This document shows, in pieces, positions 1-48,502 of a DNA stretch of 48,502 nt. Below the pieces are notes generated by a model. It was not told the origin of the DNA. It searched no databases and worked only from the letters and a program-made list of their open reading frames with translations. The DNA is from a virus. The position numbers were made by a program, and so were the translations under genes. The stretch lies in the IMG/VR virus record IMGVR_UViG_3300033145_003419, positions 1 through 48,502 of that record; one strand, written 5' to 3'. Positions within the stretch are counted from its first letter, which is position 1; each line of letters begins with the position of its first letter.

Positions 1-1410
1 CTACTTCCACTTTATCCGTATCCGCTCCTTGCCACGACCCGGGTTCACCACTACTTCCTCGAGGAAAAGTCGAAGGACCTCCCGCTGTTCCTCCAGGGTC
101 ATGCCCCCCCAGCTGTCTCTCATTTGCCTGACAATGCTCGGATCCGCCAGGAGAACCACGTTATCCAGCCGAGCCCTGTCTTCGAGCTCCTGTATCTCGG
201 CTAACATCTCCGCCCGGGCCGTGAGCAACTCCGTATTCTTCTTTCGGAACTGGTCCGCGGTCATCATGGGCGGATCCGCGTCGTAGTAGTCGGTCATCAG
301 CCTGTCAATGGACCGATTCACCTTCTCAGCCTGGCGGCGCAAGCCCTCTATCCTGGACTTCTTTTTCGGGGCCCGCTTCCTGACCCGCTCTTTCCTGGCC
401 TCGAGCTTCTTCTCGTCCAGCCTCCTGAACACCGCTTCAGTGACCCACTCGTGGGCTAAGTGGTCCTCGATCGTTATCAGCCGCCCTTCCCGGAACTCCT
501 TGGCCTGCCGGCAAACGAACATTCCCCTGCGCTTGCCCCCCTGGATACCGGCCGTCTGGTGGTTCATCCTGGAGCCACAATCCCCACACACCAGGAAGCC
601 AGACAGCAGGTAGCGCCTGTTTGAGTTCTGTCTGCCGGCCAAGCGGTTCCTGGCCTGGACCCGCTCCCATAGCTCGAGCGGGATGATCGGCTCGTGACCC
701 ATGTCGTAGGTCTCGCCGTTATATACGCGCTTGGCGACGTAGGTGGGGTTTCTGAGGATTTGCTTCACCGACGTGTAGTTCATGCGGCCCCGGCGCCCCG
801 GGATCCCGCGAGATGCCATTTCTTTCACAACCGCGGTGATCCCCATGCCCCCGTCCCTCAGCCGGTAGATCTCCCGGACGGTCTTAGCCTCTTCCTCGTC
901 GATAACGAGCATCCCCCCGCCTGGGACGTATTCATAGCCGAACGGCGTGATCCCGCCGGACCAGCGGCCCTCACGCGCTATCTGGCCGTGCATGGCCTGG
1001 AGACGCTCGCTCAGGCGGTCCCGCTCGAACTGCGCCAGCAGGAGTGCCATGTGGAGCGCGGCCTTGCCCATGGCGTTCGTGGTATCTATGTCGTCGTCGA
1101 TGGCGACGATGTCCTTGCCGGCCTCGTTAAGCTCGTGGATTCTGTTGAGGGTTTCCCGGAGAGATCGGCCTACGCGGGTGAACTCGGTGGCCACGATTAC
1201 GTCGCACTCGTCTATTCGCTCTGTGAGGGCCTCCCACCCTGGGCGGTCCTCGAACGGGATGCTGGGGATGTCCACGTCCTCGAAGATCTCCAGGAGGGTC
1301 CAGCGCTTGCTCTTACAGTAGTCGGAGACGCGCCGGCGCTGGATCTCCGGGGATAACTTTTCCTTGTCGCGGTCGCGGGAGACGCGGATGTAGCCATGTA
1401 CCTGCTTCAT
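1..1410 (-). CDS. int: Large serine recombinase (phage integrase)
   Basis: A 469-residue site-specific recombinase that would cut and rejoin attP and attB through a serine-DNA link. The N-terminal resolvase domain starts with YIRVSRD, placing the nucleophile at Ser11. The stretch EFTRVGRS near residue 76 and the helix around LLLAQFERDRLSERL are typical of the family. A recombinase domain follows (about 150-250), then a zinc ribbon starting CGDCG near 276. Its last ligand looks like Cys then His rather than Cys-Cys. A charged coiled coil and a short C-terminal domain complete it. The stop codon is the first three bases of the window. It reads leftward as the last gene of the lysogeny arm. The gp3-like protein at 12269 is its likely directionality partner. 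The family call is secure. Confidence 0.97.
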   Translation of the reverse strand: MKQVHGYIRVSRDRDKEKLSPEIQRRRVSDYCKSKRWTLLEIFEDVDIPSIPFEDRPGWEALTERIDECDVIVATEFTRVGRSLRETLNRIHELNEAGKDIVAIDDDIDTTNAMGKAALHMALLLAQFERDRLSERLQAMHGQIAREGRWSGGITPFGYEYVPGGGMLVIDEEEAKTVREIYRLRDGGMGITAVVKEMASRGIPGRRGRMNYTSVKQILRNPTYVAKRVYNGETYDMGHEPIIPLELWERVQARNRLAGRQNSNRRYLLSGFLVCGDCGSRMNHQTAGIQGGKRRGMFVCRQAKEFREGRLITIEDHLAHEWVTEAVFRRLDEKKLEARKERVRKRAPKKKSRIEGLRRQAEKVNRSIDRLMTDYYDADPPMMTADQFRKKNTELLTARAEMLAEIQELEDRARLDNVVLLADPSIVRQMRDSWGGMTLEEQREVLRLFLEEVVVNPGRGKERIRIKWK

Positions 1411-1443
1411 GATCCTATTGTACCTCCGGCCGCTGACAACAGA

Positions 1444-1911
1444 TCAAAGCTCGAGCGATAGTTCCTTGAGCCGGATCTCCATGGCTCGCCTGTCCACAAG
1501 AAATGTGTCCGCCAGGTCCCGTATACTCATGTCAATCGCGGCGGCTATGGCGTGCTCCTGATGCACCAGGTTTCTGGGCATGAGGAGTTCGGCGGCGAAA
1601 CGGTTGGCGGATATCCGCATATGCCGGGGCTCCCCGTTGAACAGGAATACGATTCCCTGGTGCTCGAGGGCGATATGGCCCAGCTCGTGGCCAATGGTGA
1701 AGCGGCGGCGCCTGGGGGAGTGGGCCGAGTTGACGAAGATGAACCAGCGATCGCGGATGCGGGCGGCGAAGCCTGGCTGTGTCGGGGGGAGTTCCACGCG
1801 CTCGACAGTGATGTTCATGTCGGAGGCGACCTGGTGGACGCTGATGGGTGGCTTCTCCTGGCCGGTGAGGGCTAAGAGGGCTGCGGTCTTGGCGCTCGTC
1901 TGGTGGCTCAT
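1444..1911 (-). CDS. ImmA/IrrE-family zinc metallopeptidase
   Basis: A 155-residue protease with the zinc motif HELGH and, downstream, ANRFAAELLMP, both hallmarks of ImmA/IrrE/COG2856 proteins. In ICEBs1 and related prophages such enzymes cleave the cognate XRE repressor to trigger induction. The target here would be the repressor at 11078-11458, although about 9 kb separates them. I chose the ATG at 1911 because it has a GGGGG ribosome site just upstream. A longer frame reaches 2088 but would run deep into the SecB-like gene and adds a non-conserved leader. A polar helix at the C-terminus may bind the substrate. The family is certain; its target is inferred. Confidence 0.92.
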   Translation of the reverse strand: MSHQTSAKTAALLALTGQEKPPISVHQVASDMNITVERVELPPTQPGFAARIRDRWFIFVNSAHSPRRRRFTIGHELGHIALEHQGIVFLFNGEPRHMRISANRFAAELLMPRNLVHQEHAIAAAIDMSIRDLADTFLVDRRAMEIRLKELSLEL

Positions 1912-1988
1912 ATCCCCCGGATCTGCCGAGTTGCTGTTAACGGGGGCAATTATGGCATAGGGGTGTGACAGGGAATCAGCAAGTTGAA

Positions 1989-2459
1989 TTACTCCGCATG
2001 TCCCTTTGGAAGTAGAAGGGGTAGAAGAATTGGGGGCAAACCCATACGGGCACTCATACTCTGGGTGAACTCGCGGAGATATGGCCATGAATGGATGCTC
2101 AAGTTTCTACTAGCGAACATCTCAAGAATCTCTGAATCTACTTCAATGGGACTGTGATAATAAAGTAGCAGAGAACCAGACAGGGTGAAGATCTCTTTCT
2201 CCGAGTCTTCCAACACTGCTTTCAGATCAATATGCTCATTGAACCTAAAGAGTTTTTTGTCATCGTCGTTAATTGCATACTCTGTTTTCTTTTCTACATT
2301 GATAGAAGAGGACCCAATCTCCAGGTCCGGATCCCTTGTTACTGATGCATCAATGAAGCGAACTGTTTTAAGCTCGATTTCTCTCATCATGGCCTGATAA
2401 CGAGCCTCAGCATCATTTTCCTCGCGTTGTTTTGATTCCTTATCGCTCATAGTATCCAT
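1989..2459 (-). CDS. SecB-like chaperone (TAC module)
   Basis: A 156-residue protein. Its C-terminal half matches the SecB pattern: a strand-rich core, then WPYLREFTQSMSARMGLPP and a hydrophobic end, equivalent to the conserved PYxRE..S..R.G.P segment of SecB. Stand-alone SecB copies next to toxin-antitoxin genes belong to toxin-antitoxin-chaperone (TAC) systems, such as mycobacterial Rv1955-1957. There the chaperone folds the antitoxin by binding a C-terminal chaperone-addiction tail. Nine bases separate it from the HicB-like gene upstream. Met4 (2450) is an alternative start with a better GGATGG site. The locus is visibly AT-richer than its neighbours, which suggests separate acquisition. 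The fold call is good; the TAC role is inferred from context. Confidence 0.8.
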   Translation of the reverse strand: MDTMSDKESKQREENDAEARYQAMMREIELKTVRFIDASVTRDPDLEIGSSSINVEKKTEYAINDDDKKLFRFNEHIDLKAVLEDSEKEIFTLSGSLLLYYHSPIEVDSEILEMFASRNLSIHSWPYLREFTQSMSARMGLPPILLPLLLPKGHAE

Positions 2460-2468
2460 CCAATACGG

Positions 2469-2990
2469 CTAAGCCGTGTCTGCGAGTTCTAGGTGTCCGG
2501 TTTTAATATTATCCGGTGGAACCGTCTGTGCCACTCCAGGGGTCTCTGTAGTTGTTACCCAAGACTCTATGATCCGGTTCGTCACCTTGAGTTTGTCATG
2601 GATCTTATCGACTAGCCTTTGAGTTCGCGTTGTGGCTCTGATGTGCCTGCTTTCAGTGATAAGCGTATTGAGGTACAGGTTGATGCTAGTGCCCTCCCAC
2701 TCCGCCTCTTCAGCTAGAGCGCGGTGCAAAGACTTCGGCATTCTCAGCAAGAATTGCCCTCCGTATTCACGCTCTTCTTGTGGAAGTGGGATTTCATACC
2801 CCTGATCAAGTGCAGTTTCCAGCCACAGACGCTTCGTCTCTGTTATGTCCTCAACGGCATCTTCGATTGTGCGTCCGTCGCCACGACACCCCGGTAATTC
2901 GGGTATCTCAATGAAGAAACCAAGTTCGGGATCTGGGGAAATCTTGTATGCGTATGGGAGCTCCATGTAATAATCAAGATTATTGATCAT
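2469..2990 (-). CDS. HicB-like antitoxin with long C-terminal tail
   Basis: The N-terminal HicB fold shows YYMELPYAYKI, then GFFIEIPELPGCRGDG and a helix. It is followed by IPLP and a ribbon-helix-helix or Arc-like segment, FLLRMPKSLHRALAEEA, as in long HicB antitoxins. Usual HicB proteins end shortly after that segment. This one continues for about 60 residues, as expected of a chaperone-addiction tail recognised by the adjoining SecB-like protein. The start is at 2990 or 2993: an AAGGAG site lies just upstream, inside the end of the preceding gene, so translation is coupled (overlap of 11-14 bases). It probably represses its own operon through the operator at 3304-3328. The HicB assignment is strong; the tail function is inferred. 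Confidence 0.85.
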   Translation of the reverse strand: MINNLDYYMELPYAYKISPDPELGFFIEIPELPGCRGDGRTIEDAVEDITETKRLWLETALDQGYEIPLPQEEREYGGQFLLRMPKSLHRALAEEAEWEGTSINLYLNTLITESRHIRATTRTQRLVDKIHDKLKVTNRIIESWVTTTETPGVAQTVPPDNIKTGHLELADTA

Positions 2991-3303
2991 CATCGTTCTC
3001 CTTTTCAGTAATGCGGCCAGCCCTACTAAGATCTCTAATAAAATCGCGAATATATCTCTTGTCGATAAACTTCTCTCCTCCATGGGGTTTTTCAAATTTC
3101 ACAAAAGATATCAAGGGATTCGATGGATCGACGTGTTTGATAACAATCTTTATCTTATCCTCTTTTCCTATACTGTAACCAAGCTCGTCTTCGTGCCGCT
3201 CAATGAAGTCCTTAACTTCCCTATAACGGAAGTTCTTACACTCACCCAGAAGAGCCTTCTGGATAAATGGATCGTTAATATCCACTAGCATCCACCAGGG
3301 CAT
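2980..3303 (-). CDS. Putative toxin of the TAC module (HicA-like fold possible)
   Basis: First gene of a three-gene operon (this gene, HicB-like antitoxin, SecB-like chaperone). It encodes about 107 residues. I do not recognise it as a classical HicA, which is about 60 residues. Its second half does follow the helix, three strands, helix order of HicA: YREVKDFIERHE, then IKIVIKHV, ISFVKFE, and a closing helix FIRDLSRAGRI. Candidate catalytic histidines lie in KHVD and PHGG. The upstream promoter sits so close that the first ATG may not be transcribed. In that case the ATG at 3291, behind GGTGG, is the start. The role as toxin rests on gene order, overlap with the antitoxin and size. It could also be an accessory protein. 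Confidence 0.7.
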   Translation of the reverse strand: MPWWMLVDINDPFIQKALLGECKNFRYREVKDFIERHEDELGYSIGKEDKIKIVIKHVDPSNPLISFVKFEKPHGGEKFIDKRYIRDFIRDLSRAGRITEKENDDDQ

Positions 3304-3335
3304 GTGATATTATATACAATATTATCACTTGTCAA
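3304..3335 (-). promoter_or_regulatory. TAC promoter with overlapping palindromic operator
   Basis: Read on the minus strand, a perfect TTGACA box (3330-3335) is followed by TATAAT (spacer 15) or the overlapping TAATAT (spacer 17). The -10 region overlaps an imperfect inverted repeat of two 10-base arms (3304-3328, one mismatch, GTGATA ends). This is the usual design for antitoxin autoregulation. Only a few bases separate the -10 from the first ATG of the operon, so the transcript is leaderless or starts inside the annotated frame. Confidence 0.72.
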
Positions 3336-3440
3336 ATGCTTTCCGCCAACTAGAGTCACTTTGTGCCTTCCGAACAATACTACCACCTTGCCGAGTATAC
3401 CGTCGCCCCGCCTGACTAAACTCCCCCAAGCAATACAACA

Positions 3441-4073
3441 CTACTCCAGAATCTCCACCTCGCCAAACACGATGGTCGTCATATCTATCGTCGCTTTCTG
3501 GCAAATCTCCGGAGAAGCCTCAATCTTGTACGCCTTACCCTTGCCCGTAGCATTGGTCAACTTGTCTGCTGCTCCAGACACCTCGTAACCGTCCATAATA
3601 ACGATCTCGAGGTCTTTCAGGTTCGGGAGGTCGTATATCCCGTATACGTTCCCCTTTAACTCCAGGGATTTCAACTCGGTGCCAATAGATGATCCAGCCG
3701 GCTCAATCCCGGCCTCATTTAAGGCCATGAACATCGCTTTGGCTTGACATGGATAGGTCACCCCTTCAGCAGTCCTTATCTGGGGCTCAGGAGCAACAGC
3801 ATTCTTGTCACTCTCGTTCTTCACATTATATGTTACGACAAGAAACATCCCCCTTTGCGAATGGATCTCGTCCGTCTCTAACGTTAAGCCCGCTTCTGGG
3901 CTAAACACTTCTCGCGGGCTCTCTATCATTCTCGTAGCAGCGATACCAGTTATCATGTAATCAACAGGCCCCGCACCGATGATCTTGTCTATCACAAGCG
4001 TTGGCGTCCCGCCGCAACTGGCCGCAAGCAGGCACACGGATAAGGCGAATAGAATGACTCCCCAGCGCTTCAC
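3441..4073 (-). CDS. Secreted lipoprotein, DUF4352-like Ig domain
   Basis: A 210-residue protein with a lipoprotein signal: a KRW start, a hydrophobic run and the lipobox LLAASC with Cys20 as the lipidated residue. The mature part has the pattern RGMFLVVTYNVKNES, typical of DUF4352-like immunoglobulin folds found in secreted proteins of Gram-positive bacteria and their prophages. The start is a GTG at 4073 with a GGAGG site seven bases upstream, 42 bases after the methyltransferase stop. As a surface lipoprotein expressed from a prophage it could change phage adsorption or host envelope traits; this is inference. About 105 bases without a gene lie between it and the TAC promoter. Confidence 0.75.
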   Translation of the reverse strand: MKRWGVILFALSVCLLAASCGGTPTLVIDKIIGAGPVDYMITGIAATRMIESPREVFSPEAGLTLETDEIHSQRGMFLVVTYNVKNESDKNAVAPEPQIRTAEGVTYPCQAKAMFMALNEAGIEPAGSSIGTELKSLELKGNVYGIYDLPNLKDLEIVIMDGYEVSGAADKLTNATGKGKAYKIEASPEICQKATIDMTTIVFGEVEILE

Positions 4074-4115
4074 TAAGATACCTCCTGCAGCTTCATCTTG
4101 TGAGCTTCATCGTTA

Positions 4116-6207
<2,092 letters not shown>

Positions 6208-6211
<4 letters not shown>

Positions 6212-6372
6212 TGTTTGTTCTCTTTAGGCGGAGTCGGCTCTACTGGTGGCTCAGGCGGAGTCGGCTCTACTGGTGGCTCTGCCGGTTCTATTGTCGGCAT
6301 TTCTCTGCTTTCCTTATATACTGGTTTTCCAATCGTCGGTATTCCGTTAGTTTCTTCACCGTTTCCATTCAT
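6208..6372 (-). CDS. Small proline-rich protein with tandem repeat
   Basis: A 54-residue frame starting at ATG 6372 behind a GAAGGGAG site and ending in an ATGA overlap with the DUF2188 gene. The second half is two perfect copies of the nine-residue unit EPPVEPTPP, encoded by a 27-bp tandem repeat, followed by a short charged tail. It resembles a flexible acidic proline linker and may bridge or anchor partners. I do not recognise a family. The gene is too short to be picked up by length alone; the ribosome site and overlap support it. Confidence 0.62.
6226..6279. repeat. 27-bp perfect tandem duplication
   Basis: Two identical head-to-tail 27-base units (6226-6252 and 6253-6279) inside the small proline-rich gene. 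They add exactly nine codons, so the frame is kept. Copy number could vary by slippage. Confidence 0.9.
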
Positions 6373-6384
6373 TGAAAACTCCCT

Positions 6385-6933
6385 TCAGCAAGTGAAGTTT
6401 ATGGACACTAGTACAGCTTCAGCGAGTAGAAATAAGGTCCCAATTCCAATGAGAACAAATGCACAGAAAAGAACATTGGATTTGAAGTCGTTTTTCTTTC
6501 CGTCCTTGCGCATCATGCCTCTGTATAATTTGGCAACCAAAATTAAATAGTCCAACTCATCCTTCTCGAAGAACTTGGAGCTGACAAGCTTGTCCAATTC
6601 AACATATTGGTAATCACCCAGGACAAGAGCCGCAAGACAAGAAATGACTGCTGCGACGAAAAACAAAACGGATGCAAGGTACGCGCGCGTAAAGGCGTCT
6701 CTCAGGTCCGTTGTTTCAAAGAAGCCAGCTTTTAATGCGAATGCGCCAATGCCCGTAGCGATACTCGTGATGACGCCACTGAAGCCCAGTAGCGTTGCGG
6801 CTTTCCCTTCTAGAATACCTCTCCTCTCCAACTCCTTCCCATACTCTCGAGCGGCTAGATCGACTATGCTTTTAACTGTCTCAATTTGAAATGAATCACT
6901 GTCAGCAGTTCTCTTTGTTACGTCCTCCGTCAT
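6385..6933 (-). CDS. Four-helix membrane protein, Pycsar/SLATT-like
   Basis: A 182-residue protein. A charged N-terminal helix leads into EGKAATLLGFSGVITSIATG and a second membrane segment (FTRAYLASVLFFVAAVISCL). A cytoplasmic loop of about 50 residues follows, then a C-terminal hydrophobic pair (VLFCAFVLIGIGTLFLLAEA). The K-A-x-x-L-L-G-F pattern at the first membrane helix recalls the KAsxLL signature of small membrane effectors of Pycsar and SLATT type, which damage the membrane when activated. It has a GGAGGCGGGA ribosome site, and the proline-rich gene follows 12 bases downstream. No cyclase is visible nearby. The membrane topology is clear; the effector role is a hypothesis. Confidence 0.68.
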   Translation of the reverse strand: MTEDVTKRTADSDSFQIETVKSIVDLAAREYGKELERRGILEGKAATLLGFSGVITSIATGIGAFALKAGFFETTDLRDAFTRAYLASVLFFVAAVISCLAALVLGDYQYVELDKLVSSKFFEKDELDYLILVAKLYRGMMRKDGKKNDFKSNVLFCAFVLIGIGTLFLLAEAVLVSINFTC

Positions 6934-6972
6934 GCTATTATCCCGCCTCCACCGATACAGATCATAAGGCAG

Positions 6973-7194
6973 TTACTTCACACGCTTCTTAGAAGTACCA
7001 ATTGATGCAGCAGAGGCAACATGAGAACTTGGGTGCTTGGCACTCATGGCTTCAACCACTGCTTTGTACGCCCCTGTAACATATTCGTTGAGCTCGTCCA
7101 ATGTACTAATCTTGTTCTTCGGGACTTGCGGCAAGTTCTCAATCATCGCTACCACTATTGCCGTCGCGTTTTCCTCGATGTTTACCATGTCCAT
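6973..7194 (-). CDS. Small hypothetical protein
   Basis: 73 residues, mostly two amphipathic helices (ATAIVVAMIENLP and LDELNEYVTGAYKAVVEAM) followed by a basic tail ending KKRVK. There is a good ribosome site (GGAGGA upstream of ATG 7194). It lies in the lysogeny arm, 39 bases before the membrane protein gene. I do not recognise a family; the helix spacing vaguely recalls small regulators of MucR type, but no zinc ligands are present. Confidence 0.55.
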   Translation of the reverse strand: MDMVNIEENATAIVVAMIENLPQVPKNKISTLDELNEYVTGAYKAVVEAMSAKHPSSHVASAASIGTSKKRVK

Positions 7195-7239
7195 CCTCCT
7201 CTGTTGTTGCCCGCAAGCCAGATTGCCTGCTTCGACCTA

Positions 7240-7497
7240 CTACGAACCTGGCATTTCTGTGGCAATCTTGCTTAGGCCGCCTACAATCAGATCTAAATCA
7301 GCCATTATCCCCCCAGCAATACCATCCAGGGAATTTGGAATTCCAGTTATGGCCTTGAAGAAGTGACATCTCTCAGGCTTCCAAGCCACGACCGTTCCAT
7401 CGTAGTAGTCAAGGTCGGGCGACTCCCTGTCAAAGAATAGGCAGTTAGCACGACACTTATCTCGTGTTAGCGGACAGAACATCTCTTTTGCCATCAC
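7240..7497 (-). CDS. Small cysteine-rich protein
   Basis: 85 residues. The N-terminus has CPLTRDKCRANCLFF and a later CHFF, a four-cysteine cluster of the kind seen in many small phage and bacterial proteins that probably bind zinc. The second half is hydrophobic and glycine-rich without a clear membrane helix. There is a strong GAAAGGAG site before ATG 7497 or 7494. No family is recognised. Confidence 0.6.
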   Translation of the reverse strand: MMAKEMFCPLTRDKCRANCLFFDRESPDLDYYDGTVVAWKPERCHFFKAITGIPNSLDGIAGGIMADLDLIVGGLSKIATEMPGS

Positions 7498-7553
7498 AAT
7501 CTCCTTTCAGTTGCTGCTAACCTCGCCAGCCGAGTTGCTATAAAACCTCCTCT

Positions 7554-8147
7554 CTACCGCATCACCAAGAACACATCCGGATCCACCGCTTCCGGCAGCC
7601 CCTCGATAGATTCCCCCAATCTCCCAAGATCGAACAGCGGACAGGCGTACGCCCGCGTCCTATGCATCTCATTGTCCACCAGCTGTTTCAAGAGATCCTT
7701 GTCGAGATGCAATAGCAGATCCTCCTTCATCTCGCCGTAATCCAGCCATGAGAAGCCCCTTCCGCCCAGGTGAAACTGCCGGCACTGCGACATCGCTCTG
7801 TAAACCAGGTCCTGCGGTAGCCGGCGGACATCGTGGAAGCCGCGACAGAAGACGTCGGTGCGCGGCATAGCCCTGGCCCGACACCAGCATTTGTAGATAT
7901 GGCGTATCTTGTAGAACTCGCTCGCGGGGAGCTCTTCCCCATTGCACGCCAGACTTGTCGTCTTCCAGTTGCGGACCATGCCAGCCAGGCGCTCGGCCGC
8001 TGGCAGGTGCTCGAAGGTGTAGCGAGCGACGTGCTCGTCACCCATGGATTCATAGTCGTCTGCCTTTCTGGCGAGGGCAACTGCGGCATCGTAGTTCGGC
8101 GATTGGCTATGGCCGAAGCTGATCGTTATACTTCTCACGGTGACCAA
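7554..8147 (-). CDS. Hypothetical protein, lysogeny arm
   Basis: About 197 residues, mixed alpha/beta, rich in Arg, His and Cys (KCWCRARAMPR, DVFCRGFHD). I do not recognise the family. The reading frame is open up to ATG 8216, but that start lies inside the upstream membrane gene. A TTG at 8147, five bases past the upstream stop and behind a GGAG site, fits better. A GTG at 8138 is a third option. Codon use resembles neighbouring genes, so I think it is expressed as part of the same leftward operon. Confidence 0.6.
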   Translation of the reverse strand: MVTVRSITISFGHSQSPNYDAAVALARKADDYESMGDEHVARYTFEHLPAAERLAGMVRNWKTTSLACNGEELPASEFYKIRHIYKCWCRARAMPRTDVFCRGFHDVRRLPQDLVYRAMSQCRQFHLGGRGFSWLDYGEMKEDLLLHLDKDLLKQLVDNEMHRTRAYACPLFDLGRLGESIEGLPEAVDPDVFLVMR

Positions 8148-8151
8148 CGGC

Positions 8152-8403
8152 TCATCTCCATTTCGCCTGCGACTGTTTAAATGGATCCTGGCCACGAGTT
8201 TTGTAGTTTGTTGCAACCTTTCGCCTTGACTGTGGTAATGGTGGTTGTTGGGCTATTTGGACAGCCTGTGGATATCGCTTTTGGCACCACTTGGTAGACA
8301 AGATATTGCCTACCATCACGGCCAGTGCCATCAAGATAAATCCTACTACCAGAAAGAAAAGGCCACCGAGCCAGGTGAGGATAAGAACGCTGTTTGGGTC
8401 CAT
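8152..8403 (-). CDS. Single-span membrane protein
   Basis: 83 residues with one long hydrophobic stretch (about 7-36, LILTWLGGLFFLVVGFILMA and beyond), then a Gln/Pro/Lys-rich cytoplasmic tail. It could form two short helices. It has an AGGGGGC ribosome site. It lies between the ankyrin lipoprotein and the hypothetical gene, with five bases to the latter. It may be a superinfection-exclusion type membrane factor, but nothing in the sequence proves this. Confidence 0.6.
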   Translation of the reverse strand: MDPNSVLILTWLGGLFFLVVGFILMALAVMVGNILSTKWCQKRYPQAVQIAQQPPLPQSRRKVATNYKTRGQDPFKQSQAKWR

Positions 8404-8432
8404 TTCATTTGCCCCCTATCTATGTGTCCTAA

Positions 8433-9077
8433 CTACCGTGTCCCGCCAGCGGCACGCAGCATTCTGATAACCGCTGCATCGTCCTCTTCTTCTCCCCATT
8501 CAGCCACCCATTCCTCTATCACCGCCAAAGAGGTCTCACCGTCTTCGTTCCTGGCGTTTACATCGGCGCCGTTATCCAATAGGAACTTAACCATATTGAC
8601 CTCTGCCTCCAGTGCTGCACTATGCAACGGTGTGCCTCCATCCATGCCAAGTGCATTGATATCAGCTCCAGGAGCAGAGAGTAGCATCTCAAATAGTTCT
8701 ATGTCGTCAACTTCGACGGCTCTGTGCAGGGGGGTCACTCCATTATCATTTCTGGCATTGACGTCGGCTCCCTTACGTATAAGCATCATAGCAATATTCT
8801 TACAGTCCGCTTTTTGCTTAACTTCGTCGCTTTCGCCATGAGGCGTTCCACGTTTAGATAGGAAAAAACCATAGCCAATCAGAGCATTGATTAGAGGGGT
8901 GTTCCCGCCTGAATCTTTTTTGTCAACGGCTTCACCTCTATCCAAAAGCTTTATCACAGTGACCATGTCACCGCTCTCGGCGGCTTCATGTATGTCAGCC
9001 TTACTCCCGCAACCAATTACAAACACAGGCGGGATCGCTAACAGAGCTATAAGTAGGATTACTGATGCTTTCCCCAT
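8433..9077 (-). CDS. Ankyrin-repeat lipoprotein
   Basis: 214 residues. A lipoprotein signal ends in the lipobox VIGC (Cys23). The rest is four to five ankyrin repeats, recognisable from IHEAAESGDMVTVIKLLDRG, NTPLINAL, GADVNARNDNGVTPLHRAV, GGTPLHSAALEAEVNMVKFL and GADVNARNEDGETSL. Ankyrin arrays bind proteins. Here they would sit outside the membrane as a surface-anchored binding module. A long insert between repeats one and two is unusual. A GGGGAAG site precedes ATG 9077. An ankyrin lipoprotein is a plausible lysogenic-conversion gene. Confidence 0.86.
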   Translation of the reverse strand: MGKASVILLIALLAIPPVFVIGCGSKADIHEAAESGDMVTVIKLLDRGEAVDKKDSGGNTPLINALIGYGFFLSKRGTPHGESDEVKQKADCKNIAMMLIRKGADVNARNDNGVTPLHRAVEVDDIELFEMLLSAPGADINALGMDGGTPLHSAALEAEVNMVKFLLDNGADVNARNEDGETSLAVIEEWVAEWGEEEDDAAVIRMLRAAGGTR

Positions 9078-9132
9078 GCCGCGTCTTCCCCTTTGTTGCC
9101 GCAGACCTATAAAGCCCCCGCCGTGGCGCCAA

Positions 9133-9978
9133 CTACCAGCGCTTCTCTTCTCTCACCTCACCTATCTCAATGACATCCGCTCCGGAAGAAGGCTCTGCCA
9201 CCGCTGGCTCCTGCTTCTTTTTCGGCTTCTTCTTGGTCTGTGCCGCCTTTACTGCTTTCTCCACCCTCTTCCTTGCTTCGACCGCTTTCTCCCCCTCAGC
9301 CACTTCCCGCTTTAACACTTCGCGATCTACAACGCCCTTGATATGGTCTAGGTCGAACTTTATCTCGGGGGACACCTTCTTCAGCTCACGGCGGACGGCT
9401 TTCAGCAGGGGATCGCTTAGCAGGATTGCCCCGATAACATACCGGCTCGTAGCTTGTTTACGAACGTAGTAATCAGGCAGCGCCGATTTCCCAAGGCCTT
9501 CACGTGATAGCAAGAACAGGGGTTCCAGGTTGCCAAGCTTTCCCGGGTTCAACTCCAACAGGTCAAATTCCACGACAAGTTCCTTCTTGATTGGTTTCGT
9601 GAACGTAACCCTATAAACTTGCCAGTTGATTCCGTTGGTGAGGACAACCCAGTCCACGCCCTCGTTAGCGGCGTAGTTCACCGCTTGTCGGAGATGCTTG
9701 TCTTTGAGCTCCATGCCGATCGCCTTGACTTCTATGAGAAGCCTGAGTTGTCCATCAACCTCGATTGCCAGGTCACAGTAGGTGCCCCGGATCTTGTACT
9801 CCGAAGTCACTTCGACATACTTATCATAGCCGAATATCTCGGCGAGCATGTCGGTCATGATGTCAACGGTATCTGACTCGTTGACATCGCGATCCTGGGC
9901 GTGTTTGAGTACGGGCTGGAACTTCTTGAGCGCGGACGTCATGCGGTTCGACACCCTTTTCGGTACAGTCGTTGCCAT
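9133..9978 (-). CDS. HsdR-N-like PD-(D/E)XK nuclease domain protein
   Basis: 281 residues from ATG 9978, chosen because a GGGGG site lies just upstream and the promoter at 10013-10042 fits. The core TVDIMTDMLAEIFGYD...YCDLAIEVDGQLRLLIEVKA is the N-terminal domain of type I restriction R subunits, with the Asp and ExK catalytic residues in place. It lacks the helicase domains. The C-terminus is a Lys/Ala-rich linker and an acidic tail. Stand-alone HSDR_N proteins occur in prophages and defence islands, and the role is not settled. It has its own promoter within the lysogeny arm. Confidence 0.8.
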   Translation of the reverse strand: MATTVPKRVSNRMTSALKKFQPVLKHAQDRDVNESDTVDIMTDMLAEIFGYDKYVEVTSEYKIRGTYCDLAIEVDGQLRLLIEVKAIGMELKDKHLRQAVNYAANEGVDWVVLTNGINWQVYRVTFTKPIKKELVVEFDLLELNPGKLGNLEPLFLLSREGLGKSALPDYYVRKQATSRYVIGAILLSDPLLKAVRRELKKVSPEIKFDLDHIKGVVDREVLKREVAEGEKAVEARKRVEKAVKAAQTKKKPKKKQEPAVAEPSSGADVIEIGEVREEKRW

Positions 9979-10012
9979 AATAACCCCCAAGTTGCCTAGC
10001 ATGTTCCCCGAT

Positions 10013-10042
10013 ATATTAAAACGTTCCCCAATAGGGCGTCAA
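10013..10042 (-). promoter_or_regulatory. Sigma70-type promoter for the HsdR-N-like gene
   Basis: On the minus strand TTGACG (plus 10037-10042) is followed after 18 bases by TAATAT (plus 10013-10018). Transcription would begin near 10006 and give a leader of about 28 bases before ATG 9978. Two GGGGAAC copies flank the -10 box and could be a regulator site. Confidence 0.6.
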
Positions 10043-10051
10043 TGATTTGAT

Positions 10052-10969
10052 TCAGCTCTCCGGCATATCACCTTTCATCTCAAAGAGCAGTTCCTGTACC
10101 GCTTCGATGGCTATCAGGGTTCCGGCCAGTGCTCCCTTCAGGTCACTTGAAAACGAATGAGCATGAGACTTGACCTCCGCAAAGATCTTCTTGAGCTCCT
10201 CCTCAACCCGCTTGTGTTTGGTTATGTCCCATGCCGCTATAACCTCTGCTGGCCGTCCCTGGTATTGGGTGGCGCTGCTGTGTATCAAGGCTGTTAGAGT
10301 TGACCTGTCCCTTCTTACCAACGTCGCCTCTTGCAGATTCTTGCCCCCTGACTCGATATGAGCGCGCGCGATGTTGTGGTCCCCGGAGTCAATGAACTGG
10401 AAGCCGTCCATGCCGACAAGCTCGTCTGGATCGTAGCCCAACACCTCTCCTGCTCTCTTGTTGGCAAGGAGGATCTTTCCGTCCTCGTGGAATATGACCC
10501 CTTCCCGAGATACCTCCGATATAGCTTGGCACTTTGCTACCATGTCTCTCAGCCTGTCCTTCGCTCGCTTGAGAGCGATCTCGGATAACGCGTGTTTAAC
10601 TGCATCGGGAAGCAGGGTAGTGAGGCGCTTGTCCTTCACAACGTACCCAGAAGCGCCGAGCCTGATTGCGCTCGCCGCGATCTGCTCGTCGCCTTGCCCC
10701 GTGACCATAACCACTCGAGGCGGGTTCTCTATGGCCTTTATCTCTTCCAGCAGCTCCAGGCCGTCGCCGTCGGGCAATCGGTAGTCCAGGGTGATGACCT
10801 TATAGGTTTCCGAGGCTAGCGTCTCCCGAGCGGAAGCGCAGTCCTCTGCGATTGTTACCTGGGCGTCAAACGTGCGGTTAAGGACTCGCTTGAGTAACAC
10901 TGCCATGTCGGGCTCGTCCTCGACAATGAGCATCCGTGGGCGGCGTTCCGATTCTTTCCCGTCAATCAT
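10052..10969 (-). CDS. Response regulator with REC and PAS domains
   Basis: 305 residues. The receiver domain has the acidic cluster VEDEPD, phospho-acceptor Asp62 (in TLDYRLPDGDG), Thr90 (VMVTG) and Lys112 (VVKDK). A PAS domain follows from about 150 (ISEVSREGVIFHEDGKILLA and a C-terminal AAWDITKHKRVEEEL). It ends in a helix without a DNA-binding or kinase domain, so signalling must go through protein contact. Such a regulator directly downstream of the phage repressor is unusual. It could tie prophage state to a host two-component signal. A good ribosome site AGGAGGACCC precedes ATG 10969. Confidence 0.9.
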   Translation of the reverse strand: MIDGKESERRPRMLIVEDEPDMAVLLKRVLNRTFDAQVTIAEDCASARETLASETYKVITLDYRLPDGDGLELLEEIKAIENPPRVVMVTGQGDEQIAASAIRLGASGYVVKDKRLTTLLPDAVKHALSEIALKRAKDRLRDMVAKCQAISEVSREGVIFHEDGKILLANKRAGEVLGYDPDELVGMDGFQFIDSGDHNIARAHIESGGKNLQEATLVRRDRSTLTALIHSSATQYQGRPAEVIAAWDITKHKRVEEELKKIFAEVKSHAHSFSSDLKGALAGTLIAIEAVQELLFEMKGDMPES

Positions 10970-11026
10970 GGGTCCTCCTATTCTATCCCCCAGCCAGGAA
11001 TTAGGACCTTCCTGTTGCCTTCCTTG

Positions 11027-11060
11027 TTAACAGAACAGGTGTATTAACAGAACAGGTGTA
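11027..11060. repeat. 17-bp direct tandem repeat between repressor and response regulator
   Basis: TTAACAGAACAGGTGTA occurs twice head to tail (11027-11043, 11044-11060). It lies in the 108-base gap between the repressor stop and the REC-PAS start. Each copy carries an imperfect dyad (TGTT...AACA). This is the expected place for an operator controlling the response regulator and genes downstream. Confidence 0.8.
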
Positions 11061-11077
11061 ACACAATACGTTACATT

Positions 11078-11458
11078 TCAACCGTATTTTTTATCCCGTT
11101 CTGCCTTCCGTAACTCCTTCTCCTTGCTCTCCACGATCCGCATGATGACCTCTATCTCCGCAGGCGAGAGGTCCGGGTTGGCGGTGAGCACGACGCGTAT
11201 GTCGTCGGCATTGGTCTTGTATTTCTCGATGGTTTCCCGGATGTACTTGGCGTCGAAGTCCTGGAAAAGGTCTTCATACTTGATGTCGAGAACCTGAAGC
11301 ACCTTCTTGAGCTTCTCCGGTCGCGGTTGATGTTTGCCACTCTCCCATTGGGATATTGTAGAACCCGGCACCCCAGATAGTCTGCCCAGTTCATTAACTC
11401 CCAGGCCCCGAAATTCACGTACCTTCTTTAAGCGGCCTCCGACATCGCTGATGTCCAT
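11078..11458 (-). CDS. XRE/CI-type prophage repressor
   Basis: 126 residues. The N-terminal helix-turn-helix covers about 7-62: RLKKVREFRGLGVNELGRLSG, then PGSTISQWESGKHQPRPEKL. The C-terminal part is a helical, charged oligomerisation region without the LexA-type self-cleavage domain. Release would therefore come from an external factor such as the ImmA/IrrE-like protease at 1444-1911. It faces a divergent Cro-like gene across a 150-base operator region. This is the standard arrangement of a lysogeny switch. Confidence 0.9.
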   Translation of the reverse strand: MDISDVGGRLKKVREFRGLGVNELGRLSGVPGSTISQWESGKHQPRPEKLKKVLQVLDIKYEDLFQDFDAKYIRETIEKYKTNADDIRVVLTANPDLSPAEIEVIMRIVESKEKELRKAERDKKYG

Positions 11459-11610
11459 CCTTCAATTGTAGCGGTGTTTTGCTGCCTCTATGTGATATCT
11501 CTGAATATTTTTAGAAAAAGTTTGTAAAATGCTTTACAACTCTGAACGTTATGTGCTACCGTTCAAATACGCTCCGAGTTACCTAACGTATTTTAACGAT
11601 GGAGGCAAGC
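11459..11610. promoter_or_regulatory. Divergent operator/promoter region of the lysogeny switch
   Basis: An AT-rich intergenic region between the leftward repressor and the rightward Cro-like gene. It contains a perfect 7-base inverted repeat with a four-base centre (TTGTAAA/TTTACAA, 11522-11539). A 6-base inverted repeat with an 11-base centre (TGAACG/CGTTCA, 11543-11565) follows. Both are probable repressor or Cro sites. Hexamers resembling -35 and -10 boxes are present on both strands, but I cannot choose a unique pair. Confidence 0.72.
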
Positions 11611-11838
11611 GTGAGAGCCAACAACATACTCTCGGTCCTAATGAAGAACCGTAGCATCAGCGGTGGGCAACTGGCAGAGAGCACCGGCCTCAACAACTCA
11701 GTCATCAGCCAGATCAAGAACGGGATTCGCCTGCCCTCCGACGAGGAGCTCGAGAAGATCTGTATCGCCCTGGGCGTGACCCCGGAGCAGATATACCCGG
11801 ACGACCAGCTACGTGAAGCACTCCAGGAGGCAAGGTGA
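11611..11838 (+). CDS. Cro-like HTH regulator
   Basis: 75 residues, nearly all one helix-turn-helix domain: RANNILSVLMKNRSISGGQLAE, then LNNSVISQIKNGIRLPSDEEL and a closing helix ending in DDQLREALQEAR. GTG 11611 is preferred over the ATG at 11599 because GGAGG lies five bases upstream of the GTG. First gene of the rightward early operon, opposite the repressor. It overlaps the next small gene by a GTGA junction. Its role as Cro is inferred from size and place. Confidence 0.85.
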   Translation: MRANNILSVLMKNRSISGGQLAESTGLNNSVISQIKNGIRLPSDEELEKICIALGVTPEQIYPDDQLREALQEAR

Positions 11839-12011
11839 ACGCAGAAGAGGAAGAGCGAGCCTATGATCGCCTGGCGGTTATCTGCGTCAGGGCTGACGAG
11901 AGGTCGGCCGAGAAGGAACTCGCGGAGGCGCGGGAGCGGCTGAATAAGGGGGGATACGTTGAACTGCACGCTGATAAAACAGCTAAACGAAGCGCTGGAT
12001 CTGAACATTGA
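11835..12011 (+). CDS. Small early protein
   Basis: 58 residues from GTG 11835, which overlaps the Cro-like stop (GTGA) and has a GGAGG site. The first part is a charged helix (EEEERAYDRLAVICVRADERSAE, Ala/Glu/Arg-rich). The last third is read through the start of the following gene. Helical, no family recognised. The strong ribosome site and tight overlap argue that it is translated. Confidence 0.55.
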   Translation: MNAEEEERAYDRLAVICVRADERSAEKELAEARERLNKGGYVELHADKTAKRSAGSEH

Positions 12012-12246
12012 GGCCAACTCAATACTCCAGGACGAAGAGCTCCGGGAACTGGCGGTACGGGTTCAGGGGGAGCAGGAGAAGGTCCGGATCAGGGTACTCA
12101 AGCTGGAGGACCTTGAGGACACGCTTCAGGAAGAGCTGTTCGCCAGGAGCGTGAAGGCACAGGGTCAGCTCACGGCACAGGCCAGCGTGCTGGAGAGAGC
12201 ATACCAGGAGGCCTGCGGGCTTTTGAGACCGCCAAAGACAGCGTAA
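11959..12246 (+). CDS. Early coiled-coil protein
   Basis: 95 residues from TTG 11959, which follows a run of six G. Almost wholly helical with heptad-like Leu/Val spacing (ILQDEELRELAVRVQGEQEKVRIRV is split here by charged residues), then a second helix (GQLTAQASVLERAYQEACGLL). It overlaps the end of the preceding gene by 53 bases in another frame. No family is recognised; small helical proteins are common at this place in early phage operons. Confidence 0.6.
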   Translation: MNCTLIKQLNEALDLNIEANSILQDEELRELAVRVQGEQEKVRIRVLKLEDLEDTLQEELFARSVKAQGQLTAQASVLERAYQEACGLLRPPKTA

Positions 12247-12268
12247 GTAAGCGAAACAGGGGGTAACA

Positions 12269-13261
12269 ATGGCACCACTACCGCAGGGAATCAAAGGACT
12301 CACGGACACTATCAGGATCCCCAGGGCGGGCAGGATCCGTCTCGGCGAGAAGGACGTCTCCCAGAAGACTGGCCGGGAATATCCGCGAGCGCTGGATCAC
12401 TTCAACTTCGTCGATGCCCCGTTGGCCGGTGAGTACTACGGGGACAACTGCCGGGAACTGGACATCATGTTCCCCGTAAACGACCCCTCCGCGATCCTGG
12501 ACTTGGCTTATATCCGCTGGGGCACAGGGGGCTGGAAGTGCCGGGGCGACGGGGAAGTAGCGGTTCACCGCGAGGTAGACCACGAGATCGAGTGCCTGGG
12601 CGAGGATTGTCAGGCTTTTATAGAAGGGGACTGCAAGCGCCAGGGCAGGGTGGAGTTTATCCTCTACAAGGTCCCCGGCGGCCTCTCCGTCTACGACATC
12701 AGCACCACCGGAAAGAGAAGCATCCAGAACTTGGTGGCCGGGCTGGAGATGGTGCAGGGCCTCTTTGGCAGGATCCACGGAATCCCGCTCAAGCTGTTCT
12801 TGGACCCTTACCAGGTTAGTTACGTCGACGACAACGGCAAGCAACACAAATCCAACCACTACTGCCTACGCCTGGACACGGCTCAGAGCCTTACCGAGGT
12901 AACGCCGCTGGCCCTGGGCGGGGCGAAGCTCGAGTTGCCGTCGGCACCGGAAGAGCTGCCTGACGACCTGTGGCCCAAGAGTGTTCAGGAGGAAAAGGAG
13001 CTGCCAGAGGCCCCGGTGGCCGCTGCCCCCCCGATCGACCCCGATATCCTTACAGGCTTTGAGATCCTGGGGACTCCCGAAAAAGAGCGCACGCGGCTGC
13101 TCCAGAAATACGAGGGCTACCCCGACAAGCTCAAGCAGTACCTGAGCGCCCGAGTCGACGCCGAGATCGACCCGGAATCAAATCAGGAATCAAATCAGGA
13201 ATCAAACGTCACCGAGCTTCCCCAACCGGCCCCTAAGAGTGAAAGGAAGGCGTACTTCTAA
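12269..13261 (+). CDS. Recombination directionality factor, phiC31 gp3-like
   Basis: 330 residues. The N-terminus IRIPRAGRIRLGEK...GREYPRALDHF, the YGD...LDIMFPV segment and the cysteine cluster CRGDG...CLGEDC...GDCKRQG resemble the gp3-like family, whose founder switches the phiC31 serine integrase from integration to excision. That fits the serine integrase at 1-1410. The C-terminal 100 residues are acidic and Pro-rich and end in a triplicated ESNQ motif. The 3' end overlaps the nuclease start by one base. The family assignment is by pattern memory, not a search. If correct, this protein controls excision. Confidence 0.8.
   Translation: MAPLPQGIKGLTDTIRIPRAGRIRLGEKDVSQKTGREYPRALDHFNFVDAPLAGEYYGDNCRELDIMFPVNDPSAILDLAYIRWGTGGWKCRGDGEVAVHREVDHEIECLGEDCQAFIEGDCKRQGRVEFILYKVPGGLSVYDISTTGKRSIQNLVAGLEMVQGLFGRIHGIPLKLFLDPYQVSYVDDNGKQHKSNHYCLRLDTAQSLTEVTPLALGGAKLELPSAPEELPDDLWPKSVQEEKELPEAPVAAAPPIDPDILTGFEILGTPEKERTRLLQKYEGYPDKLKQYLSARVDAEIDPESNQESNQESNVTELPQPAPKSERKAYF
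13174..13206. repeat. Three GGAATCA motifs at 12-bp spacing
   Basis: GGAATCA begins at 13174, 13186 and 13198, a 12-bp period, in the 3' part of the gp3-like gene, where it encodes ESNQ repeats. The same heptamer in the same 12-bp phase recurs at 21137-21172 in an unrelated gene. Confidence 0.85.
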
Positions 13262-14301
13262 TGAGTAACCACAGCTATTCCAGAGATAACCTCTATAACC
13301 AATGCCCCAGGGCATTCGAGTGCCGCTACACTAAGAAGTTGCTCGAGGCGGTATCCGAGGCCCTGGAGCGGGGAACCGCGGTTCATGAGGCAATAGCGGC
13401 TTACACCAGGCACTGCCTGGACAAGGGTTTGAAGACGGATGTCCAGTTCCTGCTCGACTATCAGGGCACCGACGAGGTCCGCGAGATACTGGAAACCTAC
13501 GCCGACACCCACATTCTCGAGCCTGGTAACTACGTTATCGAGGAGATGTGGAATATCGCACTGGGCGGGCACACGTGGTGGGGGGTCATCGACCAGCTGA
13601 AGGATGAGGGGGAATGCCTGATTATCACGGATCTCAAGACTGACCACGTGATACGTTCCCAGGCTGAGATCGACAAGGACTTTCAGCTACGTTGCTACGC
13701 ATGGATGGCGGCGCAGAAGTACCCGGACGCCAAAGTGTTCATTTGCCGGATTGATTTCGTGAGGTATGGAGTTATTCGAGAGGTCACATACCTTCTCGAG
13801 GATATCCCGGCGATTGAGAAGGATATCCTTGCCGGCATCGAACGCATCGAGGCCGACCAGGAGTACAAACCTACGCCAGGTAGCTACTGTGGCTGGTGCT
13901 CCTGGACCGCTGACTGCCCCGCACTCACCAACGGGGGCCTCGAGGTACTCACCGGCCCGGAGGACGCGCTGGCACTGGCCGGCGAGCGGATAGCCCTGGA
14001 TGCCAGGCGCAAGGCCATCGATACCCTGCTCAAGCCCTGGTGTACCCAGGAAGGGGCTATCGAGGTCAACGGAATGGAAACAGGCTACTTCAGGTCCGAG
14101 TCCGTGAAGTACCCCGACCTTCTGGACCTCCAGGTTGTCCTGGCCGACAGTGGACGCGAGCTCAACCACTTTGTCCGGGCAGACACCACCGCGATCAAGA
14201 AGGCCGCCAGGGCTGACCAAAACCTGGCCGGCGCCCTGGCGGATATCGCGGTGGACAATTCCAAGACCACGTTCAAGGCGAGGAAGGTGAAGACATCATG
14301 A
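13261..14301 (+). CDS. Cas4/RecB-like PD-(D/E)XK exonuclease with Fe-S cluster
   Basis: 346 residues. It has Cys15, then His42 (RGTAVHEAI), Asp111 (WWGVIDQL), the DLKT motif (Asp124, Lys126) and the QLRCYAW motif. The cysteines CGWCSWTADC (210, 213, 219) with Cys15 form the four-ligand iron-sulfur arrangement of Cas4 and AddB nucleases. It is expected to degrade DNA ends with single-strand polarity. It overlaps the SbcC-like ATPase gene by four bases, so the two probably act together in phage recombination. All catalytic residues are present. Confidence 0.92.
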   Translation: MSNHSYSRDNLYNQCPRAFECRYTKKLLEAVSEALERGTAVHEAIAAYTRHCLDKGLKTDVQFLLDYQGTDEVREILETYADTHILEPGNYVIEEMWNIALGGHTWWGVIDQLKDEGECLIITDLKTDHVIRSQAEIDKDFQLRCYAWMAAQKYPDAKVFICRIDFVRYGVIREVTYLLEDIPAIEKDILAGIERIEADQEYKPTPGSYCGWCSWTADCPALTNGGLEVLTGPEDALALAGERIALDARRKAIDTLLKPWCTQEGAIEVNGMETGYFRSESVKYPDLLDLQVVLADSGRELNHFVRADTTAIKKAARADQNLAGALADIAVDNSKTTFKARKVKTS

Positions 14302-16145
14302 AATTATACGCGTTGGGACTGAAGCACTTCACGAGGTATGAGGAATTCAAGGCCAACTTTGACTCCAAGATCAACGTCGTTGTCGGCGAGAACGCAGCTG
14401 GCAAGACCTCGATCCTGGATGCCCTGGCCTACCTGTTCACTGGCCGCTGTGACCGCACCGACAAGGGTGGCAAGGGTGCCGAGCACATGATCCAGGTCGG
14501 GGCTAAGCAAGCGGACATAGCAGCGATAGTAGCTGCCAACGGGAACGAGCCGGTTACCTTCTCACGCGGGATCCCGGGAGGGCTGTCGATCGACGACCAC
14601 GCGGGCAACAACACCGCTCTCCAGGGCTTTCTCAACGACTACCTGGGCGTCGATGACCGGGTTATCACCGCGGCACTTAGCTCCACCGGCTTTCTCGACA
14701 TGCGCCCGGCGGACCAGAAGGGCTTGCTGTTCGGGCTACTGGGGCTGAGCTTCGATCGCAAGGACGTTACCGAGCGCGTCATGGAATGCTTCGGCACTGA
14801 CCATGAGGTACAGGTGCACAGGATGCTCAACGCGGCGCCTGACAAGCTGTATGACGGCACCGGTGCCACCTTCGCCAACCTCTACAAGCACTTCTACGAG
14901 CTTCGCAAGAACACCAAGCGGCGCCTCAAGGACATGGGGGCCGTGCCGGCGCTCACTGTCGCGGAGAACCATCCGCCGAAAGACGAGATCGAGGAGCAGT
15001 TGGGGGAGCTGAGGAGGGAGCTTGCCGAGAAACGCACTGCCCTGGGGATACATGAGGGGGGTGTCACCAGCAGGGAGCGGCTCAAGCAGGAGATCGAGAG
15101 ATTGACCGCGGACCTCGAGAACGCCGGCAGTCCGGGTTCGGCCAGGCGGCAGCTGGAGGCCCTGGATGAAAAGCTCGACGAGTACAAGCACGGTATTAAT
15201 GGCAAGAAGACAGAGGCCCGCTCCCTGGCGGACGCGGCTGAGGCTCTCGGTGCCGCCGGCGCTACCAAGTCATGCCCACTGGCCCCGGGACTCATAACCT
15301 GCCCCCTGGGAAAGGAAAAGAGAAAGAAGCTGGTCGGTGAGCTCGAGAACAAGCGGGCGGACTTGGAAAAGGATATCGGCGAGATCGAGGATGCCATGGG
15401 GCTGTTATTGCCCCGGCGCGTAGAACTGGTGGCTGAGGCTGCCAATCCCGGCAAGAAGGAACTCGAGGCTGATATCGAGACGCTTGAGGACAAGCTGGCC
15501 GCGCTATCATCCGGTGATATCGATCCCGACGAGACCCGCGACGAGATCAGGGTCCTCCAGGACCGTATCACCAACGGCCAGGGGATCTTAGCTAACATCA
15601 ACAAGGCTGAGGGGCGCCAGGAGGAACTGGACCGCCAGGCCGGTGAGCGGGAGAAGCTCGAGGACCAGGTAGAGGTCTTAGAGCTCCTGGTTGAGATCCT
15701 CAGTCCGAAGGGACTGCCCGGGCGGATCCTGGGTGAGACCATCGGCCCTATCGAGAAGAACGCCAACGAGCGGCTCCAGGAGCTTACTGGAGGCCGGTAC
15801 TCGCTTGCCCTACAGGTAGACCCGGACTTCAAGGTGTTTATCACCCACGACGGCGTGACAAGCGACCTCAGTCTCCTGTCCTCGAGCGAAAAGCTCAGGG
15901 TGGGCGTGGTCCTCCAGGACGCGATCGTGCGGCTGTCCGGACTGCGCTTCCTGGTGATCGACAACGTTGACGTTTTGGACCCGGCCAACCGGTTGCTCCT
16001 GATGGACCTGCTGGTTTCCATCAAGGGCGACTACGACTCCATCCTGGTGCTTTCCACGGTGGGGGCCAACGGCGTGAGCGACCCTGGTATCGACGATCTG
16101 ACGGTATGGCGGCTCGAGGACGGCAAGTTGGGGGTAGTGTCGTGA
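14298..16145 (+). CDS. SbcC/RecF-like ABC ATPase
   Basis: 615 residues. Walker A GENAAGKTS (30-38) follows a RecF-style N-terminus. A long coiled coil covers about 225-465. Its middle has two cysteines nine apart (Cys326, Cys335), which could be a degenerate zinc hook; a Rad50 hook is CxxC. The C-terminal lobe has the signature LSSSEK (527-532) and Walker B FLVIDNVD (551-558). It probably works on DNA ends together with the adjacent nuclease, as an SbcCD/Rad50-type pair. The overlap with both neighbours fits one operon. Confidence 0.9.
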   Translation: MKLYALGLKHFTRYEEFKANFDSKINVVVGENAAGKTSILDALAYLFTGRCDRTDKGGKGAEHMIQVGAKQADIAAIVAANGNEPVTFSRGIPGGLSIDDHAGNNTALQGFLNDYLGVDDRVITAALSSTGFLDMRPADQKGLLFGLLGLSFDRKDVTERVMECFGTDHEVQVHRMLNAAPDKLYDGTGATFANLYKHFYELRKNTKRRLKDMGAVPALTVAENHPPKDEIEEQLGELRRELAEKRTALGIHEGGVTSRERLKQEIERLTADLENAGSPGSARRQLEALDEKLDEYKHGINGKKTEARSLADAAEALGAAGATKSCPLAPGLITCPLGKEKRKKLVGELENKRADLEKDIGEIEDAMGLLLPRRVELVAEAANPGKKELEADIETLEDKLAALSSGDIDPDETRDEIRVLQDRITNGQGILANINKAEGRQEELDRQAGEREKLEDQVEVLELLVEILSPKGLPGRILGETIGPIEKNANERLQELTGGRYSLALQVDPDFKVFITHDGVTSDLSLLSSSEKLRVGVVLQDAIVRLSGLRFLVIDNVDVLDPANRLLLMDLLVSIKGDYDSILVLSTVGANGVSDPGIDDLTVWRLEDGKLGVVS

Positions 16146-16357
16146 GTGACACCGACGTTTTGAGTAGAACGCAAGAAGTGACCTTGACTCTTGATCAACA
16201 GCTGGATATCCGCTCACTGCTCCAGCGTATCGCGGGGAACCTGGAGACGTGCGCGGAGTCTGAGGAGTACGTTGCCAGGCGCCAGGCCCAGCGGGGGCTC
16301 AAGAAGCTCGCGGAGCTGCGCGGACTGCTGGTGGGGCTGGGGGTGTCGCACAAGTGA
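16142..16357 (+). CDS. Small helical early protein
   Basis: 71 residues from GTG 16142, overlapping the ATPase stop (GTGA); a GGGGG site lies seven bases upstream. Helical: TLDQQLDIRSLLQRIAGNLE and RQAQRGLKKLAELRGLL. No family is recognised. It overlaps the following cysteine-rich gene by four bases. Confidence 0.6.
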   Translation: MSDTDVLSRTQEVTLTLDQQLDIRSLLQRIAGNLETCAESEEYVARRQAQRGLKKLAELRGLLVGLGVSHK

Positions 16358-16518
16358 TCACTTGTGAGGACTACTACTACGAAGGCGATCCCTGCCCCTG
16401 GTGTGAACCGCGCCCCCAGCGTGAGGACGGGCCAGTCATCTATTGCAGCCTATATCGCCGGGTGATGTACCTGGAGGACTGCATGGAGCGTTGCGGTGAG
16501 GAGGAGGCTACCGGTTGA
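16354..16518 (+). CDS. Very small cysteine-rich protein
   Basis: 54 residues from GTG 16354 in a GTGA junction. It has six cysteines: ITCEDYYY, CPWC, IYCS, DCMERC. It likely binds zinc. It ends at 16518, overlapping the TTG start of the next gene. Its translation is supported by coupling on both sides and by the cysteine spacing; its role is unknown. Confidence 0.55.
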   Translation: MITCEDYYYEGDPCPWCEPRPQREDGPVIYCSLYRRVMYLEDCMERCGEEEATG

Positions 16519-17108
16519 ACAAGGTGGAGAGAAACATGCGGGATATAGATCGTGTCCATCTTGAGGCTTTCATTCATCCCGTGAAGCTTGGCTGCAAACC
16601 TGCTTCTGAAGTGGATTGCCACCATAAGGACCTTGGTGAAGTGCTCGACATTATCACCGAGCGGGGACTTCTCTACACGGTCAAGAATCAGGGTCCAGAG
16701 TATCCGGAGAACTACCAGATCCACGCCTTCGCGAAACCCCACCTCAAGCACGTAATAGAGCATGCCCCAGTGTTCGATGATCCGGTCGTGGAGCATTGGT
16801 ACTGGGGCAAGCTCTACGGCTACAGCGAAGAGGCCATAGCTTCATACACGGACAAATTCTGTCTTGTCGCACTTGGGGCACGGCGGCAGGGTGTCCGTGC
16901 TGTCGTCAAGACGGACGATCTGGCCACAGTTGAGACACTTGTACCTCCCGATGCCCGGCTTCTCTCCGGTTGTTGGCATGTTTTTCACCTCCTTTTCGGA
17001 GTAATCCGTGGCGTTTTCAGGGCCTATGAGCAGGCCAACGCTGGTATGGATTTGGTTGCACGCACACTCAAGAATACCGGTCCAAGAGCAGGAGGTCAAT
17101 CAGAGTGA
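16515..17108 (+). CDS. Early phage protein, C-terminus doubtful
   Basis: Frame from TTG 16515, 197 residues. The first 115 residues look like a natural phage protein, ending in HWYWGKLYGYSEEAIASYT, a pattern I associate with small early phage proteins of unknown role. The last 80 or so residues are read across the complement of a convincing minus-strand zinc-ribbon gene (16842-16979). They are compositionally odd. I think the real gene was cut and extended by insertion of that gene. The frame rejoins the operon by a GTGA junction with the next gene. Confidence 0.6.
   Translation: MNKVERNMRDIDRVHLEAFIHPVKLGCKPASEVDCHHKDLGEVLDIITERGLLYTVKNQGPEYPENYQIHAFAKPHLKHVIEHAPVFDDPVVEHWYWGKLYGYSEEAIASYTDKFCLVALGARRQGVRAVVKTDDLATVETLVPPDARLLSGCWHVFHLLFGVIRGVFRAYEQANAGMDLVARTLKNTGPRAGGQSE
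16842..16979 (-). CDS. Zinc-ribbon protein, antisense insert
   Basis: 45 residues, read against all neighbours. MPTTGEKPGIGRYKCLNCG, then LPPCPKCDKTEFVRV, is a rubredoxin-like zinc ribbon (CxxC...CxxC) of a well-known small family with the GxYxCxxCG start. ATG 16979 has a perfect AAGGAGGTG site. A consensus promoter lies at 17071-17099. It is a self-contained unit (a moron) that can be expressed from the prophage while the early operon is silent. Confidence 0.85.
   Translation of the reverse strand: MPTTGEKPGIGRYKCLNCGQIVRLDDSTDTLPPCPKCDKTEFVRV
17071..17099 (-). promoter_or_regulatory. Promoter of the antisense zinc-ribbon gene
   Basis: Minus strand TTGACC (plus 17094-17099), a 17-base spacer, then TATTCT (plus 17071-17076). 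Transcription would start near 17064 and give a leader of about 85 bases before ATG 16979. Spacing and boxes are close to ideal. Confidence 0.75.
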
Positions 17109-17461
17109 CCGACGCTGAGCTTGATAGGTCAGCTCAAAGGCTGGCTCGCAAGATGAGGCGCGACCACTTCGGCGGTGACAACGCAGCCACCGCAGATGAT
17201 CTGGTGGACTATCTTGGCCTATCCACCGACAGGGACCTCCGGGACGTGATCGACTACGCCCAGGACGTGCTCCAGGAACCTATCGTCTCGACCTTCTCAG
17301 GCGGCTACTGCTACGCAAGCGGGTGGGAGGACGACTCTTATGTCCACTTTGAAAGCCAACGCAGAGCGGTGGCGATGGCGCATTTCAAGACGGTCAAGAA
17401 TGTTAACCGGGCGATGGAGAGGGTCTACGGCGAACCAACGCTTTTCGGGGTGACCGTATGA
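17105..17461 (+). CDS. Hypothetical early protein
   Basis: 118 residues from GTG 17105. It begins with a helical domain (LDRSAQRLARKMRRDHFGG). Next comes a segment resembling a winged helix (ATADDLVDYLGLSTDRDLRDVIDYA), then a strand-rich end. It may bind DNA. It sits directly before the replication initiator in the same operon. Family not recognised. Confidence 0.68.
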   Translation: MTDAELDRSAQRLARKMRRDHFGGDNAATADDLVDYLGLSTDRDLRDVIDYAQDVLQEPIVSTFSGGYCYASGWEDDSYVHFESQRRAVAMAHFKTVKNVNRAMERVYGEPTLFGVTV

Positions 17462-17541
17462 ACCCTGTCTCAACGCATACCAGCAAGCCTGCCTCCGGTG
17501 GAGTGGCATCACCGGGGGTTTTGTCTGTGGAGGGGGAGTAG
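17458..17541 (+). CDS. Possible 27-residue leader peptide
   Basis: ATG 17458 overlaps the previous stop (ATGA) and the frame runs to TAG 17539-17541, overlapping the GTG of the initiator. It is only 27 residues and low in information (Ser, Gly, Pro, Val). It may simply carry ribosomes to the GGAGGGGGAG site of the replication gene. Weak support. Confidence 0.3.
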   Translation: MNPVSTHTSKPASGGVASPGVLSVEGE

Positions 17542-18326
17542 TGGCTGACCGTGATCCGTGGATAAAGTTCTATCCCGACATATGGAACGGTGACCTCGAA
17601 CTTGCATCCTGCCGGCTGTCAACTCAAGGCTTCTTGTCTCGCCTCTTACTGATACTTCACAGTGCGGAGCCTTACGGTTATCTGTTAAGTGACGGACACA
17701 TGCCAACTACTTTGCAGTTATCTAAAGCACTTGGGGTGTCCCAAAAGACATGCAAGTCGTGCTTAGAAGAACTCGAAAAGAAACGAGTATTGAAGCGTGA
17801 CGAGTTTGGGCTATACAACAAACGAATGCGGTCAGAATGGGAAAAACGGCAGTTAGCAAAGGCGCATGGCAAGAAGGGTGGCAACCCTGAACTGGTCAAG
17901 GGTAGGGTTAACCCCCCAGTTAAGCCCCCCGTTAAGCCGAGGGTTAAGCCAGAAGAGAATAAGAATAAGAGTAAGAAAAAGAAAGAGAATAACACCGCGC
18001 CTCCCGGCGCAGAGTATACCCCCGAGTTTTCAACATTTTGGGAACAGTACCCACGGATGCGTGAGAAGAAGAAAGCGTTCAAGAATTGGAATACCAGGCT
18101 GAAGGAAGGCGTGGACGCCCAGGTGCTGATCCGAGCCGCCGGGAATTACGCTGCCGAGTGTGATCAGGACAACGTAGAGACCAAGTACATCAAGCTCCCA
18201 GCTACTTTCCTTGGTCCCTCCAGGCCATACGAGGACTACACCAACGGCATCCCGGCCACCCGCGAGAACGAGAAGGAGGCAATACACGATGCCATCATGG
18301 CCGAACGGCGAAAGCGTGGAATCTAA
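17541..18326 (+). CDS. Replication initiation protein (DnaD/DUF1376-like)
   Basis: 261 residues from GTG 17541, behind GGAGGGGGAG. The N-terminus DPWIKFYPDIWNGD...LSTQGFLSRLLLIL is the winged-helix replisome-organiser type. The middle is a Pro/Lys/Asn-rich linker that coincides with iterons at the DNA level. The C-terminus FWEQYPRMREKKKAFKNW...YIKLPATFLG is the DnaD/DnaT-like region typical of phage initiators that load the host helicase. Like lambda O it probably binds repeats in its own gene. No helicase or primase was found in the window, so host proteins must be recruited. Confidence 0.85.
   Translation: MADRDPWIKFYPDIWNGDLELASCRLSTQGFLSRLLLILHSAEPYGYLLSDGHMPTTLQLSKALGVSQKTCKSCLEELEKKRVLKRDEFGLYNKRMRSEWEKRQLAKAHGKKGGNPELVKGRVNPPVKPPVKPRVKPEENKNKSKKKKENNTAPPGAEYTPEFSTFWEQYPRMREKKKAFKNWNTRLKEGVDAQVLIRAAGNYAAECDQDNVETKYIKLPATFLGPSRPYEDYTNGIPATRENEKEAIHDAIMAERRKRGI
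17907..17992 (+). other. Putative replication origin: four 12-bp iterons and purine-rich tract
   Basis: Four copies of GTTAAsCC-type units start at 17907, 17919, 17931 and 17943, exactly 12 bp apart (GTTAACCCCCCA, GTTAAGCCCCCC, GTTAAGCCGAGG, GTTAAGCCAGAA). About 40 bases of purine-rich, easily melted sequence follow (17953-17992). This copies the lambda ori layout: iterons in the linker of the initiator gene followed by an A-rich unwinding tract. The repeats encode the V-K/N-P repeat of the linker, so coding repetition alone could explain part of the pattern. Confidence 0.7.
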
Positions 18327-18339
18327 TCGAGTGGAAGAA

Positions 18340-18597
18340 ATGCTCGCAATCCAGAGTGAAGCCCGCGACAAGGCTCGCCTGGTCCGCAACTGCCCCTACT
18401 GCCGAGCAGGATGGCGGGAGGACAAGGACGGTAATGTGACTCGGTGTACCTGCTTCAAGGACTGGCAACAGGCCATAGCCACTCTTCAGATCGAGGCGCG
18501 GAAGTACCGCAAGGCGACTGGCGATGAGAGCGAATGGGATACCAGCGATCTGCACAACCTGCACAGCGTATCGGAGGTGGTGGGGAATGATGGATAA
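18340..18597 (+). CDS. Zinc-binding early protein, possibly replication-linked
   Basis: About 85 residues from ATG 18340; GTG 18331 and 18313 are alternatives. The motif CPYCRAGW...VTRCTC is a two-CxC/CxxC zinc ribbon like the N-terminus of some helicase loaders, followed by a long helix (QQAIATLQIEARKYRKATG). It comes directly after the initiator gene, so a loader-adaptor role is conceivable but unproven. Confidence 0.65.
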   Translation: MLAIQSEARDKARLVRNCPYCRAGWREDKDGNVTRCTCFKDWQQAIATLQIEARKYRKATGDESEWDTSDLHNLHSVSEVVGNDG

Positions 18598-18778
18598 GTG
18601 CGCTGAACCATATCCTGTTCGCTCAGTAGAAAAGATTGAGGTGATAAGAACCACCGCAGTCTATGGTCAAGGACACGAGGGTAGTCCAATTCGTATTGTA
18701 TTCCAGTACTGGACATTAGACGGTGAAATATTGGCGAAAGTAGATACGTGGCAACCACGCAAGGAGGACGGCGATTGA
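18587..18778 (+). CDS. Small hypothetical protein
   Basis: 63 residues from ATG 18587 (or 18590), behind GGTGGGGA. Beta-rich with a central hairpin (IRIVFQYWTLDGEILAKV) and a polar tail. It overlaps the preceding gene by 11 bases and the next by four (TTGA). No family is recognised. Confidence 0.6.
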   Translation: MMDKCAEPYPVRSVEKIEVIRTTAVYGQGHEGSPIRIVFQYWTLDGEILAKVDTWQPRKEDGD

Positions 18779-19074
18779 AACTGACCGACTACATCTGTGG
18801 CAACTGCGTGAACGCAATACCTATCGACAAGTTCCGTGAGGAGTTTACGCGCAGTTACAAAGAGGGAATGGCGTGCATCGAGATACACAATGCCCCCGGC
18901 GCAAACAGGAAGTACATCTGTGGGCTTGATTACTTCCCTTTCGCTGAAGAGTTCACAAACCTGGTGCTGTGGACCAAGGGGCCAAACGACTTTTGTTCCA
19001 GACATGAACTCAAATGCGATGAAAGGAGCGAACCATCCGACAAAAACACAGAGGCAAGCGCCACGCAGTGCTGA
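18775..19074 (+). CDS. Small cysteine-rich protein
   Basis: 99 residues from TTG 18775 with a GGAGG site seven bases upstream. Cysteines in YICGNCV, MACIE, YICGL and DFCSRHELKC suggest a zinc or metal site. The end is Ser/Glu-rich and overlaps the next gene. The ribosome site and junction with the preceding stop decide the start. Family unknown. Confidence 0.62.
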   Translation: MKLTDYICGNCVNAIPIDKFREEFTRSYKEGMACIEIHNAPGANRKYICGLDYFPFAEEFTNLVLWTKGPNDFCSRHELKCDERSEPSDKNTEASATQC

Positions 19075-19799
19075 CAGTCTTGGCCGGACTTGCACTCCTT
19101 GCGACGCTTGCACAAACAACATATCATCTTTCCAAAGCAGAATGTCAAAACACCGCCGGGGTCAATAACGGAGCGGGTCTTGCCTTTAGGTTAGACCATG
19201 TAAATATCCCCAAGAGTTGCCGCATTGCTCCGGATCTCGGCGGTCCCCTTTTAGAAGCGCGTTTTCAAGCGAATACTGAGTCGGACATCGCCATGATGGA
19301 CGATAAAGCAGCAGGAGACGCGCCTGCTTCCCCCAGCGGCGGTGCTACTCCACAAGAAGACGCCAAGCGTATCTCCTGGTGCCTGGATCAGGCCGTCGCC
19401 ACAGAGCAATGCCACTCACTCGCTGCCCGGGTAGAAGCGTGGCTCGTTCACCGTGGCTCGCCAGCGGCAGGTACGGGGATGGCCTGGGTGGAGGCCCAGG
19501 AGAGAACGGGCGTTTCCTGCCTGTTGATGGTGGCGATCGCTGATAAGGAAAGCACGACTTTCACCAACGGCGCTCTCTCCAGGACGAACCATAACGGTTG
19601 GGGCATGACAGGCCCACATCGTGACGTGCGTTGCGAGAAGGGCTTCTGCTGGTGGCCTGACTGGCCCACGGCGATAGCAGGCGCGTTTGAGTTCGTGGCT
19701 CATGTGTGGGGCCCTGCACAGACAGGATACGACTTGCCAGATTATGCGGCTGACCCGGGGTGGATGGACAGGGTGGAATACGTGAGGAGGCAGTTGTAA
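19068..19799 (+). CDS. Secreted lysozyme/glucosaminidase-like protein in the early region
   Basis: 243 residues from GTG 19068. The first 20 residues form a signal or anchor helix (LAGLALLATLAQTT). A polar linker follows to about 100. The C-terminal domain has MVAIADKESTTFTNGALSR and NHNGWGMTG, the layout of lysozyme-fold or glucosaminidase domains, with Glu161 as a catalytic candidate. Paired cysteines suggest disulfides outside the cell. A wall enzyme is unexpected amid replication genes; it could remodel the wall early or act as a moron. The catalytic family is tentative. Confidence 0.65.
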   Translation: MLTVLAGLALLATLAQTTYHLSKAECQNTAGVNNGAGLAFRLDHVNIPKSCRIAPDLGGPLLEARFQANTESDIAMMDDKAAGDAPASPSGGATPQEDAKRISWCLDQAVATEQCHSLAARVEAWLVHRGSPAAGTGMAWVEAQERTGVSCLLMVAIADKESTTFTNGALSRTNHNGWGMTGPHRDVRCEKGFCWWPDWPTAIAGAFEFVAHVWGPAQTGYDLPDYAADPGWMDRVEYVRRQL

Positions 19800-19809
19800 A
19801 TGTGCCAAG

Positions 19810-19833
19810 AAAAAGCCCCGGTCTCCCGGGGCT
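19810..19833 (-). terminator. Rho-independent terminator after the tRNA
   Basis: Minus strand: perfect 8-base stem (AGCCCCGG/CCGGGGCT) with a four-base loop, then TTTTT. It begins at the encoded CCA end of the tRNA and ends its transcript. Confidence 0.85.
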
Positions 19834-19835
19834 GG

Positions 19836-19907
19836 AATTTCATGCCCGGAATCGAACCGGAATCTCCCGATTGGGAATCGGGCATTCTGCCATTGAACTA
19901 CATGCCT
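19836..19907 (-). tRNA. tRNA-Gly (anticodon CCC), acceptor stem imperfect
   Basis: Minus-strand cloverleaf. The D arm contains TAGTTCAATGGCAGAAT. The anticodon stem-loop is CCCGA-TTCCCAA-TCGGG, with anticodon CCC. The T arm is built on GGTTCGATTCC. Encoded CCA lies at 19835-19833, with one extra T before it. The D, anticodon and T arms pair well. Only four inner pairs of the acceptor stem form (CATG/CATG); the outer three positions are A/A, G/A, G/A. A terminator follows at once. It would read GGG codons if functional, but the broken acceptor stem suggests decay or a non-standard role. Confidence 0.8.
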
Positions 19908-19991
19908 GAAAAACGACTCGCGCCACTTACTGTATCGGAGGATATGAGAAGAAACTTGAGCGCCAGAAAAGTCGAAGGGGGAGACGAGTGA

Positions 19992-20246
19992 ATGAACGAT
20001 TGCGATTGTGCGAGGAAAGGACACAACGGATACTGCCCCGCGCTCACCAAGCAGAAGAAGTGCGTTCTGGAATTAGACCTACACGGCCATTGTCCTTATC
20101 CGTGTCTGGACGGGCAGGCGTTGATTGCGCGTTATGACAACCCCACCGCCGGCCGCCTGGTGTTCATGCCCTGGCAAGCGGGTGGCAAGGTGATACCGAA
20201 GTTCCAGGAGGACAAGGGGGAAGTGGACTATGGAGGGCGGTGCTGA
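19992..20246 (+). CDS. Small cysteine-rich protein
   Basis: 84 residues. CDCARKGHNGYCPAL, KKCVLEL and HCPYPC give seven cysteines in the first 40 residues, a likely double zinc site. The remainder is a short beta segment (GRLVFMPWQAGGKVIPKF). It starts a base after the end of a non-coding 190-base stretch occupied by the tRNA. It ends one base before the next gene. No family is recognised. Confidence 0.6.
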   Translation: MNDCDCARKGHNGYCPALTKQKKCVLELDLHGHCPYPCLDGQALIARYDNPTAGRLVFMPWQAGGKVIPKFQEDKGEVDYGGRC

Positions 20247-20633
20247 ATGAGTGACGGCGTAGACCGGGTGACAATGACGTGTGGTGATAAATCGGTGACG
20301 CTCACAAGCGATGAGTTCCAAAAGGCTTGCGAGGAGATCCCCGGGATGGTTGAGGAGATAGCGAAAGGAAGGAGAAGGGGTATGGACACGGGACAGATGG
20401 TGATGAACGAAGCGGGCGAGCTGGTCGAGGAAGCCGCGGCCAAGCTGGCGTTGCACGAAACCACGATCAAGGCTCACAGCGTGATGTTCGAGAAGGGACT
20501 GAAGCTCGACGATGAGGTTGAGCTTACCATCCGGGCGCACGTCGTGGAGACAGGCGACAAGCTGGACTCGGAGGGGTTCAAGACGCCGTTCCAGAAGCTC
20601 AAGATCACTTCGGTTGAGAGCGTGCTTTGCTGA
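20247..20633 (+). CDS. Hypothetical early protein
   Basis: 128 residues. An N-terminal small beta region (VTMTCGDKSVTLTSDEF) leads to helices (ACEEIPGMVEEIAKG). The C-terminal beta region (DDEVELTIRAHVVETGDKL...LKITSVESV) resembles a ligand- or nucleic-acid-binding barrel. The ATG at 20247 follows the previous stop directly. Function unknown. Confidence 0.62.
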   Translation: MSDGVDRVTMTCGDKSVTLTSDEFQKACEEIPGMVEEIAKGRRRGMDTGQMVMNEAGELVEEAAAKLALHETTIKAHSVMFEKGLKLDDEVELTIRAHVVETGDKLDSEGFKTPFQKLKITSVESVLC

Positions 20634-20755
20634 TAAAGCACATTTGTTGGGTGATCGGATATATCAAGGCGTGGATCGAGTTGCGGGTCCTCCGCATGGT
20701 GAACGGATATAGCGATGGCCGTGACGCTTTCATCGATAGGGGCAGGGACGCATGA
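20627..20755 (+). CDS. Small hypothetical protein
   Basis: 42 residues from TTG 20627, linking the previous gene (7-base overlap) and the next (ATGA). The N-terminus is hydrophobic and Trp-rich (HICWVIGYIKAWIELRVL), perhaps a membrane or dimer helix; the tail is charged. Gap-filling and junction geometry support it. Weak otherwise. Confidence 0.4.
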   Translation: MLIKHICWVIGYIKAWIELRVLRMVNGYSDGRDAFIDRGRDA

Positions 20756-21042
20756 AGATCTGCCAAACCTGCGGCAAGGAATACGATAACCGGAACCACC
20801 GCCATTGTAGCAAGGAGTGTCAGCGTATCGCTCGCAAGAAGACGTACGCGAAGTACAACGATCATTCCCGCCGTGGAGTTGTCGGAGGCGTTGACGCGCC
20901 GCTGATTTGGGATGAGCTTGTCCTGCAACTCGCCCACAAGGCGATTATCGACTGCCAGGGGCCCGAGCTCGAGGACTGTGCTACTTGCAAGGTGGCGAAC
21001 CTGTGCCCGAGAGTGGCGAGGCTGGAGGTGGTTGCTCAGTGA
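20752..21042 (+). CDS. Zinc-finger early protein
   Basis: 96 residues. It starts ICQTCGKEYDNRNHRHCSKEC, a CxxC...CxxxC zinc knuckle, then a basic segment (RIARKKTYAKYNDHSRR) and an acidic half with CxxC (CATCKVANLC). Possible nucleic-acid binder. ATGA overlap with the preceding small gene and GTGA with the next one. Confidence 0.65.
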   Translation: MKICQTCGKEYDNRNHRHCSKECQRIARKKTYAKYNDHSRRGVVGGVDAPLIWDELVLQLAHKAIIDCQGPELEDCATCKVANLCPRVARLEVVAQ

Positions 21043-21182
21043 AACTCCAGGTCCTCTGCTCTAACTGTGGTCGCCGCGTCGAGGTCGAGTCCTACGCGGG
21101 GCAGGCTCGCGTCCTCTGTGACGAGTGCAAGAAAGAGGAATCAGAAGTGGAATCAAGAGTGGAATCAAAGGCCACGAAATGA
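21039..21182 (+). CDS. Very small zinc-ribbon protein
   Basis: 47 residues from GTG 21039 with a GGAGG site upstream. LCSNCGRRVEVESYAG, then LCDECKKEE, forms a complete four-cysteine ribbon. The tail (ESEVESRVESK) is encoded by the three 12-bp phased GGAATCA motifs. It could be an adaptor that sequesters a host protein; unknown. Confidence 0.6.
   Translation: MKLQVLCSNCGRRVEVESYAGQARVLCDECKKEESEVESRVESKATK
21137..21172. repeat. Second array of three GGAATCA motifs at 12-bp spacing
   Basis: GGAATCA begins at 21137, 21149 and 21161. Heptamer, period and copy number match 13174-13206, though the surrounding proteins are unrelated. Confidence 0.8.
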
Positions 21183-21299
21183 GGGGGGGGGCAGCTGCAA
21201 AAGGCTATACCGATTGACGAGTATTTCAGGGCCGTGGAGGAGAAGCGCGAACGCGAGCTCGGGCCGATCGATCCGTGGGAGAAGATCAAGGAGGTAGTT

Positions 21300-21782
21300 A
21301 TGGAGGACAAGAAGGTCTGCAAGGTTGAGGGGTGTGAGAATGATCGGAAAGAGGGCCGGGCGGTATGTACGGAATGCTACAACAAAAGGCAACGGGAGTT
21401 GAAGGCGGCGAAGCTGTCAATGCCCGAACTGGAGAAGAAGCTGGCGCGCGAGCAAGCGGGGCAGAAGCCGGTAGCGCCGAAACAGCCCGAGAGCGCGAAG
21501 CCAACGCTTGATGAGGCCGCCCAGAAGGTGGCTCCATCTGACGGGCCGAGGAAACCGGCGAAGAAGCTCAAGAAGCCCGAGCCGGTGCCGTATGAGGAGC
21601 CGAAAGAGGACTGGACGGGGAATGTGGAAGTGTCGGGGAGCTCGAGGCCGAATGATGTACCCCGGGATTACCCGGAGGTCCTTGAGGGAATCGAGAAGAT
21701 ACTCGATCGCGCCAAGATGAAGTCTCCTGCGCGTCAGGCCGTAGCTGTCTGGGGCTACCTGGTGGGCAAGGGAGTGCTGTAA
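21300..21782 (+). CDS. Zinc-site protein with Lys/Pro linker
   Basis: 160 residues from ATG 21300, preferred for its AAGGAGGT site. The same frame is open up to 21183 and looks coding (AIPIDEYFRAVEEKRERELG), so GTG 21234 or CTG 21195 remain possible. The N-terminus VCKVEGCENDRKEGRAVCTEC is a zinc site. A long Lys/Pro/Glu linker and a helical C-terminal domain (LEGIEKILDRAKMKSPARQAV) follow. Likely a protein-protein or DNA adaptor of the early region. No family is recognised. Confidence 0.6.
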   Translation: MEDKKVCKVEGCENDRKEGRAVCTECYNKRQRELKAAKLSMPELEKKLAREQAGQKPVAPKQPESAKPTLDEAAQKVAPSDGPRKPAKKLKKPEPVPYEEPKEDWTGNVEVSGSSRPNDVPRDYPEVLEGIEKILDRAKMKSPARQAVAVWGYLVGKGVL

Positions 21783-21805
21783 AGACCACGAAGGAAAGGC
21801 CGTCA

Positions 21806-22129
21806 ATGTCCTGCAAGCACTCCTGGCAACAGATCGCCCGCATTGAGAGTGATGACCGTGATCTCTCATACGAGGTGGAGCGGTGCGTGAAGTGCCAGAG
21901 TGAACGGTGTCTAAGAACCGAAAGGTCTAAAGTCAAGCTTGAGGGAGTGGTCGAGAGTTGTGAGCCATATATCAAGAGTGCCTATTTCGACATCAATTAC
22001 ATCCTTGTCAACTACGGCTTCAAGGAACTCAAGGGGGTTGGTATCGAGAATCCGCACGCGCTCGAGGTGGCTATGGAGATGTTCGTGTCAGCTTATGTCG
22101 GAAATGAAGTGGAGATTAAGGAGGGGTAG
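21806..22129 (+). CDS. Hypothetical protein with zinc motif
   Basis: 107 residues. MSCKHSWQQI...ERCVKCQSERC gives CxxH/CxxC ligands. The remainder is helical (NPHALEVAMEMFVSAYVG). The ribosome site GGAAAGGC is modest. It lies in the run of small early genes; role unknown. Confidence 0.6.
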   Translation: MSCKHSWQQIARIESDDRDLSYEVERCVKCQSERCLRTERSKVKLEGVVESCEPYIKSAYFDINYILVNYGFKELKGVGIENPHALEVAMEMFVSAYVGNEVEIKEG

Positions 22130-22131
22130 GG

Positions 22132-22374
22132 ATGCCGAGGCATTGGGGGCCTTCGAAACAGCGTCTGGCGCGTATATGGCGAAAGGACGGGCGCGGCAAG
22201 GTGCACGCCTACAAGGTGGCTTTGAAGTCCAACGGCAAGGTTCCGGTTAGCAAAGGCTACATGACTTATTGCGGGAGGCGCGTCTACGCCAGTCGGTACG
22301 ACTTCGAGCGCGGGACCAGGCCGGTGACGTGCAAGCGGTGTCAGCAGAGGATGGCAAGGATGGGGCGATGTTGA
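22132..22374 (+). CDS. Small basic zinc-site protein
   Basis: 80 residues, strongly basic. YMTYCGRRVYASRYDF and VTCKRCQQRM provide three cysteines. The high Arg/Lys content suggests nucleic-acid binding. It starts two bases after the previous stop with GGAGGGGTAGGG upstream. Confidence 0.6.
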   Translation: MPRHWGPSKQRLARIWRKDGRGKVHAYKVALKSNGKVPVSKGYMTYCGRRVYASRYDFERGTRPVTCKRCQQRMARMGRC

Positions 22375-22388
22375 ATAGGAGGCGGTGA

Positions 22389-22658
22389 ATGCCGAAATTC
22401 TGTAATCTTTGCGGCCTGGAGATGGTGGGCGACGCGAGGATGTACCATCCCGACTGCAAGCGCGAGCTCGCCAACCTCAAACGCAGGATGAGGGCTCGTC
22501 AGGACAAGAACCACAACGAGATCGAGTACAGGTATGAACAGGTAAGGGAGAACGTCGAATGGATACTCCGGCAGCCAAACCGAAACGTACGAAGCGCTAT
22601 CGGGCAAGCAGGAGAAGACCTCGTTATCAGCGTGAGCATCCAGTTGAGGAAGCAATGA
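22389..22658 (+). CDS. Small zinc-finger protein
   Basis: 89 residues. FCNLCGLEMVGDARMYHPDCKRELANL is a CxxC...HxxC zinc finger followed by a charged helix (NLKRRMRARQDKNHNEIEY). It ends in an ATGA overlap with the next gene. No known family by eye; it resembles phage ORFs next to late-gene regulators. Confidence 0.6.
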   Translation: MPKFCNLCGLEMVGDARMYHPDCKRELANLKRRMRARQDKNHNEIEYRYEQVRENVEWILRQPNRNVRSAIGQAGEDLVISVSIQLRKQ

Positions 22659-22879
22659 GGGCGCTTGCGAGGTTGAATCGCTTGTACTCGCGGATACTGC
22701 ATCAGGCGTATTACTTCCCCGGCAGCGGTGGCCTTCCGACAATTCGCAAGGGGCGCAGCAAGAGGGACACGCTGATTAAGGATGAGGATATGTACGCGAT
22801 CGCGGAGGAGCTCGAGAGGGCCATTCGCACGCTCGCGATCGAGTTTGAAGAGAAGGTGAGGGACCGTGCGGTGTCTTGA
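22655..22879 (+). CDS. Helical protein at the end of the early operon (late regulator candidate)
   Basis: 74 residues from ATG 22655, which overlaps the preceding stop (ATGA) and has GAGGAAG upstream. A longer frame from 22559 exists, but its first 32 residues are antisense-like basic sequence. Helices MRALARLNRLYSRILHQAYY and the charged AEELERAIRTLAIEFEEK. As the last early gene, just before the TATAAT/terminator leader, it is placed where late activators or antiterminators sit. That role is inference. Confidence 0.58.
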   Translation: MRALARLNRLYSRILHQAYYFPGSGGLPTIRKGRSKRDTLIKDEDMYAIAEELERAIRTLAIEFEEKVRDRAVS

Positions 22880-22911
22880 CAGAACGGTCGCTTGTGAGTT
22901 ATGCGTATAAT
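22876..22911 (+). promoter_or_regulatory. Possible late promoter (TATAAT box)
   Basis: Perfect TATAAT at 22906-22911 preceded by TGCG, and TTGACA at 22876-22881. The distance between the hexamers is 24, too long for a normal sigma70 pair, so an activator or an extended -10 would be needed. A transcript from it would run straight into two terminators. Confidence 0.45.
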
Positions 22912-22936
22912 AGCAAGAAGTATCAGAAGAGGGTGA

Positions 22937-22959
22937 CCCGCCAGGCAGGCGGGTTTTTT
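22937..22959 (+). terminator. Rho-independent terminator 1
   Basis: CCCGCC/GGCGGG stem with a five-base loop, then six T. It ends early transcription and, with the next one, separates early from late genes. Confidence 0.88.
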
Positions 22960-22962
22960 CAT

Positions 22963-22984
22963 GCCCCGAGAGTGGGGCTTTTTT
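22963..22984 (+). terminator. Rho-independent terminator 2
   Basis: GCCCC/GGGGC stem with a six-base loop and a run of six T, four bases after the first terminator. The pair would block read-through unless antiterminated. Confidence 0.85.
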
Positions 22985-23008
22985 CGTTGCGGGGTGGAGG
23001 CGAAGGAA

Positions 23009-23371
23009 ATGCCATATTTAGATAGGGCTGAGGCAAATTATTGTCAGCGAAGGTGGTATGAACGTAATAAGGATCAAGCTCAACAGGCGAACAAGGCGAT
23101 TCGCGAGAGGAATCGAGAGTGGTTGCGTTCACACAAGAAGGGCTTGGAGTGTTTAGCTTGTGGAGAGACGCAGGTAGAGGATCTTTCATTTCATCATATT
23201 GATCCGACAAAGCGTGATGCATGGGTGAGCGATGCTGTTAATAATGGCTGGTCTATCGAGCGCATTACTGATGAAATACTGAAATGCATTGTTCTGTGTC
23301 ATCGTTGCCATGGCAAGCTTCACCAAGGGCGACTAGTTTTTCTTGATGCTCGATTCCGACTCTCGATTTGA
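23009..23371 (+). CDS. HNH endonuclease
   Basis: 120 residues from ATG 23009 with GGAGGCGAAGGA upstream. An earlier in-frame ATG lies inside the second terminator and is rejected. The N-terminus is basic and helical. The HNH core shows CLACGETQ...LSFHHIDP and IVLCHRCHGKLHQG, with two CxxC zinc pairs and the HH catalytic pair. HNH proteins before the terminase are common in HK97-type phages and can be needed for packaging; it might also be a homing-type enzyme. First gene of the late operon. Confidence 0.9.
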   Translation: MPYLDRAEANYCQRRWYERNKDQAQQANKAIRERNREWLRSHKKGLECLACGETQVEDLSFHHIDPTKRDAWVSDAVNNGWSIERITDEILKCIVLCHRCHGKLHQGRLVFLDARFRLSI

Positions 23372-23373
23372 AA

Positions 23374-23649
23374 ATGCGCTGCGAGGTTCCAGGCTGTAAT
23401 AACAAAGCGGCCCATAAGCATCACATATTCAGTCGCGGAGCCTGGGGAAGGCATGCTTTAGTGCCAGAGAACGAATTCTACTGCTGTGTCGGTCACCACA
23501 CTGGATCGGTGAGTTGGCATGTCACTGGACGTGACACCTTCGCCAGATACTTTGGTCTGGAAGAGAGGGTGGAGAGGGCACGGGAAGCTGTGCAGACCTC
23601 ATTAGCAAGTGAAAGGGAGCGATCCCCATCAGTCAGTGCACCGCTATAG
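23374..23649 (+). CDS. Second HNH-like protein
   Basis: 91 residues from ATG 23374; TTG 23368 overlaps the previous stop and is possible. CEVPGCNNKAAHKHHIFSRG and FYCCVGHHTGSVSWH give zinc cysteines and paired histidines of an HNH/His-Me finger fold. The C-terminus is a helix and a Ser-rich tail overlapping, in another frame, the start of the terminase small subunit. Probably a packaging nuclease partner or a duplication of function. Confidence 0.8.
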   Translation: MRCEVPGCNNKAAHKHHIFSRGAWGRHALVPENEFYCCVGHHTGSVSWHVTGRDTFARYFGLEERVERAREAVQTSLASERERSPSVSAPL

Positions 23650-24128
23650 CGAAGAGAACGGGTGAGCGCTGCAAAGCTCATTCGATCAGGGGCAAGGATA
23701 AGTGTCGTGTCCATGGGGGGATGACACCCGTAAAACACGGCCTCCGCTCGAAGTACAAGGGCCAGGTTTTAGGCGACAGGATACAGGAGCTCATCGACGA
23801 CCCCGACCTGGCCGATGTGAGAATTCAGCTTGCTACATTGATAACCCTGGCGGAGGATCTTCGCGAGAGGATTGAGGGAGCAGGGAGGGTCAACCTGTTG
23901 GACCGAGGCGCCATGATTTCGCTCGCGGTGGAGATAACCAAGGTGATCGAGCGCTACCACAGGATCACTGAGGGCACGAAGCACACAATTCGCATCGAGT
24001 ATATCCAGGTGGTGGTGAATCAGATCGTAAAGGTGGCTGATGAAACGATCAGAGACCCTGCTGACAAGCGGCGGTTCGTCGAACGACTCGGCGGCCTTTC
24101 TCTCCCTGGTCCATCAAGCGCTAACTGA
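23628..24128 (+). CDS. Terminase small subunit-like protein, non-canonical start
   Basis: Frame directly before the large terminase. The first ATG is at 23721, giving 135 residues. However, the frame is open upstream and encodes QCTAIAKRTGERC, then GKDKCRVHGGMTPVKHGL. This is the cysteine/HGG N-terminus widespread in this family. No ATG, GTG or TTG exists between the in-frame stop at 23610-23612 and 23721. An ATC at 23628, eight bases after GGGAG, is exactly where the family begins. Either ATC starts translation, the start was mutated, or it is a sequence error. The rest is helical (DPDLADVRIQLATLITLAEDL...) as in DNA-binding small subunits. Confidence 0.7.
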   Translation: MSQCTAIAKRTGERCKAHSIRGKDKCRVHGGMTPVKHGLRSKYKGQVLGDRIQELIDDPDLADVRIQLATLITLAEDLRERIEGAGRVNLLDRGAMISLAVEITKVIERYHRITEGTKHTIRIEYIQVVVNQIVKVADETIRDPADKRRFVERLGGLSLPGPSSAN

Positions 24129-25548
24129 GAAGTGGGCCGACGGCCCCCAGACCGACGACGAGCTCCATGAGTATATCCGTGAGACGTTCGGTTTCAATAT
24201 CCCGCGCAAGGCGGTTTGCCGCGGACACCAGGGGCCGTTCGACTTCGTGGCGGACGCTTATTTCGAGCGGGTTTCCAGCGCTCTTGTTTTAGCCTGCAGG
24301 ACCGGCGGGAAGACGCTTGATATCGCGGCGCTGAACGTGCTGGACGCCGGGTTCAAGGGCACGAGTGTAGCAAACGTTGCCGGCTCAAAGCTCCAGGCCA
24401 AGAGGTGCTACGACTACAGCAAGGGTTTCTGGGGGCGGGACCCGATACTCGAGGCGAAGCTTGAGAAAGAACCGCTGATGAGCGAAACCCGGCTCAAAGG
24501 CGGCGTTACCTACGAAATACTCGCCGGGTCCACCAAGAGCGTGAGAAGCCCTCACGTTCCCCGCCTGAGGATGGACGAGATCGAAGAGATGGACGACGCG
24601 GTTTTCCAAGGTGCGCTATCCATTCCCACGAGTCAGGGTGGTGTGCCGGCGCAGGTGGTCATGGCCTCGACCCGCCACAAGGCCCACGGCAAGATGCAGA
24701 AGATGCTCGACGAGGCAGAGGAAAAAGGTTTCAGGGTTTACCAGTGGTGTATATGGGAAACCATGCAGGCATGCGAGCGGGACTGCAGGGCCTGTCCAAT
24801 GCGCAGGGATTGTGCCGGTTGCGGGAAAGAGGATCCCCCTTGCAGCGAGTGCACGCACGAGGAGACCTGTGAAGGCCGAGCCAGGAACGCTGACGGCTAC
24901 CGGACGTACGAGGACGCGCTCCAGCAATTCATGCTGCACGACCGTGACACGTGGGAGTCGGAGCACCTTTGCCAGAAGCCTTCAAAGCACCTGTTGATTT
25001 ACCCGGCCTTTGATCAAGCCGTGCACCTGGTTGACGATGTCCCGCCTGGTCTTGATCCGTGGGGTTGCGTGGACTGGGGGTTCGAGAACCCGTTTGTGTT
25101 CCTGGCCGTGGGCGTGGCCGGAGACGAGAAGAAGTTCGTGCTCGAGGAGAATTACCGGCGGCACATGACCGACGCTGAGCTTGCCAGTGAGATGTGGGAG
25201 AAGTACGGGGGCAAGATCAGGAACGTGGCATGTGACCCTTCGAATCCCGGGGGGATGAAGGAGTTTAGGAAGGTCGGGTTCAGGATGCTTGCCCGGGCCT
25301 CCAAGGTCAAGGATGGCATCTCGGAGATTCGCAAAGCCCTGAAGCCCAACGCTGGTCCGCCCAGGCTGTACTTCGTCAGGGGCAAGACCAAGGAACTGGT
25401 CGCCGAGATTGAAAGTTACCAGAACCGCCCTGGCACCGATGAGCCCAAGAAGGAAAACGACCATGGACCTGATGCGATCAGGTACTTGTACGTGGTGAAC
25501 GTGAAGGGCAGAAAGGCCATGGCATCAGTAGCGAAGAGGGGAAGATGA
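24040..25548 (+). CDS. terL: Terminase large subunit
   Basis: 502 residues. ATPase: Walker A CRTGGKT (86-92), Walker B LRMDE (176-180), coupling motif ASTR (209-212). An eight-cysteine cluster (245-277; Cx3Cx2Cx5Cx2Cx6Cx2Cx5C) sits between ATPase and nuclease, a likely double zinc or iron-sulfur site. RNase-H-fold nuclease: Asp345 (CVDWGFENP), Asp399 and the DHGPDAIRY end (Asp474, Asp478). It overlaps the small subunit by 89 bases, with no better start inside. It drives DNA into the head and cuts it. Intact. Confidence 0.95.
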   Translation: MKRSETLLTSGGSSNDSAAFLSLVHQALTEKWADGPQTDDELHEYIRETFGFNIPRKAVCRGHQGPFDFVADAYFERVSSALVLACRTGGKTLDIAALNVLDAGFKGTSVANVAGSKLQAKRCYDYSKGFWGRDPILEAKLEKEPLMSETRLKGGVTYEILAGSTKSVRSPHVPRLRMDEIEEMDDAVFQGALSIPTSQGGVPAQVVMASTRHKAHGKMQKMLDEAEEKGFRVYQWCIWETMQACERDCRACPMRRDCAGCGKEDPPCSECTHEETCEGRARNADGYRTYEDALQQFMLHDRDTWESEHLCQKPSKHLLIYPAFDQAVHLVDDVPPGLDPWGCVDWGFENPFVFLAVGVAGDEKKFVLEENYRRHMTDAELASEMWEKYGGKIRNVACDPSNPGGMKEFRKVGFRMLARASKVKDGISEIRKALKPNAGPPRLYFVRGKTKELVAEIESYQNRPGTDEPKKENDHGPDAIRYLYVVNVKGRKAMASVAKRGR

Positions 25549-27005
25549 AAGAGCCTGTCGCGATAATAACCAGGGGCAACAAGGTTGTCTCGGGCGCGGT
25601 TCTCAAGGAATACGCGACAAAGCCAAAGTCAAAGCAGCTGTCCCTGGACGCATTCCGCAAACAATACGGACGGCTTGGCCTGGTCGAACCTCACTACCGA
25701 CTCGAGCAGCTCGCGCAGTTGATGGAGCATAACACGTTCCACTCCCGTTGCGTGAAGACAAAAGCCCATGACACCGCCGGTTTGGGTTGGGAGATCAAGA
25801 CCGCCGAGGATCTGGAGGGAGAGGCGTCTAGCGAACAGTACAAGAGCCTGTATGTGTTCCTCTCCTCTCAGTGGGCCCCGCTCACGGTTTCGCTTACCCG
25901 GATGATGACTGACTACGAGTCAATAGGAAACGGGTACCTCGAGGTTATTCGGGAGGACTACCGGCCGGAGGCTCTGGTCGCGGTGATCAAGCACATCCCC
26001 GGCCATACCGTCCGGTTGCACAAGAGCCACAACAAGTTCTGCCAGGTGCGGGGGAATAAGAAGGCGTGGTTTAAGCAGGTCGGATATGAAAAGGACGTGC
26101 ACAGAGGAACGGGTGAGGAGAAGGAGCTCGGGAAGATAGAAGCGGACGCCCGGGCAAACGAGATCCTGCACTTCGCTTCGTATACGTCGCGGTCAGATTA
26201 CTATGGAGTGCCCGATGTTCTGCCGGCGCTGGGGGCAATATTAGGGACGATCGCGGCCCGCGACTACAACATCAAGTTCTTCTCGAACTTCGGGATCCCA
26301 GCATACGCCGTCTATATTACAGGGGATTATGATCTGGGCGAACCGGATGAGAATGGAGAGTACGCGCTCACCAAGCAGGTGAAGAAGTACTTCAATGACC
26401 TCCAGGGGGAGCCTCACTCTACGCTGATACTTGGAGTGCCTTCCGACGTTGGGGGATCGGTGGAGGTGAAGATACAGCCTCTTGCGGTCGAGGTGAAGGA
26501 CGCGTCGTTCAGGTTGTACCGCAAGGACAACCGTGACGAGATACTCTCCGCTCACGGGGTTCCTCCGTATCGCGCTGGGATAGCGGAGACTGGTAGCCTC
26601 GGTGGATCCACGGCTAAGGAGTCTACGCGGATCTACATCGAGAGCGTCATCAACCCCCGGCAGGAGATGATCGAGCAGTATTTCGACCATTTCATCTTGC
26701 CGTCTATGGAGATAACCGACTGGCGCTTCCAGCTGAAAGAAATAGATACCAGTCGGGAGGAGCATGACCTCGAGGTCGCGGGCATGCTATTCGACAAGGG
26801 ATCCATGAAGCCAAACGACCTCATCAGATTTTTCGGCAAACGGTTCGGGCTCGAGCCTGACGAGAAAAACGAGGCGCTGGAGGCTTACTACATCGTGGGC
26901 CAGCGAATAGACGGGGAACCGGAGGCGATAACCGCGGTTCAATCGTTGCACGAGCGCCTGGTGGAGATTGCGAGGAAGGATGCTGGCGAGAAAACTGGCG
27001 CATGA
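25545..27005 (+). CDS. Portal protein (PBSX/HK97 type)
   Basis: 486 residues. QLAQLMEHNTFHSRCVKTKAHDTAGLGWEI, then DYESIGNGYLEVIR and the SDYYGVPDVLPALGAI segment are the wing, stem and clip signatures of the phage_portal family. GGSTAKESTRIYIESVINPRQ marks the C-terminal helix region. The dodecameric ring forms the DNA gate, docks terminase, and seeds capsid assembly. It overlaps terL by four bases and the Mu-F-like gene by 26. Confidence 0.94.
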   Translation: MKEPVAIITRGNKVVSGAVLKEYATKPKSKQLSLDAFRKQYGRLGLVEPHYRLEQLAQLMEHNTFHSRCVKTKAHDTAGLGWEIKTAEDLEGEASSEQYKSLYVFLSSQWAPLTVSLTRMMTDYESIGNGYLEVIREDYRPEALVAVIKHIPGHTVRLHKSHNKFCQVRGNKKAWFKQVGYEKDVHRGTGEEKELGKIEADARANEILHFASYTSRSDYYGVPDVLPALGAILGTIAARDYNIKFFSNFGIPAYAVYITGDYDLGEPDENGEYALTKQVKKYFNDLQGEPHSTLILGVPSDVGGSVEVKIQPLAVEVKDASFRLYRKDNRDEILSAHGVPPYRAGIAETGSLGGSTAKESTRIYIESVINPRQEMIEQYFDHFILPSMEITDWRFQLKEIDTSREEHDLEVAGMLFDKGSMKPNDLIRFFGKRFGLEPDEKNEALEAYYIVGQRIDGEPEAITAVQSLHERLVEIARKDAGEKTGA

Positions 27006-27852
27006 GACCGAGATGTTCCTGGCGTGGTGGGAGGCGACCAAGTCAGCGTCTGATGCCGAGTCCAGGCTAGGCGACGAGCTTGCCATGATGTTTGATGATG
27101 TAGCCAAGGCGATCATCAACAAGCTCAACAAAATGAGGTCTTTGCCATCAAGTGATTCCGGGAGGCAATCCCTTGTGGCTCTTCTCAAGAACGTCAAGTC
27201 GAAGTTCAAGGACACCGTTTTCAGTCACGCAGCCGAGGCCGCTGCCGATGCTCAAAGGGTTGCCAGGATACACATGGGCGTTAAGCCTGGCGAGATATCT
27301 CAGGTGGTGCTGGGGAGGCTGAAGGACAAGGTGTTCGAGGCAATGGAACAGACCATGAACCGTATTGTTGGCGATGTAATGGGAGGCCTCACCGATTCGT
27401 ACAGCCAGGGCCTTGGCATAGACAAGGGCGCACGTAACCTGCGGGAACAGTTCGATGGCATCAAAGATTGGGAAGCAAAGAGGATAGCCCGCACAGAGAT
27501 CAACAGCGCGCAAAGCGGGGTAGCCCATCAGGTTATAGAAGATCACGCTTCATACCGGCAGTGGATCGCTGCTGAGGATGACAGGGTGAGGGACGGGTCT
27601 GATGGTGGGGATGACCATGCGTATCTGCATGGCCAGATAGTCAGGGTAGGGGATCACTATTCCAATGGGCTCATGTATCCGGGGGATACGTCGGGGCCGA
27701 TCGAGAACTGGATCAACTGCCGGTGCCGCGAGGTTGCTTTCAATATGCCCGCCGACGCGATAGCGCCAGCTGGCCTCGATTATTTCTACGAGGGTGACTT
27801 GGTTGAGGCTCCGAAGGTGAAGGCTGATACGGTGACAGTTGAGGTGGCCTGA
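26980..27852 (+). CDS. Mu F/SPP1 gp7-like minor head protein
   Basis: 290 residues from ATG 26980. The long helical first half ends with the conserved RIARTEINSAQSGVAHQV. Then come ASYRQWIAAEDDRVRDG, DDHAYLHGQIV and the closing ENWINCRCREV, all core elements of the Mu_F family (pfam 'phage Mu protein F like'). The CRCRE and DDR...H residues are kept. Such proteins bind the portal and assist head assembly or DNA ejection. Follows the portal as in SPP1, HK97-like and Mu phages. Confidence 0.92.
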   Translation: MLARKLAHETEMFLAWWEATKSASDAESRLGDELAMMFDDVAKAIINKLNKMRSLPSSDSGRQSLVALLKNVKSKFKDTVFSHAAEAAADAQRVARIHMGVKPGEISQVVLGRLKDKVFEAMEQTMNRIVGDVMGGLTDSYSQGLGIDKGARNLREQFDGIKDWEAKRIARTEINSAQSGVAHQVIEDHASYRQWIAAEDDRVRDGSDGGDDHAYLHGQIVRVGDHYSNGLMYPGDTSGPIENWINCRCREVAFNMPADAIAPAGLDYFYEGDLVEAPKVKADTVTVEVA

Positions 27853-27855
27853 CCG

Positions 27856-29271
27856 ATGCCTTTTGCAGGATACGAAGACTTTGATGCATGCGTAGAAGAC
27901 CAGCGGGATCGCGGGGACAATCCCGAGGCATTCTGTGCCTGGCTACATTTGGAGGTCACCGGAGTATGGCCGGCGGCCACGAAGGGAGGAAGTATGGAGG
28001 AAGAGCTTAGCACGATGATACGGAAGGTGCTTGACGCCAAGCTGGGTGAGGGCTGGGTCCGGGCGATATTCCCCACGACCGCTATCTACGTGGTTTATGC
28101 CAATGCCCAGGAAGCGCCCGATGACACGAATGAAAAACTGTTCGAGATCCCATGGAGCTACGACGAGGAGACAGGCTTACTTATAGGTGAGGCCACCGAG
28201 GTCAAGCTCGCCTACGTCGAGAAGCGCATCGCGGAGGAGTTCGGGCCCGAACTTTCCGCCCCGATCGTAGCGAAGAACGTGGAGAAGAGGATAGTCTACG
28301 GCCCCGTGCTGGTCCCCGGCGAGCCCGACCGGGACGGCGAGACCGTGACTGCCGAGAAGATAGAGGAAGTTGCGCACACGTTCCTGAAAGAATACGGCAA
28401 CGTGGACCTGGCGCACTCGCTCAACAACGTAGCCAGACCCGTCGAATCCTACCTGATGCCGGTCGATCTTGACCTCTATGACGTCAGCGTCCCAAAGGGT
28501 ACGTGGATGCTGGGTGCTTATGTGGAAGACGATGACTCATGGCAGGCGGTTAAGGACGGGAAGCTCGGCGGCTTCAGCGTGATGGGCGTACGCAGGGCCG
28601 CGCTGAAGACCGGAATAAAGGCTGGAATCAAGAGCAACGCCATCAAGAGGGTGCTGTTGCGGGACCTCGGTGACGAGTGGGTGGCGACGCATGTCAGCCT
28701 CGTCGAGATCCCCGCTGTTCCAAAGGCTGAGTTCATCGCGGTGAAGAGCAAGAGCTTCTTCTCCCGGTTGATCTCGCTCAAGGAAGGCAGGAGGTTCTCG
28801 GCGACTACGCTGAAGAAGCTGAAGGCCGCGCACACGGAGCTGGCCGCGCTCATCGAAGAAGCCGAGGCTGAAACAAAGGACAAGACTAAGAAGGAGGAAG
28901 ACATGACTGAAGAGGAGATCAAAGAGGCCATGAAGGAGGCCGTCGAGGAGCACGATTCGAGCATCGATGAGAGGATCGCGGCGCTCGAGGCGAAGGTCGA
29001 GGAGGCCACACAGGCCGAGCCGGAGGAGGAACAGGAAGAAGTCGAAGAGAAACCCGCTGAGAAGAAGGAACCCGAAGAGGAGCCCGAGGACTTTGAGGCG
29101 CTCAAGGCGCAGATCGCCGAGCTTGAGGCTTTCCAGGCGGACGTTGTCAAGAAGCTCGACATCAAGCCGGCAAGCAAGGCCATAGTCGGCCAGGACGGCG
29201 AGGACGGCGAGGAGCCGAAGGCAGAGAAGGACTTCGGCGGACGCGACGTCTACGGGCGCAAGCGCAGCTAG
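27856..29271 (+). CDS. XkdF-like prohead protease fused to scaffold
   Basis: 471 residues. A short N-terminal segment PFAGYEDFDACVEDQ...PEAFCAWL is a small cap domain. The central protease (about 145-320) has YGPVLVPGEPDRDGETVTA, GNVDLAHSL and GGFSVMG, matching XkdF-type serine proteases with His and Ser as catalytic candidates. From about 330 it is a charged coiled coil, the scaffold. Two internal ATGs have strong ribosome sites: 27994 (GGGAGGA) and 28903 (AAGGAGGAAG). The second gives a separate scaffold as in the lambda C/Nu3 pair. Confidence 0.9.
   Translation: MPFAGYEDFDACVEDQRDRGDNPEAFCAWLHLEVTGVWPAATKGGSMEEELSTMIRKVLDAKLGEGWVRAIFPTTAIYVVYANAQEAPDDTNEKLFEIPWSYDEETGLLIGEATEVKLAYVEKRIAEEFGPELSAPIVAKNVEKRIVYGPVLVPGEPDRDGETVTAEKIEEVAHTFLKEYGNVDLAHSLNNVARPVESYLMPVDLDLYDVSVPKGTWMLGAYVEDDDSWQAVKDGKLGGFSVMGVRRAALKTGIKAGIKSNAIKRVLLRDLGDEWVATHVSLVEIPAVPKAEFIAVKSKSFFSRLISLKEGRRFSATTLKKLKAAHTELAALIEEAEAETKDKTKKEEDMTEEEIKEAMKEAVEEHDSSIDERIAALEAKVEEATQAEPEEEQEEVEEKPAEKKEPEEEPEDFEALKAQIAELEAFQADVVKKLDIKPASKAIVGQDGEDGEEPKAEKDFGGRDVYGRKRS
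28903..29271 (+). CDS. Nested in-frame scaffold protein
   Basis: 122 residues from the internal ATG 28903, which has AAGGAGG at ideal distance. All Glu/Lys-rich helix (EEIKEAMKEAVEEHDSS, EERIAALEAKVEEAT-like), typical of a head scaffold. The same carboxy-terminus as the protease fusion would let both co-assemble, then be degraded. This is a prediction from the ribosome site and the lambda parallel. Confidence 0.6.
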   Translation: MTEEEIKEAMKEAVEEHDSSIDERIAALEAKVEEATQAEPEEEQEEVEEKPAEKKEPEEEPEDFEALKAQIAELEAFQADVVKKLDIKPASKAIVGQDGEDGEEPKAEKDFGGRDVYGRKRS

Positions 29272-29296
29272 GACAACAAGGGAATAGTAGGCAATG

Positions 29297-29319
29297 GCCG
29301 CTCTTCAAGGGCGGTTTTT
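29297..29319 (+). terminator. Weak terminator between protease and capsid genes
   Basis: Seven-pair stem with two G-U pairs (GCCGCTC/GGGCGGT), five-base loop TTCAA and five T. It lies directly before the capsid ribosome site. It may partly reduce read-through or stabilise the capsid message. Confidence 0.55.
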
Positions 29320-29336
29320 AATGTAAGGAGGAAGAA

Positions 29337-30347
29337 ATGAGTAAGCTGACCAACGTTGACATACTCAGCCAGATAGAAGGCGCGATGAAGACCATCACGG
29401 TGACGGACCTCGGCCAGAGTGTCCTGCAGCCGGAGAAGTTCGAGCGCTTCGTTCGCGCCATGCAGGCGAAGACCGCGATCCTCCCCGAGGCGAGGTTCAT
29501 CGAGATGCAGTCGCAAATCGTGGACATCGACAGGGTGGGCTTCGTGGGGCGCATTCTCGTGAGTGGCACCGATGCCGCCGGCGCCCACAAGACCCTCGCG
29601 GAGAACGAGTTCGCCAAGCCGCAGTTCGACACCAACAAGCTTACGGCCAGGGAGCTGCAGGCGGTCGTGGGGCTGCGTGACACCGCCGCTCGGCGCAACA
29701 TCGAGAAGGAGGCCTTCGAGGACACTCTCGTGGACCTCATGGGTGAGGCCGCAGGCCGCGACCTGGAGGAGTGGGCGATACTCGCCGACACCGACATAGC
29801 CACGGACGACGACCTGTACCTGAGCCTCACCGATGGGTGGGCCAAGCTCGCCGAGAACGCGGTGTACGGTGTTGGTGCAAGTAAGGACTTCAACCCTGCC
29901 GGTGAGACCTACCCTGAGGACATGTTTGATGCGATGATCGGGGCGCTCCCCAAGCAGTACCTGCAGACAAGGAGCGAGTGGAGGCTCTACGTGAGCTTCT
30001 CGGTAGAGGATGCTTACAAGAACCTCCTCAAGGCCCGGGGGACCGCGCTGGGTGACCTGGCGCTGACCAAGGGCGAGTCTATCCCTTATAAGGGGATCCC
30101 GGTCGTCTACTGCCCGATCATCGAGCGGTCGGCCACCGTCGGTAACGGCGGTGCCGGAAACATAGCGCTGCTCGGGCATCCGGACAACATGGCATGGGGC
30201 GTGTTCCATGAGGTGACCGTCGAGACCGAGAGAGAGGCCAAGGGTCGCAGGACTGACTTCGTGCTCACCATCGAGGGCGACTCCGGCTACGAGGACGAAA
30301 ACGCGGCGGTCGTGTCCTACATTGAGCAGGAGGTATCGGGTTCGTAA
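29337..30347 (+). CDS. Major capsid protein (HK97 fold)
   Basis: 336 residues, AAGGAGGAAG before the ATG. MQAKTAILPEARFIEMQSQ, RVGFVGRILVSG, FDTNKLTARELQAVVGLRD (E-loop/spine region), then EEWAILADTD and the A-domain end WGVFHEVTVETEREAKGRRTDFVLT. This fits the PBSX/XkdG-like HK97-fold family. It is the main virion component; T=7-type heads are usual. No decoration protein follows; the glycan cassette is inserted here instead. Confidence 0.92.
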   Translation: MSKLTNVDILSQIEGAMKTITVTDLGQSVLQPEKFERFVRAMQAKTAILPEARFIEMQSQIVDIDRVGFVGRILVSGTDAAGAHKTLAENEFAKPQFDTNKLTARELQAVVGLRDTAARRNIEKEAFEDTLVDLMGEAAGRDLEEWAILADTDIATDDDLYLSLTDGWAKLAENAVYGVGASKDFNPAGETYPEDMFDAMIGALPKQYLQTRSEWRLYVSFSVEDAYKNLLKARGTALGDLALTKGESIPYKGIPVVYCPIIERSATVGNGGAGNIALLGHPDNMAWGVFHEVTVETEREAKGRRTDFVLTIEGDSGYEDENAAVVSYIEQEVSGS

Positions 30348-30429
30348 GTGTTGGCATCCGCAAGTGTTGCCAGGGAGGGGGCCGTCGGGGTCCCCTCCCA
30401 CCCCCCTACTTGGAAGTTGTGGGTACATC

Positions 30430-31335
30430 GTGTCTGCCTTGAGCGTGATTTTGCCTGCTGATAACGAGGGCCGACGAGAATCGTTACTCAAGAAGACTCG
30501 GGAGCATGTCAAGACAGCACTCCCAGCTGCCGAGATTGTCATATCCCGTGGCTCCGTAGACCCGTACAACAAGGCTCAAGTTTGTAACCGCGGCGCGAGG
30601 GATGCCGGTGGCGATGTCCTGGTGTTCGTGGATGCCGACATGATCCATCATCCAAACGTCTTGAGGCGGGCGGCTGCTGTGAAGACGTGGGGCGTCCCGC
30701 GTTCGGAGGTCCGCAACCTCTTGCCAGGGGAATCTCCTGGAGGCAGATACAGTGTGCGGCCTGGGTCAATCTTGGGTAGAGGAGGCCTGTTTGCCTTCAC
30801 TCGGGAGGCATTCGATTGTGTGGGCGGCTTCGATGAAGGGTTTGTGGGCTGGGGCTGTGAAGACGAGGCGCTGTATGTGGTCGCCACTGAACTGTTGGGA
30901 GCACCTGAGGACCTGGGTGACGAACCCGCGTATCACCTGCCCCATGAGCACCAGCCGGAAAGGGCGGAGGTCAGGCGGAACCTGCATAGTTTCAACAGGA
31001 AAAGGCTCGCGGAAATAAAGCAAGGAGGATGCATGCGGATCAAGGTCGAGAATACGTCCAAGGCAACCATCGCACGTGGGGCCATGGTATTTTCCCCGAG
31101 TGAGACCGTGATGGTGGAGGTCGATGAGTACAGGCTGAAGGAGATTCGGTCTTGTCGCCGGTTGTCGGTTGTGGTTGTCGACGGTGAGATGATCGATGAG
31201 GACGAGGCTGGCGAAGTAAAGCCGATGCCGGATGAGAATCCATTCATGGAACCTCCCCGCCATATCTGCGCATGCGGGTTCATCGCGAAGAACAAAGCCG
31301 GTCTCAAGGCTCATCAGAGAGCGTGCAAGGAGTGA
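30430..31335 (+). CDS. GT2 glycosyltransferase fused in frame to a small C2H2 protein
   Basis: 301 residues from GTG 30430. The first 200 residues are a GT-A fold: VSALSVILPADNEG, the DxD motif VDADM, then GGFDEGFVGWGCEDE, the galactosyl/GalNAc-transferase pattern. The frame then passes without stop into about 100 residues that start MRIKVENTSKATIARG and end with a C2H2-like HICACGF...LKAHQRACK. At that border an AAGGAGG-type site sits before ATG 31033, so the second part is probably also made alone. It looks like a fusion through a lost stop codon. The transferase would move a nucleotide-activated sugar; its acceptor is unknown. Confidence 0.82.
   Translation: MSALSVILPADNEGRRESLLKKTREHVKTALPAAEIVISRGSVDPYNKAQVCNRGARDAGGDVLVFVDADMIHHPNVLRRAAAVKTWGVPRSEVRNLLPGESPGGRYSVRPGSILGRGGLFAFTREAFDCVGGFDEGFVGWGCEDEALYVVATELLGAPEDLGDEPAYHLPHEHQPERAEVRRNLHSFNRKRLAEIKQGGCMRIKVENTSKATIARGAMVFSPSETVMVEVDEYRLKEIRSCRRLSVVVVDGEMIDEDEAGEVKPMPDENPFMEPPRHICACGFIAKNKAGLKAHQRACKE
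31033..31335 (+). CDS. Nested small protein with C2H2-like end
   Basis: 100 residues from internal ATG 31033 with AAGGAGG five bases upstream. The beta-rich N-terminus (IKVENTSKATIARGAMVFSPSETVMV) resembles small head-associated proteins found just after capsid genes. The C-terminus has Cys-Cys-His-Cys spacing of a zinc finger. It may be the original post-capsid gene, split from the capsid by insertion of the glycosyltransferase. Confidence 0.6.
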   Translation: MRIKVENTSKATIARGAMVFSPSETVMVEVDEYRLKEIRSCRRLSVVVVDGEMIDEDEAGEVKPMPDENPFMEPPRHICACGFIAKNKAGLKAHQRACKE

Positions 31336-31338
31336 TCC

Positions 31339-32193
31339 GTGCGTGTTGGCTACATTGGACACTTTGGAGCGTGGCATACGGAACTGGAAGTTGCTAACGC
31401 CCTCGAGATGTACGCCAGGGTACATCGCTACCACTACTCTCAACTGGACAGACAGCGGTTCACCGAGCGTGAGTATGACCTCGTTCTGACCTCGTTGCCA
31501 CACAAGTTTTCGCTGGGGTTTTGGAGGGCGCAGAAAGGTATCAAGGTGGCCCACTACTTTGACCTGGTGCAAGGGTTCTGTGGGCGGGACAAGATATATT
31601 TCCCGGCATTGCGAGCATTTGACCTGGTGCTGTCGCCGGATGGCATTGACTCAGGTCCCTATGAACAGGCAGGAATCAAGCGGCAGTATTTTCAGCAGGG
31701 GTATGACCCGGGCGTGTACCACCCTGTCCAGCGCGAGTGCCAGAGGGATGTCGGATTCATCGGCCACGCTTACAACGGCAGGGGCAAACTGCTGAAGCGG
31801 GTAAGCCGGCGGTTCAACCTGGAGCACGTTGGACAGAGCAATGAGTGCCAGGGCGAGAATCACGCTGCGTTCTGTGCTTCATCCAGGGTAATGCTTGCGC
31901 CGAACGCAGGGACCGATGTTCCCGGCTACTGGTCTATCAGGGTGTATCTCCACCTTGCCTGCCGCGCTTTTGTCCTGCACCAGTATGTGGCGGGGATAGA
32001 GGAGGAGTTCACAGATGGTGAGCACCTCGTTCTCTGGCGAGACGAAAAGGATCTGCTGAGCAAGATCGCCTACTACTTGGAGCACCCTGGGGAACGGGAA
32101 AGGATAGCTGCGGCTGGACATGAGCACGTTCAGCGGTACATGTGGGATGAACGAGTTAAATCGATGTGGCGGTTGATAACGGACTTGAAATGA
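31339..32193 (+). CDS. GT-B glycosyltransferase (CgeB/Glyco_trans_1_2-like)
   Basis: 284 residues. The N-terminal half has RVGYIGHFGAWHTELEV and AHYFDLVQGFCGR. The C-terminal half has VGFIGHAYNGRGKLL, then SSRVMLAPNAGTDVPGYWSIRVYLHLAC and the trailing TDGEHLVLWRDEKDLLSKIAYYLEHPGERERIA. The latter is the classical nucleotide-sugar-binding end of Glyco_trans_1_2 proteins. It probably extends a glycan begun by the GT2. Starts three bases after the previous stop. Confidence 0.86.
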   Translation: MRVGYIGHFGAWHTELEVANALEMYARVHRYHYSQLDRQRFTEREYDLVLTSLPHKFSLGFWRAQKGIKVAHYFDLVQGFCGRDKIYFPALRAFDLVLSPDGIDSGPYEQAGIKRQYFQQGYDPGVYHPVQRECQRDVGFIGHAYNGRGKLLKRVSRRFNLEHVGQSNECQGENHAAFCASSRVMLAPNAGTDVPGYWSIRVYLHLACRAFVLHQYVAGIEEEFTDGEHLVLWRDEKDLLSKIAYYLEHPGERERIAAAGHEHVQRYMWDERVKSMWRLITDLK

Positions 32194-32828
32194 TCTACGT
32201 GTTCGGAGATTCACATGCGAGAAAGTTCGAAGATGTATATGAAGTCCGTTGGCAGAGAGGTCTTACGTGTCACGGCTTCTGTTTGGGGAATATAGGTGAG
32301 CAACCGAAACGCTTGAGTGATTTGCCTAAGTTGAGTGAGAAGGGTCGGGCAATTTACCTTGAGATGATAAAAGAGGTAGGTCATGACGATGCAATCCTCT
32401 TCGTATTAGGTGAGTGTGATTGCCGACTACAGTTTTATCATCACCACAAGCGAGACGGTATGCCAATAACAGCCCTGATAGATGACACGGTTGGAAGGTA
32501 CATAGCCTTCTTAGAGATGGTAGAGGTGGGCAAGGCGGTATTGGACGTTATCCCGGCGGTGAATCAGAGGAACGTATACGAGTTCCCCCACTACGCAACG
32601 CTGGAGAAGAGGGCTGAGATAACGGTGATGTTCAACGAGACGCTGGAGTTGGCTTGCCGAGAAGCTAACGTGCCATTTATCGATACGTGGAAGGCGCTCG
32701 CAGACGAGAACGGGGGTTTGAGGAGCGAGTTTATGGGGCCTGATAGGTTCCATGTAGCGGATGCAATAGTGCCGTACATAGAAGCCCAACTGAGAAAACA
32801 CTTTCCAGAGAAGATAAGGATCAAATGA
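32190..32828 (+). CDS. SGNH-like hydrolase/esterase
   Basis: 212 residues from ATG 32190, an ATGA overlap with the preceding transferase. Block I is VFGDSHARKF with nucleophile Ser. Block III shows ILFVLGECDCRLQF in place of the usual GxND. Block V is MGPDRFHVADA with Asp and His. These fit SGNH (GDSL-type) enzymes that remove or add acyl groups on carbohydrates. In this cassette it could acetylate or deacetylate the sugar. Codon usage is AT-richer than flanking genes. Confidence 0.72.
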   Translation: MIYVFGDSHARKFEDVYEVRWQRGLTCHGFCLGNIGEQPKRLSDLPKLSEKGRAIYLEMIKEVGHDDAILFVLGECDCRLQFYHHHKRDGMPITALIDDTVGRYIAFLEMVEVGKAVLDVIPAVNQRNVYEFPHYATLEKRAEITVMFNETLELACREANVPFIDTWKALADENGGLRSEFMGPDRFHVADAIVPYIEAQLRKHFPEKIRIK

Positions 32829-33592
32829 TGGCGTTAGTCGAACGTGAAATACACGGCTCCAGGATGCTTCTCGATGATCGGGACCCGGGGTTGTCGAAAG
32901 AATTGCTAGAGAAGGGCACCCGGGAGGATGAAGCTCCCCACCTGCTTGCGGATCTGGTACAGCCCGGCTGGACGTGCCTGGAGATCGGGGCCAACCTTGG
33001 CTTCTACGCGCTTATCGAGGCGAAGGCCGGCGCGAAAGTCTACGCTATCGAGCCTGTCCCCCGGTGTATCGACATCCTTGGTCAGAATGTGGAGCTAAAC
33101 GGGTTTAACAACGTGTCGATCCACGAGGTCGCAATCGGCAACAGGAACGGGACGGCGAAGTTCAACGAGTCTGCGGCCACCAACTGGGGCAGGATGACGG
33201 AGGCAAAGGCCCGGCCCCAGCAGGGCCAGGAGATCACGGTGCTGGAGATGAAGCTCGACTCGTTTGTTGCAGCGGAGGGGATTGAACGGATAGACCTCTT
33301 GAGGTTCGACGTTGAGGGATACGAGGTGGAGCTGATCGAGGGGGCGCAGAAGACGATCTCGGAGATGCTCGTGGGGTCATGGATGTTCGCGGAGTTTCAT
33401 CCCAGGTGCTTTGACGATCCTGTGGCAGACCTCCAGCCAACGGTTGAGAACATAATCAGTCACGGCTTCGTACCCCGCCACGTGATACCGGTCAAAGCCC
33501 TGGAGGACGTGCCGACGGAAAGGTTTGCGGAAGTGCTTTGCGGCAGGTATTGCGGCACGGCGCCGGTGGTGTTCCTCGAGAAATGCGTTTAG
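32825..33592 (+). CDS. FkbM-family SAM methyltransferase
   Basis: 255 residues. The SAM site is CLEIGANLGFYAL followed by VYAIEPVPR; RIDLLRFDVEGYEVELIEGA is the FkbM hallmark. The enzyme methylates hydroxyl groups, often on sugars, so it would O-methylate the glycan made by the neighbouring transferases. Four-base overlap with the SGNH gene and 10-base overlap with the next gene. Confidence 0.92.
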   Translation: MMALVEREIHGSRMLLDDRDPGLSKELLEKGTREDEAPHLLADLVQPGWTCLEIGANLGFYALIEAKAGAKVYAIEPVPRCIDILGQNVELNGFNNVSIHEVAIGNRNGTAKFNESAATNWGRMTEAKARPQQGQEITVLEMKLDSFVAAEGIERIDLLRFDVEGYEVELIEGAQKTISEMLVGSWMFAEFHPRCFDDPVADLQPTVENIISHGFVPRHVIPVKALEDVPTERFAEVLCGRYCGTAPVVFLEKCV

Positions 33593-34597
33593 GAATAATC
33601 ACCTACACAAACCTTGCCTCTGGTATCGGGCTTTTCGGATACGAGTTCTGGAAATACCTTGAAGCCGATTCGATCCTGTCTGTTCCCAACAAAGTTAAAG
33701 GGCAGGACACATGGACAGAGAGGCAACTGACCCTGAGCCACCCGCCAGGGCCGAAGGACGTTGAGAGCTATATAGAGCGGTTCAGGCCCGACACTATTTT
33801 ATTTCTGGAAACGCCGTTCAGTAACACTATGTCCCGTGTCGCCAGAGGACGTGGAGTCAAGACGGTCGGGATCCCGATGCACGAATCACGGGCTTCCGTT
33901 GGTATGCAACCCGACCTGTTGATATGTACCAGCTGTGAAGCGTGGAGAAAGAGTAATCACCCCAACAAGCGGTTGATGTTTCTGCCGATAGGGTCGGAGT
34001 TGTTTCCTTTCCGGCAACGAACCGGACACACCTTCATCCATAACATCGGCTACGGCGGGGTTCATGACAGGCGACAGACGGCAGCGGTAGTTAAGGCGTT
34101 TCAGGAATTGGAGAATCCGAAAGCCCGACTGATACTCCGGACCCCAACAAGAGTGGCCTGCCGGGTCGAGGGTAAAAGACAGGCGAATCACTTACATCAA
34201 GAAGAACTACCTGAACCCTGCTGACGTATATGCAGATGGTGACATTGTGATAGCGCCGATGGCCTACGGTGGGTATGAGCGGATTGTCCTTGAGGCGATG
34301 GCGTCTGGGCTGCCTGTGTTGACCACCGATGCAGACCCGATGAACTTGTTTCAACATGACCCCGACCTGCTAGTAGAGCCGTGCAGGCAGTATGAGTTCT
34401 CCGAGCAGTGGGTTGTCGACACCATCTACAACGAGGTGTCGGTTGAGGCCCTATACAACAAACTCAAGTGGCTGTTGACTATCGACACCGAGAAGTACAG
34501 CCGTCGGGCAAGACGACAGGCCGAGGCTCAAAGCTGGGAGAGTCAGGAGATCGACTACAAGAGCGTGTGGCTTAACGCGATAGAGGAGCTGCTGTGA
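33583..34597 (+). pseudogene. GT-B glycosyltransferase split by one-base frameshift
   Basis: Two frames cover one protein. The first (ATG 33583 to TGA about 34224) has LGIITYTNLASGIGLFGYEF, then VGIPMHESRASVG and reaches RLILRTP. The second continues RRITYIKKNYLNPADVYADG and IAPMAYGGYERIVLEAMASGLPVL, the GT-B nucleotide-sugar site. Removing one C from the CCCC run at 34142-34145 restores a single frame (RTQQEWPAGSRVKDRRITYIK). So the gene is a frameshift mutant, a phase-variable gene or a sequencing error. Both halves show normal coding character. Confidence 0.85.
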
Positions 34598-34998
34598 GTT
34601 ATTGCACACCCAAGGAGGTCAAGGAGTTCACGGGTTACAAGGAATCCGACTTTGACATCGTGGATGCGGGCGCGTTCGACAGTCTCATCGAGAAGTGGAT
34701 CAAGCAGGCCGATGCGATCATCGACGCCGACCGCAGAAGATCCTTTGATCCTGAGGACGTGGATGCCCAGTATGCAGAGTTACTCAAGAATATTTCTGTC
34801 CGCATAGTCGCCAATTACATGACCAAGGCCATCCAGTTGCGCACTTCACCGGTCGAGAAAATAGACGACTTTACTGTCCGTGTTGTGGACAGCGGCTTTG
34901 TAACACAGGCAATTCGTGACGACATGCAACGCTTGCCCCGGGCCATCCAATTCGCCATCGCTATCTGCAATCGGCTTACTGAGGAGGAGGAGGCGTGA
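34594..34998 (+). CDS. Head-tail connector (adaptor)
   Basis: 134 residues from GTG 34594. SYCTPKEVKEFTG, then LIEKWIKQADAIIDADRRR and ISVRIVANYMTKA match the helical connector family of HK97 gp6/SPP1 gp15. It docks under the portal to extend the DNA channel. Overlaps the neck gene by four bases. Confidence 0.88.
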   Translation: MSYCTPKEVKEFTGYKESDFDIVDAGAFDSLIEKWIKQADAIIDADRRRSFDPEDVDAQYAELLKNISVRIVANYMTKAIQLRTSPVEKIDDFTVRVVDSGFVTQAIRDDMQRLPRAIQFAIAICNRLTEEEEA

Positions 34999-35426
34999 TT
35001 GAGGTCGAGATCGATCTCAGCGAACTCCAGGAAGCCACACGCGAGTTCCCAGGGGTCATCGAGAGGGCCCTCGAGCTCACCGTCATGGAGTTGGACTCTA
35101 ACCTGCGCAAAGAGTCGCCGGTGGATCACGGCAGGCTGGCGGGCTCCTGGCAGGCCGAGCAAATCAGCCCTCTTGAGTGGGGCCTGGACTCCGGTCTCGA
35201 GTACACGATGGCCGTGAATGAGGGAACACCCCCGCATCGCATAGAGCCGGTGTCCGCCAAGGTCTTACGGTTCGAGATCGATGGCCAGGAGATCTTCTGC
35301 AAGTACGTCGATCACCCCGGGACCGACCCCAACCCCTATATTGACAGGTCGATAGAGGCCACCGCAGCTCGGACTGACGAGTTCGCGAGCACGGCGATAG
35401 AGGAGGTTATCGGTGGAACTGCATGA
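34995..35426 (+). CDS. HK97 gp10-like neck/tail-completion protein
   Basis: 143 residues. Pattern LSELQEATREFPGVIERALELTV, SPVDHGRLAGSWQAEQ, YTMAVNEGTPPHRIEP and PNPYIDRSIEAT fits the HK97-gp10 family (SPP1 gp16/17-like), which joins head and tail. Overlaps the next gene by 14 bases. Confidence 0.92.
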   Translation: MIEVEIDLSELQEATREFPGVIERALELTVMELDSNLRKESPVDHGRLAGSWQAEQISPLEWGLDSGLEYTMAVNEGTPPHRIEPVSAKVLRFEIDGQEIFCKYVDHPGTDPNPYIDRSIEATAARTDEFASTAIEEVIGGTA

Positions 35427-35844
35427 GCTGCTCGAGGAGATCAGGGGTAACATAACAAGCACTCTCAAGAAGGCCCGGCTGGCGAACGCGATCAATTATG
35501 GCGAGCGTGTGCGCGTGGACAAGCTCCGCCCACCGGTTATCTGGGTACTGCCCTCGGACTCCCCGATAGATCACAGCGGCATGGGGGAGATGTGGACATA
35601 CAGGTTCGCCGTGGCAGCCGTGGTAAAGGACACAGATCCGGACAGGGGCCGCGTGAAGGCCAACGAGATAGCGGGGAAGGCCAGCGCCGCCCTGGTCAAG
35701 ACCCGGACGCTCGGCAAGACGGTTCGCGACGTCAGGCGGGTCAAGTACCTTCCGGGCGATGTGAAAGGCATGTCGGCGGAGCAGTTGCACGCGGCGGGTT
35801 ACATGATGGAAGTCAGGTTCAGGTACCTGGATAAGGAGGACTGA
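35413..35844 (+). CDS. Tail terminator/completion protein
   Basis: 143 residues from GTG 35413. LHELLEEIRGNITSTLKKA leads to IWVLPSDSPIDHSG, a strand-rich centre and YMMEVRFRYLDKED. The position and length match the tail terminator (lambda gpU/HK97 gp11-like). Family by position and pattern. Confidence 0.8.
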   Translation: MELHELLEEIRGNITSTLKKARLANAINYGERVRVDKLRPPVIWVLPSDSPIDHSGMGEMWTYRFAVAAVVKDTDPDRGRVKANEIAGKASAALVKTRTLGKTVRDVRRVKYLPGDVKGMSAEQLHAAGYMMEVRFRYLDKED

Positions 35845-35845
35845 C

Positions 35846-36862
35846 ATGGAGATATTGAGATATGCGGGCTTTGTAGAGGAAACCTCGTATGCGGAGAGCC
35901 CCGCGCCGGCCGCGGCTTTCTGTGTAGATGAGACGTCGGCGTCGCTGGATGCCGCAACCGAGGCGCAGATCGTCTACGAGGGGAGCCTCGGGAGAGGATC
36001 CCGGGTGCATCGTCCTGGGTTCTATGCTGTGGATGGTGACATAGAGTACGCGTTCGACGCCAGAACGATCGGCTGGCTGCTCAAGTGGGCCCTGGGAGGA
36101 TACGCGTTCAGCGGCTCCGGGCCGTACACGCATGAGATCTATGGGAACGACGATGTGTTCCTGCCGTCTTTCGCCTGCCACCTGGGGAAGGACAAGCTCG
36201 ATGGCAGTAATTTCGAGCACGTCTTCTCCGGGTGCGTCATCGATTCACTGGAGCTTTCCGTGGAGGACGGGTACACCATGGCGAAGGCGGCCATAAAGGC
36301 GGCCAAGGATTCCAAGGGGACGATACTCGCCAGGTCCGCGGTGGAGTTGTTGCTCCCTGAAGAGTACCCACTTGTGTTTCACGAGGTGACCGTGAATAGG
36401 CAGAACTCCGACATCACGGCGAAAGTCAAAGGGCTTACCTTCGAGATCGGCAACAGCCTCTCACCGGAATCGGGCAGGTCCCTGGGGAGCAGGTTCGCCC
36501 GCAGGATACCCGCCGGCGCGCGAGAGGTAAAGCTCTCGCTCAACATGTACTACGAGGACCTCGACACGCTCGCGTTGCTTTGGGGCGCCGACAGCGGGCC
36601 CTCGGACGATGGAACGACAGAGGTACCGATAGTAATAACCTTCGATGCCGGTGACGACGGCAGCATGGACATCACGATACCCAGGTTTGTGCTCTCCCAG
36701 GTCCCGCTTCAGCCGTCGGGCAAGGACGAGATCGAAATGGGCACGGAGGGCGTTGCGATAACCGATGCGATTCTGCTCGCCGATGAGGTGACGACGGTTC
36801 ATTCGGAGCTCCTGGTGACGCTCGAGAACGACCAGGACGAGATGACAGTGGGAGGTAGCTGA
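35846..36862 (+). CDS. Tail tube protein
   Basis: 338 residues. RYAGFVEETSYAESPAP, then the repeated beta pattern EYAFDARTIGWLLKWALGGY, CVIDSLELSVEDGYTMAKA and a second DITAKVKGLTFEIGN half match the phage tail tube 2 family. Longer than lambda gpV, consistent with an extra domain. SD GGAGGAC precedes. It precedes two tail chaperone frames, which is the standard order. Confidence 0.88.
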   Translation: MEILRYAGFVEETSYAESPAPAAAFCVDETSASLDAATEAQIVYEGSLGRGSRVHRPGFYAVDGDIEYAFDARTIGWLLKWALGGYAFSGSGPYTHEIYGNDDVFLPSFACHLGKDKLDGSNFEHVFSGCVIDSLELSVEDGYTMAKAAIKAAKDSKGTILARSAVELLLPEEYPLVFHEVTVNRQNSDITAKVKGLTFEIGNSLSPESGRSLGSRFARRIPAGAREVKLSLNMYYEDLDTLALLWGADSGPSDDGTTEVPIVITFDAGDDGSMDITIPRFVLSQVPLQPSGKDEIEMGTEGVAITDAILLADEVTTVHSELLVTLENDQDEMTVGGS

Positions 36863-36863
36863 T

Positions 36864-37307
36864 ATGGACGAGCTGTTGACCAAGGCGCGGTTGCTGGAGG
36901 GTGTTGAGCGGACGGAACAGGTGGAGATACCACGACTTAATGGCAAGGTCGAAATCAGACCCTTGACGGAGGCACAGTGGACCGAAGTCCGGGCTATTAT
37001 GGTCAAGGACACAACCGTCACAATGTCAAGGCGGGGTTCGCAGATTGACGCTGCCATTGCGCAAAGGAACGACAGTGCCTCCGACCTGTTGATCTGTCGT
37101 TACGGCCTTGTCGAGGAGTGGACAGACAAAGAGTTCAACAGGCTTCCTGCTGGTACGCTCGCCGAGGTATCAGAGAAGATACAGGAACTTAGCGGGGTCT
37201 CGAAGAAACCCAAGAACGCGGAAGCCTTGAAAGCGGCGATGGCCGGGTTTCGCGAGGAGGGAATTGACGATAGCCTACCTTCACCTGAACGGGGTTCCGC
37301 TAGTTAA
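36864..37307 (+). CDS. Tail assembly chaperone, first frame
   Basis: 147 residues. EIRPLTEAQWTEVRAIM and DLLICRYGLVEEWTDKEF are typical of gpG/TAC-like proteins. It starts two bases after the tail tube gene and overlaps a second coding frame at 37264-37395, the expected gpG/gpGT arrangement. Confidence 0.88.
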   Translation: MDELLTKARLLEGVERTEQVEIPRLNGKVEIRPLTEAQWTEVRAIMVKDTTVTMSRRGSQIDAAIAQRNDSASDLLICRYGLVEEWTDKEFNRLPAGTLAEVSEKIQELSGVSKKPKNAEALKAAMAGFREEGIDDSLPSPERGSAS

Positions 37308-37395
37308 GAGCCAATCGGAAATGACGCCACTACAAGGATTGTTTCTGTCCTTTGCGATTCCCGAAGTCGTCAACCAAATACATGGAGCTAGATAA
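37264..37395 (+). CDS. Tail assembly chaperone, second frame (frameshift or coupled start)
   Basis: Plus-one frame relative to the first chaperone, about 43 residues from TTG 37264: TIAYLHLNGVPLVKSQ, EMTPLQGLFLSFAIPEVV. It ends TAA overlapping the tape measure ATG. It is coding-like, open upstream to about 37230, and short as gpT-type extensions go. A programmed +1 (or -2) shift in the GGGTTTCGCGAGGAGGGAAT region, or internal initiation at the TTG behind GAGGAGG, would express it. Confidence 0.75.
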   Translation: MTIAYLHLNGVPLVKSQSEMTPLQGLFLSFAIPEVVNQIHGAR

Positions 37396-39038
37396 TGACA
37401 ACCGTGGACATCCTCGTATCAGCAACCGACCAGGCATCGAATGTTCTTGGCAACGTGGGGGATACCGGCGAAGAGGCAGGACACAGCATCGAGAAGGGAT
37501 TCCTTGCTGCCGGTGCTGCGGTAACTGCGGCCGGTGCCGCGGCTGAGGGTATAGCACGCAAGTTTGCGGGCGTGGCCGAGCAGAACACAAAACTGGCCAA
37601 CGCGATTGGGCTTAGCGATACGGCCATGAATGCCCTGACCCGTTCAACATCTAATGCCACCTTCCCGCTGGAAGAAGTCCAGGACCTGTTCAGGCTCGGG
37701 AGCCAACTTGGCCTTGAGGGGGCGGATTCCTTGAGAGAGTATGCCCTCTACTGGGACATGGTCGGTGACGCCACCGGGGAATCCAGCTTGGCATTAGCGG
37801 AAGCCGCTCTCGGTCTTGGGGCGCTGGGTATCAAGGCTGACGACGTCGCCTCTTCTGCGGACGCATTGGGTTATGCATATCGGAACCTTCCGGGCGTTGT
37901 CGGTCAATTTCTAAATAGCATTAGTAGGCTGGCTCCTGAACTTAGCGAAATGGGCCTGGGCCTGGAAGATACGACGGCCATGATAGGGTTGTTGGCGGAG
38001 AACGGCATTACAGGCAAGGCAGCGATAACGACATTCAGGCAGGCCGTTAATGAGTCGGGCGGCGATTTGGATCTGCTCTATGATAGCCTCAATGTTGTTT
38101 GCAAACAGTACCCTGTTAATGCCGCAAGCGTGGACGATTACCGCCAGAATATTGAAGGTTGTAGCGTTGCACTGGAAGAAGACGCGGAGGCTAATGCCGC
38201 TTGCCTCACGCCAATGCAAAGGGTCAAACAGGAAGCCGACGAACTGGCGTTTCGGTTTTCTTTTCTGCATAAGATAATCGGCACCGTATCTGCTGTGCTG
38301 ACTACGTTGGGGCCAATACTCCTGGGAGTTGCAGCCGCTAAATACATCCTCTCGGGTTCTATGATAGCAACCGTGTTAGCCGGCGCCAAGGAAGCGTTTA
38401 TGATCACCTACTGCACCGGCGCTATCATTGCGCATAAAATTGCCACCTGGGCTGCCACCCTTGCCACTGGAGCCTGGGCCGCTCTCACAACCGGCACGCT
38501 GATTCCAACTTTGGGCGCTGCGGCCGTAGCGGCGGGGGCCACGGCCTTGGCCATTGGCGGAATAACCTTGTCCTTTGCGGCTCTTGCCCTGGCTATCTAC
38601 GGGGTGGTCAAAGCGTACCAGGCATTCACCTTGGCCCAGAGAGAGCATAGGGAGGCCATGAGCAATGAACTGGAAGGGATCAAGTCGCAGTACGAGGCCG
38701 GGGTAGATGTCAGGGCGTATTATGAGAATCCAGACCTTGGGATAGACCCACTTTGGCGGCGTGCGGTACTGGAGTTCATAGAGCAACTTGAGAAAACCCC
38801 ACCGACTGGAGAGAAGCGTTCTTTCGGAGGCGGCTCCGGAGCTTCGGCCGCAGGCGGAGGTGGAAGCGGAGGTGGAAGCGGAGGTGGAGCCGGAGGCGGA
38901 GGCGGAGGTACACCATCGGCGATGGAACATACCGGCACTATCACGGTCAAAGGCGTCAACGACAAGGATCAGACAGTCGCCGTTGCCGAGATAATAATGA
39001 ATGAACTCCGCGTAGACTTGAGGGGGGCGGCGGTCTAA
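37395..39038 (+). CDS. Tape measure protein
   Basis: 547 residues. Helical N-terminus with a ZIP-like ATDQASNVLGNVGDTGE and Ala-rich helix, central helices (FPLEEVQDLFRLGSQLG; LAPELSEMGLGLEDTTAM) as in TP901-type tape measures, several hydrophobic segments around 295-415 (TVSAVLTTLGPILLGVAA, TLIPTLGAAAVAAG, LALAIYGVV). A GGGSGGGS-type run lies at about 475-510. The length suggests a tail near 80 nm. The Gly run, encoded by GGAGGT-like repeats, is a flexible hinge and could slip. Confidence 0.9.
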   Translation: MTTVDILVSATDQASNVLGNVGDTGEEAGHSIEKGFLAAGAAVTAAGAAAEGIARKFAGVAEQNTKLANAIGLSDTAMNALTRSTSNATFPLEEVQDLFRLGSQLGLEGADSLREYALYWDMVGDATGESSLALAEAALGLGALGIKADDVASSADALGYAYRNLPGVVGQFLNSISRLAPELSEMGLGLEDTTAMIGLLAENGITGKAAITTFRQAVNESGGDLDLLYDSLNVVCKQYPVNAASVDDYRQNIEGCSVALEEDAEANAACLTPMQRVKQEADELAFRFSFLHKIIGTVSAVLTTLGPILLGVAAAKYILSGSMIATVLAGAKEAFMITYCTGAIIAHKIATWAATLATGAWAALTTGTLIPTLGAAAVAAGATALAIGGITLSFAALALAIYGVVKAYQAFTLAQREHREAMSNELEGIKSQYEAGVDVRAYYENPDLGIDPLWRRAVLEFIEQLEKTPPTGEKRSFGGGSGASAAGGGGSGGGSGGGAGGGGGGTPSAMEHTGTITVKGVNDKDQTVAVAEIIMNELRVDLRGAAV

Positions 39039-39385
39039 TGGCTGACGGGTTTTATTATTCCGGAGGCGCTCAAATCTCAGACCATATCCGGGACGTTACG
39101 CCTTCATTTGAGAGCAAGAAGGTTACAAACACAACTCTTGGCGGCGACCTTTACATGCAGGTGCTGGGAGATCCCATCAAGGTGGTTCACGTGACAGTGT
39201 TTGGTGACGAAGATATCTGCGAAGCAATATCGGAGTGCGAAGCCGCTGCTACCGCCGTTGAAGTTCAGTGGGATGATCGCTGGGCAAGAGGCCGTATTAT
39301 CGAAGCCCCCAAGTGGTCGGAGTCGGCGTTTCGTTACTATGTCAGTACCTTGGGCATCTATGTCACATCGGAGGGTTCTCTCTAA
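39038..39385 (+). CDS. Distal tail-like protein
   Basis: 115 residues. MADGFYYSGGAQISDHIRDV, a beta-rich core and VEVQWDDRWARGRIIEAP. The size, beta content and place after the tape measure suggest the ring that joins tube and tip. No sure family. Overlaps tape measure by one base and the tip protein by one. Confidence 0.7.
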   Translation: MADGFYYSGGAQISDHIRDVTPSFESKKVTNTTLGGDLYMQVLGDPIKVVHVTVFGDEDICEAISECEAAATAVEVQWDDRWARGRIIEAPKWSESAFRYYVSTLGIYVTSEGSL

Positions 39386-42177
39386 TGGTTCTCCCTCTCC
39401 CAGCAGGAATGGAAGCGAAGATAGAACAACAGTTTCAAACCGAGACTGATGGCGCTGAGCCCCAGGTGAGAGTTGGTCTCACCCTGCCAGCCGAGCTCGT
39501 CTGGACTGATCTTCCTCCAAACGCAGAAGCGCTGACATTCCAAGACTTTCACGTCATAACCGCAGATGACATTTGGGCAGTCGCGGGCGCTTACATCTTC
39601 CACTACAACGGCACCGCCTGGACAGAATCTATGTACGCCGGGCACCCAAACCGCACTTTAAGCGGCATCCATTTCGCCGCGGACGGTTCAGTAGGCTATG
39701 CCTGTGGCGGCTTTAACAGAATCTACTACTACAACGGCTCGTCGTGGTCTTGGGTCGCTACGTTAGGTGTGGCGTCCGCTAAAGATATATGGTGCACATC
39801 CGACGGCGCTGTCGCCTATTGTTGCGGAGGCGGTTATCTGGAGATACAGCGTGGCACAGGCGCCACAGGCTGGACTGTGGTTCACACTGCCGGTTCCCCT
39901 ACCTATGGTACTTGCATAACGGGAACTAGCGATTCAGACGTTTGGGTTGGCGGCAGCAGTGATACATATCACTGGGACGGCGCTACGTGGACTTCCGAAG
40001 GTAGCGCCTTGGTTGGCTCTATCTGGTGCATTCGTCAAGTCGGAGGTGCCACTAATACCGTATGGGCAACCGGCTACAGAGCTCTTGCTCAAGATTATGG
40101 CATCATGTATTACAACGGCTCTGCATGGGCCGAAGTAACCAGTCCCAACACATCCGAGGGAACCAAATGGGAAGGCATCAGCGCTTACAACGAGGATAAT
40201 GTTTATCTTTGTGGCACCGTAGCTCCCGCAAACTCAGCCCGGATTATCAAGTGGGACCCAGACACAGAAGATTGGTCTACCGTTTACACGCACGACACAG
40301 CTACTAACTTCTCTGACATGCAGCATCTCAATGCCCTAACCATCTACGCTTCTGGAACCGTTCTTTGTTACTCAGGCTTCGAGTCAGTCGACGTTGACTC
40401 TCTCGTAGAGGACGTCACAATCACCTTAGACCGTGGCAATCCAATATCACCTATCTCCCTCACCTTTGACAACGCAGACGGCATGTTCATGGCCGAGGAC
40501 TCTCTCTTCCTTGCGCCAGGCGTAGAGATTAACCCAGAGTTCCGCATCGGCAGTTCGGCCTGGTTTCCGTTGGGCACATATTTCTTAGATAGGGCTTCTT
40601 TCTCCCCAGATTCTGCTACCGTCACAGTACAGGGCCGCAACCGCATAGGACGCTTTCTCGCCGACCAGAACAATCGAAAGTACTTTACGGGCTGGTCCTC
40701 GATAGCGTCCTACATGGAACTTGCCCTCGATGACATCGGCTTTGATTACGCATCGTATACCGACTTTGAGCATGATTATGATCCCGTCGAGGAAAATGGC
40801 ATTGAGATAAGTTTCCCTCGCACAATGACGGTATGGCAAATGTTCCAGGAGTTATTCAAAGCGCGTCCCACCTGGCGTATCATGGAACGGTATGATGGCG
40901 TCATAGTTGCCGGAGACCCCACGTCTCACGCCGCTGCCTTTCCAGCCTACTCGACTTATACGTTTGCTCGAGAAGAGGAAGTATTCAGTCGCGGCATAGA
41001 GGTCGATGACTGCGATGTCTATTCTAAGGTTTGTGTCTACTCTGACCAGGGCCAACACGCAGAAGAAGCGGTAGCCAACGGAGACGGCGTCACCACAGTT
41101 TTCCAACTTGACAACTTCCCTATTACACCAGGTACCGAGACCATCTACATCAACGGTGAAGAGGTTGATCCAGACGATTACACTGTGGACTACGAACTTG
41201 GCACCGTTACATTCGATACCGCGCCAGCAGGCATCACCGACATCACGAAGTCTGTCACCTCCTACAGTATCAAGGTATTGGAGGTTTCCTCCACGCTAGC
41301 TCCCTATACGTGGGTACTTCATGGGTCAAATGACCGAATAACCTGGGATGTTTTGGATACGCAGACAGCTTATCCGGAAGGCCCTCCGGCTTGCGGAGAT
41401 TGGCCAAGCGACGAAGAAACGTTCACCGTTCCCGTAGGAAATGTGGCGCCGTATCGCTTCTATAGCATCGACTGTGAGTACACAAAGAATGAGTGTGCTG
41501 ATCCAGGTGGCGGGTCGATCTTCTTGCCACTGGCCATCAAGTACTTTGAGGGCGTAGAGGATATTACGCCTACGATGACTGGCCCTGAGTCTCCTGAGCC
41601 TTATAAAGTAGATGCTGGCGTAGATGGTGCCCAGGCATGGTGGGTATTTGATGGCCAGGACTCCCCATATTGGGGTTCGGGTTACATGATTCCTCCGATG
41701 TTTCAGGCGTGGATCGTCCTCGACTTCGGCACTGTCGGCTCTGACATCATCACAGCGTCGTACACCGCTGAGTGGTACGTATATCGTGATGTGACGCTCG
41801 ACTCAGCATGGGATGTACCTGGTTACAAAACGCTATTTGTTCAGGTCCCTTACAACACCGCCAACGCGGACGCTGTTGCTCTAGCCGAAGAACTCGCCTT
41901 GCGATGCGCCGATAACGGCACTATCGAAACATTCGTAGGTCCCATTCGCCCACAACTCCTGCCAGGCGATGGCGCCCAGATAACCTCGAGTGAGTTCCCA
42001 ACAGGCACTCTTGGCGTAGTCACTACAGTGAGGCACAGGCTTGGGCGTAGCGGCTATGTCACTGAGTTTGTGGTTGATTCCGGTGGCCGCATAGGCAGGA
42101 CATCTCTGTCGCGTTTGATCGCGGAGATCGCATTGATGAAAGACCCTGGAGTCGGCGAACGTCGATACCCCGGATGA
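39385..42177 (+). CDS. Large tail-tip protein with beta-propeller
   Basis: 930 residues from ATG 39385 (TAATG junction); the longer frame from 39313 overlaps the upstream gene. Residues about 60-350 contain propeller-like blades: YIFHYNGTAWTES, RIYYYNGSSWSWV, DTYHWDGATWTSEG, IMYYNGSAWAEV and others, with Asp/Trp at blade ends. Then LDRGNPISPISLTFDNADG starts a hub/Dit-like region with RMTVWQMFQELF-type segment. A GDGVTTVFQLDNFPITPG fibre-type module follows, then a jelly-roll region. It probably bears receptor- or glycan-binding at the tail tip. No lytic site was seen. Confidence 0.8.
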   Translation: MVLPLPAGMEAKIEQQFQTETDGAEPQVRVGLTLPAELVWTDLPPNAEALTFQDFHVITADDIWAVAGAYIFHYNGTAWTESMYAGHPNRTLSGIHFAADGSVGYACGGFNRIYYYNGSSWSWVATLGVASAKDIWCTSDGAVAYCCGGGYLEIQRGTGATGWTVVHTAGSPTYGTCITGTSDSDVWVGGSSDTYHWDGATWTSEGSALVGSIWCIRQVGGATNTVWATGYRALAQDYGIMYYNGSAWAEVTSPNTSEGTKWEGISAYNEDNVYLCGTVAPANSARIIKWDPDTEDWSTVYTHDTATNFSDMQHLNALTIYASGTVLCYSGFESVDVDSLVEDVTITLDRGNPISPISLTFDNADGMFMAEDSLFLAPGVEINPEFRIGSSAWFPLGTYFLDRASFSPDSATVTVQGRNRIGRFLADQNNRKYFTGWSSIASYMELALDDIGFDYASYTDFEHDYDPVEENGIEISFPRTMTVWQMFQELFKARPTWRIMERYDGVIVAGDPTSHAAAFPAYSTYTFAREEEVFSRGIEVDDCDVYSKVCVYSDQGQHAEEAVANGDGVTTVFQLDNFPITPGTETIYINGEEVDPDDYTVDYELGTVTFDTAPAGITDITKSVTSYSIKVLEVSSTLAPYTWVLHGSNDRITWDVLDTQTAYPEGPPACGDWPSDEETFTVPVGNVAPYRFYSIDCEYTKNECADPGGGSIFLPLAIKYFEGVEDITPTMTGPESPEPYKVDAGVDGAQAWWVFDGQDSPYWGSGYMIPPMFQAWIVLDFGTVGSDIITASYTAEWYVYRDVTLDSAWDVPGYKTLFVQVPYNTANADAVALAEELALRCADNGTIETFVGPIRPQLLPGDGAQITSSEFPTGTLGVVTTVRHRLGRSGYVTEFVVDSGGRIGRTSLSRLIAEIALMKDPGVGERRYPG

Positions 42178-42190
42178 TTAGGAGTCAATC

Positions 42191-42526
42191 ATGGAGAAGA
42201 TCAAGCTCGAGCAATACCGCGGTGATACATTCCAGTTCGCCGTGCTCGTCAAGGACAGCGCCGGTGAGCCAATAAGCCTGGCGGATGCGACAGTTCGATT
42301 CACCCTCGCGGCGGAACCCGATATCACTGAAGACACGGAAGGTGTGGAGATAACCATCGATGAGGGGGCCGGTCGCATAGATGTCGCTGTCTTTTACGAG
42401 CTCATGGAGATCGACCCCGGCGCCTATCCGTTCGATGTCGTGGTGACCTTCGATGACGATACGCGCCGGACTCTGGTGCTTGGCGAACTGACAGTCAGGG
42501 ACGACGTGACTAAGGAAACCGAATGA
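42191..42526 (+). CDS. Tail/baseplate protein, BppU-N-like
   Basis: 111 residues. LEQYRGDTFQFAVLVKDSAGEPISLADATVRFTLA and LGELTVRDD match the BppU N-terminal or related Ig-like module of tail fibre attachment proteins. Four-base overlap with the next gene. It likely couples fibres to the tail tip. Confidence 0.78.
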   Translation: MEKIKLEQYRGDTFQFAVLVKDSAGEPISLADATVRFTLAAEPDITEDTEGVEITIDEGAGRIDVAVFYELMEIDPGAYPFDVVVTFDDDTRRTLVLGELTVRDDVTKETE

Positions 42527-42948
42527 GCGATCCGCAGGAAGTGATAGTCGAATATGAGACCATCGACGTGCAGCTTCTGGCCTTGCAGGAAGTGACGGTT
42601 GAACGCGAAGAGTTGGGCGTCGAGATTGGGTACGAAACCATCAACGTGGAGATCATCGATTCCGCTGTGAGTGTCCAACTCGAGACTGGTGGAAGGGGAC
42701 CGCAGGGAGAGCAGGGCCCCACCGGCCCTGCGCCAGCCGTGATCACGGAGATTCCTTCGGGCGCGGTAGATGGAGAGAACAGAACGTTCACCCTCTCATC
42801 TGAGCCTATAAAGGACACTCTCCAGGTGGCCTTGAATGGACTCATACAAGATGAGGGCGACTTTTCGCATGAGGGACTCGCGGTGATATTTCATTTGCCC
42901 CCTCTCCCGGATTACAAGATAGTAGCGCGATACTTTAAGGAGGAATGA
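42523..42948 (+). CDS. Collagen-like fibre connector
   Basis: 141 residues. N-terminal repeated beta pattern (VIVEYETIDVQLLALQEVTV and VEIGYETINVEI), a short Gly-X-Y tract (GRGPQGEQGPTGPAP), then the GENRTFTLSS...LQVALNGLIQDEGDF module repeated in the neighbours. It is a trimeric fibre component. Confidence 0.78.
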   Translation: MSDPQEVIVEYETIDVQLLALQEVTVEREELGVEIGYETINVEIIDSAVSVQLETGGRGPQGEQGPTGPAPAVITEIPSGAVDGENRTFTLSSEPIKDTLQVALNGLIQDEGDFSHEGLAVIFHLPPLPDYKIVARYFKEE

Positions 42949-44129
42949 TGGGCATAACTAAGATAGACCTCGGGGCCCAGGCAACCGCGAAAAGTGATGT
43001 CGACCTCAATAGCCACAAGATAGTAGGTCTGGCAACACCGACAGAGGCCTCGCACGCCGCGACGAAGGCATATGTCGATGCTATCTCGGCGGGCTTGGAC
43101 GTGAAAGAGTCATGCGTTTGTGCTAGCACTGCGAACGTCGTAATAGCCTCAGCCCTCGAAGCAGGAGATGTCATTGATGGCGTTACTCTTGTGGAGGGCG
43201 ATAGGGTTTTGCTCAAGGACCAAACCGCAGGAGAAGAAAACGGCATATATGTCGCAGTTGCCGCGGCAGCTGGAGTTGCAAGTCGTTCAACTGACGCCGA
43301 CGAAGATGCTGAGGTCACGCAGGGCATGTTTGTCTTCGTAGCCGAAGGTACGGCGAACGGTGGCAACGGGTGGATGTTGACAACCGATAACCCGATAACG
43401 GTTGATACAACTGCCTTGGTGTTCACGCAGTTCTCAGGTGCAGGACAGATAACCGCCGGTAGCGGTTTGACGAAGACCGGAAACACGATAGACGCAATCG
43501 GCGGGGATGGCCTCACCGCTAATGCCGACAGCCTGGAAGTCGATATCGACGGCAGCACCTTAGCGAAGAGTGGCTCGGGCCTCAAGGTTGCCGATGCGGG
43601 AGTAACCGAAACCCAGTTGCACACCTCAGTCGCTGGTGACGCACTCACTGGCGGTGGTGGTTCAGCTCTTGATGTTGCCGCTGGTACTAGCCTTGAGATC
43701 GATAGCGATACGATAAGGATCGCTGAAGCTGCTGCTGGTGATGGTTTGACCGGCGGTGGAGCTGCTGCACTAGCGGTCAGTGTGGATGACGCCACGATTG
43801 AAATCGACACGGACGCTTTGCGCGTCAAGGACGCGGGTATCGATAAGGACGCGCTCAACGTCGATGTTGCTGGTGACGGTATAGCAGGTGGCGCAGGAAC
43901 GGCTTTGTCGGTGGACAAGGTGGTCAGAGAAGCACCGTCTGGTACTATCAACGGCTCCACGGTCGAGTTCACGTTAGCGAACACGCCTGTCTCAGGGACC
44001 GAAGAACTGTTCCTGAACGGCCTCCTGCAAAACGCGGGAGGTAACGACTACACCATAGCGGCTGATACTATAACAATGGAAGTCGCGCCAGAGACAGGCG
44101 ATGCCCTACTCTGCTCATACCTGAAGTAA
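42945..44129 (+). CDS. Tail fibre protein
   Basis: 394 residues; AAGGAGGA before the start (second ATG at 42948 is better spaced). It begins with the KIVGLATPTEASHAATKAYVD fibre head typical of siphovirus fibres. Repeated GDGLTANADSLEVDIDG / GDALTGGGGSALDVAAG / GDGLTGGGAAALAVSVD units form a long beta-helical shaft. It ends with a GTINGSTVEFTLANTPVSG module. Strong repeat structure. Confidence 0.86.
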   Translation: MMGITKIDLGAQATAKSDVDLNSHKIVGLATPTEASHAATKAYVDAISAGLDVKESCVCASTANVVIASALEAGDVIDGVTLVEGDRVLLKDQTAGEENGIYVAVAAAAGVASRSTDADEDAEVTQGMFVFVAEGTANGGNGWMLTTDNPITVDTTALVFTQFSGAGQITAGSGLTKTGNTIDAIGGDGLTANADSLEVDIDGSTLAKSGSGLKVADAGVTETQLHTSVAGDALTGGGGSALDVAAGTSLEIDSDTIRIAEAAAGDGLTGGGAAALAVSVDDATIEIDTDALRVKDAGIDKDALNVDVAGDGIAGGAGTALSVDKVVREAPSGTINGSTVEFTLANTPVSGTEELFLNGLLQNAGGNDYTIAADTITMEVAPETGDALLCSYLK

Positions 44130-44139
44130 TGGAGAGAAC

Positions 44140-45915
44140 ATGGGGATAACAAAGATTCGGGACGACCAGCTTGATCTCGGAGCGGATCCTACGGAAATCA
44201 ACCTGGAGGATATCCCTGATGGCGCAACTCGCCAGGCGCTGACTACGGGGGTACAGACCGTTGATGGCGTCAAGACCTTCGGCTCGATCCCTGTTCTGCC
44301 CGCGAGCGACCCCACAACAGATAACCAAGCAGCGAGAAAGAAGTATGTAGACGATAGTCTTTTTGTCCTTTCAGCCGACTGCATCAAAGACACCCATATC
44401 GACTGGGGCGCAGGAGCCGATCAAGTTGATGCCGACGATGTTCCCGAAAGCACAGAGCGTCAATGGCTGGTGCCTAACCGTGACAATTTACTCCCCGACG
44501 AGGACTGTAGCTTCGAGGGGGGGTCGGTAGGGAATTGGGCCGCTGCCCTAAACTGTGGTTTGGCCAATGATAGCGCGAACGGCTATCACGGGTTTCGGTC
44601 GCTCAGGATGGCCGTGACCGCTAATGGCGCGGCAAATGCAACTAACACCCTAACTGCCCTTACTGATGCCGGGGCAGAGTACACTCTTGCCGCGAGGTTC
44701 TTGGGGGTGGCGGGCAGAGAATACAGAGTGATGCTTTACGATGATGTTGCCCTTTACCCCGGTGGCATAGTTATTGGTGATGGCACTTGGCAGACAGCAA
44801 CGGTGACCGCCACATTCAACGGGGCTTCGGTGGCACGTAAAGCTTACATTGCGACAACTGGCACGGCAATGGCTGGTGACATCGTTTACTGGGACGCCTG
44901 CATCCTCAAAGCCGGTGCAAGCGCAACACCGCCAACAGTTGTTAGTCCATTGACCAATGCAGCACAGACGATAGCAGGTATCAAGACCTTCTCATCAATT
45001 CCCATTCTTCCCGCAAGCGACCCAATAGCGGATAATGATGCGGCGCGCAAGAAGTACGTTGACGACCAACTCTCGGGGGCTGACCACGGAGAGTTAGCTG
45101 GGTTGGACGGTGATGACCATACTCAATATTATAACGAAGCACGAGGAGACGCAAGATATTATACACAAGCAATTTTGGATATTATCCTAAGTGGTGGTTG
45201 GTTTGACGCAAATGAAACGTGGACGTATGTAAGTGTGGATGCTCCATCATATGTATTTTCTATTGTAGGAGATAAGACAGATAAATATAGCGTGGGCATG
45301 CGTATTAAGTTGTCTGATAGTGGAATACAGTATTTTATAATTACCGGTGTAACTTGGGCAGACCCAAATACTAATATAACGGTTTATGGTGGAACAGACT
45401 ATAGCTTGTCAAGCAGTGCAATTAGTTCTCCGTGTTTTGCAATGGTTAAAGCGCCTCACGGATTCCCGCTTGACCCTGACGTATGGAGTGTGGAGGTAAC
45501 AGATGCAACTAACCGGACAGAAGATAACCCAATAGCAGCAACTTGGTACAACCTTGATGGTGGAGCCAATGTCGCAGAGATAGACATACCAATAGGTATA
45601 TGGCGTGTGAGATACAAGGTTATCGCTAGGTTTACGGCAACGGCGGAGGTTTCCGCTTCTGTATATACCACACTGTCCACAGCCAACGATGCAGAGTCCG
45701 ATAAGGATTTCACGGCACAAGCACTCAAAAAACAGGCTACAAGCGGGGCGTGTAACGTGATTTGTACTCATACTCCTATAAAGGTAATAACCCTCTCCAC
45801 CAAAGATACCTATTACCTGAACACGAAAACAAGTCATGCTGGAGGAACGACACAAATAGGCAATCTCAACACTACCGCCCCTCTTGTTATCACAGCAGAG
45901 TGCGCGTACCTATAG
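44140..45915 (+). CDS. Receptor-binding tail fibre with swapped AT-rich tip
   Basis: 591 residues. A repeated adaptor, GVKTFGSIPVLPASDP...ARKKYVDD and IKTFSSIPILPASDP...ARKKYVDD, flanks a middle carbohydrate-binding-type beta domain (GSVGNWAAALNCGLANDS; GREYRVMLYDDVAL). From about residue 345 (after YTQAILDIILSGGW) the DNA becomes visibly AT-rich and codon use shifts to the stop: the receptor-binding tip appears acquired. It ends in a beta-rich domain. It sets host range. Confidence 0.85.
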   Translation: MGITKIRDDQLDLGADPTEINLEDIPDGATRQALTTGVQTVDGVKTFGSIPVLPASDPTTDNQAARKKYVDDSLFVLSADCIKDTHIDWGAGADQVDADDVPESTERQWLVPNRDNLLPDEDCSFEGGSVGNWAAALNCGLANDSANGYHGFRSLRMAVTANGAANATNTLTALTDAGAEYTLAARFLGVAGREYRVMLYDDVALYPGGIVIGDGTWQTATVTATFNGASVARKAYIATTGTAMAGDIVYWDACILKAGASATPPTVVSPLTNAAQTIAGIKTFSSIPILPASDPIADNDAARKKYVDDQLSGADHGELAGLDGDDHTQYYNEARGDARYYTQAILDIILSGGWFDANETWTYVSVDAPSYVFSIVGDKTDKYSVGMRIKLSDSGIQYFIITGVTWADPNTNITVYGGTDYSLSSSAISSPCFAMVKAPHGFPLDPDVWSVEVTDATNRTEDNPIAATWYNLDGGANVAEIDIPIGIWRVRYKVIARFTATAEVSASVYTTLSTANDAESDKDFTAQALKKQATSGACNVICTHTPIKVITLSTKDTYYLNTKTSHAGGTTQIGNLNTTAPLVITAECAYL

Positions 45916-45925
45916 AAAGGAAGAT

Positions 45926-46024
45926 ACGACAGAACAGGAACGAGCGATACTGGAATGGCCAATAGCAGAGAGCGGCCAATCCCACGTTATCAGAGGCCAG
46001 TGGGCCGTAGACTGTGGACTATGA
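45926..46024 (+). CDS. Possible 32-residue peptide with ACG start
   Basis: A frame with coding character (EQERAILEWPIAESGQSHVIRG) follows an AAAGGAAG site but has no ATG, GTG or TTG; an ACG at 45926 is the natural start. It ends at TGA 46022, just before the next gene. Either a rare start, a mutated ATG, or remnant sequence. Weak. Confidence 0.3.
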   Translation, partial: TTEQERAILEWPIAESGQSHVIRGQWAVDCGL

Positions 46025-46033
46025 GGAGAGACT

Positions 46034-46450
46034 ATGATGGAAGAGGAAATGATGGCAGGTGAAGATGACAAGGTGAGCAAGTCGGAGTTCAGAATGTATG
46101 CTAAGGGGATCAACGGAGACCTGAGCGACATCAAGACTGCCGTGGCCAAGATGGACGACAAGATGGACCGCCACTTCGACGCACTGGACCTCAAGTTTGA
46201 GGCGGAGCGCAAGGAAGGAAGGGAAGCACACCAGCGCCTACACGGGCGGATAGACGGCGTGAACGAGAGCCTGGTAGTCGAAATGGCGGGAGTTGGAACG
46301 GAGTTCGGCACCGTCAAAGCGGGGATTGCCGAGGAGTTGAAAGACGTCAGGGGAGGCCACGTGAGCAAGGCCATGGCTGGTTTTATCGCGTTCCTGTCGT
46401 CGCTGTCGTTGGCGCTACTTGCAGTGGTGCTGACGTTGGTGCTGAAGTAG
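46034..46450 (+). CDS. XhlA-like coiled-coil lysis protein
   Basis: 138 residues. A long charged coiled coil (INGDLSDIKTAVAKMDDKMDRHF, then KEGREAHQRLHGRIDGVNESL) ends in a single membrane helix (AMAGFIAFLSSLSLALLAVVLTLVL). This is the layout of XhlA-type proteins, which help holin and endolysin lyse the cell. It precedes the endolysin with a strong terminator in between. Confidence 0.8.
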   Translation: MMEEEMMAGEDDKVSKSEFRMYAKGINGDLSDIKTAVAKMDDKMDRHFDALDLKFEAERKEGREAHQRLHGRIDGVNESLVVEMAGVGTEFGTVKAGIAEELKDVRGGHVSKAMAGFIAFLSSLSLALLAVVLTLVLK

Positions 46451-46467
46451 GTTCACAGCCAACCGGC

Positions 46468-46492
46468 GCCCCCCACCACGGGGGGCTTTTTT
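46468..46492 (+). terminator. Strong rho-independent terminator before the endolysin
   Basis: Seven-base perfect stem GCCCCCC/GGGGGGC with a five-base loop and six T. It lies 18 bases after the XhlA-like stop and before the endolysin ribosome site, so lysis genes need read-through or another promoter. Confidence 0.9.
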
Positions 46493-46506
46493 AATGGGAG
46501 AAAACA

Positions 46507-47538
46507 ATGATCCCTGAAGTACGCGGGCTTTGCCATTGCCCGATATGTGATAAGGATTACCTTGGTAATCCCACCACTGACCAGGTGTGCATGGGGTGCT
46601 GGACCGCTGAACGCTCCGAGGCACAGATGGTCGCTGAGCTTGTGGAGCTTCAGGAGCGCGAGCCAACCGGAGCTGGCGGCTGGAACTTCTACCAGCTCCC
46701 GAACACAGTCCGCCTGATGAGCCGAGCGGATGTGCTGGATTACCTGGCGGAGATGCCGAAGGACCGGGAGATAGATCGGGCGGTAGGCCACAACAGCGCT
46801 ACCCCGCCGGCCAACGGTATCGGAGTGGTCATTGGCTGGCAGCACTACCACATCTTCCACAACGGCTGGAGGGATGGCGGTTACCACTGGGCGATAACTC
46901 CAGACGGCTTGATCTACATCATGCGAAACCTGGTCTATACCGGGGCTCACGCCCACGCTGAGGGCAACCGTGGTTCTATGGGTTGGGTAATGGGGGGCAA
47001 CTTCTCAGGTGCCGGGGGGCTGCCAACACAGGCACAACAGGCCAGCGCGGCCTTCCTTTGCGCGGCTCACCGGGCGACGTTCGGCTACGGCTGCGATCAG
47101 GAGTGGGGGCACCGGTGGGTAGATCTGCATCCCACGTCTTGCCCGGGGACAAACCTTTCACTTGAACACCTTCGATCTTTCGTTTGCAAAGAGCCGGAAC
47201 AGGAGGAGGAGAACATGGGATTCGCAGCAACGACAGTCAAGATGAGGGCAGGAGACCAGTACCGCTATTCAGCATGGTTGAGCCACGCCAACAAGCAGCT
47301 GCTGTGGGTGGATGTCACCAGCGATACCAACGAGAAGTCGAAATTCCGCTTTCAGCCGCGACGCGACAACGGTCACTGGATCGGCCAGGCGGAGACCGAC
47401 AGCATTGAGGGTGAGAGCATCACCAAGCGGTGGGAGATCGGCGAGTTCTTCAACGTGCGGGAGATCGGCGGCCTCACGCTGAAGATGGAGTGCCTGGAGG
47501 GTGAGATAACAGTCAAGTTCGCGGAGTCGGCGAGGTAG
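46507..47538 (+). CDS. Endolysin: zinc ribbon, amidase domain, wall-binding domain
   Basis: 343 residues. An N-terminal zinc ribbon (Cys11, 14, 28, 31) is unusual. The amidase-2/PGRP domain (about 60-225) has GHNSATP (His95), HIFHNGWRDGGYHWAI (His127) and HPTSCPG (Cys212), so zinc ligands are kept. It cleaves MurNAc-L-Ala. A linker EPEQEEEN and a beta-rich C-terminal domain (about 237-343) follow, likely wall binding. An in-frame ATG at 47215 with AGGAGGAG upstream would make the C-terminal domain alone. Confidence 0.9.
   Translation: MIPEVRGLCHCPICDKDYLGNPTTDQVCMGCWTAERSEAQMVAELVELQEREPTGAGGWNFYQLPNTVRLMSRADVLDYLAEMPKDREIDRAVGHNSATPPANGIGVVIGWQHYHIFHNGWRDGGYHWAITPDGLIYIMRNLVYTGAHAHAEGNRGSMGWVMGGNFSGAGGLPTQAQQASAAFLCAAHRATFGYGCDQEWGHRWVDLHPTSCPGTNLSLEHLRSFVCKEPEQEEENMGFAATTVKMRAGDQYRYSAWLSHANKQLLWVDVTSDTNEKSKFRFQPRRDNGHWIGQAETDSIEGESITKRWEIGEFFNVREIGGLTLKMECLEGEITVKFAESAR
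47215..47538 (+). CDS. Nested in-frame wall-binding domain of endolysin
   Basis: 107 residues from internal ATG 47215 (Met237), behind AGGAGGAGAAC. Known multimeric endolysins of clostridial and enterococcal phages use the same trick to supply extra binding domains. Here supported by the ribosome site, position exactly at the domain border and acidic linker. Confidence 0.62.
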   Translation: MGFAATTVKMRAGDQYRYSAWLSHANKQLLWVDVTSDTNEKSKFRFQPRRDNGHWIGQAETDSIEGESITKRWEIGEFFNVREIGGLTLKMECLEGEITVKFAESAR

Positions 47539-47542
47539 GGTG

Positions 47543-47716
47543 ATGTTCGAGTTTGAGCGGGTGGTCAAGGACAGCGGGAAAATATTCGAGGCGACGCTCT
47601 ACCGACTGCTCAACGCCGTCCACGCGGAAGGTGTGTATAACGGCAAGGTTCAACGGCAATTCAGGAGGACGGAAAGACATATCGCGAAGCTGATCGAGAT
47701 GATGAGGAGGAGGTAG
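47543..47716 (+). CDS. Small helical protein of the lysis module
   Basis: 57 residues from ATG 47543 (GTG 47540 is possible), GAGGTAGGG upstream. Helical and basic: FEFERVVKDSGKIFEATLYRLLNA and ERHIAKLIEMMRRR. It sits between endolysin and holin, four bases after the endolysin stop. It may be a holin partner or antiholin; no membrane helix is seen. Confidence 0.6.
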   Translation: MFEFERVVKDSGKIFEATLYRLLNAVHAEGVYNGKVQRQFRRTERHIAKLIEMMRRR

Positions 47717-47718
47717 AC

Positions 47719-47985
47719 ATGAACGTACCCGAATTGATGGCGGTTGGGATCGCTGGGATATTCATCCTGATCACGATAGTGAGACAGGCGGTAAGCATCC
47801 CGAGCAAGTATATCCCGCTTATCAGCCTGTTCCTGGGGATCGGGCTGGCCGTGTACGTGGGGCTCACCAAGCAGGTGGATGTCATTGAGCTTATACTCAC
47901 GGCGTTGCTGCCGGCGCTCGGGGCTTCTGGCGTGCACTCCACGTACAACACTTACAAGCATCCAGAACGAAGTACTCTACAATAA
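47719..47985 (+). CDS. Holin
   Basis: 88 residues with a perfect GGAGGAGGT site. Three hydrophobic helices: LMAVGIAGIFILITIV, YIPLISLFLGIGLAVYVGL, VIELILTALLPALGASG, then a charged tail. It fits small phage holins that permeabilise the membrane and free the endolysin. Confidence 0.85.
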   Translation: MNVPELMAVGIAGIFILITIVRQAVSIPSKYIPLISLFLGIGLAVYVGLTKQVDVIELILTALLPALGASGVHSTYNTYKHPERSTLQ

Positions 47986-48008
47986 TATTGCAAGGAAAGT
48001 CACCCCTG

Positions 48009-48371
48009 GTGACCTGGATCCTCGACGTTCCCCTGGTCCCGCCTTCGCTAAACGAATGGCAGCGTATGTGTTGGCGGGACCGGATCCCCTTCACCGAAGA
48101 GTGGGATAGGGCTATCTGGGCGTTGTGCCTGGAACAGCACGTTCCCCAACTGGAGAGAATCGATCTCAATATTGAGATTTACTTCAAGGACAAGCGCCGG
48201 CGTGACTATGACAACCAGGCCACGGCGTTCAAGCTATCCCTTGATGCACTCGTTCACGCCGGCATACTTCCCGACGATAACCCCCGCCACCTGGTCCGCC
48301 CGATGTTCCCCGCGATCCTGTGCGATCGGAAGTATCCCCACACGGAAATCACCATTGTCCCCAGGCAATAA
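48009..48371 (+). CDS. RusA-like Holliday junction resolvase
   Basis: 120 residues from GTG 48009; TTG 47988 extends it by seven but lacks a ribosome site, while AAGGAAAG lies between. LDVPLVPPSLNEWQ, KDKRRRDYDNQATAFKLSLDALVHAGILPDDN holds the acidic residues typical of RusA. It resolves branched DNA during replication and packaging. RusA usually lies in the early region; here it is the last phage gene, two bases from the convergent pilin frame. Confidence 0.82.
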   Translation: MTWILDVPLVPPSLNEWQRMCWRDRIPFTEEWDRAIWALCLEQHVPQLERIDLNIEIYFKDKRRRDYDNQATAFKLSLDALVHAGILPDDNPRHLVRPMFPAILCDRKYPHTEITIVPRQ

Positions 48372-48373
48372 CG

Positions 48374-48502
48374 CTATCCTGCTCGATATATTGCCCACGC
48401 TATTAGAGCACCGGCTACCGCCGACGCCCCCAGTATCACCAGCGCGTACTCGGCGGTGGTCTGGGCCTCCTCCTCGCGAATCAGCCGCTTGATCTCTTCC
48501 AT
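48374..48502 (-). CDS. Flp/Fap-pilin-like protein, probably host gene truncated at attR
   Basis: 42 residues from ATG at the last base of the window. A charged leader EEIKRLIREEEAQ is followed by TTAEYALVILGASAVAGALIAWA, the Flp-type pilin helix with its Glu-Tyr after the cleavage site. Flp pilins usually go on for 10-20 residues past the helix; this one ends IYRAG. It reads against all phage late genes and is likely the host gene at the right junction, with its tail replaced by phage DNA. Could alternatively be complete. Confidence 0.72.
   Translation of the reverse strand: MEEIKRLIREEEAQTTAEYALVILGASAVAGALIAWAIYRAG

Follow-up and report, generated by a model that had tools for sequence, protein, structure and literature searches.

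A likely HicAB-type toxin-antitoxin-chaperone operon near the lysogeny genes of a temperate phage, with a HicA-like toxin lacking Gly-x-His

Three consecutive genes in a virus record (IMG/VR IMGVR_UViG_3300033145_003419) raise the question of whether they form a toxin-antitoxin-chaperone (TAC) unit and, if so, what kind of toxin the first of them encodes. We analyzed the whole stretch of DNA, 48,502 nucleotides long and referred to here as the window, in which terminase and portal genes are present. The three genes were found where a preliminary description had placed them, tightly packed on the minus strand from 3303 down to 1989 (Table 1). The first lies directly upstream of hicB and overlaps it by 14 nt, and a 9-nt gap follows between hicB and the SecB-like gene, a spacing that suggests cotranscription as one operon. 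The whole unit is, in our judgment, likely to be a HicAB-type TAC operon, located in a temperate-phage lysogeny region.

Table 1. Positions of the features of the putative TAC operon within the window
Feature	Positions	Strand	Basis
HicA-like toxin gene	2980..3303	-	ORF, of 107 aa if read from the first ATG and of 103 aa if read from the second (3291)
hicB, antitoxin of 174 aa	2469..2993	-	ORF; HicB-like N-terminal domain and ribbon-helix-helix; Pfam, identity to Thermus HicB
C-terminal tail of HicB (residues 117-174, including Trp145), a putative chaperone-addiction (ChAD) region	2472..2645	-	Comparison of 12 HicB tails
SecB-like chaperone gene, 156 aa	1989..2459	-	phmmer, tblastn, PADLOC and PHROG matches
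Sigma-70-type promoter TTGACA-17-TAATAT	3307..3335	-	Sequence
Operator-like inverted repeat CAAGTGATAATAT-TGTAT-ATAATATCACATG	3301..3331	-	Overlaps the promoter and the first ATG
Shine-Dalgarno AAGGAG of hicB, within the toxin gene	2998..3003	-	Sequence

The promoter does overlap a palindrome, as had been described, and this inverted repeat was unique of its class (13-nt arms with at least 11 positions paired, gap of 3 to 7 nt) in the full 48.5-kb window. Sites of the form TGATA-N(8-14)-TATCA occurred twice in the window, versus 0.15 expected, and the promoter type combining TTGACA with TGATA...TATCA was common to the window and several of the related operons presented below. When the operator-like sites of the window (TTTGACAAGTGATAATATTGTATATAATATCACATG), of loci L163 (TTGACAAATATGATATCACATATGATATCATT) and L169 (TTGACAAAAGTGATATCATCTATAATATCATT), and of Thermus (TTTTGACAAAGTGATATCGCATGTGATAGCG) were compared by eye, not blind and with the sites chosen by position, the outer half-sites matched, that of the window being 3 bp longer (23 versus 20 bp). 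A site of this type was not seen in the related operon of the IMG/VR contig L174. As for the start of the toxin gene, the ORF of 107 residues described previously is present, but if the -10 box is read as TATAAT, the first ATG sits only 5 nt past it. Because of this proximity, the second ATG is the more likely start, giving a protein of 103 aa and a leader resembling in length those of the relatives.

The second gene product matched two HicB families above their curated cutoffs in Pfam (PF05534, 1.4e-9, 38.2 bits with a cutoff of 21; PF15919, 6.9e-9, 36.4 bits with a cutoff of 27) and shared 49 to 50% of its residues with Thermus HicB across 118 aa. TAC systems have been described with three families of antitoxin, HicB being the rarest (PMC5105189). 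The reported C-terminal extension of about 60 residues is real, 58 residues being counted beyond the ribbon-helix-helix domain, while near two-gene HicBs, of ca. 131 aa in all, have no such tail. When tail lengths and Trp positions were compared in 12 HicBs, 10 of the tails contained Trp. In Mycobacterium tuberculosis, the ChAD tail of the antitoxin is held through W108, R110, and Y114 (PMC6377645). The window tail has Trp145 without the Arg and Tyr of that ChAD, with which we found no clear sequence match except the Trp, and it ends in ADTA, not LAA. From these comparisons, we consider the tail a putative ChAD region.

The third gene product had no Pfam match. Its description as a SecB-like chaperone was upheld by matches of the protein segment SWPYLREFTQSMSARMGLPPILLPLL to the M. 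tuberculosis chaperone Rv1957 (5mtw_C; phmmer E value of 0.049), Thermus (tblastn, 2e-3), the chaperone encoded by an MqsA-SecB operon of Escherichia phage PhiR70_1 (tblastn, 6e-4), PADLOC PD-T4-9_C (CmdC; 3e-4), and PHROG 20189 (2e-10), and it reached 2.4e-9 within a small ORF set assembled for the analysis. The residues of the M. tuberculosis chaperone that contact ChAD include L154-P155-P156-L157 (PMC6377645). In the phmmer alignment, these were paired with L141-P142-P143-I144 of the window protein, a numbering that assumes a 3-residue tag on the PDB chain, inferred from chain length.

Related operons were collected from genome collections with a SecB profile or, for L169 and L170, with a toxin profile, the phylum names being taken from the titles of the loci used as centers. 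HicA-HicB(tail)-SecB operons appeared in Chloroflexota (L154, at the same place as L125, and L155, L157, and L158) and in the phylum to which a record titled Acidobacteria belongs (L161, L162, L163, L169, and L170). In four of the latter (L162, L163, L169, and L170), long HicA-like proteins of 104 to 113 aa occupied the position of the window toxin, and L160 was a damaged TAC case. In contig L174, genes for a 97-aa HicA-like protein, HicB, and a SecB-like protein lie between apparent terminase and portal genes; thus, the window is not the only phage sequence with a HicAB TAC. A search of 244 genomes from the phylum of a cyanobacterial locus, made without a positive control, gave no SecB-like TAC. 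All these HicAB TACs, L174 included, resembled the window in gene order, HicB tails, and chaperone, and several also in operator type. The TAC reading of the preliminary description is therefore well supported by the similar operons in several phyla and their operator type, by the Trp-bearing tail, and by an LPP motif in the SecB-like protein that aligns with part of the M. tuberculosis tail-binding site.

Other arrangements with SecB-like proteins were also observed. On plasmid pVV8 of Thermus thermophilus HB8 (L003, 2842-3399), a SecB-like domain is fused behind an N-terminal helix-turn-helix; this fusion adjoins a HicA-HicB pair with a helix-turn-helix protein and precedes a Swt1-type HEPN gene, and HicAB and the helix-turn-helix protein both carry Trp-rich tails at their C termini (SWEW... 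and SWASWAA). Three-gene units at L175 (7204-8941), L177 (7248-9073), and L178 (6922-8782) encode a protein of ca. 200 aa, ending in SYAA in two of the three, then a SecB-like protein and a protein of 230 to 260 aa, and may represent TACs of a class in which the toxin gene comes last. The first protein of L175 contains FIPGSTLKGMLRSYL, reminiscent of CRISPR RAMP proteins, and no CRISPR genes were recognized nearby by eye. Finally, L140, L141, L146, and L147 hold CmdTAC-like operons made of an ADP-ribosyltransferase-like protein, a short antitoxin, and a SecB-like protein (in L140, PD-T4-9_A at 1e-6 and PD-T4-9_C at 3e-36).

The toxin had been described as unfamiliar, and by several measures it is. 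We found neither a family match (Pfam, including HicA PF07927; PADLOC, including PD-T4-9_A, the ADP-ribosyltransferase toxin of CmdTAC; and PHROG) nor a solved relative structure. No close relatives turned up in the phage and plasmid collections, and peptide-pattern searches of contigs from IMG/VR and GTDB yielded none either. Candidates in 61 genomes from the phylum of a Meiothermus locus were rejected because the matches were chance ORFs. Nevertheless, the gene occupies the HicA position, and several of the HicA-like proteins of the related TACs likewise score under the PF07927 cutoff. Against a template combining the HicA-like proteins of the TACs and of Thermus with those in alignment A10, hhalign gave E values of 4e-5 in global mode and 8e-5 in local mode, over 81 columns. 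The score of 28.0 was matched by no shuffle out of 300 and by no natural 103-aa fragment out of 500, the best of the fragments reaching 20.1. With hmmsearch, HicA profiles gave only 2 to 6 bits, scores that were reached by 3.7% (63 of 1,706), 0.4 to 0.8%, or 1.5 to 3.7% of shuffles, depending on the profile. Several profiles were tried, and all are reported here; hhalign was given more weight because its natural-fragment control is stricter and the match is collinear along the whole protein. A BLAST comparison with the L162 protein alone gave an E value of 0.001.

Structure prediction, proposed as a way of comparing this protein with HicA, gave a divided answer. The single-sequence AlphaFold model was useless (pLDDT of 45.7), while the one built from a nine-row alignment (pLDDT of 77.9) had the order helix-strand-strand-strand-helix expected of the dsRBD-like HicA fold, although eight of those rows were HicA-like and the model is not independent of them. 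When this model was searched with Foldseek, no HicA appeared among the best 50 matches and none had an E value of <0.001, the best PDB matches being at 0.1. On balance, the first gene product is probably HicA derived and strongly diverged. We call it HicA-like rather than HicA: the methods disagree, and the Gly and His that HicA needs are both Lys in the alignments of the window protein.

This substitution, not mentioned in the preliminary description, removes the Gly-x-His of the beta1-beta2 turn, which HicA toxins require for their RNA-cleaving activity (PMC12297915, PMC7180214); from residue 36 to residue 57, the window toxin lacks His altogether. A frameshift hiding Gly-Ser-His was considered and rejected, since inspection by eye of both alternative frames there revealed none. 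In the HicAB TACs found here, the toxins keep Gly-x-His or at least the His, while the window toxin has neither. Departures from the motif were also seen in L174 (97 aa; HKH for GSH) and L161 (85 aa; GDH).

It is possible, though doubtful, that the operon is a decayed TAC of the same anatomy, its toxin harmless after the loss of the catalytic residues and HicB and the chaperone kept as a regulator or as an immunity device that could neutralize a related HicA encoded by the host or by a different phage. The missing motif, the weak profile matches of the toxin, and the departures in L174 and L161 all fit such decay; against it, both of these relatives still keep the His, the window reading frame is intact and overlaps hicB, the promoter and operator-like repeat are intact as well, and the toxin retains regions that correspond to the two HicA helices and to the YIR motif. 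Alternatively, a HicA descendant without the canonical catalytic motif may still be a working toxin, acting through other chemistry or only by binding RNA, and be retained by the phage as a superinfection defense under the control of a SecB-like sensor, a proposal that we consider unlikely as it stands.

Replacement of HicA by an unrelated toxin in a HicB-SecB operon seems quite improbable. TAC toxins do vary, CmdT being an ADP-ribosyltransferase (PMC11618068), and the missing family and structural relatives, the weak hmmsearch scores, and the lack of HicA among the best Foldseek matches would agree with it, but the full-length hhalign match with its shuffle and fragment controls, the predicted order of elements (from the nonindependent model), and the HicA-like proteins carried at that position by the HicB-SecB relatives examined argue against it. 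That an ordinary two-gene HicAB merely sits beside an unconnected SecB-like gene, its tail being incidental, is very improbable indeed: beyond the Trp, the tail lacks clear resemblance to the M. tuberculosis ChAD, but only 9 nt separate the two genes, the HicB(tail)-SecB pairing recurs in several phyla and two phages, near two-gene HicBs are tailless, and most tails contain Trp.

If the unit is a HicAB-type TAC with an active toxin, the N-terminal domain of HicB would bind the HicA-like protein, and its ribbon-helix-helix would bind the inverted repeat over the promoter and repress the operon. Because of its 58-residue tail, HicB would fail to fold or to persist without the SecB-like protein bound to that tail around Trp145. 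By analogy with CmdTAC, stress or the proteins of a second phage could draw the chaperone away, so that HicB would be lost and the toxin freed. The unit might then act as a prophage stabilizer or as a superinfection defense.

The phage surroundings include a large serine integrase gene (1-1410), a recombination-directionality-factor-like gene (12269-13261), and two divergent ORFs for Cro/CI-sized helix-turn-helix proteins (11078-11458 and 11599-11838), recognized by eye. Between the integrase and the TAC lies an IrrE/M78 (ImmA/CapP-like) metallopeptidase gene (1444-1911; PF06114, 1.4e-17; PADLOC capP, 1.3e-21). It immediately follows the TAC, encoded on the same strand, and HicB is the nearest DNA-binding regulator; a functional link between HicB and the protease is thinkable, but the metallopeptidase gene was not seen in the related operons examined. 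The G+C content of the TAC region was 0.47, compared with 0.61 in the adjacent 2 kb, which is consistent with acquired cargo and is no proof of it. Recombinase and methylase relatives were scattered; a large DNA methyltransferase (4116-5801) is ca. 42 to 45% identical to methylases of Streptomyces and Marinitoga phages. An ankyrin-repeat protein (8433-9077; Ank, 1.6e-23) and a protein with response-regulator receiver and PAS domains (10052-10969) are also encoded.

With the window and the collected relatives, HicAB-type TACs are seen in several phyla and in no fewer than two phage contigs, and their natural set of HicB tails provides material to define chaperone addiction outside HigA. The window toxin itself is a test case for whether HicA-like toxicity is possible without the catalytic histidine.

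Among known systems, the HicAB-type TAC of Methylomonas methanica MC09 (Mmet-TAC; PMC5105189) shares with the window a HicA-type toxin, a C-terminally extended HicB, and a SecB-like chaperone, a comparison drawn from the published description. That unit is bacterial, and its chaperone dependence has been demonstrated experimentally (PMC5105189), whereas the one described here is phage borne. The HigB1-HigA1-Rv1957 system of M. tuberculosis has the same toxin-antitoxin-chaperone order, a Trp in the antitoxin tail, and LPP in the chaperone, but its toxin and antitoxin belong to the HigBA families, and its ChAD also uses Arg and Tyr. CmdTAC/PD-T4-9 is likewise a three-gene TAC, with a chaperone, CmdC, related to that of the window, and with a proven role in defense (PMC11618068): the T4 capsid protein diverts the chaperone, the antitoxin is degraded, and the toxin is freed (PMC11618068). 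It differs in its ADP-ribosyltransferase toxin and in an antitoxin predicted as two helices and an unstructured tail ending in LAA. HicAB-type TACs are thus a kind already known from Methylomonas, and what is unusual here, judging from the predicted protein, is a toxin without Gly-x-His.

Follow-up and report, generated by a model that had tools for sequence, protein, structure and literature searches.

Sugar-attaching enzyme sets beside the capsid genes of tailed phages, often with one enzyme fused to a small head-operon protein, suggest glycosylation of the phages' own particles

Phage glycosyltransferases and gp35-like proteins

That phages may glycosylate their own virions is already known from the mycobacteriophages, whose glycosyltransferases are said to act on proteins of the capsid and the tail tube (Freeman et al. 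2023, Cell Host Microbe, as cited in PMC12619734, PMC11600133 and PMC13313380); according to the same citing papers, the glycosyltransferase genes of cluster O adjoin an O-methyltransferase gene. As far as the citing passages describe that system, it resembles the locus reported here in having several phage-encoded glycosyltransferase genes with a methyltransferase alongside, and differs from it in that a gp35 fusion is absent from those descriptions. Mycobacterium phage phiGD20-1 encodes a weak relative (gene 109, 25% identity) of the GT2 domain described below, but there the glycosyltransferase genes occupy 52.9-58.2 kb of a 59.1-kb record, close to its right end, and the 7.6 kb shown contain no capsid gene. 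Serotype-converting phages also carry sugar-modifying genes, but their gtr operons encode membrane flippase-like and polytopic transferase proteins, whereas none of the 80 cassette proteins considered here (from 19 loci) looks polytopic by its sequence, more than one hydrophobic 19-residue window being found in none of them and a single one in four. Virus-encoded DNA glycosyltransferases are known as well (Pyle et al. 2024, cited in PMC12619734), and DNA is a frequent target of phage glycosyltransferases. In the parts of the open-licence literature that were covered, no report was found of a capsid-adjacent hotspot with glycan cassettes between the major capsid protein (MCP) and connector genes, or of gp35-glycosyltransferase fusions.

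The small domain in these fusions matches that of Mu gp35 / FluMu HI1506 (PDB 2OUT) and YqbF (PDB 2HJQ). In Mu and PBSX the gp35/YqbF-type gene sits after the MCP gene, the same place as here; what differs is that the domain is here additionally joined to glycosyltransferases, and that its free form frequently carries a C2H2-like finger at the end.

The cassette between the capsid and connector genes

The window, by which we mean the whole 48,502-nt stretch of the IMG/VR virus record IMGVR_UViG_3300033145_003419 that was analysed, carries five enzyme genes in the order GT2, GT-B, SGNH, FkbM and a frame-broken second GT-B; like all features given below they lie on the plus strand. Their left border is the MCP gene (29337..30347), which follows an AGGAGG Shine-Dalgarno sequence and matches phrog_1623 ('virion structural protein', E 1.5e-75), and whose named relatives are annotated as major capsid or XkdG. 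To the right lie a first connector-like gene (34594..34998; phrog_27112, of unknown function, E 2.5e-16), which has a weak match to the phrog_442 head-tail adaptors (E 0.018) and a place conserved in relatives, and then a gene for an HK97 gp10-like tail completion or neck protein (34995..35426; PF04883; phrog_5, E 1.3e-8). The genes are closely packed, with a 3-nt gap upstream of GTB1, 4-nt overlaps at GTB1/SGNH, SGNH/FkbM and GTB2/connector, and a 10-nt overlap at FkbM/GTB2. An earlier note on this DNA, made from the letters alone, had described the five genes, their order, their place and the frame break, all of which are borne out, and its view that a late head operon contains genes for sugar modification is supported as well. 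Megablast of window positions 24000-39000 against named phages gave no match.

The first gene proved to be more than the note's GT2 gene. The GT2 domain itself is real: it is galactosyltransferase-like (PF02709, E 2.4e-9; also PF10111, PF00535 and phrog_1721), contains DAD and GWGCED motifs, and makes up the N-terminal part (30430..31032) of an ORF with a GTG start. That ORF (30430-31335) continues in frame into a Mu gp35-like small protein with its own internal ATG (31033..31335), which had been overlooked; it accounts for the last 100 codons (31033-31332, stop 31333-31335), carries a zinc-finger-like C-terminal tail, and is homologous to the small gene that follows the MCP gene in relatives. 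Since the ORF ends in this gene, the cassette flanks a small head-operon gene on both sides. A predicted internal ribosome-binding site and start (AGGAGG, 4 nt, ATG) lies at 31023..31035, and the pattern AGGAGGN{4,9}ATG occurs 18 times in the window against 2.94 expected from shuffles.

The profile of the gp35-like protein matches 2OUT (4-106, E 1.5e-6), a zinc-finger protein ranking higher owing to the tail. Its AlphaFold model is confident over residues 1-50 (pLDDT about 97), and the fold of this beta domain aligned (VIA-align) to YqbF with Z 5.5 over 51 residues and to 2OUT with Z 3.9; the match to YqbF is not specific by itself, as L30-like ribosomal proteins tie with it at 5.5. Among families, the window protein found only phrog_2498 (E 0.06), and Pfam searches with three relatives gave no such family. 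The tails of gp35-like proteins show a zinc-finger or HeH/Rho_N-like motif, a possible pointer to nucleic acid as their partner.

GTB1 (31339..32193) is a GT-B glycosyltransferase (PF13524, E 1.4e-20). It is followed by a putative SGNH/GDSL-like hydrolase or acyltransferase gene (32190..32828), an assignment that we take to rest on the GDSH and DxxH motifs: these blocks (GDSH and DRFH in the window) recur as GDSH and DSIH in a 21% identical gene of another cassette (L120), but the PF13472 match (E 1.2e-4, 23.1 bits) is under the Pfam cut-off of 32.9, a PDB sequence search gave nothing better than E 0.14, and the AlphaFold model (pLDDT 41.7) is unusable. The G+C content of this gene is 48.7%, where the other head and cassette genes measured have 53-62%. 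The FkbM-type methyltransferase (32825..33592; PF05050, E 1.2e-17, 65 bits against a cut-off of 22.7; phrog_8156) has a SAM-binding motif, LEIGANLGFYAL, that is conserved in A5, and is 59%, 41% and 39% identical to relatives in L123, L003 and L098. GTB2 is split over two frames, into an N-terminal part (33583..34224) and a C-terminal part (34247..34597; PF13692, E 7.1e-6, just under the cut-off), which are 50% and 61% identical to an intact 348-residue homologue in L098; both frames are open together only from about 34,133 to about 34,221, and the break may be biological or an assembly error. The "complete pathway" that the earlier note saw building, acylating and O-methylating a glycan is not supported, given that the Pfam matches of the window cassette include no sugar-nucleotide synthesis gene, that GTB2 is broken, and that the weakly assigned SGNH-like enzyme may remove acyl groups rather than add them.

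The slot in relatives and beside unrelated capsids

A scan with the window MCP retained the best 80 of 84 relatives. MCP relatives form 65 clusters, 37 of which have only a short gap between the MCP and connector genes, 16 a glycan cassette and one (L046) non-glycan genes, with 11 left unclassed. The enzymes vary, and include LicD, TagD-like cytidylyltransferase, CDP-glycerol transferase and NeuB. Cassette homologues occurred as 96 ORFs within the interval and 2 outside it over 96 loci, a count biased by queries that themselves came from the interval. On the MCP tree (53 rows, with L046 and the 11 unclassed clusters left out) five changes are needed, but the starred branches force only one and the backbone is not resolved; cassettes in the phrog_1623 family may have had a single or a repeated origin.

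The gp35-like domain lies after the MCP gene and before the connectors in 31 of the 37 short-gap clusters and in each of the 14 cassette clusters with a contig that extends far enough to include it. In all of those 14 it is borne by an enzyme ORF, after which 12 have a free gp35-like gene; in most fused enzymes the beta domain is kept and the tail missing. The fusion could be imagined as a recent duplication of the adjacent free gene, an idea we rejected: in 17 of the 19 genomes having both copies (the exceptions being L032 and L093), the nearest match of the fused domain is a fused domain of another locus and not the free copy beside it, so the fusions are old and maintained. The window domain is nearer to a free copy (51% identity, L031) than to any fused one (43%), and its own fusion may therefore have arisen recently, when a stop codon was lost.

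Searches that began from the enzymes, in viral contigs, led only to head operons: 3 of 3 loci for GTB1, 5 of 5 for a GTB-GT8-gp35 family and 18 of 18 for a GT-B-gp35 family, though several of these loci are one contig or close duplicates. In L098, relatives of FkbM and of the two GT-Bs again stand together, next to an unrelated capsid gene, and the GTB1 counterpart is 54% identical over nearly its full length. Glycan genes also lie beside capsids of phrog_10 (L099, L124, L127, L128), phrog_422 (L118) and phrog_267 (L120), unrelated to the phrog_1623 type of the window, whose MCP showed no similarity to those of L099 and L118. An FkbM scan gave 41 loci, the 10 best of which (at least 35% identity) are in head blocks, with the cassette preceding the protease and MCP genes in L126 and L127; L130, the only locus inspected among the other 31, holds a long run of glycan genes and no recognised head gene.

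The earlier note had looked to conserved synteny with capsid genes for support, and it is found, both in the cassettes of 16 of the 65 MCP clusters and in the enzyme-first loci. Its author knew of no such set at this place, which holds for named phages (tblastn found no GTB1 relative in 50,697 phage records and no match to two fused enzymes, and FkbM matches reach at most 29% identity) but not for uncultivated ones, many of which have related cassettes there; a cassette unique to the window phage is rejected on that ground.

What the enzymes may modify

Sets of sugar-attaching enzymes that can be swapped lie beside the capsid gene in many tailed phages, one of the enzymes often being fused to a small head-operon protein, which suggests that these phages glycosylate their own particles during assembly. 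For the window, the probable reading is a virion-glycosylation set, expressed late and housed at an accessory position within the head operon, in which we infer the virion to be the glycan acceptor. The MCP, cassette and connector genes form a tight plus-strand block that would presumably be read as one late transcript. To judge by their families, the glycosyltransferases would draw on host sugar nucleotides to attach a short glycan to some protein of the head during its assembly, likeliest the MCP or the gp35-like protein, with FkbM O-methylating it and the SGNH-like enzyme editing its acyl groups. The joined gp35-like domain, which we infer to be a tether, would keep one enzyme at the head; in the window ORF, read-through would give the GT2-gp35 fusion and initiation at 31033 the free gp35-like protein, two forms that most relatives would supply from two gene copies. 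Cassettes swapped as units would give each phage a different coat, which might, speculatively, alter how it is seen by surfaces, grazers, receptors or antibodies.

A wider proposal is put forward tentatively, at somewhat under even chances: that a "glycan island" next to the capsid gene is common to unrelated tailed phages, an exchangeable set of sugar enzymes in which a gp35-like domain, captured by the terminal transferase, fixes that enzyme to the head under assembly, each lineage painting its own capsid, with the window ORF yielding both anchored enzyme and free head protein through its internal start. In phrog_10-type phages (L126, L127, L139) there are slight signs that another small domain, unrelated to gp35, might serve the same end. 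If true, capsid glycosylation would be a frequent modular trait of uncultivated phages and not an actinobacteriophage curiosity, with a recognisable address (after the MCP gene) and a recognisable handle (the gp35-like domain on an enzyme), so that sugar-coated capsids could be predicted from sequence alone; it would also give gp35-like proteins their first use, and offer a means of directing enzymes to phage heads.

The enzymes might instead modify host surface polysaccharide, with lysogenic conversion or superinfection exclusion as the outcome, and simply be located in the head operon. Bacterial polysaccharide loci commonly contain members of the FkbM, GT and SGNH families, the relatives' LicD, TagD-like, CDP-glycerol transferase and NeuB genes fit such a role, and the window phage has a serine integrase, which makes lysogeny likely. 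We nevertheless consider this unlikely, for the genes sit in late head operons of phages whose MCPs belong to at least four unrelated families, the enzymes are fused to a head-operon domain, and the cassettes have no flippase, polymerase or Gtr-like membrane protein, in keeping with the lack of polytopic proteins. The earlier note had allowed that the genes might prove to lie mainly in host polysaccharide clusters; for GTB1, 198 genomes of one bacterial phylum gave weak matches in 17, the best 33% over 100 of 284 residues as against the nearly full-length relative in L098, the GT-B-gp35 family matched in 4 of the 198, and two MAGs containing MCP relatives had no GTB1 match.

Comparably improbable is a site that tolerates recombination and gathers moron genes, with gp35 fusions as by-products of insertion and enzymes of no constant virion role. 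The highly variable contents of the slot, the non-glycan L046, the broken GTB2, the free-type gp35 domain of the window and the lower G+C of its SGNH-like gene all suit such a site, but glycan genes in 16 of 17 filled slots (15 of 16 among clusters whose long gap was measured or inferred, L050 and L055 counted and L046 not) would then need chance, and the fused domains are ancient and have stayed in frame. Glycosylation of phage DNA, a frequent enough target, and one near which zinc-finger or HeH/Rho_N-like tails could keep the enzymes, is very unlikely, in that no base-hypermodification gene was found among 10 early/mid genes (Pfam) or 20 genes (PHROG) of the window, most fused enzymes retain the beta domain and lack the tail, and FkbM, SGNH, LicD and NeuB are, to our knowledge, not DNA-modification enzymes.

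Some observations count against virion glycosylation itself, namely the frame break in GTB2, the non-glycan slot of L046, the perhaps nucleic-acid type of the gp35-like tail motif, the closeness of the window gp35 domain to a free copy, the gene order in L126 and L127, and the glycan run of L130 away from any recognised head gene.

The enzyme block of the window phage

By its PHROG matches the window has the gene plan of a temperate, siphovirus-like phage: within its 48,502 bases the virus record encodes a serine integrase (phrog_95), terminase, portal, MuF-like protein, head protease and major capsid protein (MCP; phrog_1623, 29337-30347, plus strand), with further matches to neck/tail completion, tail tube-like, tail chaperone, tape measure and fibre-like proteins and an amidase. 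Between the MCP and the first connector-like gene, which starts at 34594 and forms the right border of the block, the earlier note had placed five enzymes of glycan modification, and all five had Pfam matches: a GT2 in the N-terminal part of ORF 30430-31335 (PF02709, E 2.4e-9; PF10111, E 3.3e-7), a first GT-B (GTB1, 31339-32193; PF13524, E 1.4e-20), an SGNH-like protein (PF13472, E 1.2e-4, under the Pfam cut-off), an FkbM protein (PF05050, E 1.2e-17) and the C-terminal part of a second GT-B (GTB2; PF13692, E 7.1e-6, slightly under the cut-off). The block is as tight as described, with junctions that overlap by 4-10 nt or, once, lie 3 nt apart, and GTB2 is indeed spread over two frames (33583-34224 and 34247-34597), both open simultaneously only at about 34,133-34,221.

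The first ORF does contain a GT2 domain, but the note overlooked its second part, a 100-aa protein running from the codon at 31033 and homologous to the gene immediately 3' of the MCP in relatives. A profile of 23 such sequences matched a Mu-like prophage gp35 protein (PDB 2OUT) at E 1.5e-6, outranked by a zinc-finger protein because of the tail of the gp35-like protein; Pfam and PHROG searches gave no gp35 family match. AlphaFold modelled, with confidence, a small alpha-beta domain whose pLDDT is about 97 in residues 1-50; in fold comparison it matched YqbF (Z 5.5) and 2OUT (Z 3.9), with ribosomal L30 equally high. There is no stop codon between the GT2 and the gp35-like part, and translation from 30430 must therefore yield a fusion; initiation at ATG 31033, which has AGGAGG upstream, would yield the free protein. 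This AGGAGG-before-ATG pattern, found 18 times in the window versus 2.94 in shuffles, also lies upstream of the MCP. The nearest relative of the window MCP (L002, 68%) has the same arrangement, its internal ATG preceded by a purine-rich AAGGGAG, and the window domain itself is closest to a free copy (L031, 51%).

The MCP-connector interval among capsid relatives

Three scans for MCP relatives (the last represented by the best 80 of 84) and one cellular-genome scan (two loci) gave 96 loci, window included, with an MCP among the matches listed, which formed 65 clusters at 95% MCP identity. On those matches, the interval held a cassette of sugar-modifying genes in 16 clusters, a short gap in 37 and something else in one, with 11 not classed. 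The gap was bimodal, at 41-1,417 bp in short-gap clusters and 2.2 to 4.7 kb in cassettes, where measured. A gp35-like gene was present in 31 of the 37, and 15 clusters had a long gap or a far-downstream gp35-like domain, with glycan genes in 14 and other genes in L046 (6901-9696). Counted among the 16 were L050 and L055, whose contigs stop short of the connector, yet show glycan genes. In Methanobacterium virus Drs3 (MCP 34.5%) the interval was empty, at 191 bp.

Cassette contents varied: a single FkbM-GT2-CDP-glycerol transferase protein (L003); sugar-nucleotide dehydrogenase, TupA-like ATP-grasp, methyltransferase, rhamnosyltransferase-like and GT-B genes (L011/L012); epimerase variants (L023, L067); methyltransferase, cytidylyltransferase, LicD and GT-B (L025, L028); and a B12-binding radical SAM protein (L050:3007-4317). 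On an MCP tree of 53 rows parsimony put cassettes in five places, far fewer than the 13.9 in shuffles, and a single origin may also be compatible with this distribution. Homologues of cassette proteins in the 96 loci numbered 96 ORFs inside the interval (146 of 1,020 kb) and 2 outside, a count biased towards the interval because the queries were taken from it. A crude test of 80 proteins encoded by the cassettes of 19 loci found none with more than one hydrophobic 19-residue window and four with one. In 198 genomes of one phylum, which may not be the one that the phage infects, GTB1 had weak matches in 17 and the GT-B-gp35 family had matches in 4.

One phage group has a family of 140-160 aa proteins directly 3' of the MCP (L025:1416-1877, without Pfam match; L022:3565-4047; L028:9082-9510; L026:9056-9529; L027:9048-9497; L050:1539-1961), whose gene precedes a methyltransferase wherever the contig extends that far.

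Enzyme-gp35 fusions and unrelated capsids

All 14 cassette clusters whose contig extends to it carried a gp35-like domain joined in frame to an enzyme, C-terminal in 13 and N-terminal in L032; a free gp35-like gene followed in 12, the window and L002 having the fused copy only. The partners were GT2 (window), GT2 with CDP-glycerol transferase (L002, and with FkbM added L003), CDP-glycerol transferase (L093), GT-B with a second GT-like part (L022, L025, L028, L103, L104), and another GT-B family, without Pfam match and recognised by motif and context (L011, L023, L058, L064 and others). In 17 of the 19 genomes with both, the fused domain resembled a fused domain of another genome more than it did the free copy beside it (exceptions L032, L093). 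We tentatively suggest at least three separate fusion groups, tentatively because the domain tree was built from 50-residue sequences and has no support values.

Searches were also begun from the enzymes. GTB1 gave three loci, all adjoining an MCP of an unrelated type (phrog_10). There the MCP is followed by a small protein whose finger tail is the same as that of the gp35-like protein, then by FkbM (39% identity to the window), GTB1 (54%), an intact GTB2 (50/61%), GT2 and the connectors. The GT-B-gp35 family was in head operons at 18 of 18 loci, one (L118) beside a phrog_422 MCP, and the GTB-GT8-like-gp35 family at 5 of 5, several of these loci being the same contigs as, or near copies of, those found by MCP. 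FkbM gave 41 loci, of which the 10 best (35% or more) lay in head blocks. Eight of these are flanked by the MCP or small protein on one side and the connectors on the other, within the reach of the contigs, and in two (L126, L127) the cassette precedes the protease and MCP genes; the only one examined of the other 31 (L130) had a run of glycan genes and no recognised head gene. SGNH gave three loci with the same match (21%), and in the one looked at (L120) it sat in a cassette after a phrog_267 MCP. Comparison of the window MCP with those of L099 (phrog_10 type) and L118 found no similarity, so the place is common to phages with no sequence relationship between their capsid genes.

The L120 cassette also encodes a NeuB-family synthase and a cytidylyltransferase (6476-7751), possibly for phage-encoded synthesis of a sialic-acid-like sugar. 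In phrog_10-type phages, GT2 enzymes begin with another small domain (L126:26-1726, L127:4325-6052, L139:4277-6001), which resembles the free small protein that follows the MCP in L099 (best E 7e-4, six-sequence comparison) and is possibly a second, independent tether.

A proposed role, and its precedents

We propose that the cassette would be co-expressed late with the head genes, that the gp35-like domain would tether the enzyme, and that a glycan would be transferred onto a head protein, O-methylated and edited in its acyl groups, with sugar nucleotides presumably supplied by the host in the window phage. If the break in GTB2 is real rather than an assembly error, it suggests that the glycan of the window phage would be shorter than that of the L098-type (phrog_10) relatives. 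Searches of 50,697 named phage records with GTB1 and with two fused enzymes found no relative, and in open-licence papers we found no account of the glycan hotspot or of gp35-enzyme fusions. Mycobacteriophage enzymes are described as glycosylating capsid and tail-tube proteins (Freeman 2023, as cited in PMC12619734, PMC11600133, PMC13313380); unlike in the window, the GT genes of one mycobacteriophage relative lie near the genome end.

Elsewhere in the window, the minus strand encodes in its early region a HicB-like antitoxin-domain protein (2469-3095) and an ankyrin-repeat protein (8433-9077). It also encodes one protein that joins a DNA N6/N4 methyltransferase to an Mrr-type endonuclease domain (4116-5801) and a single tRNA-Gly gene (CCC; 19838-19906), surrounded by plus-strand genes.
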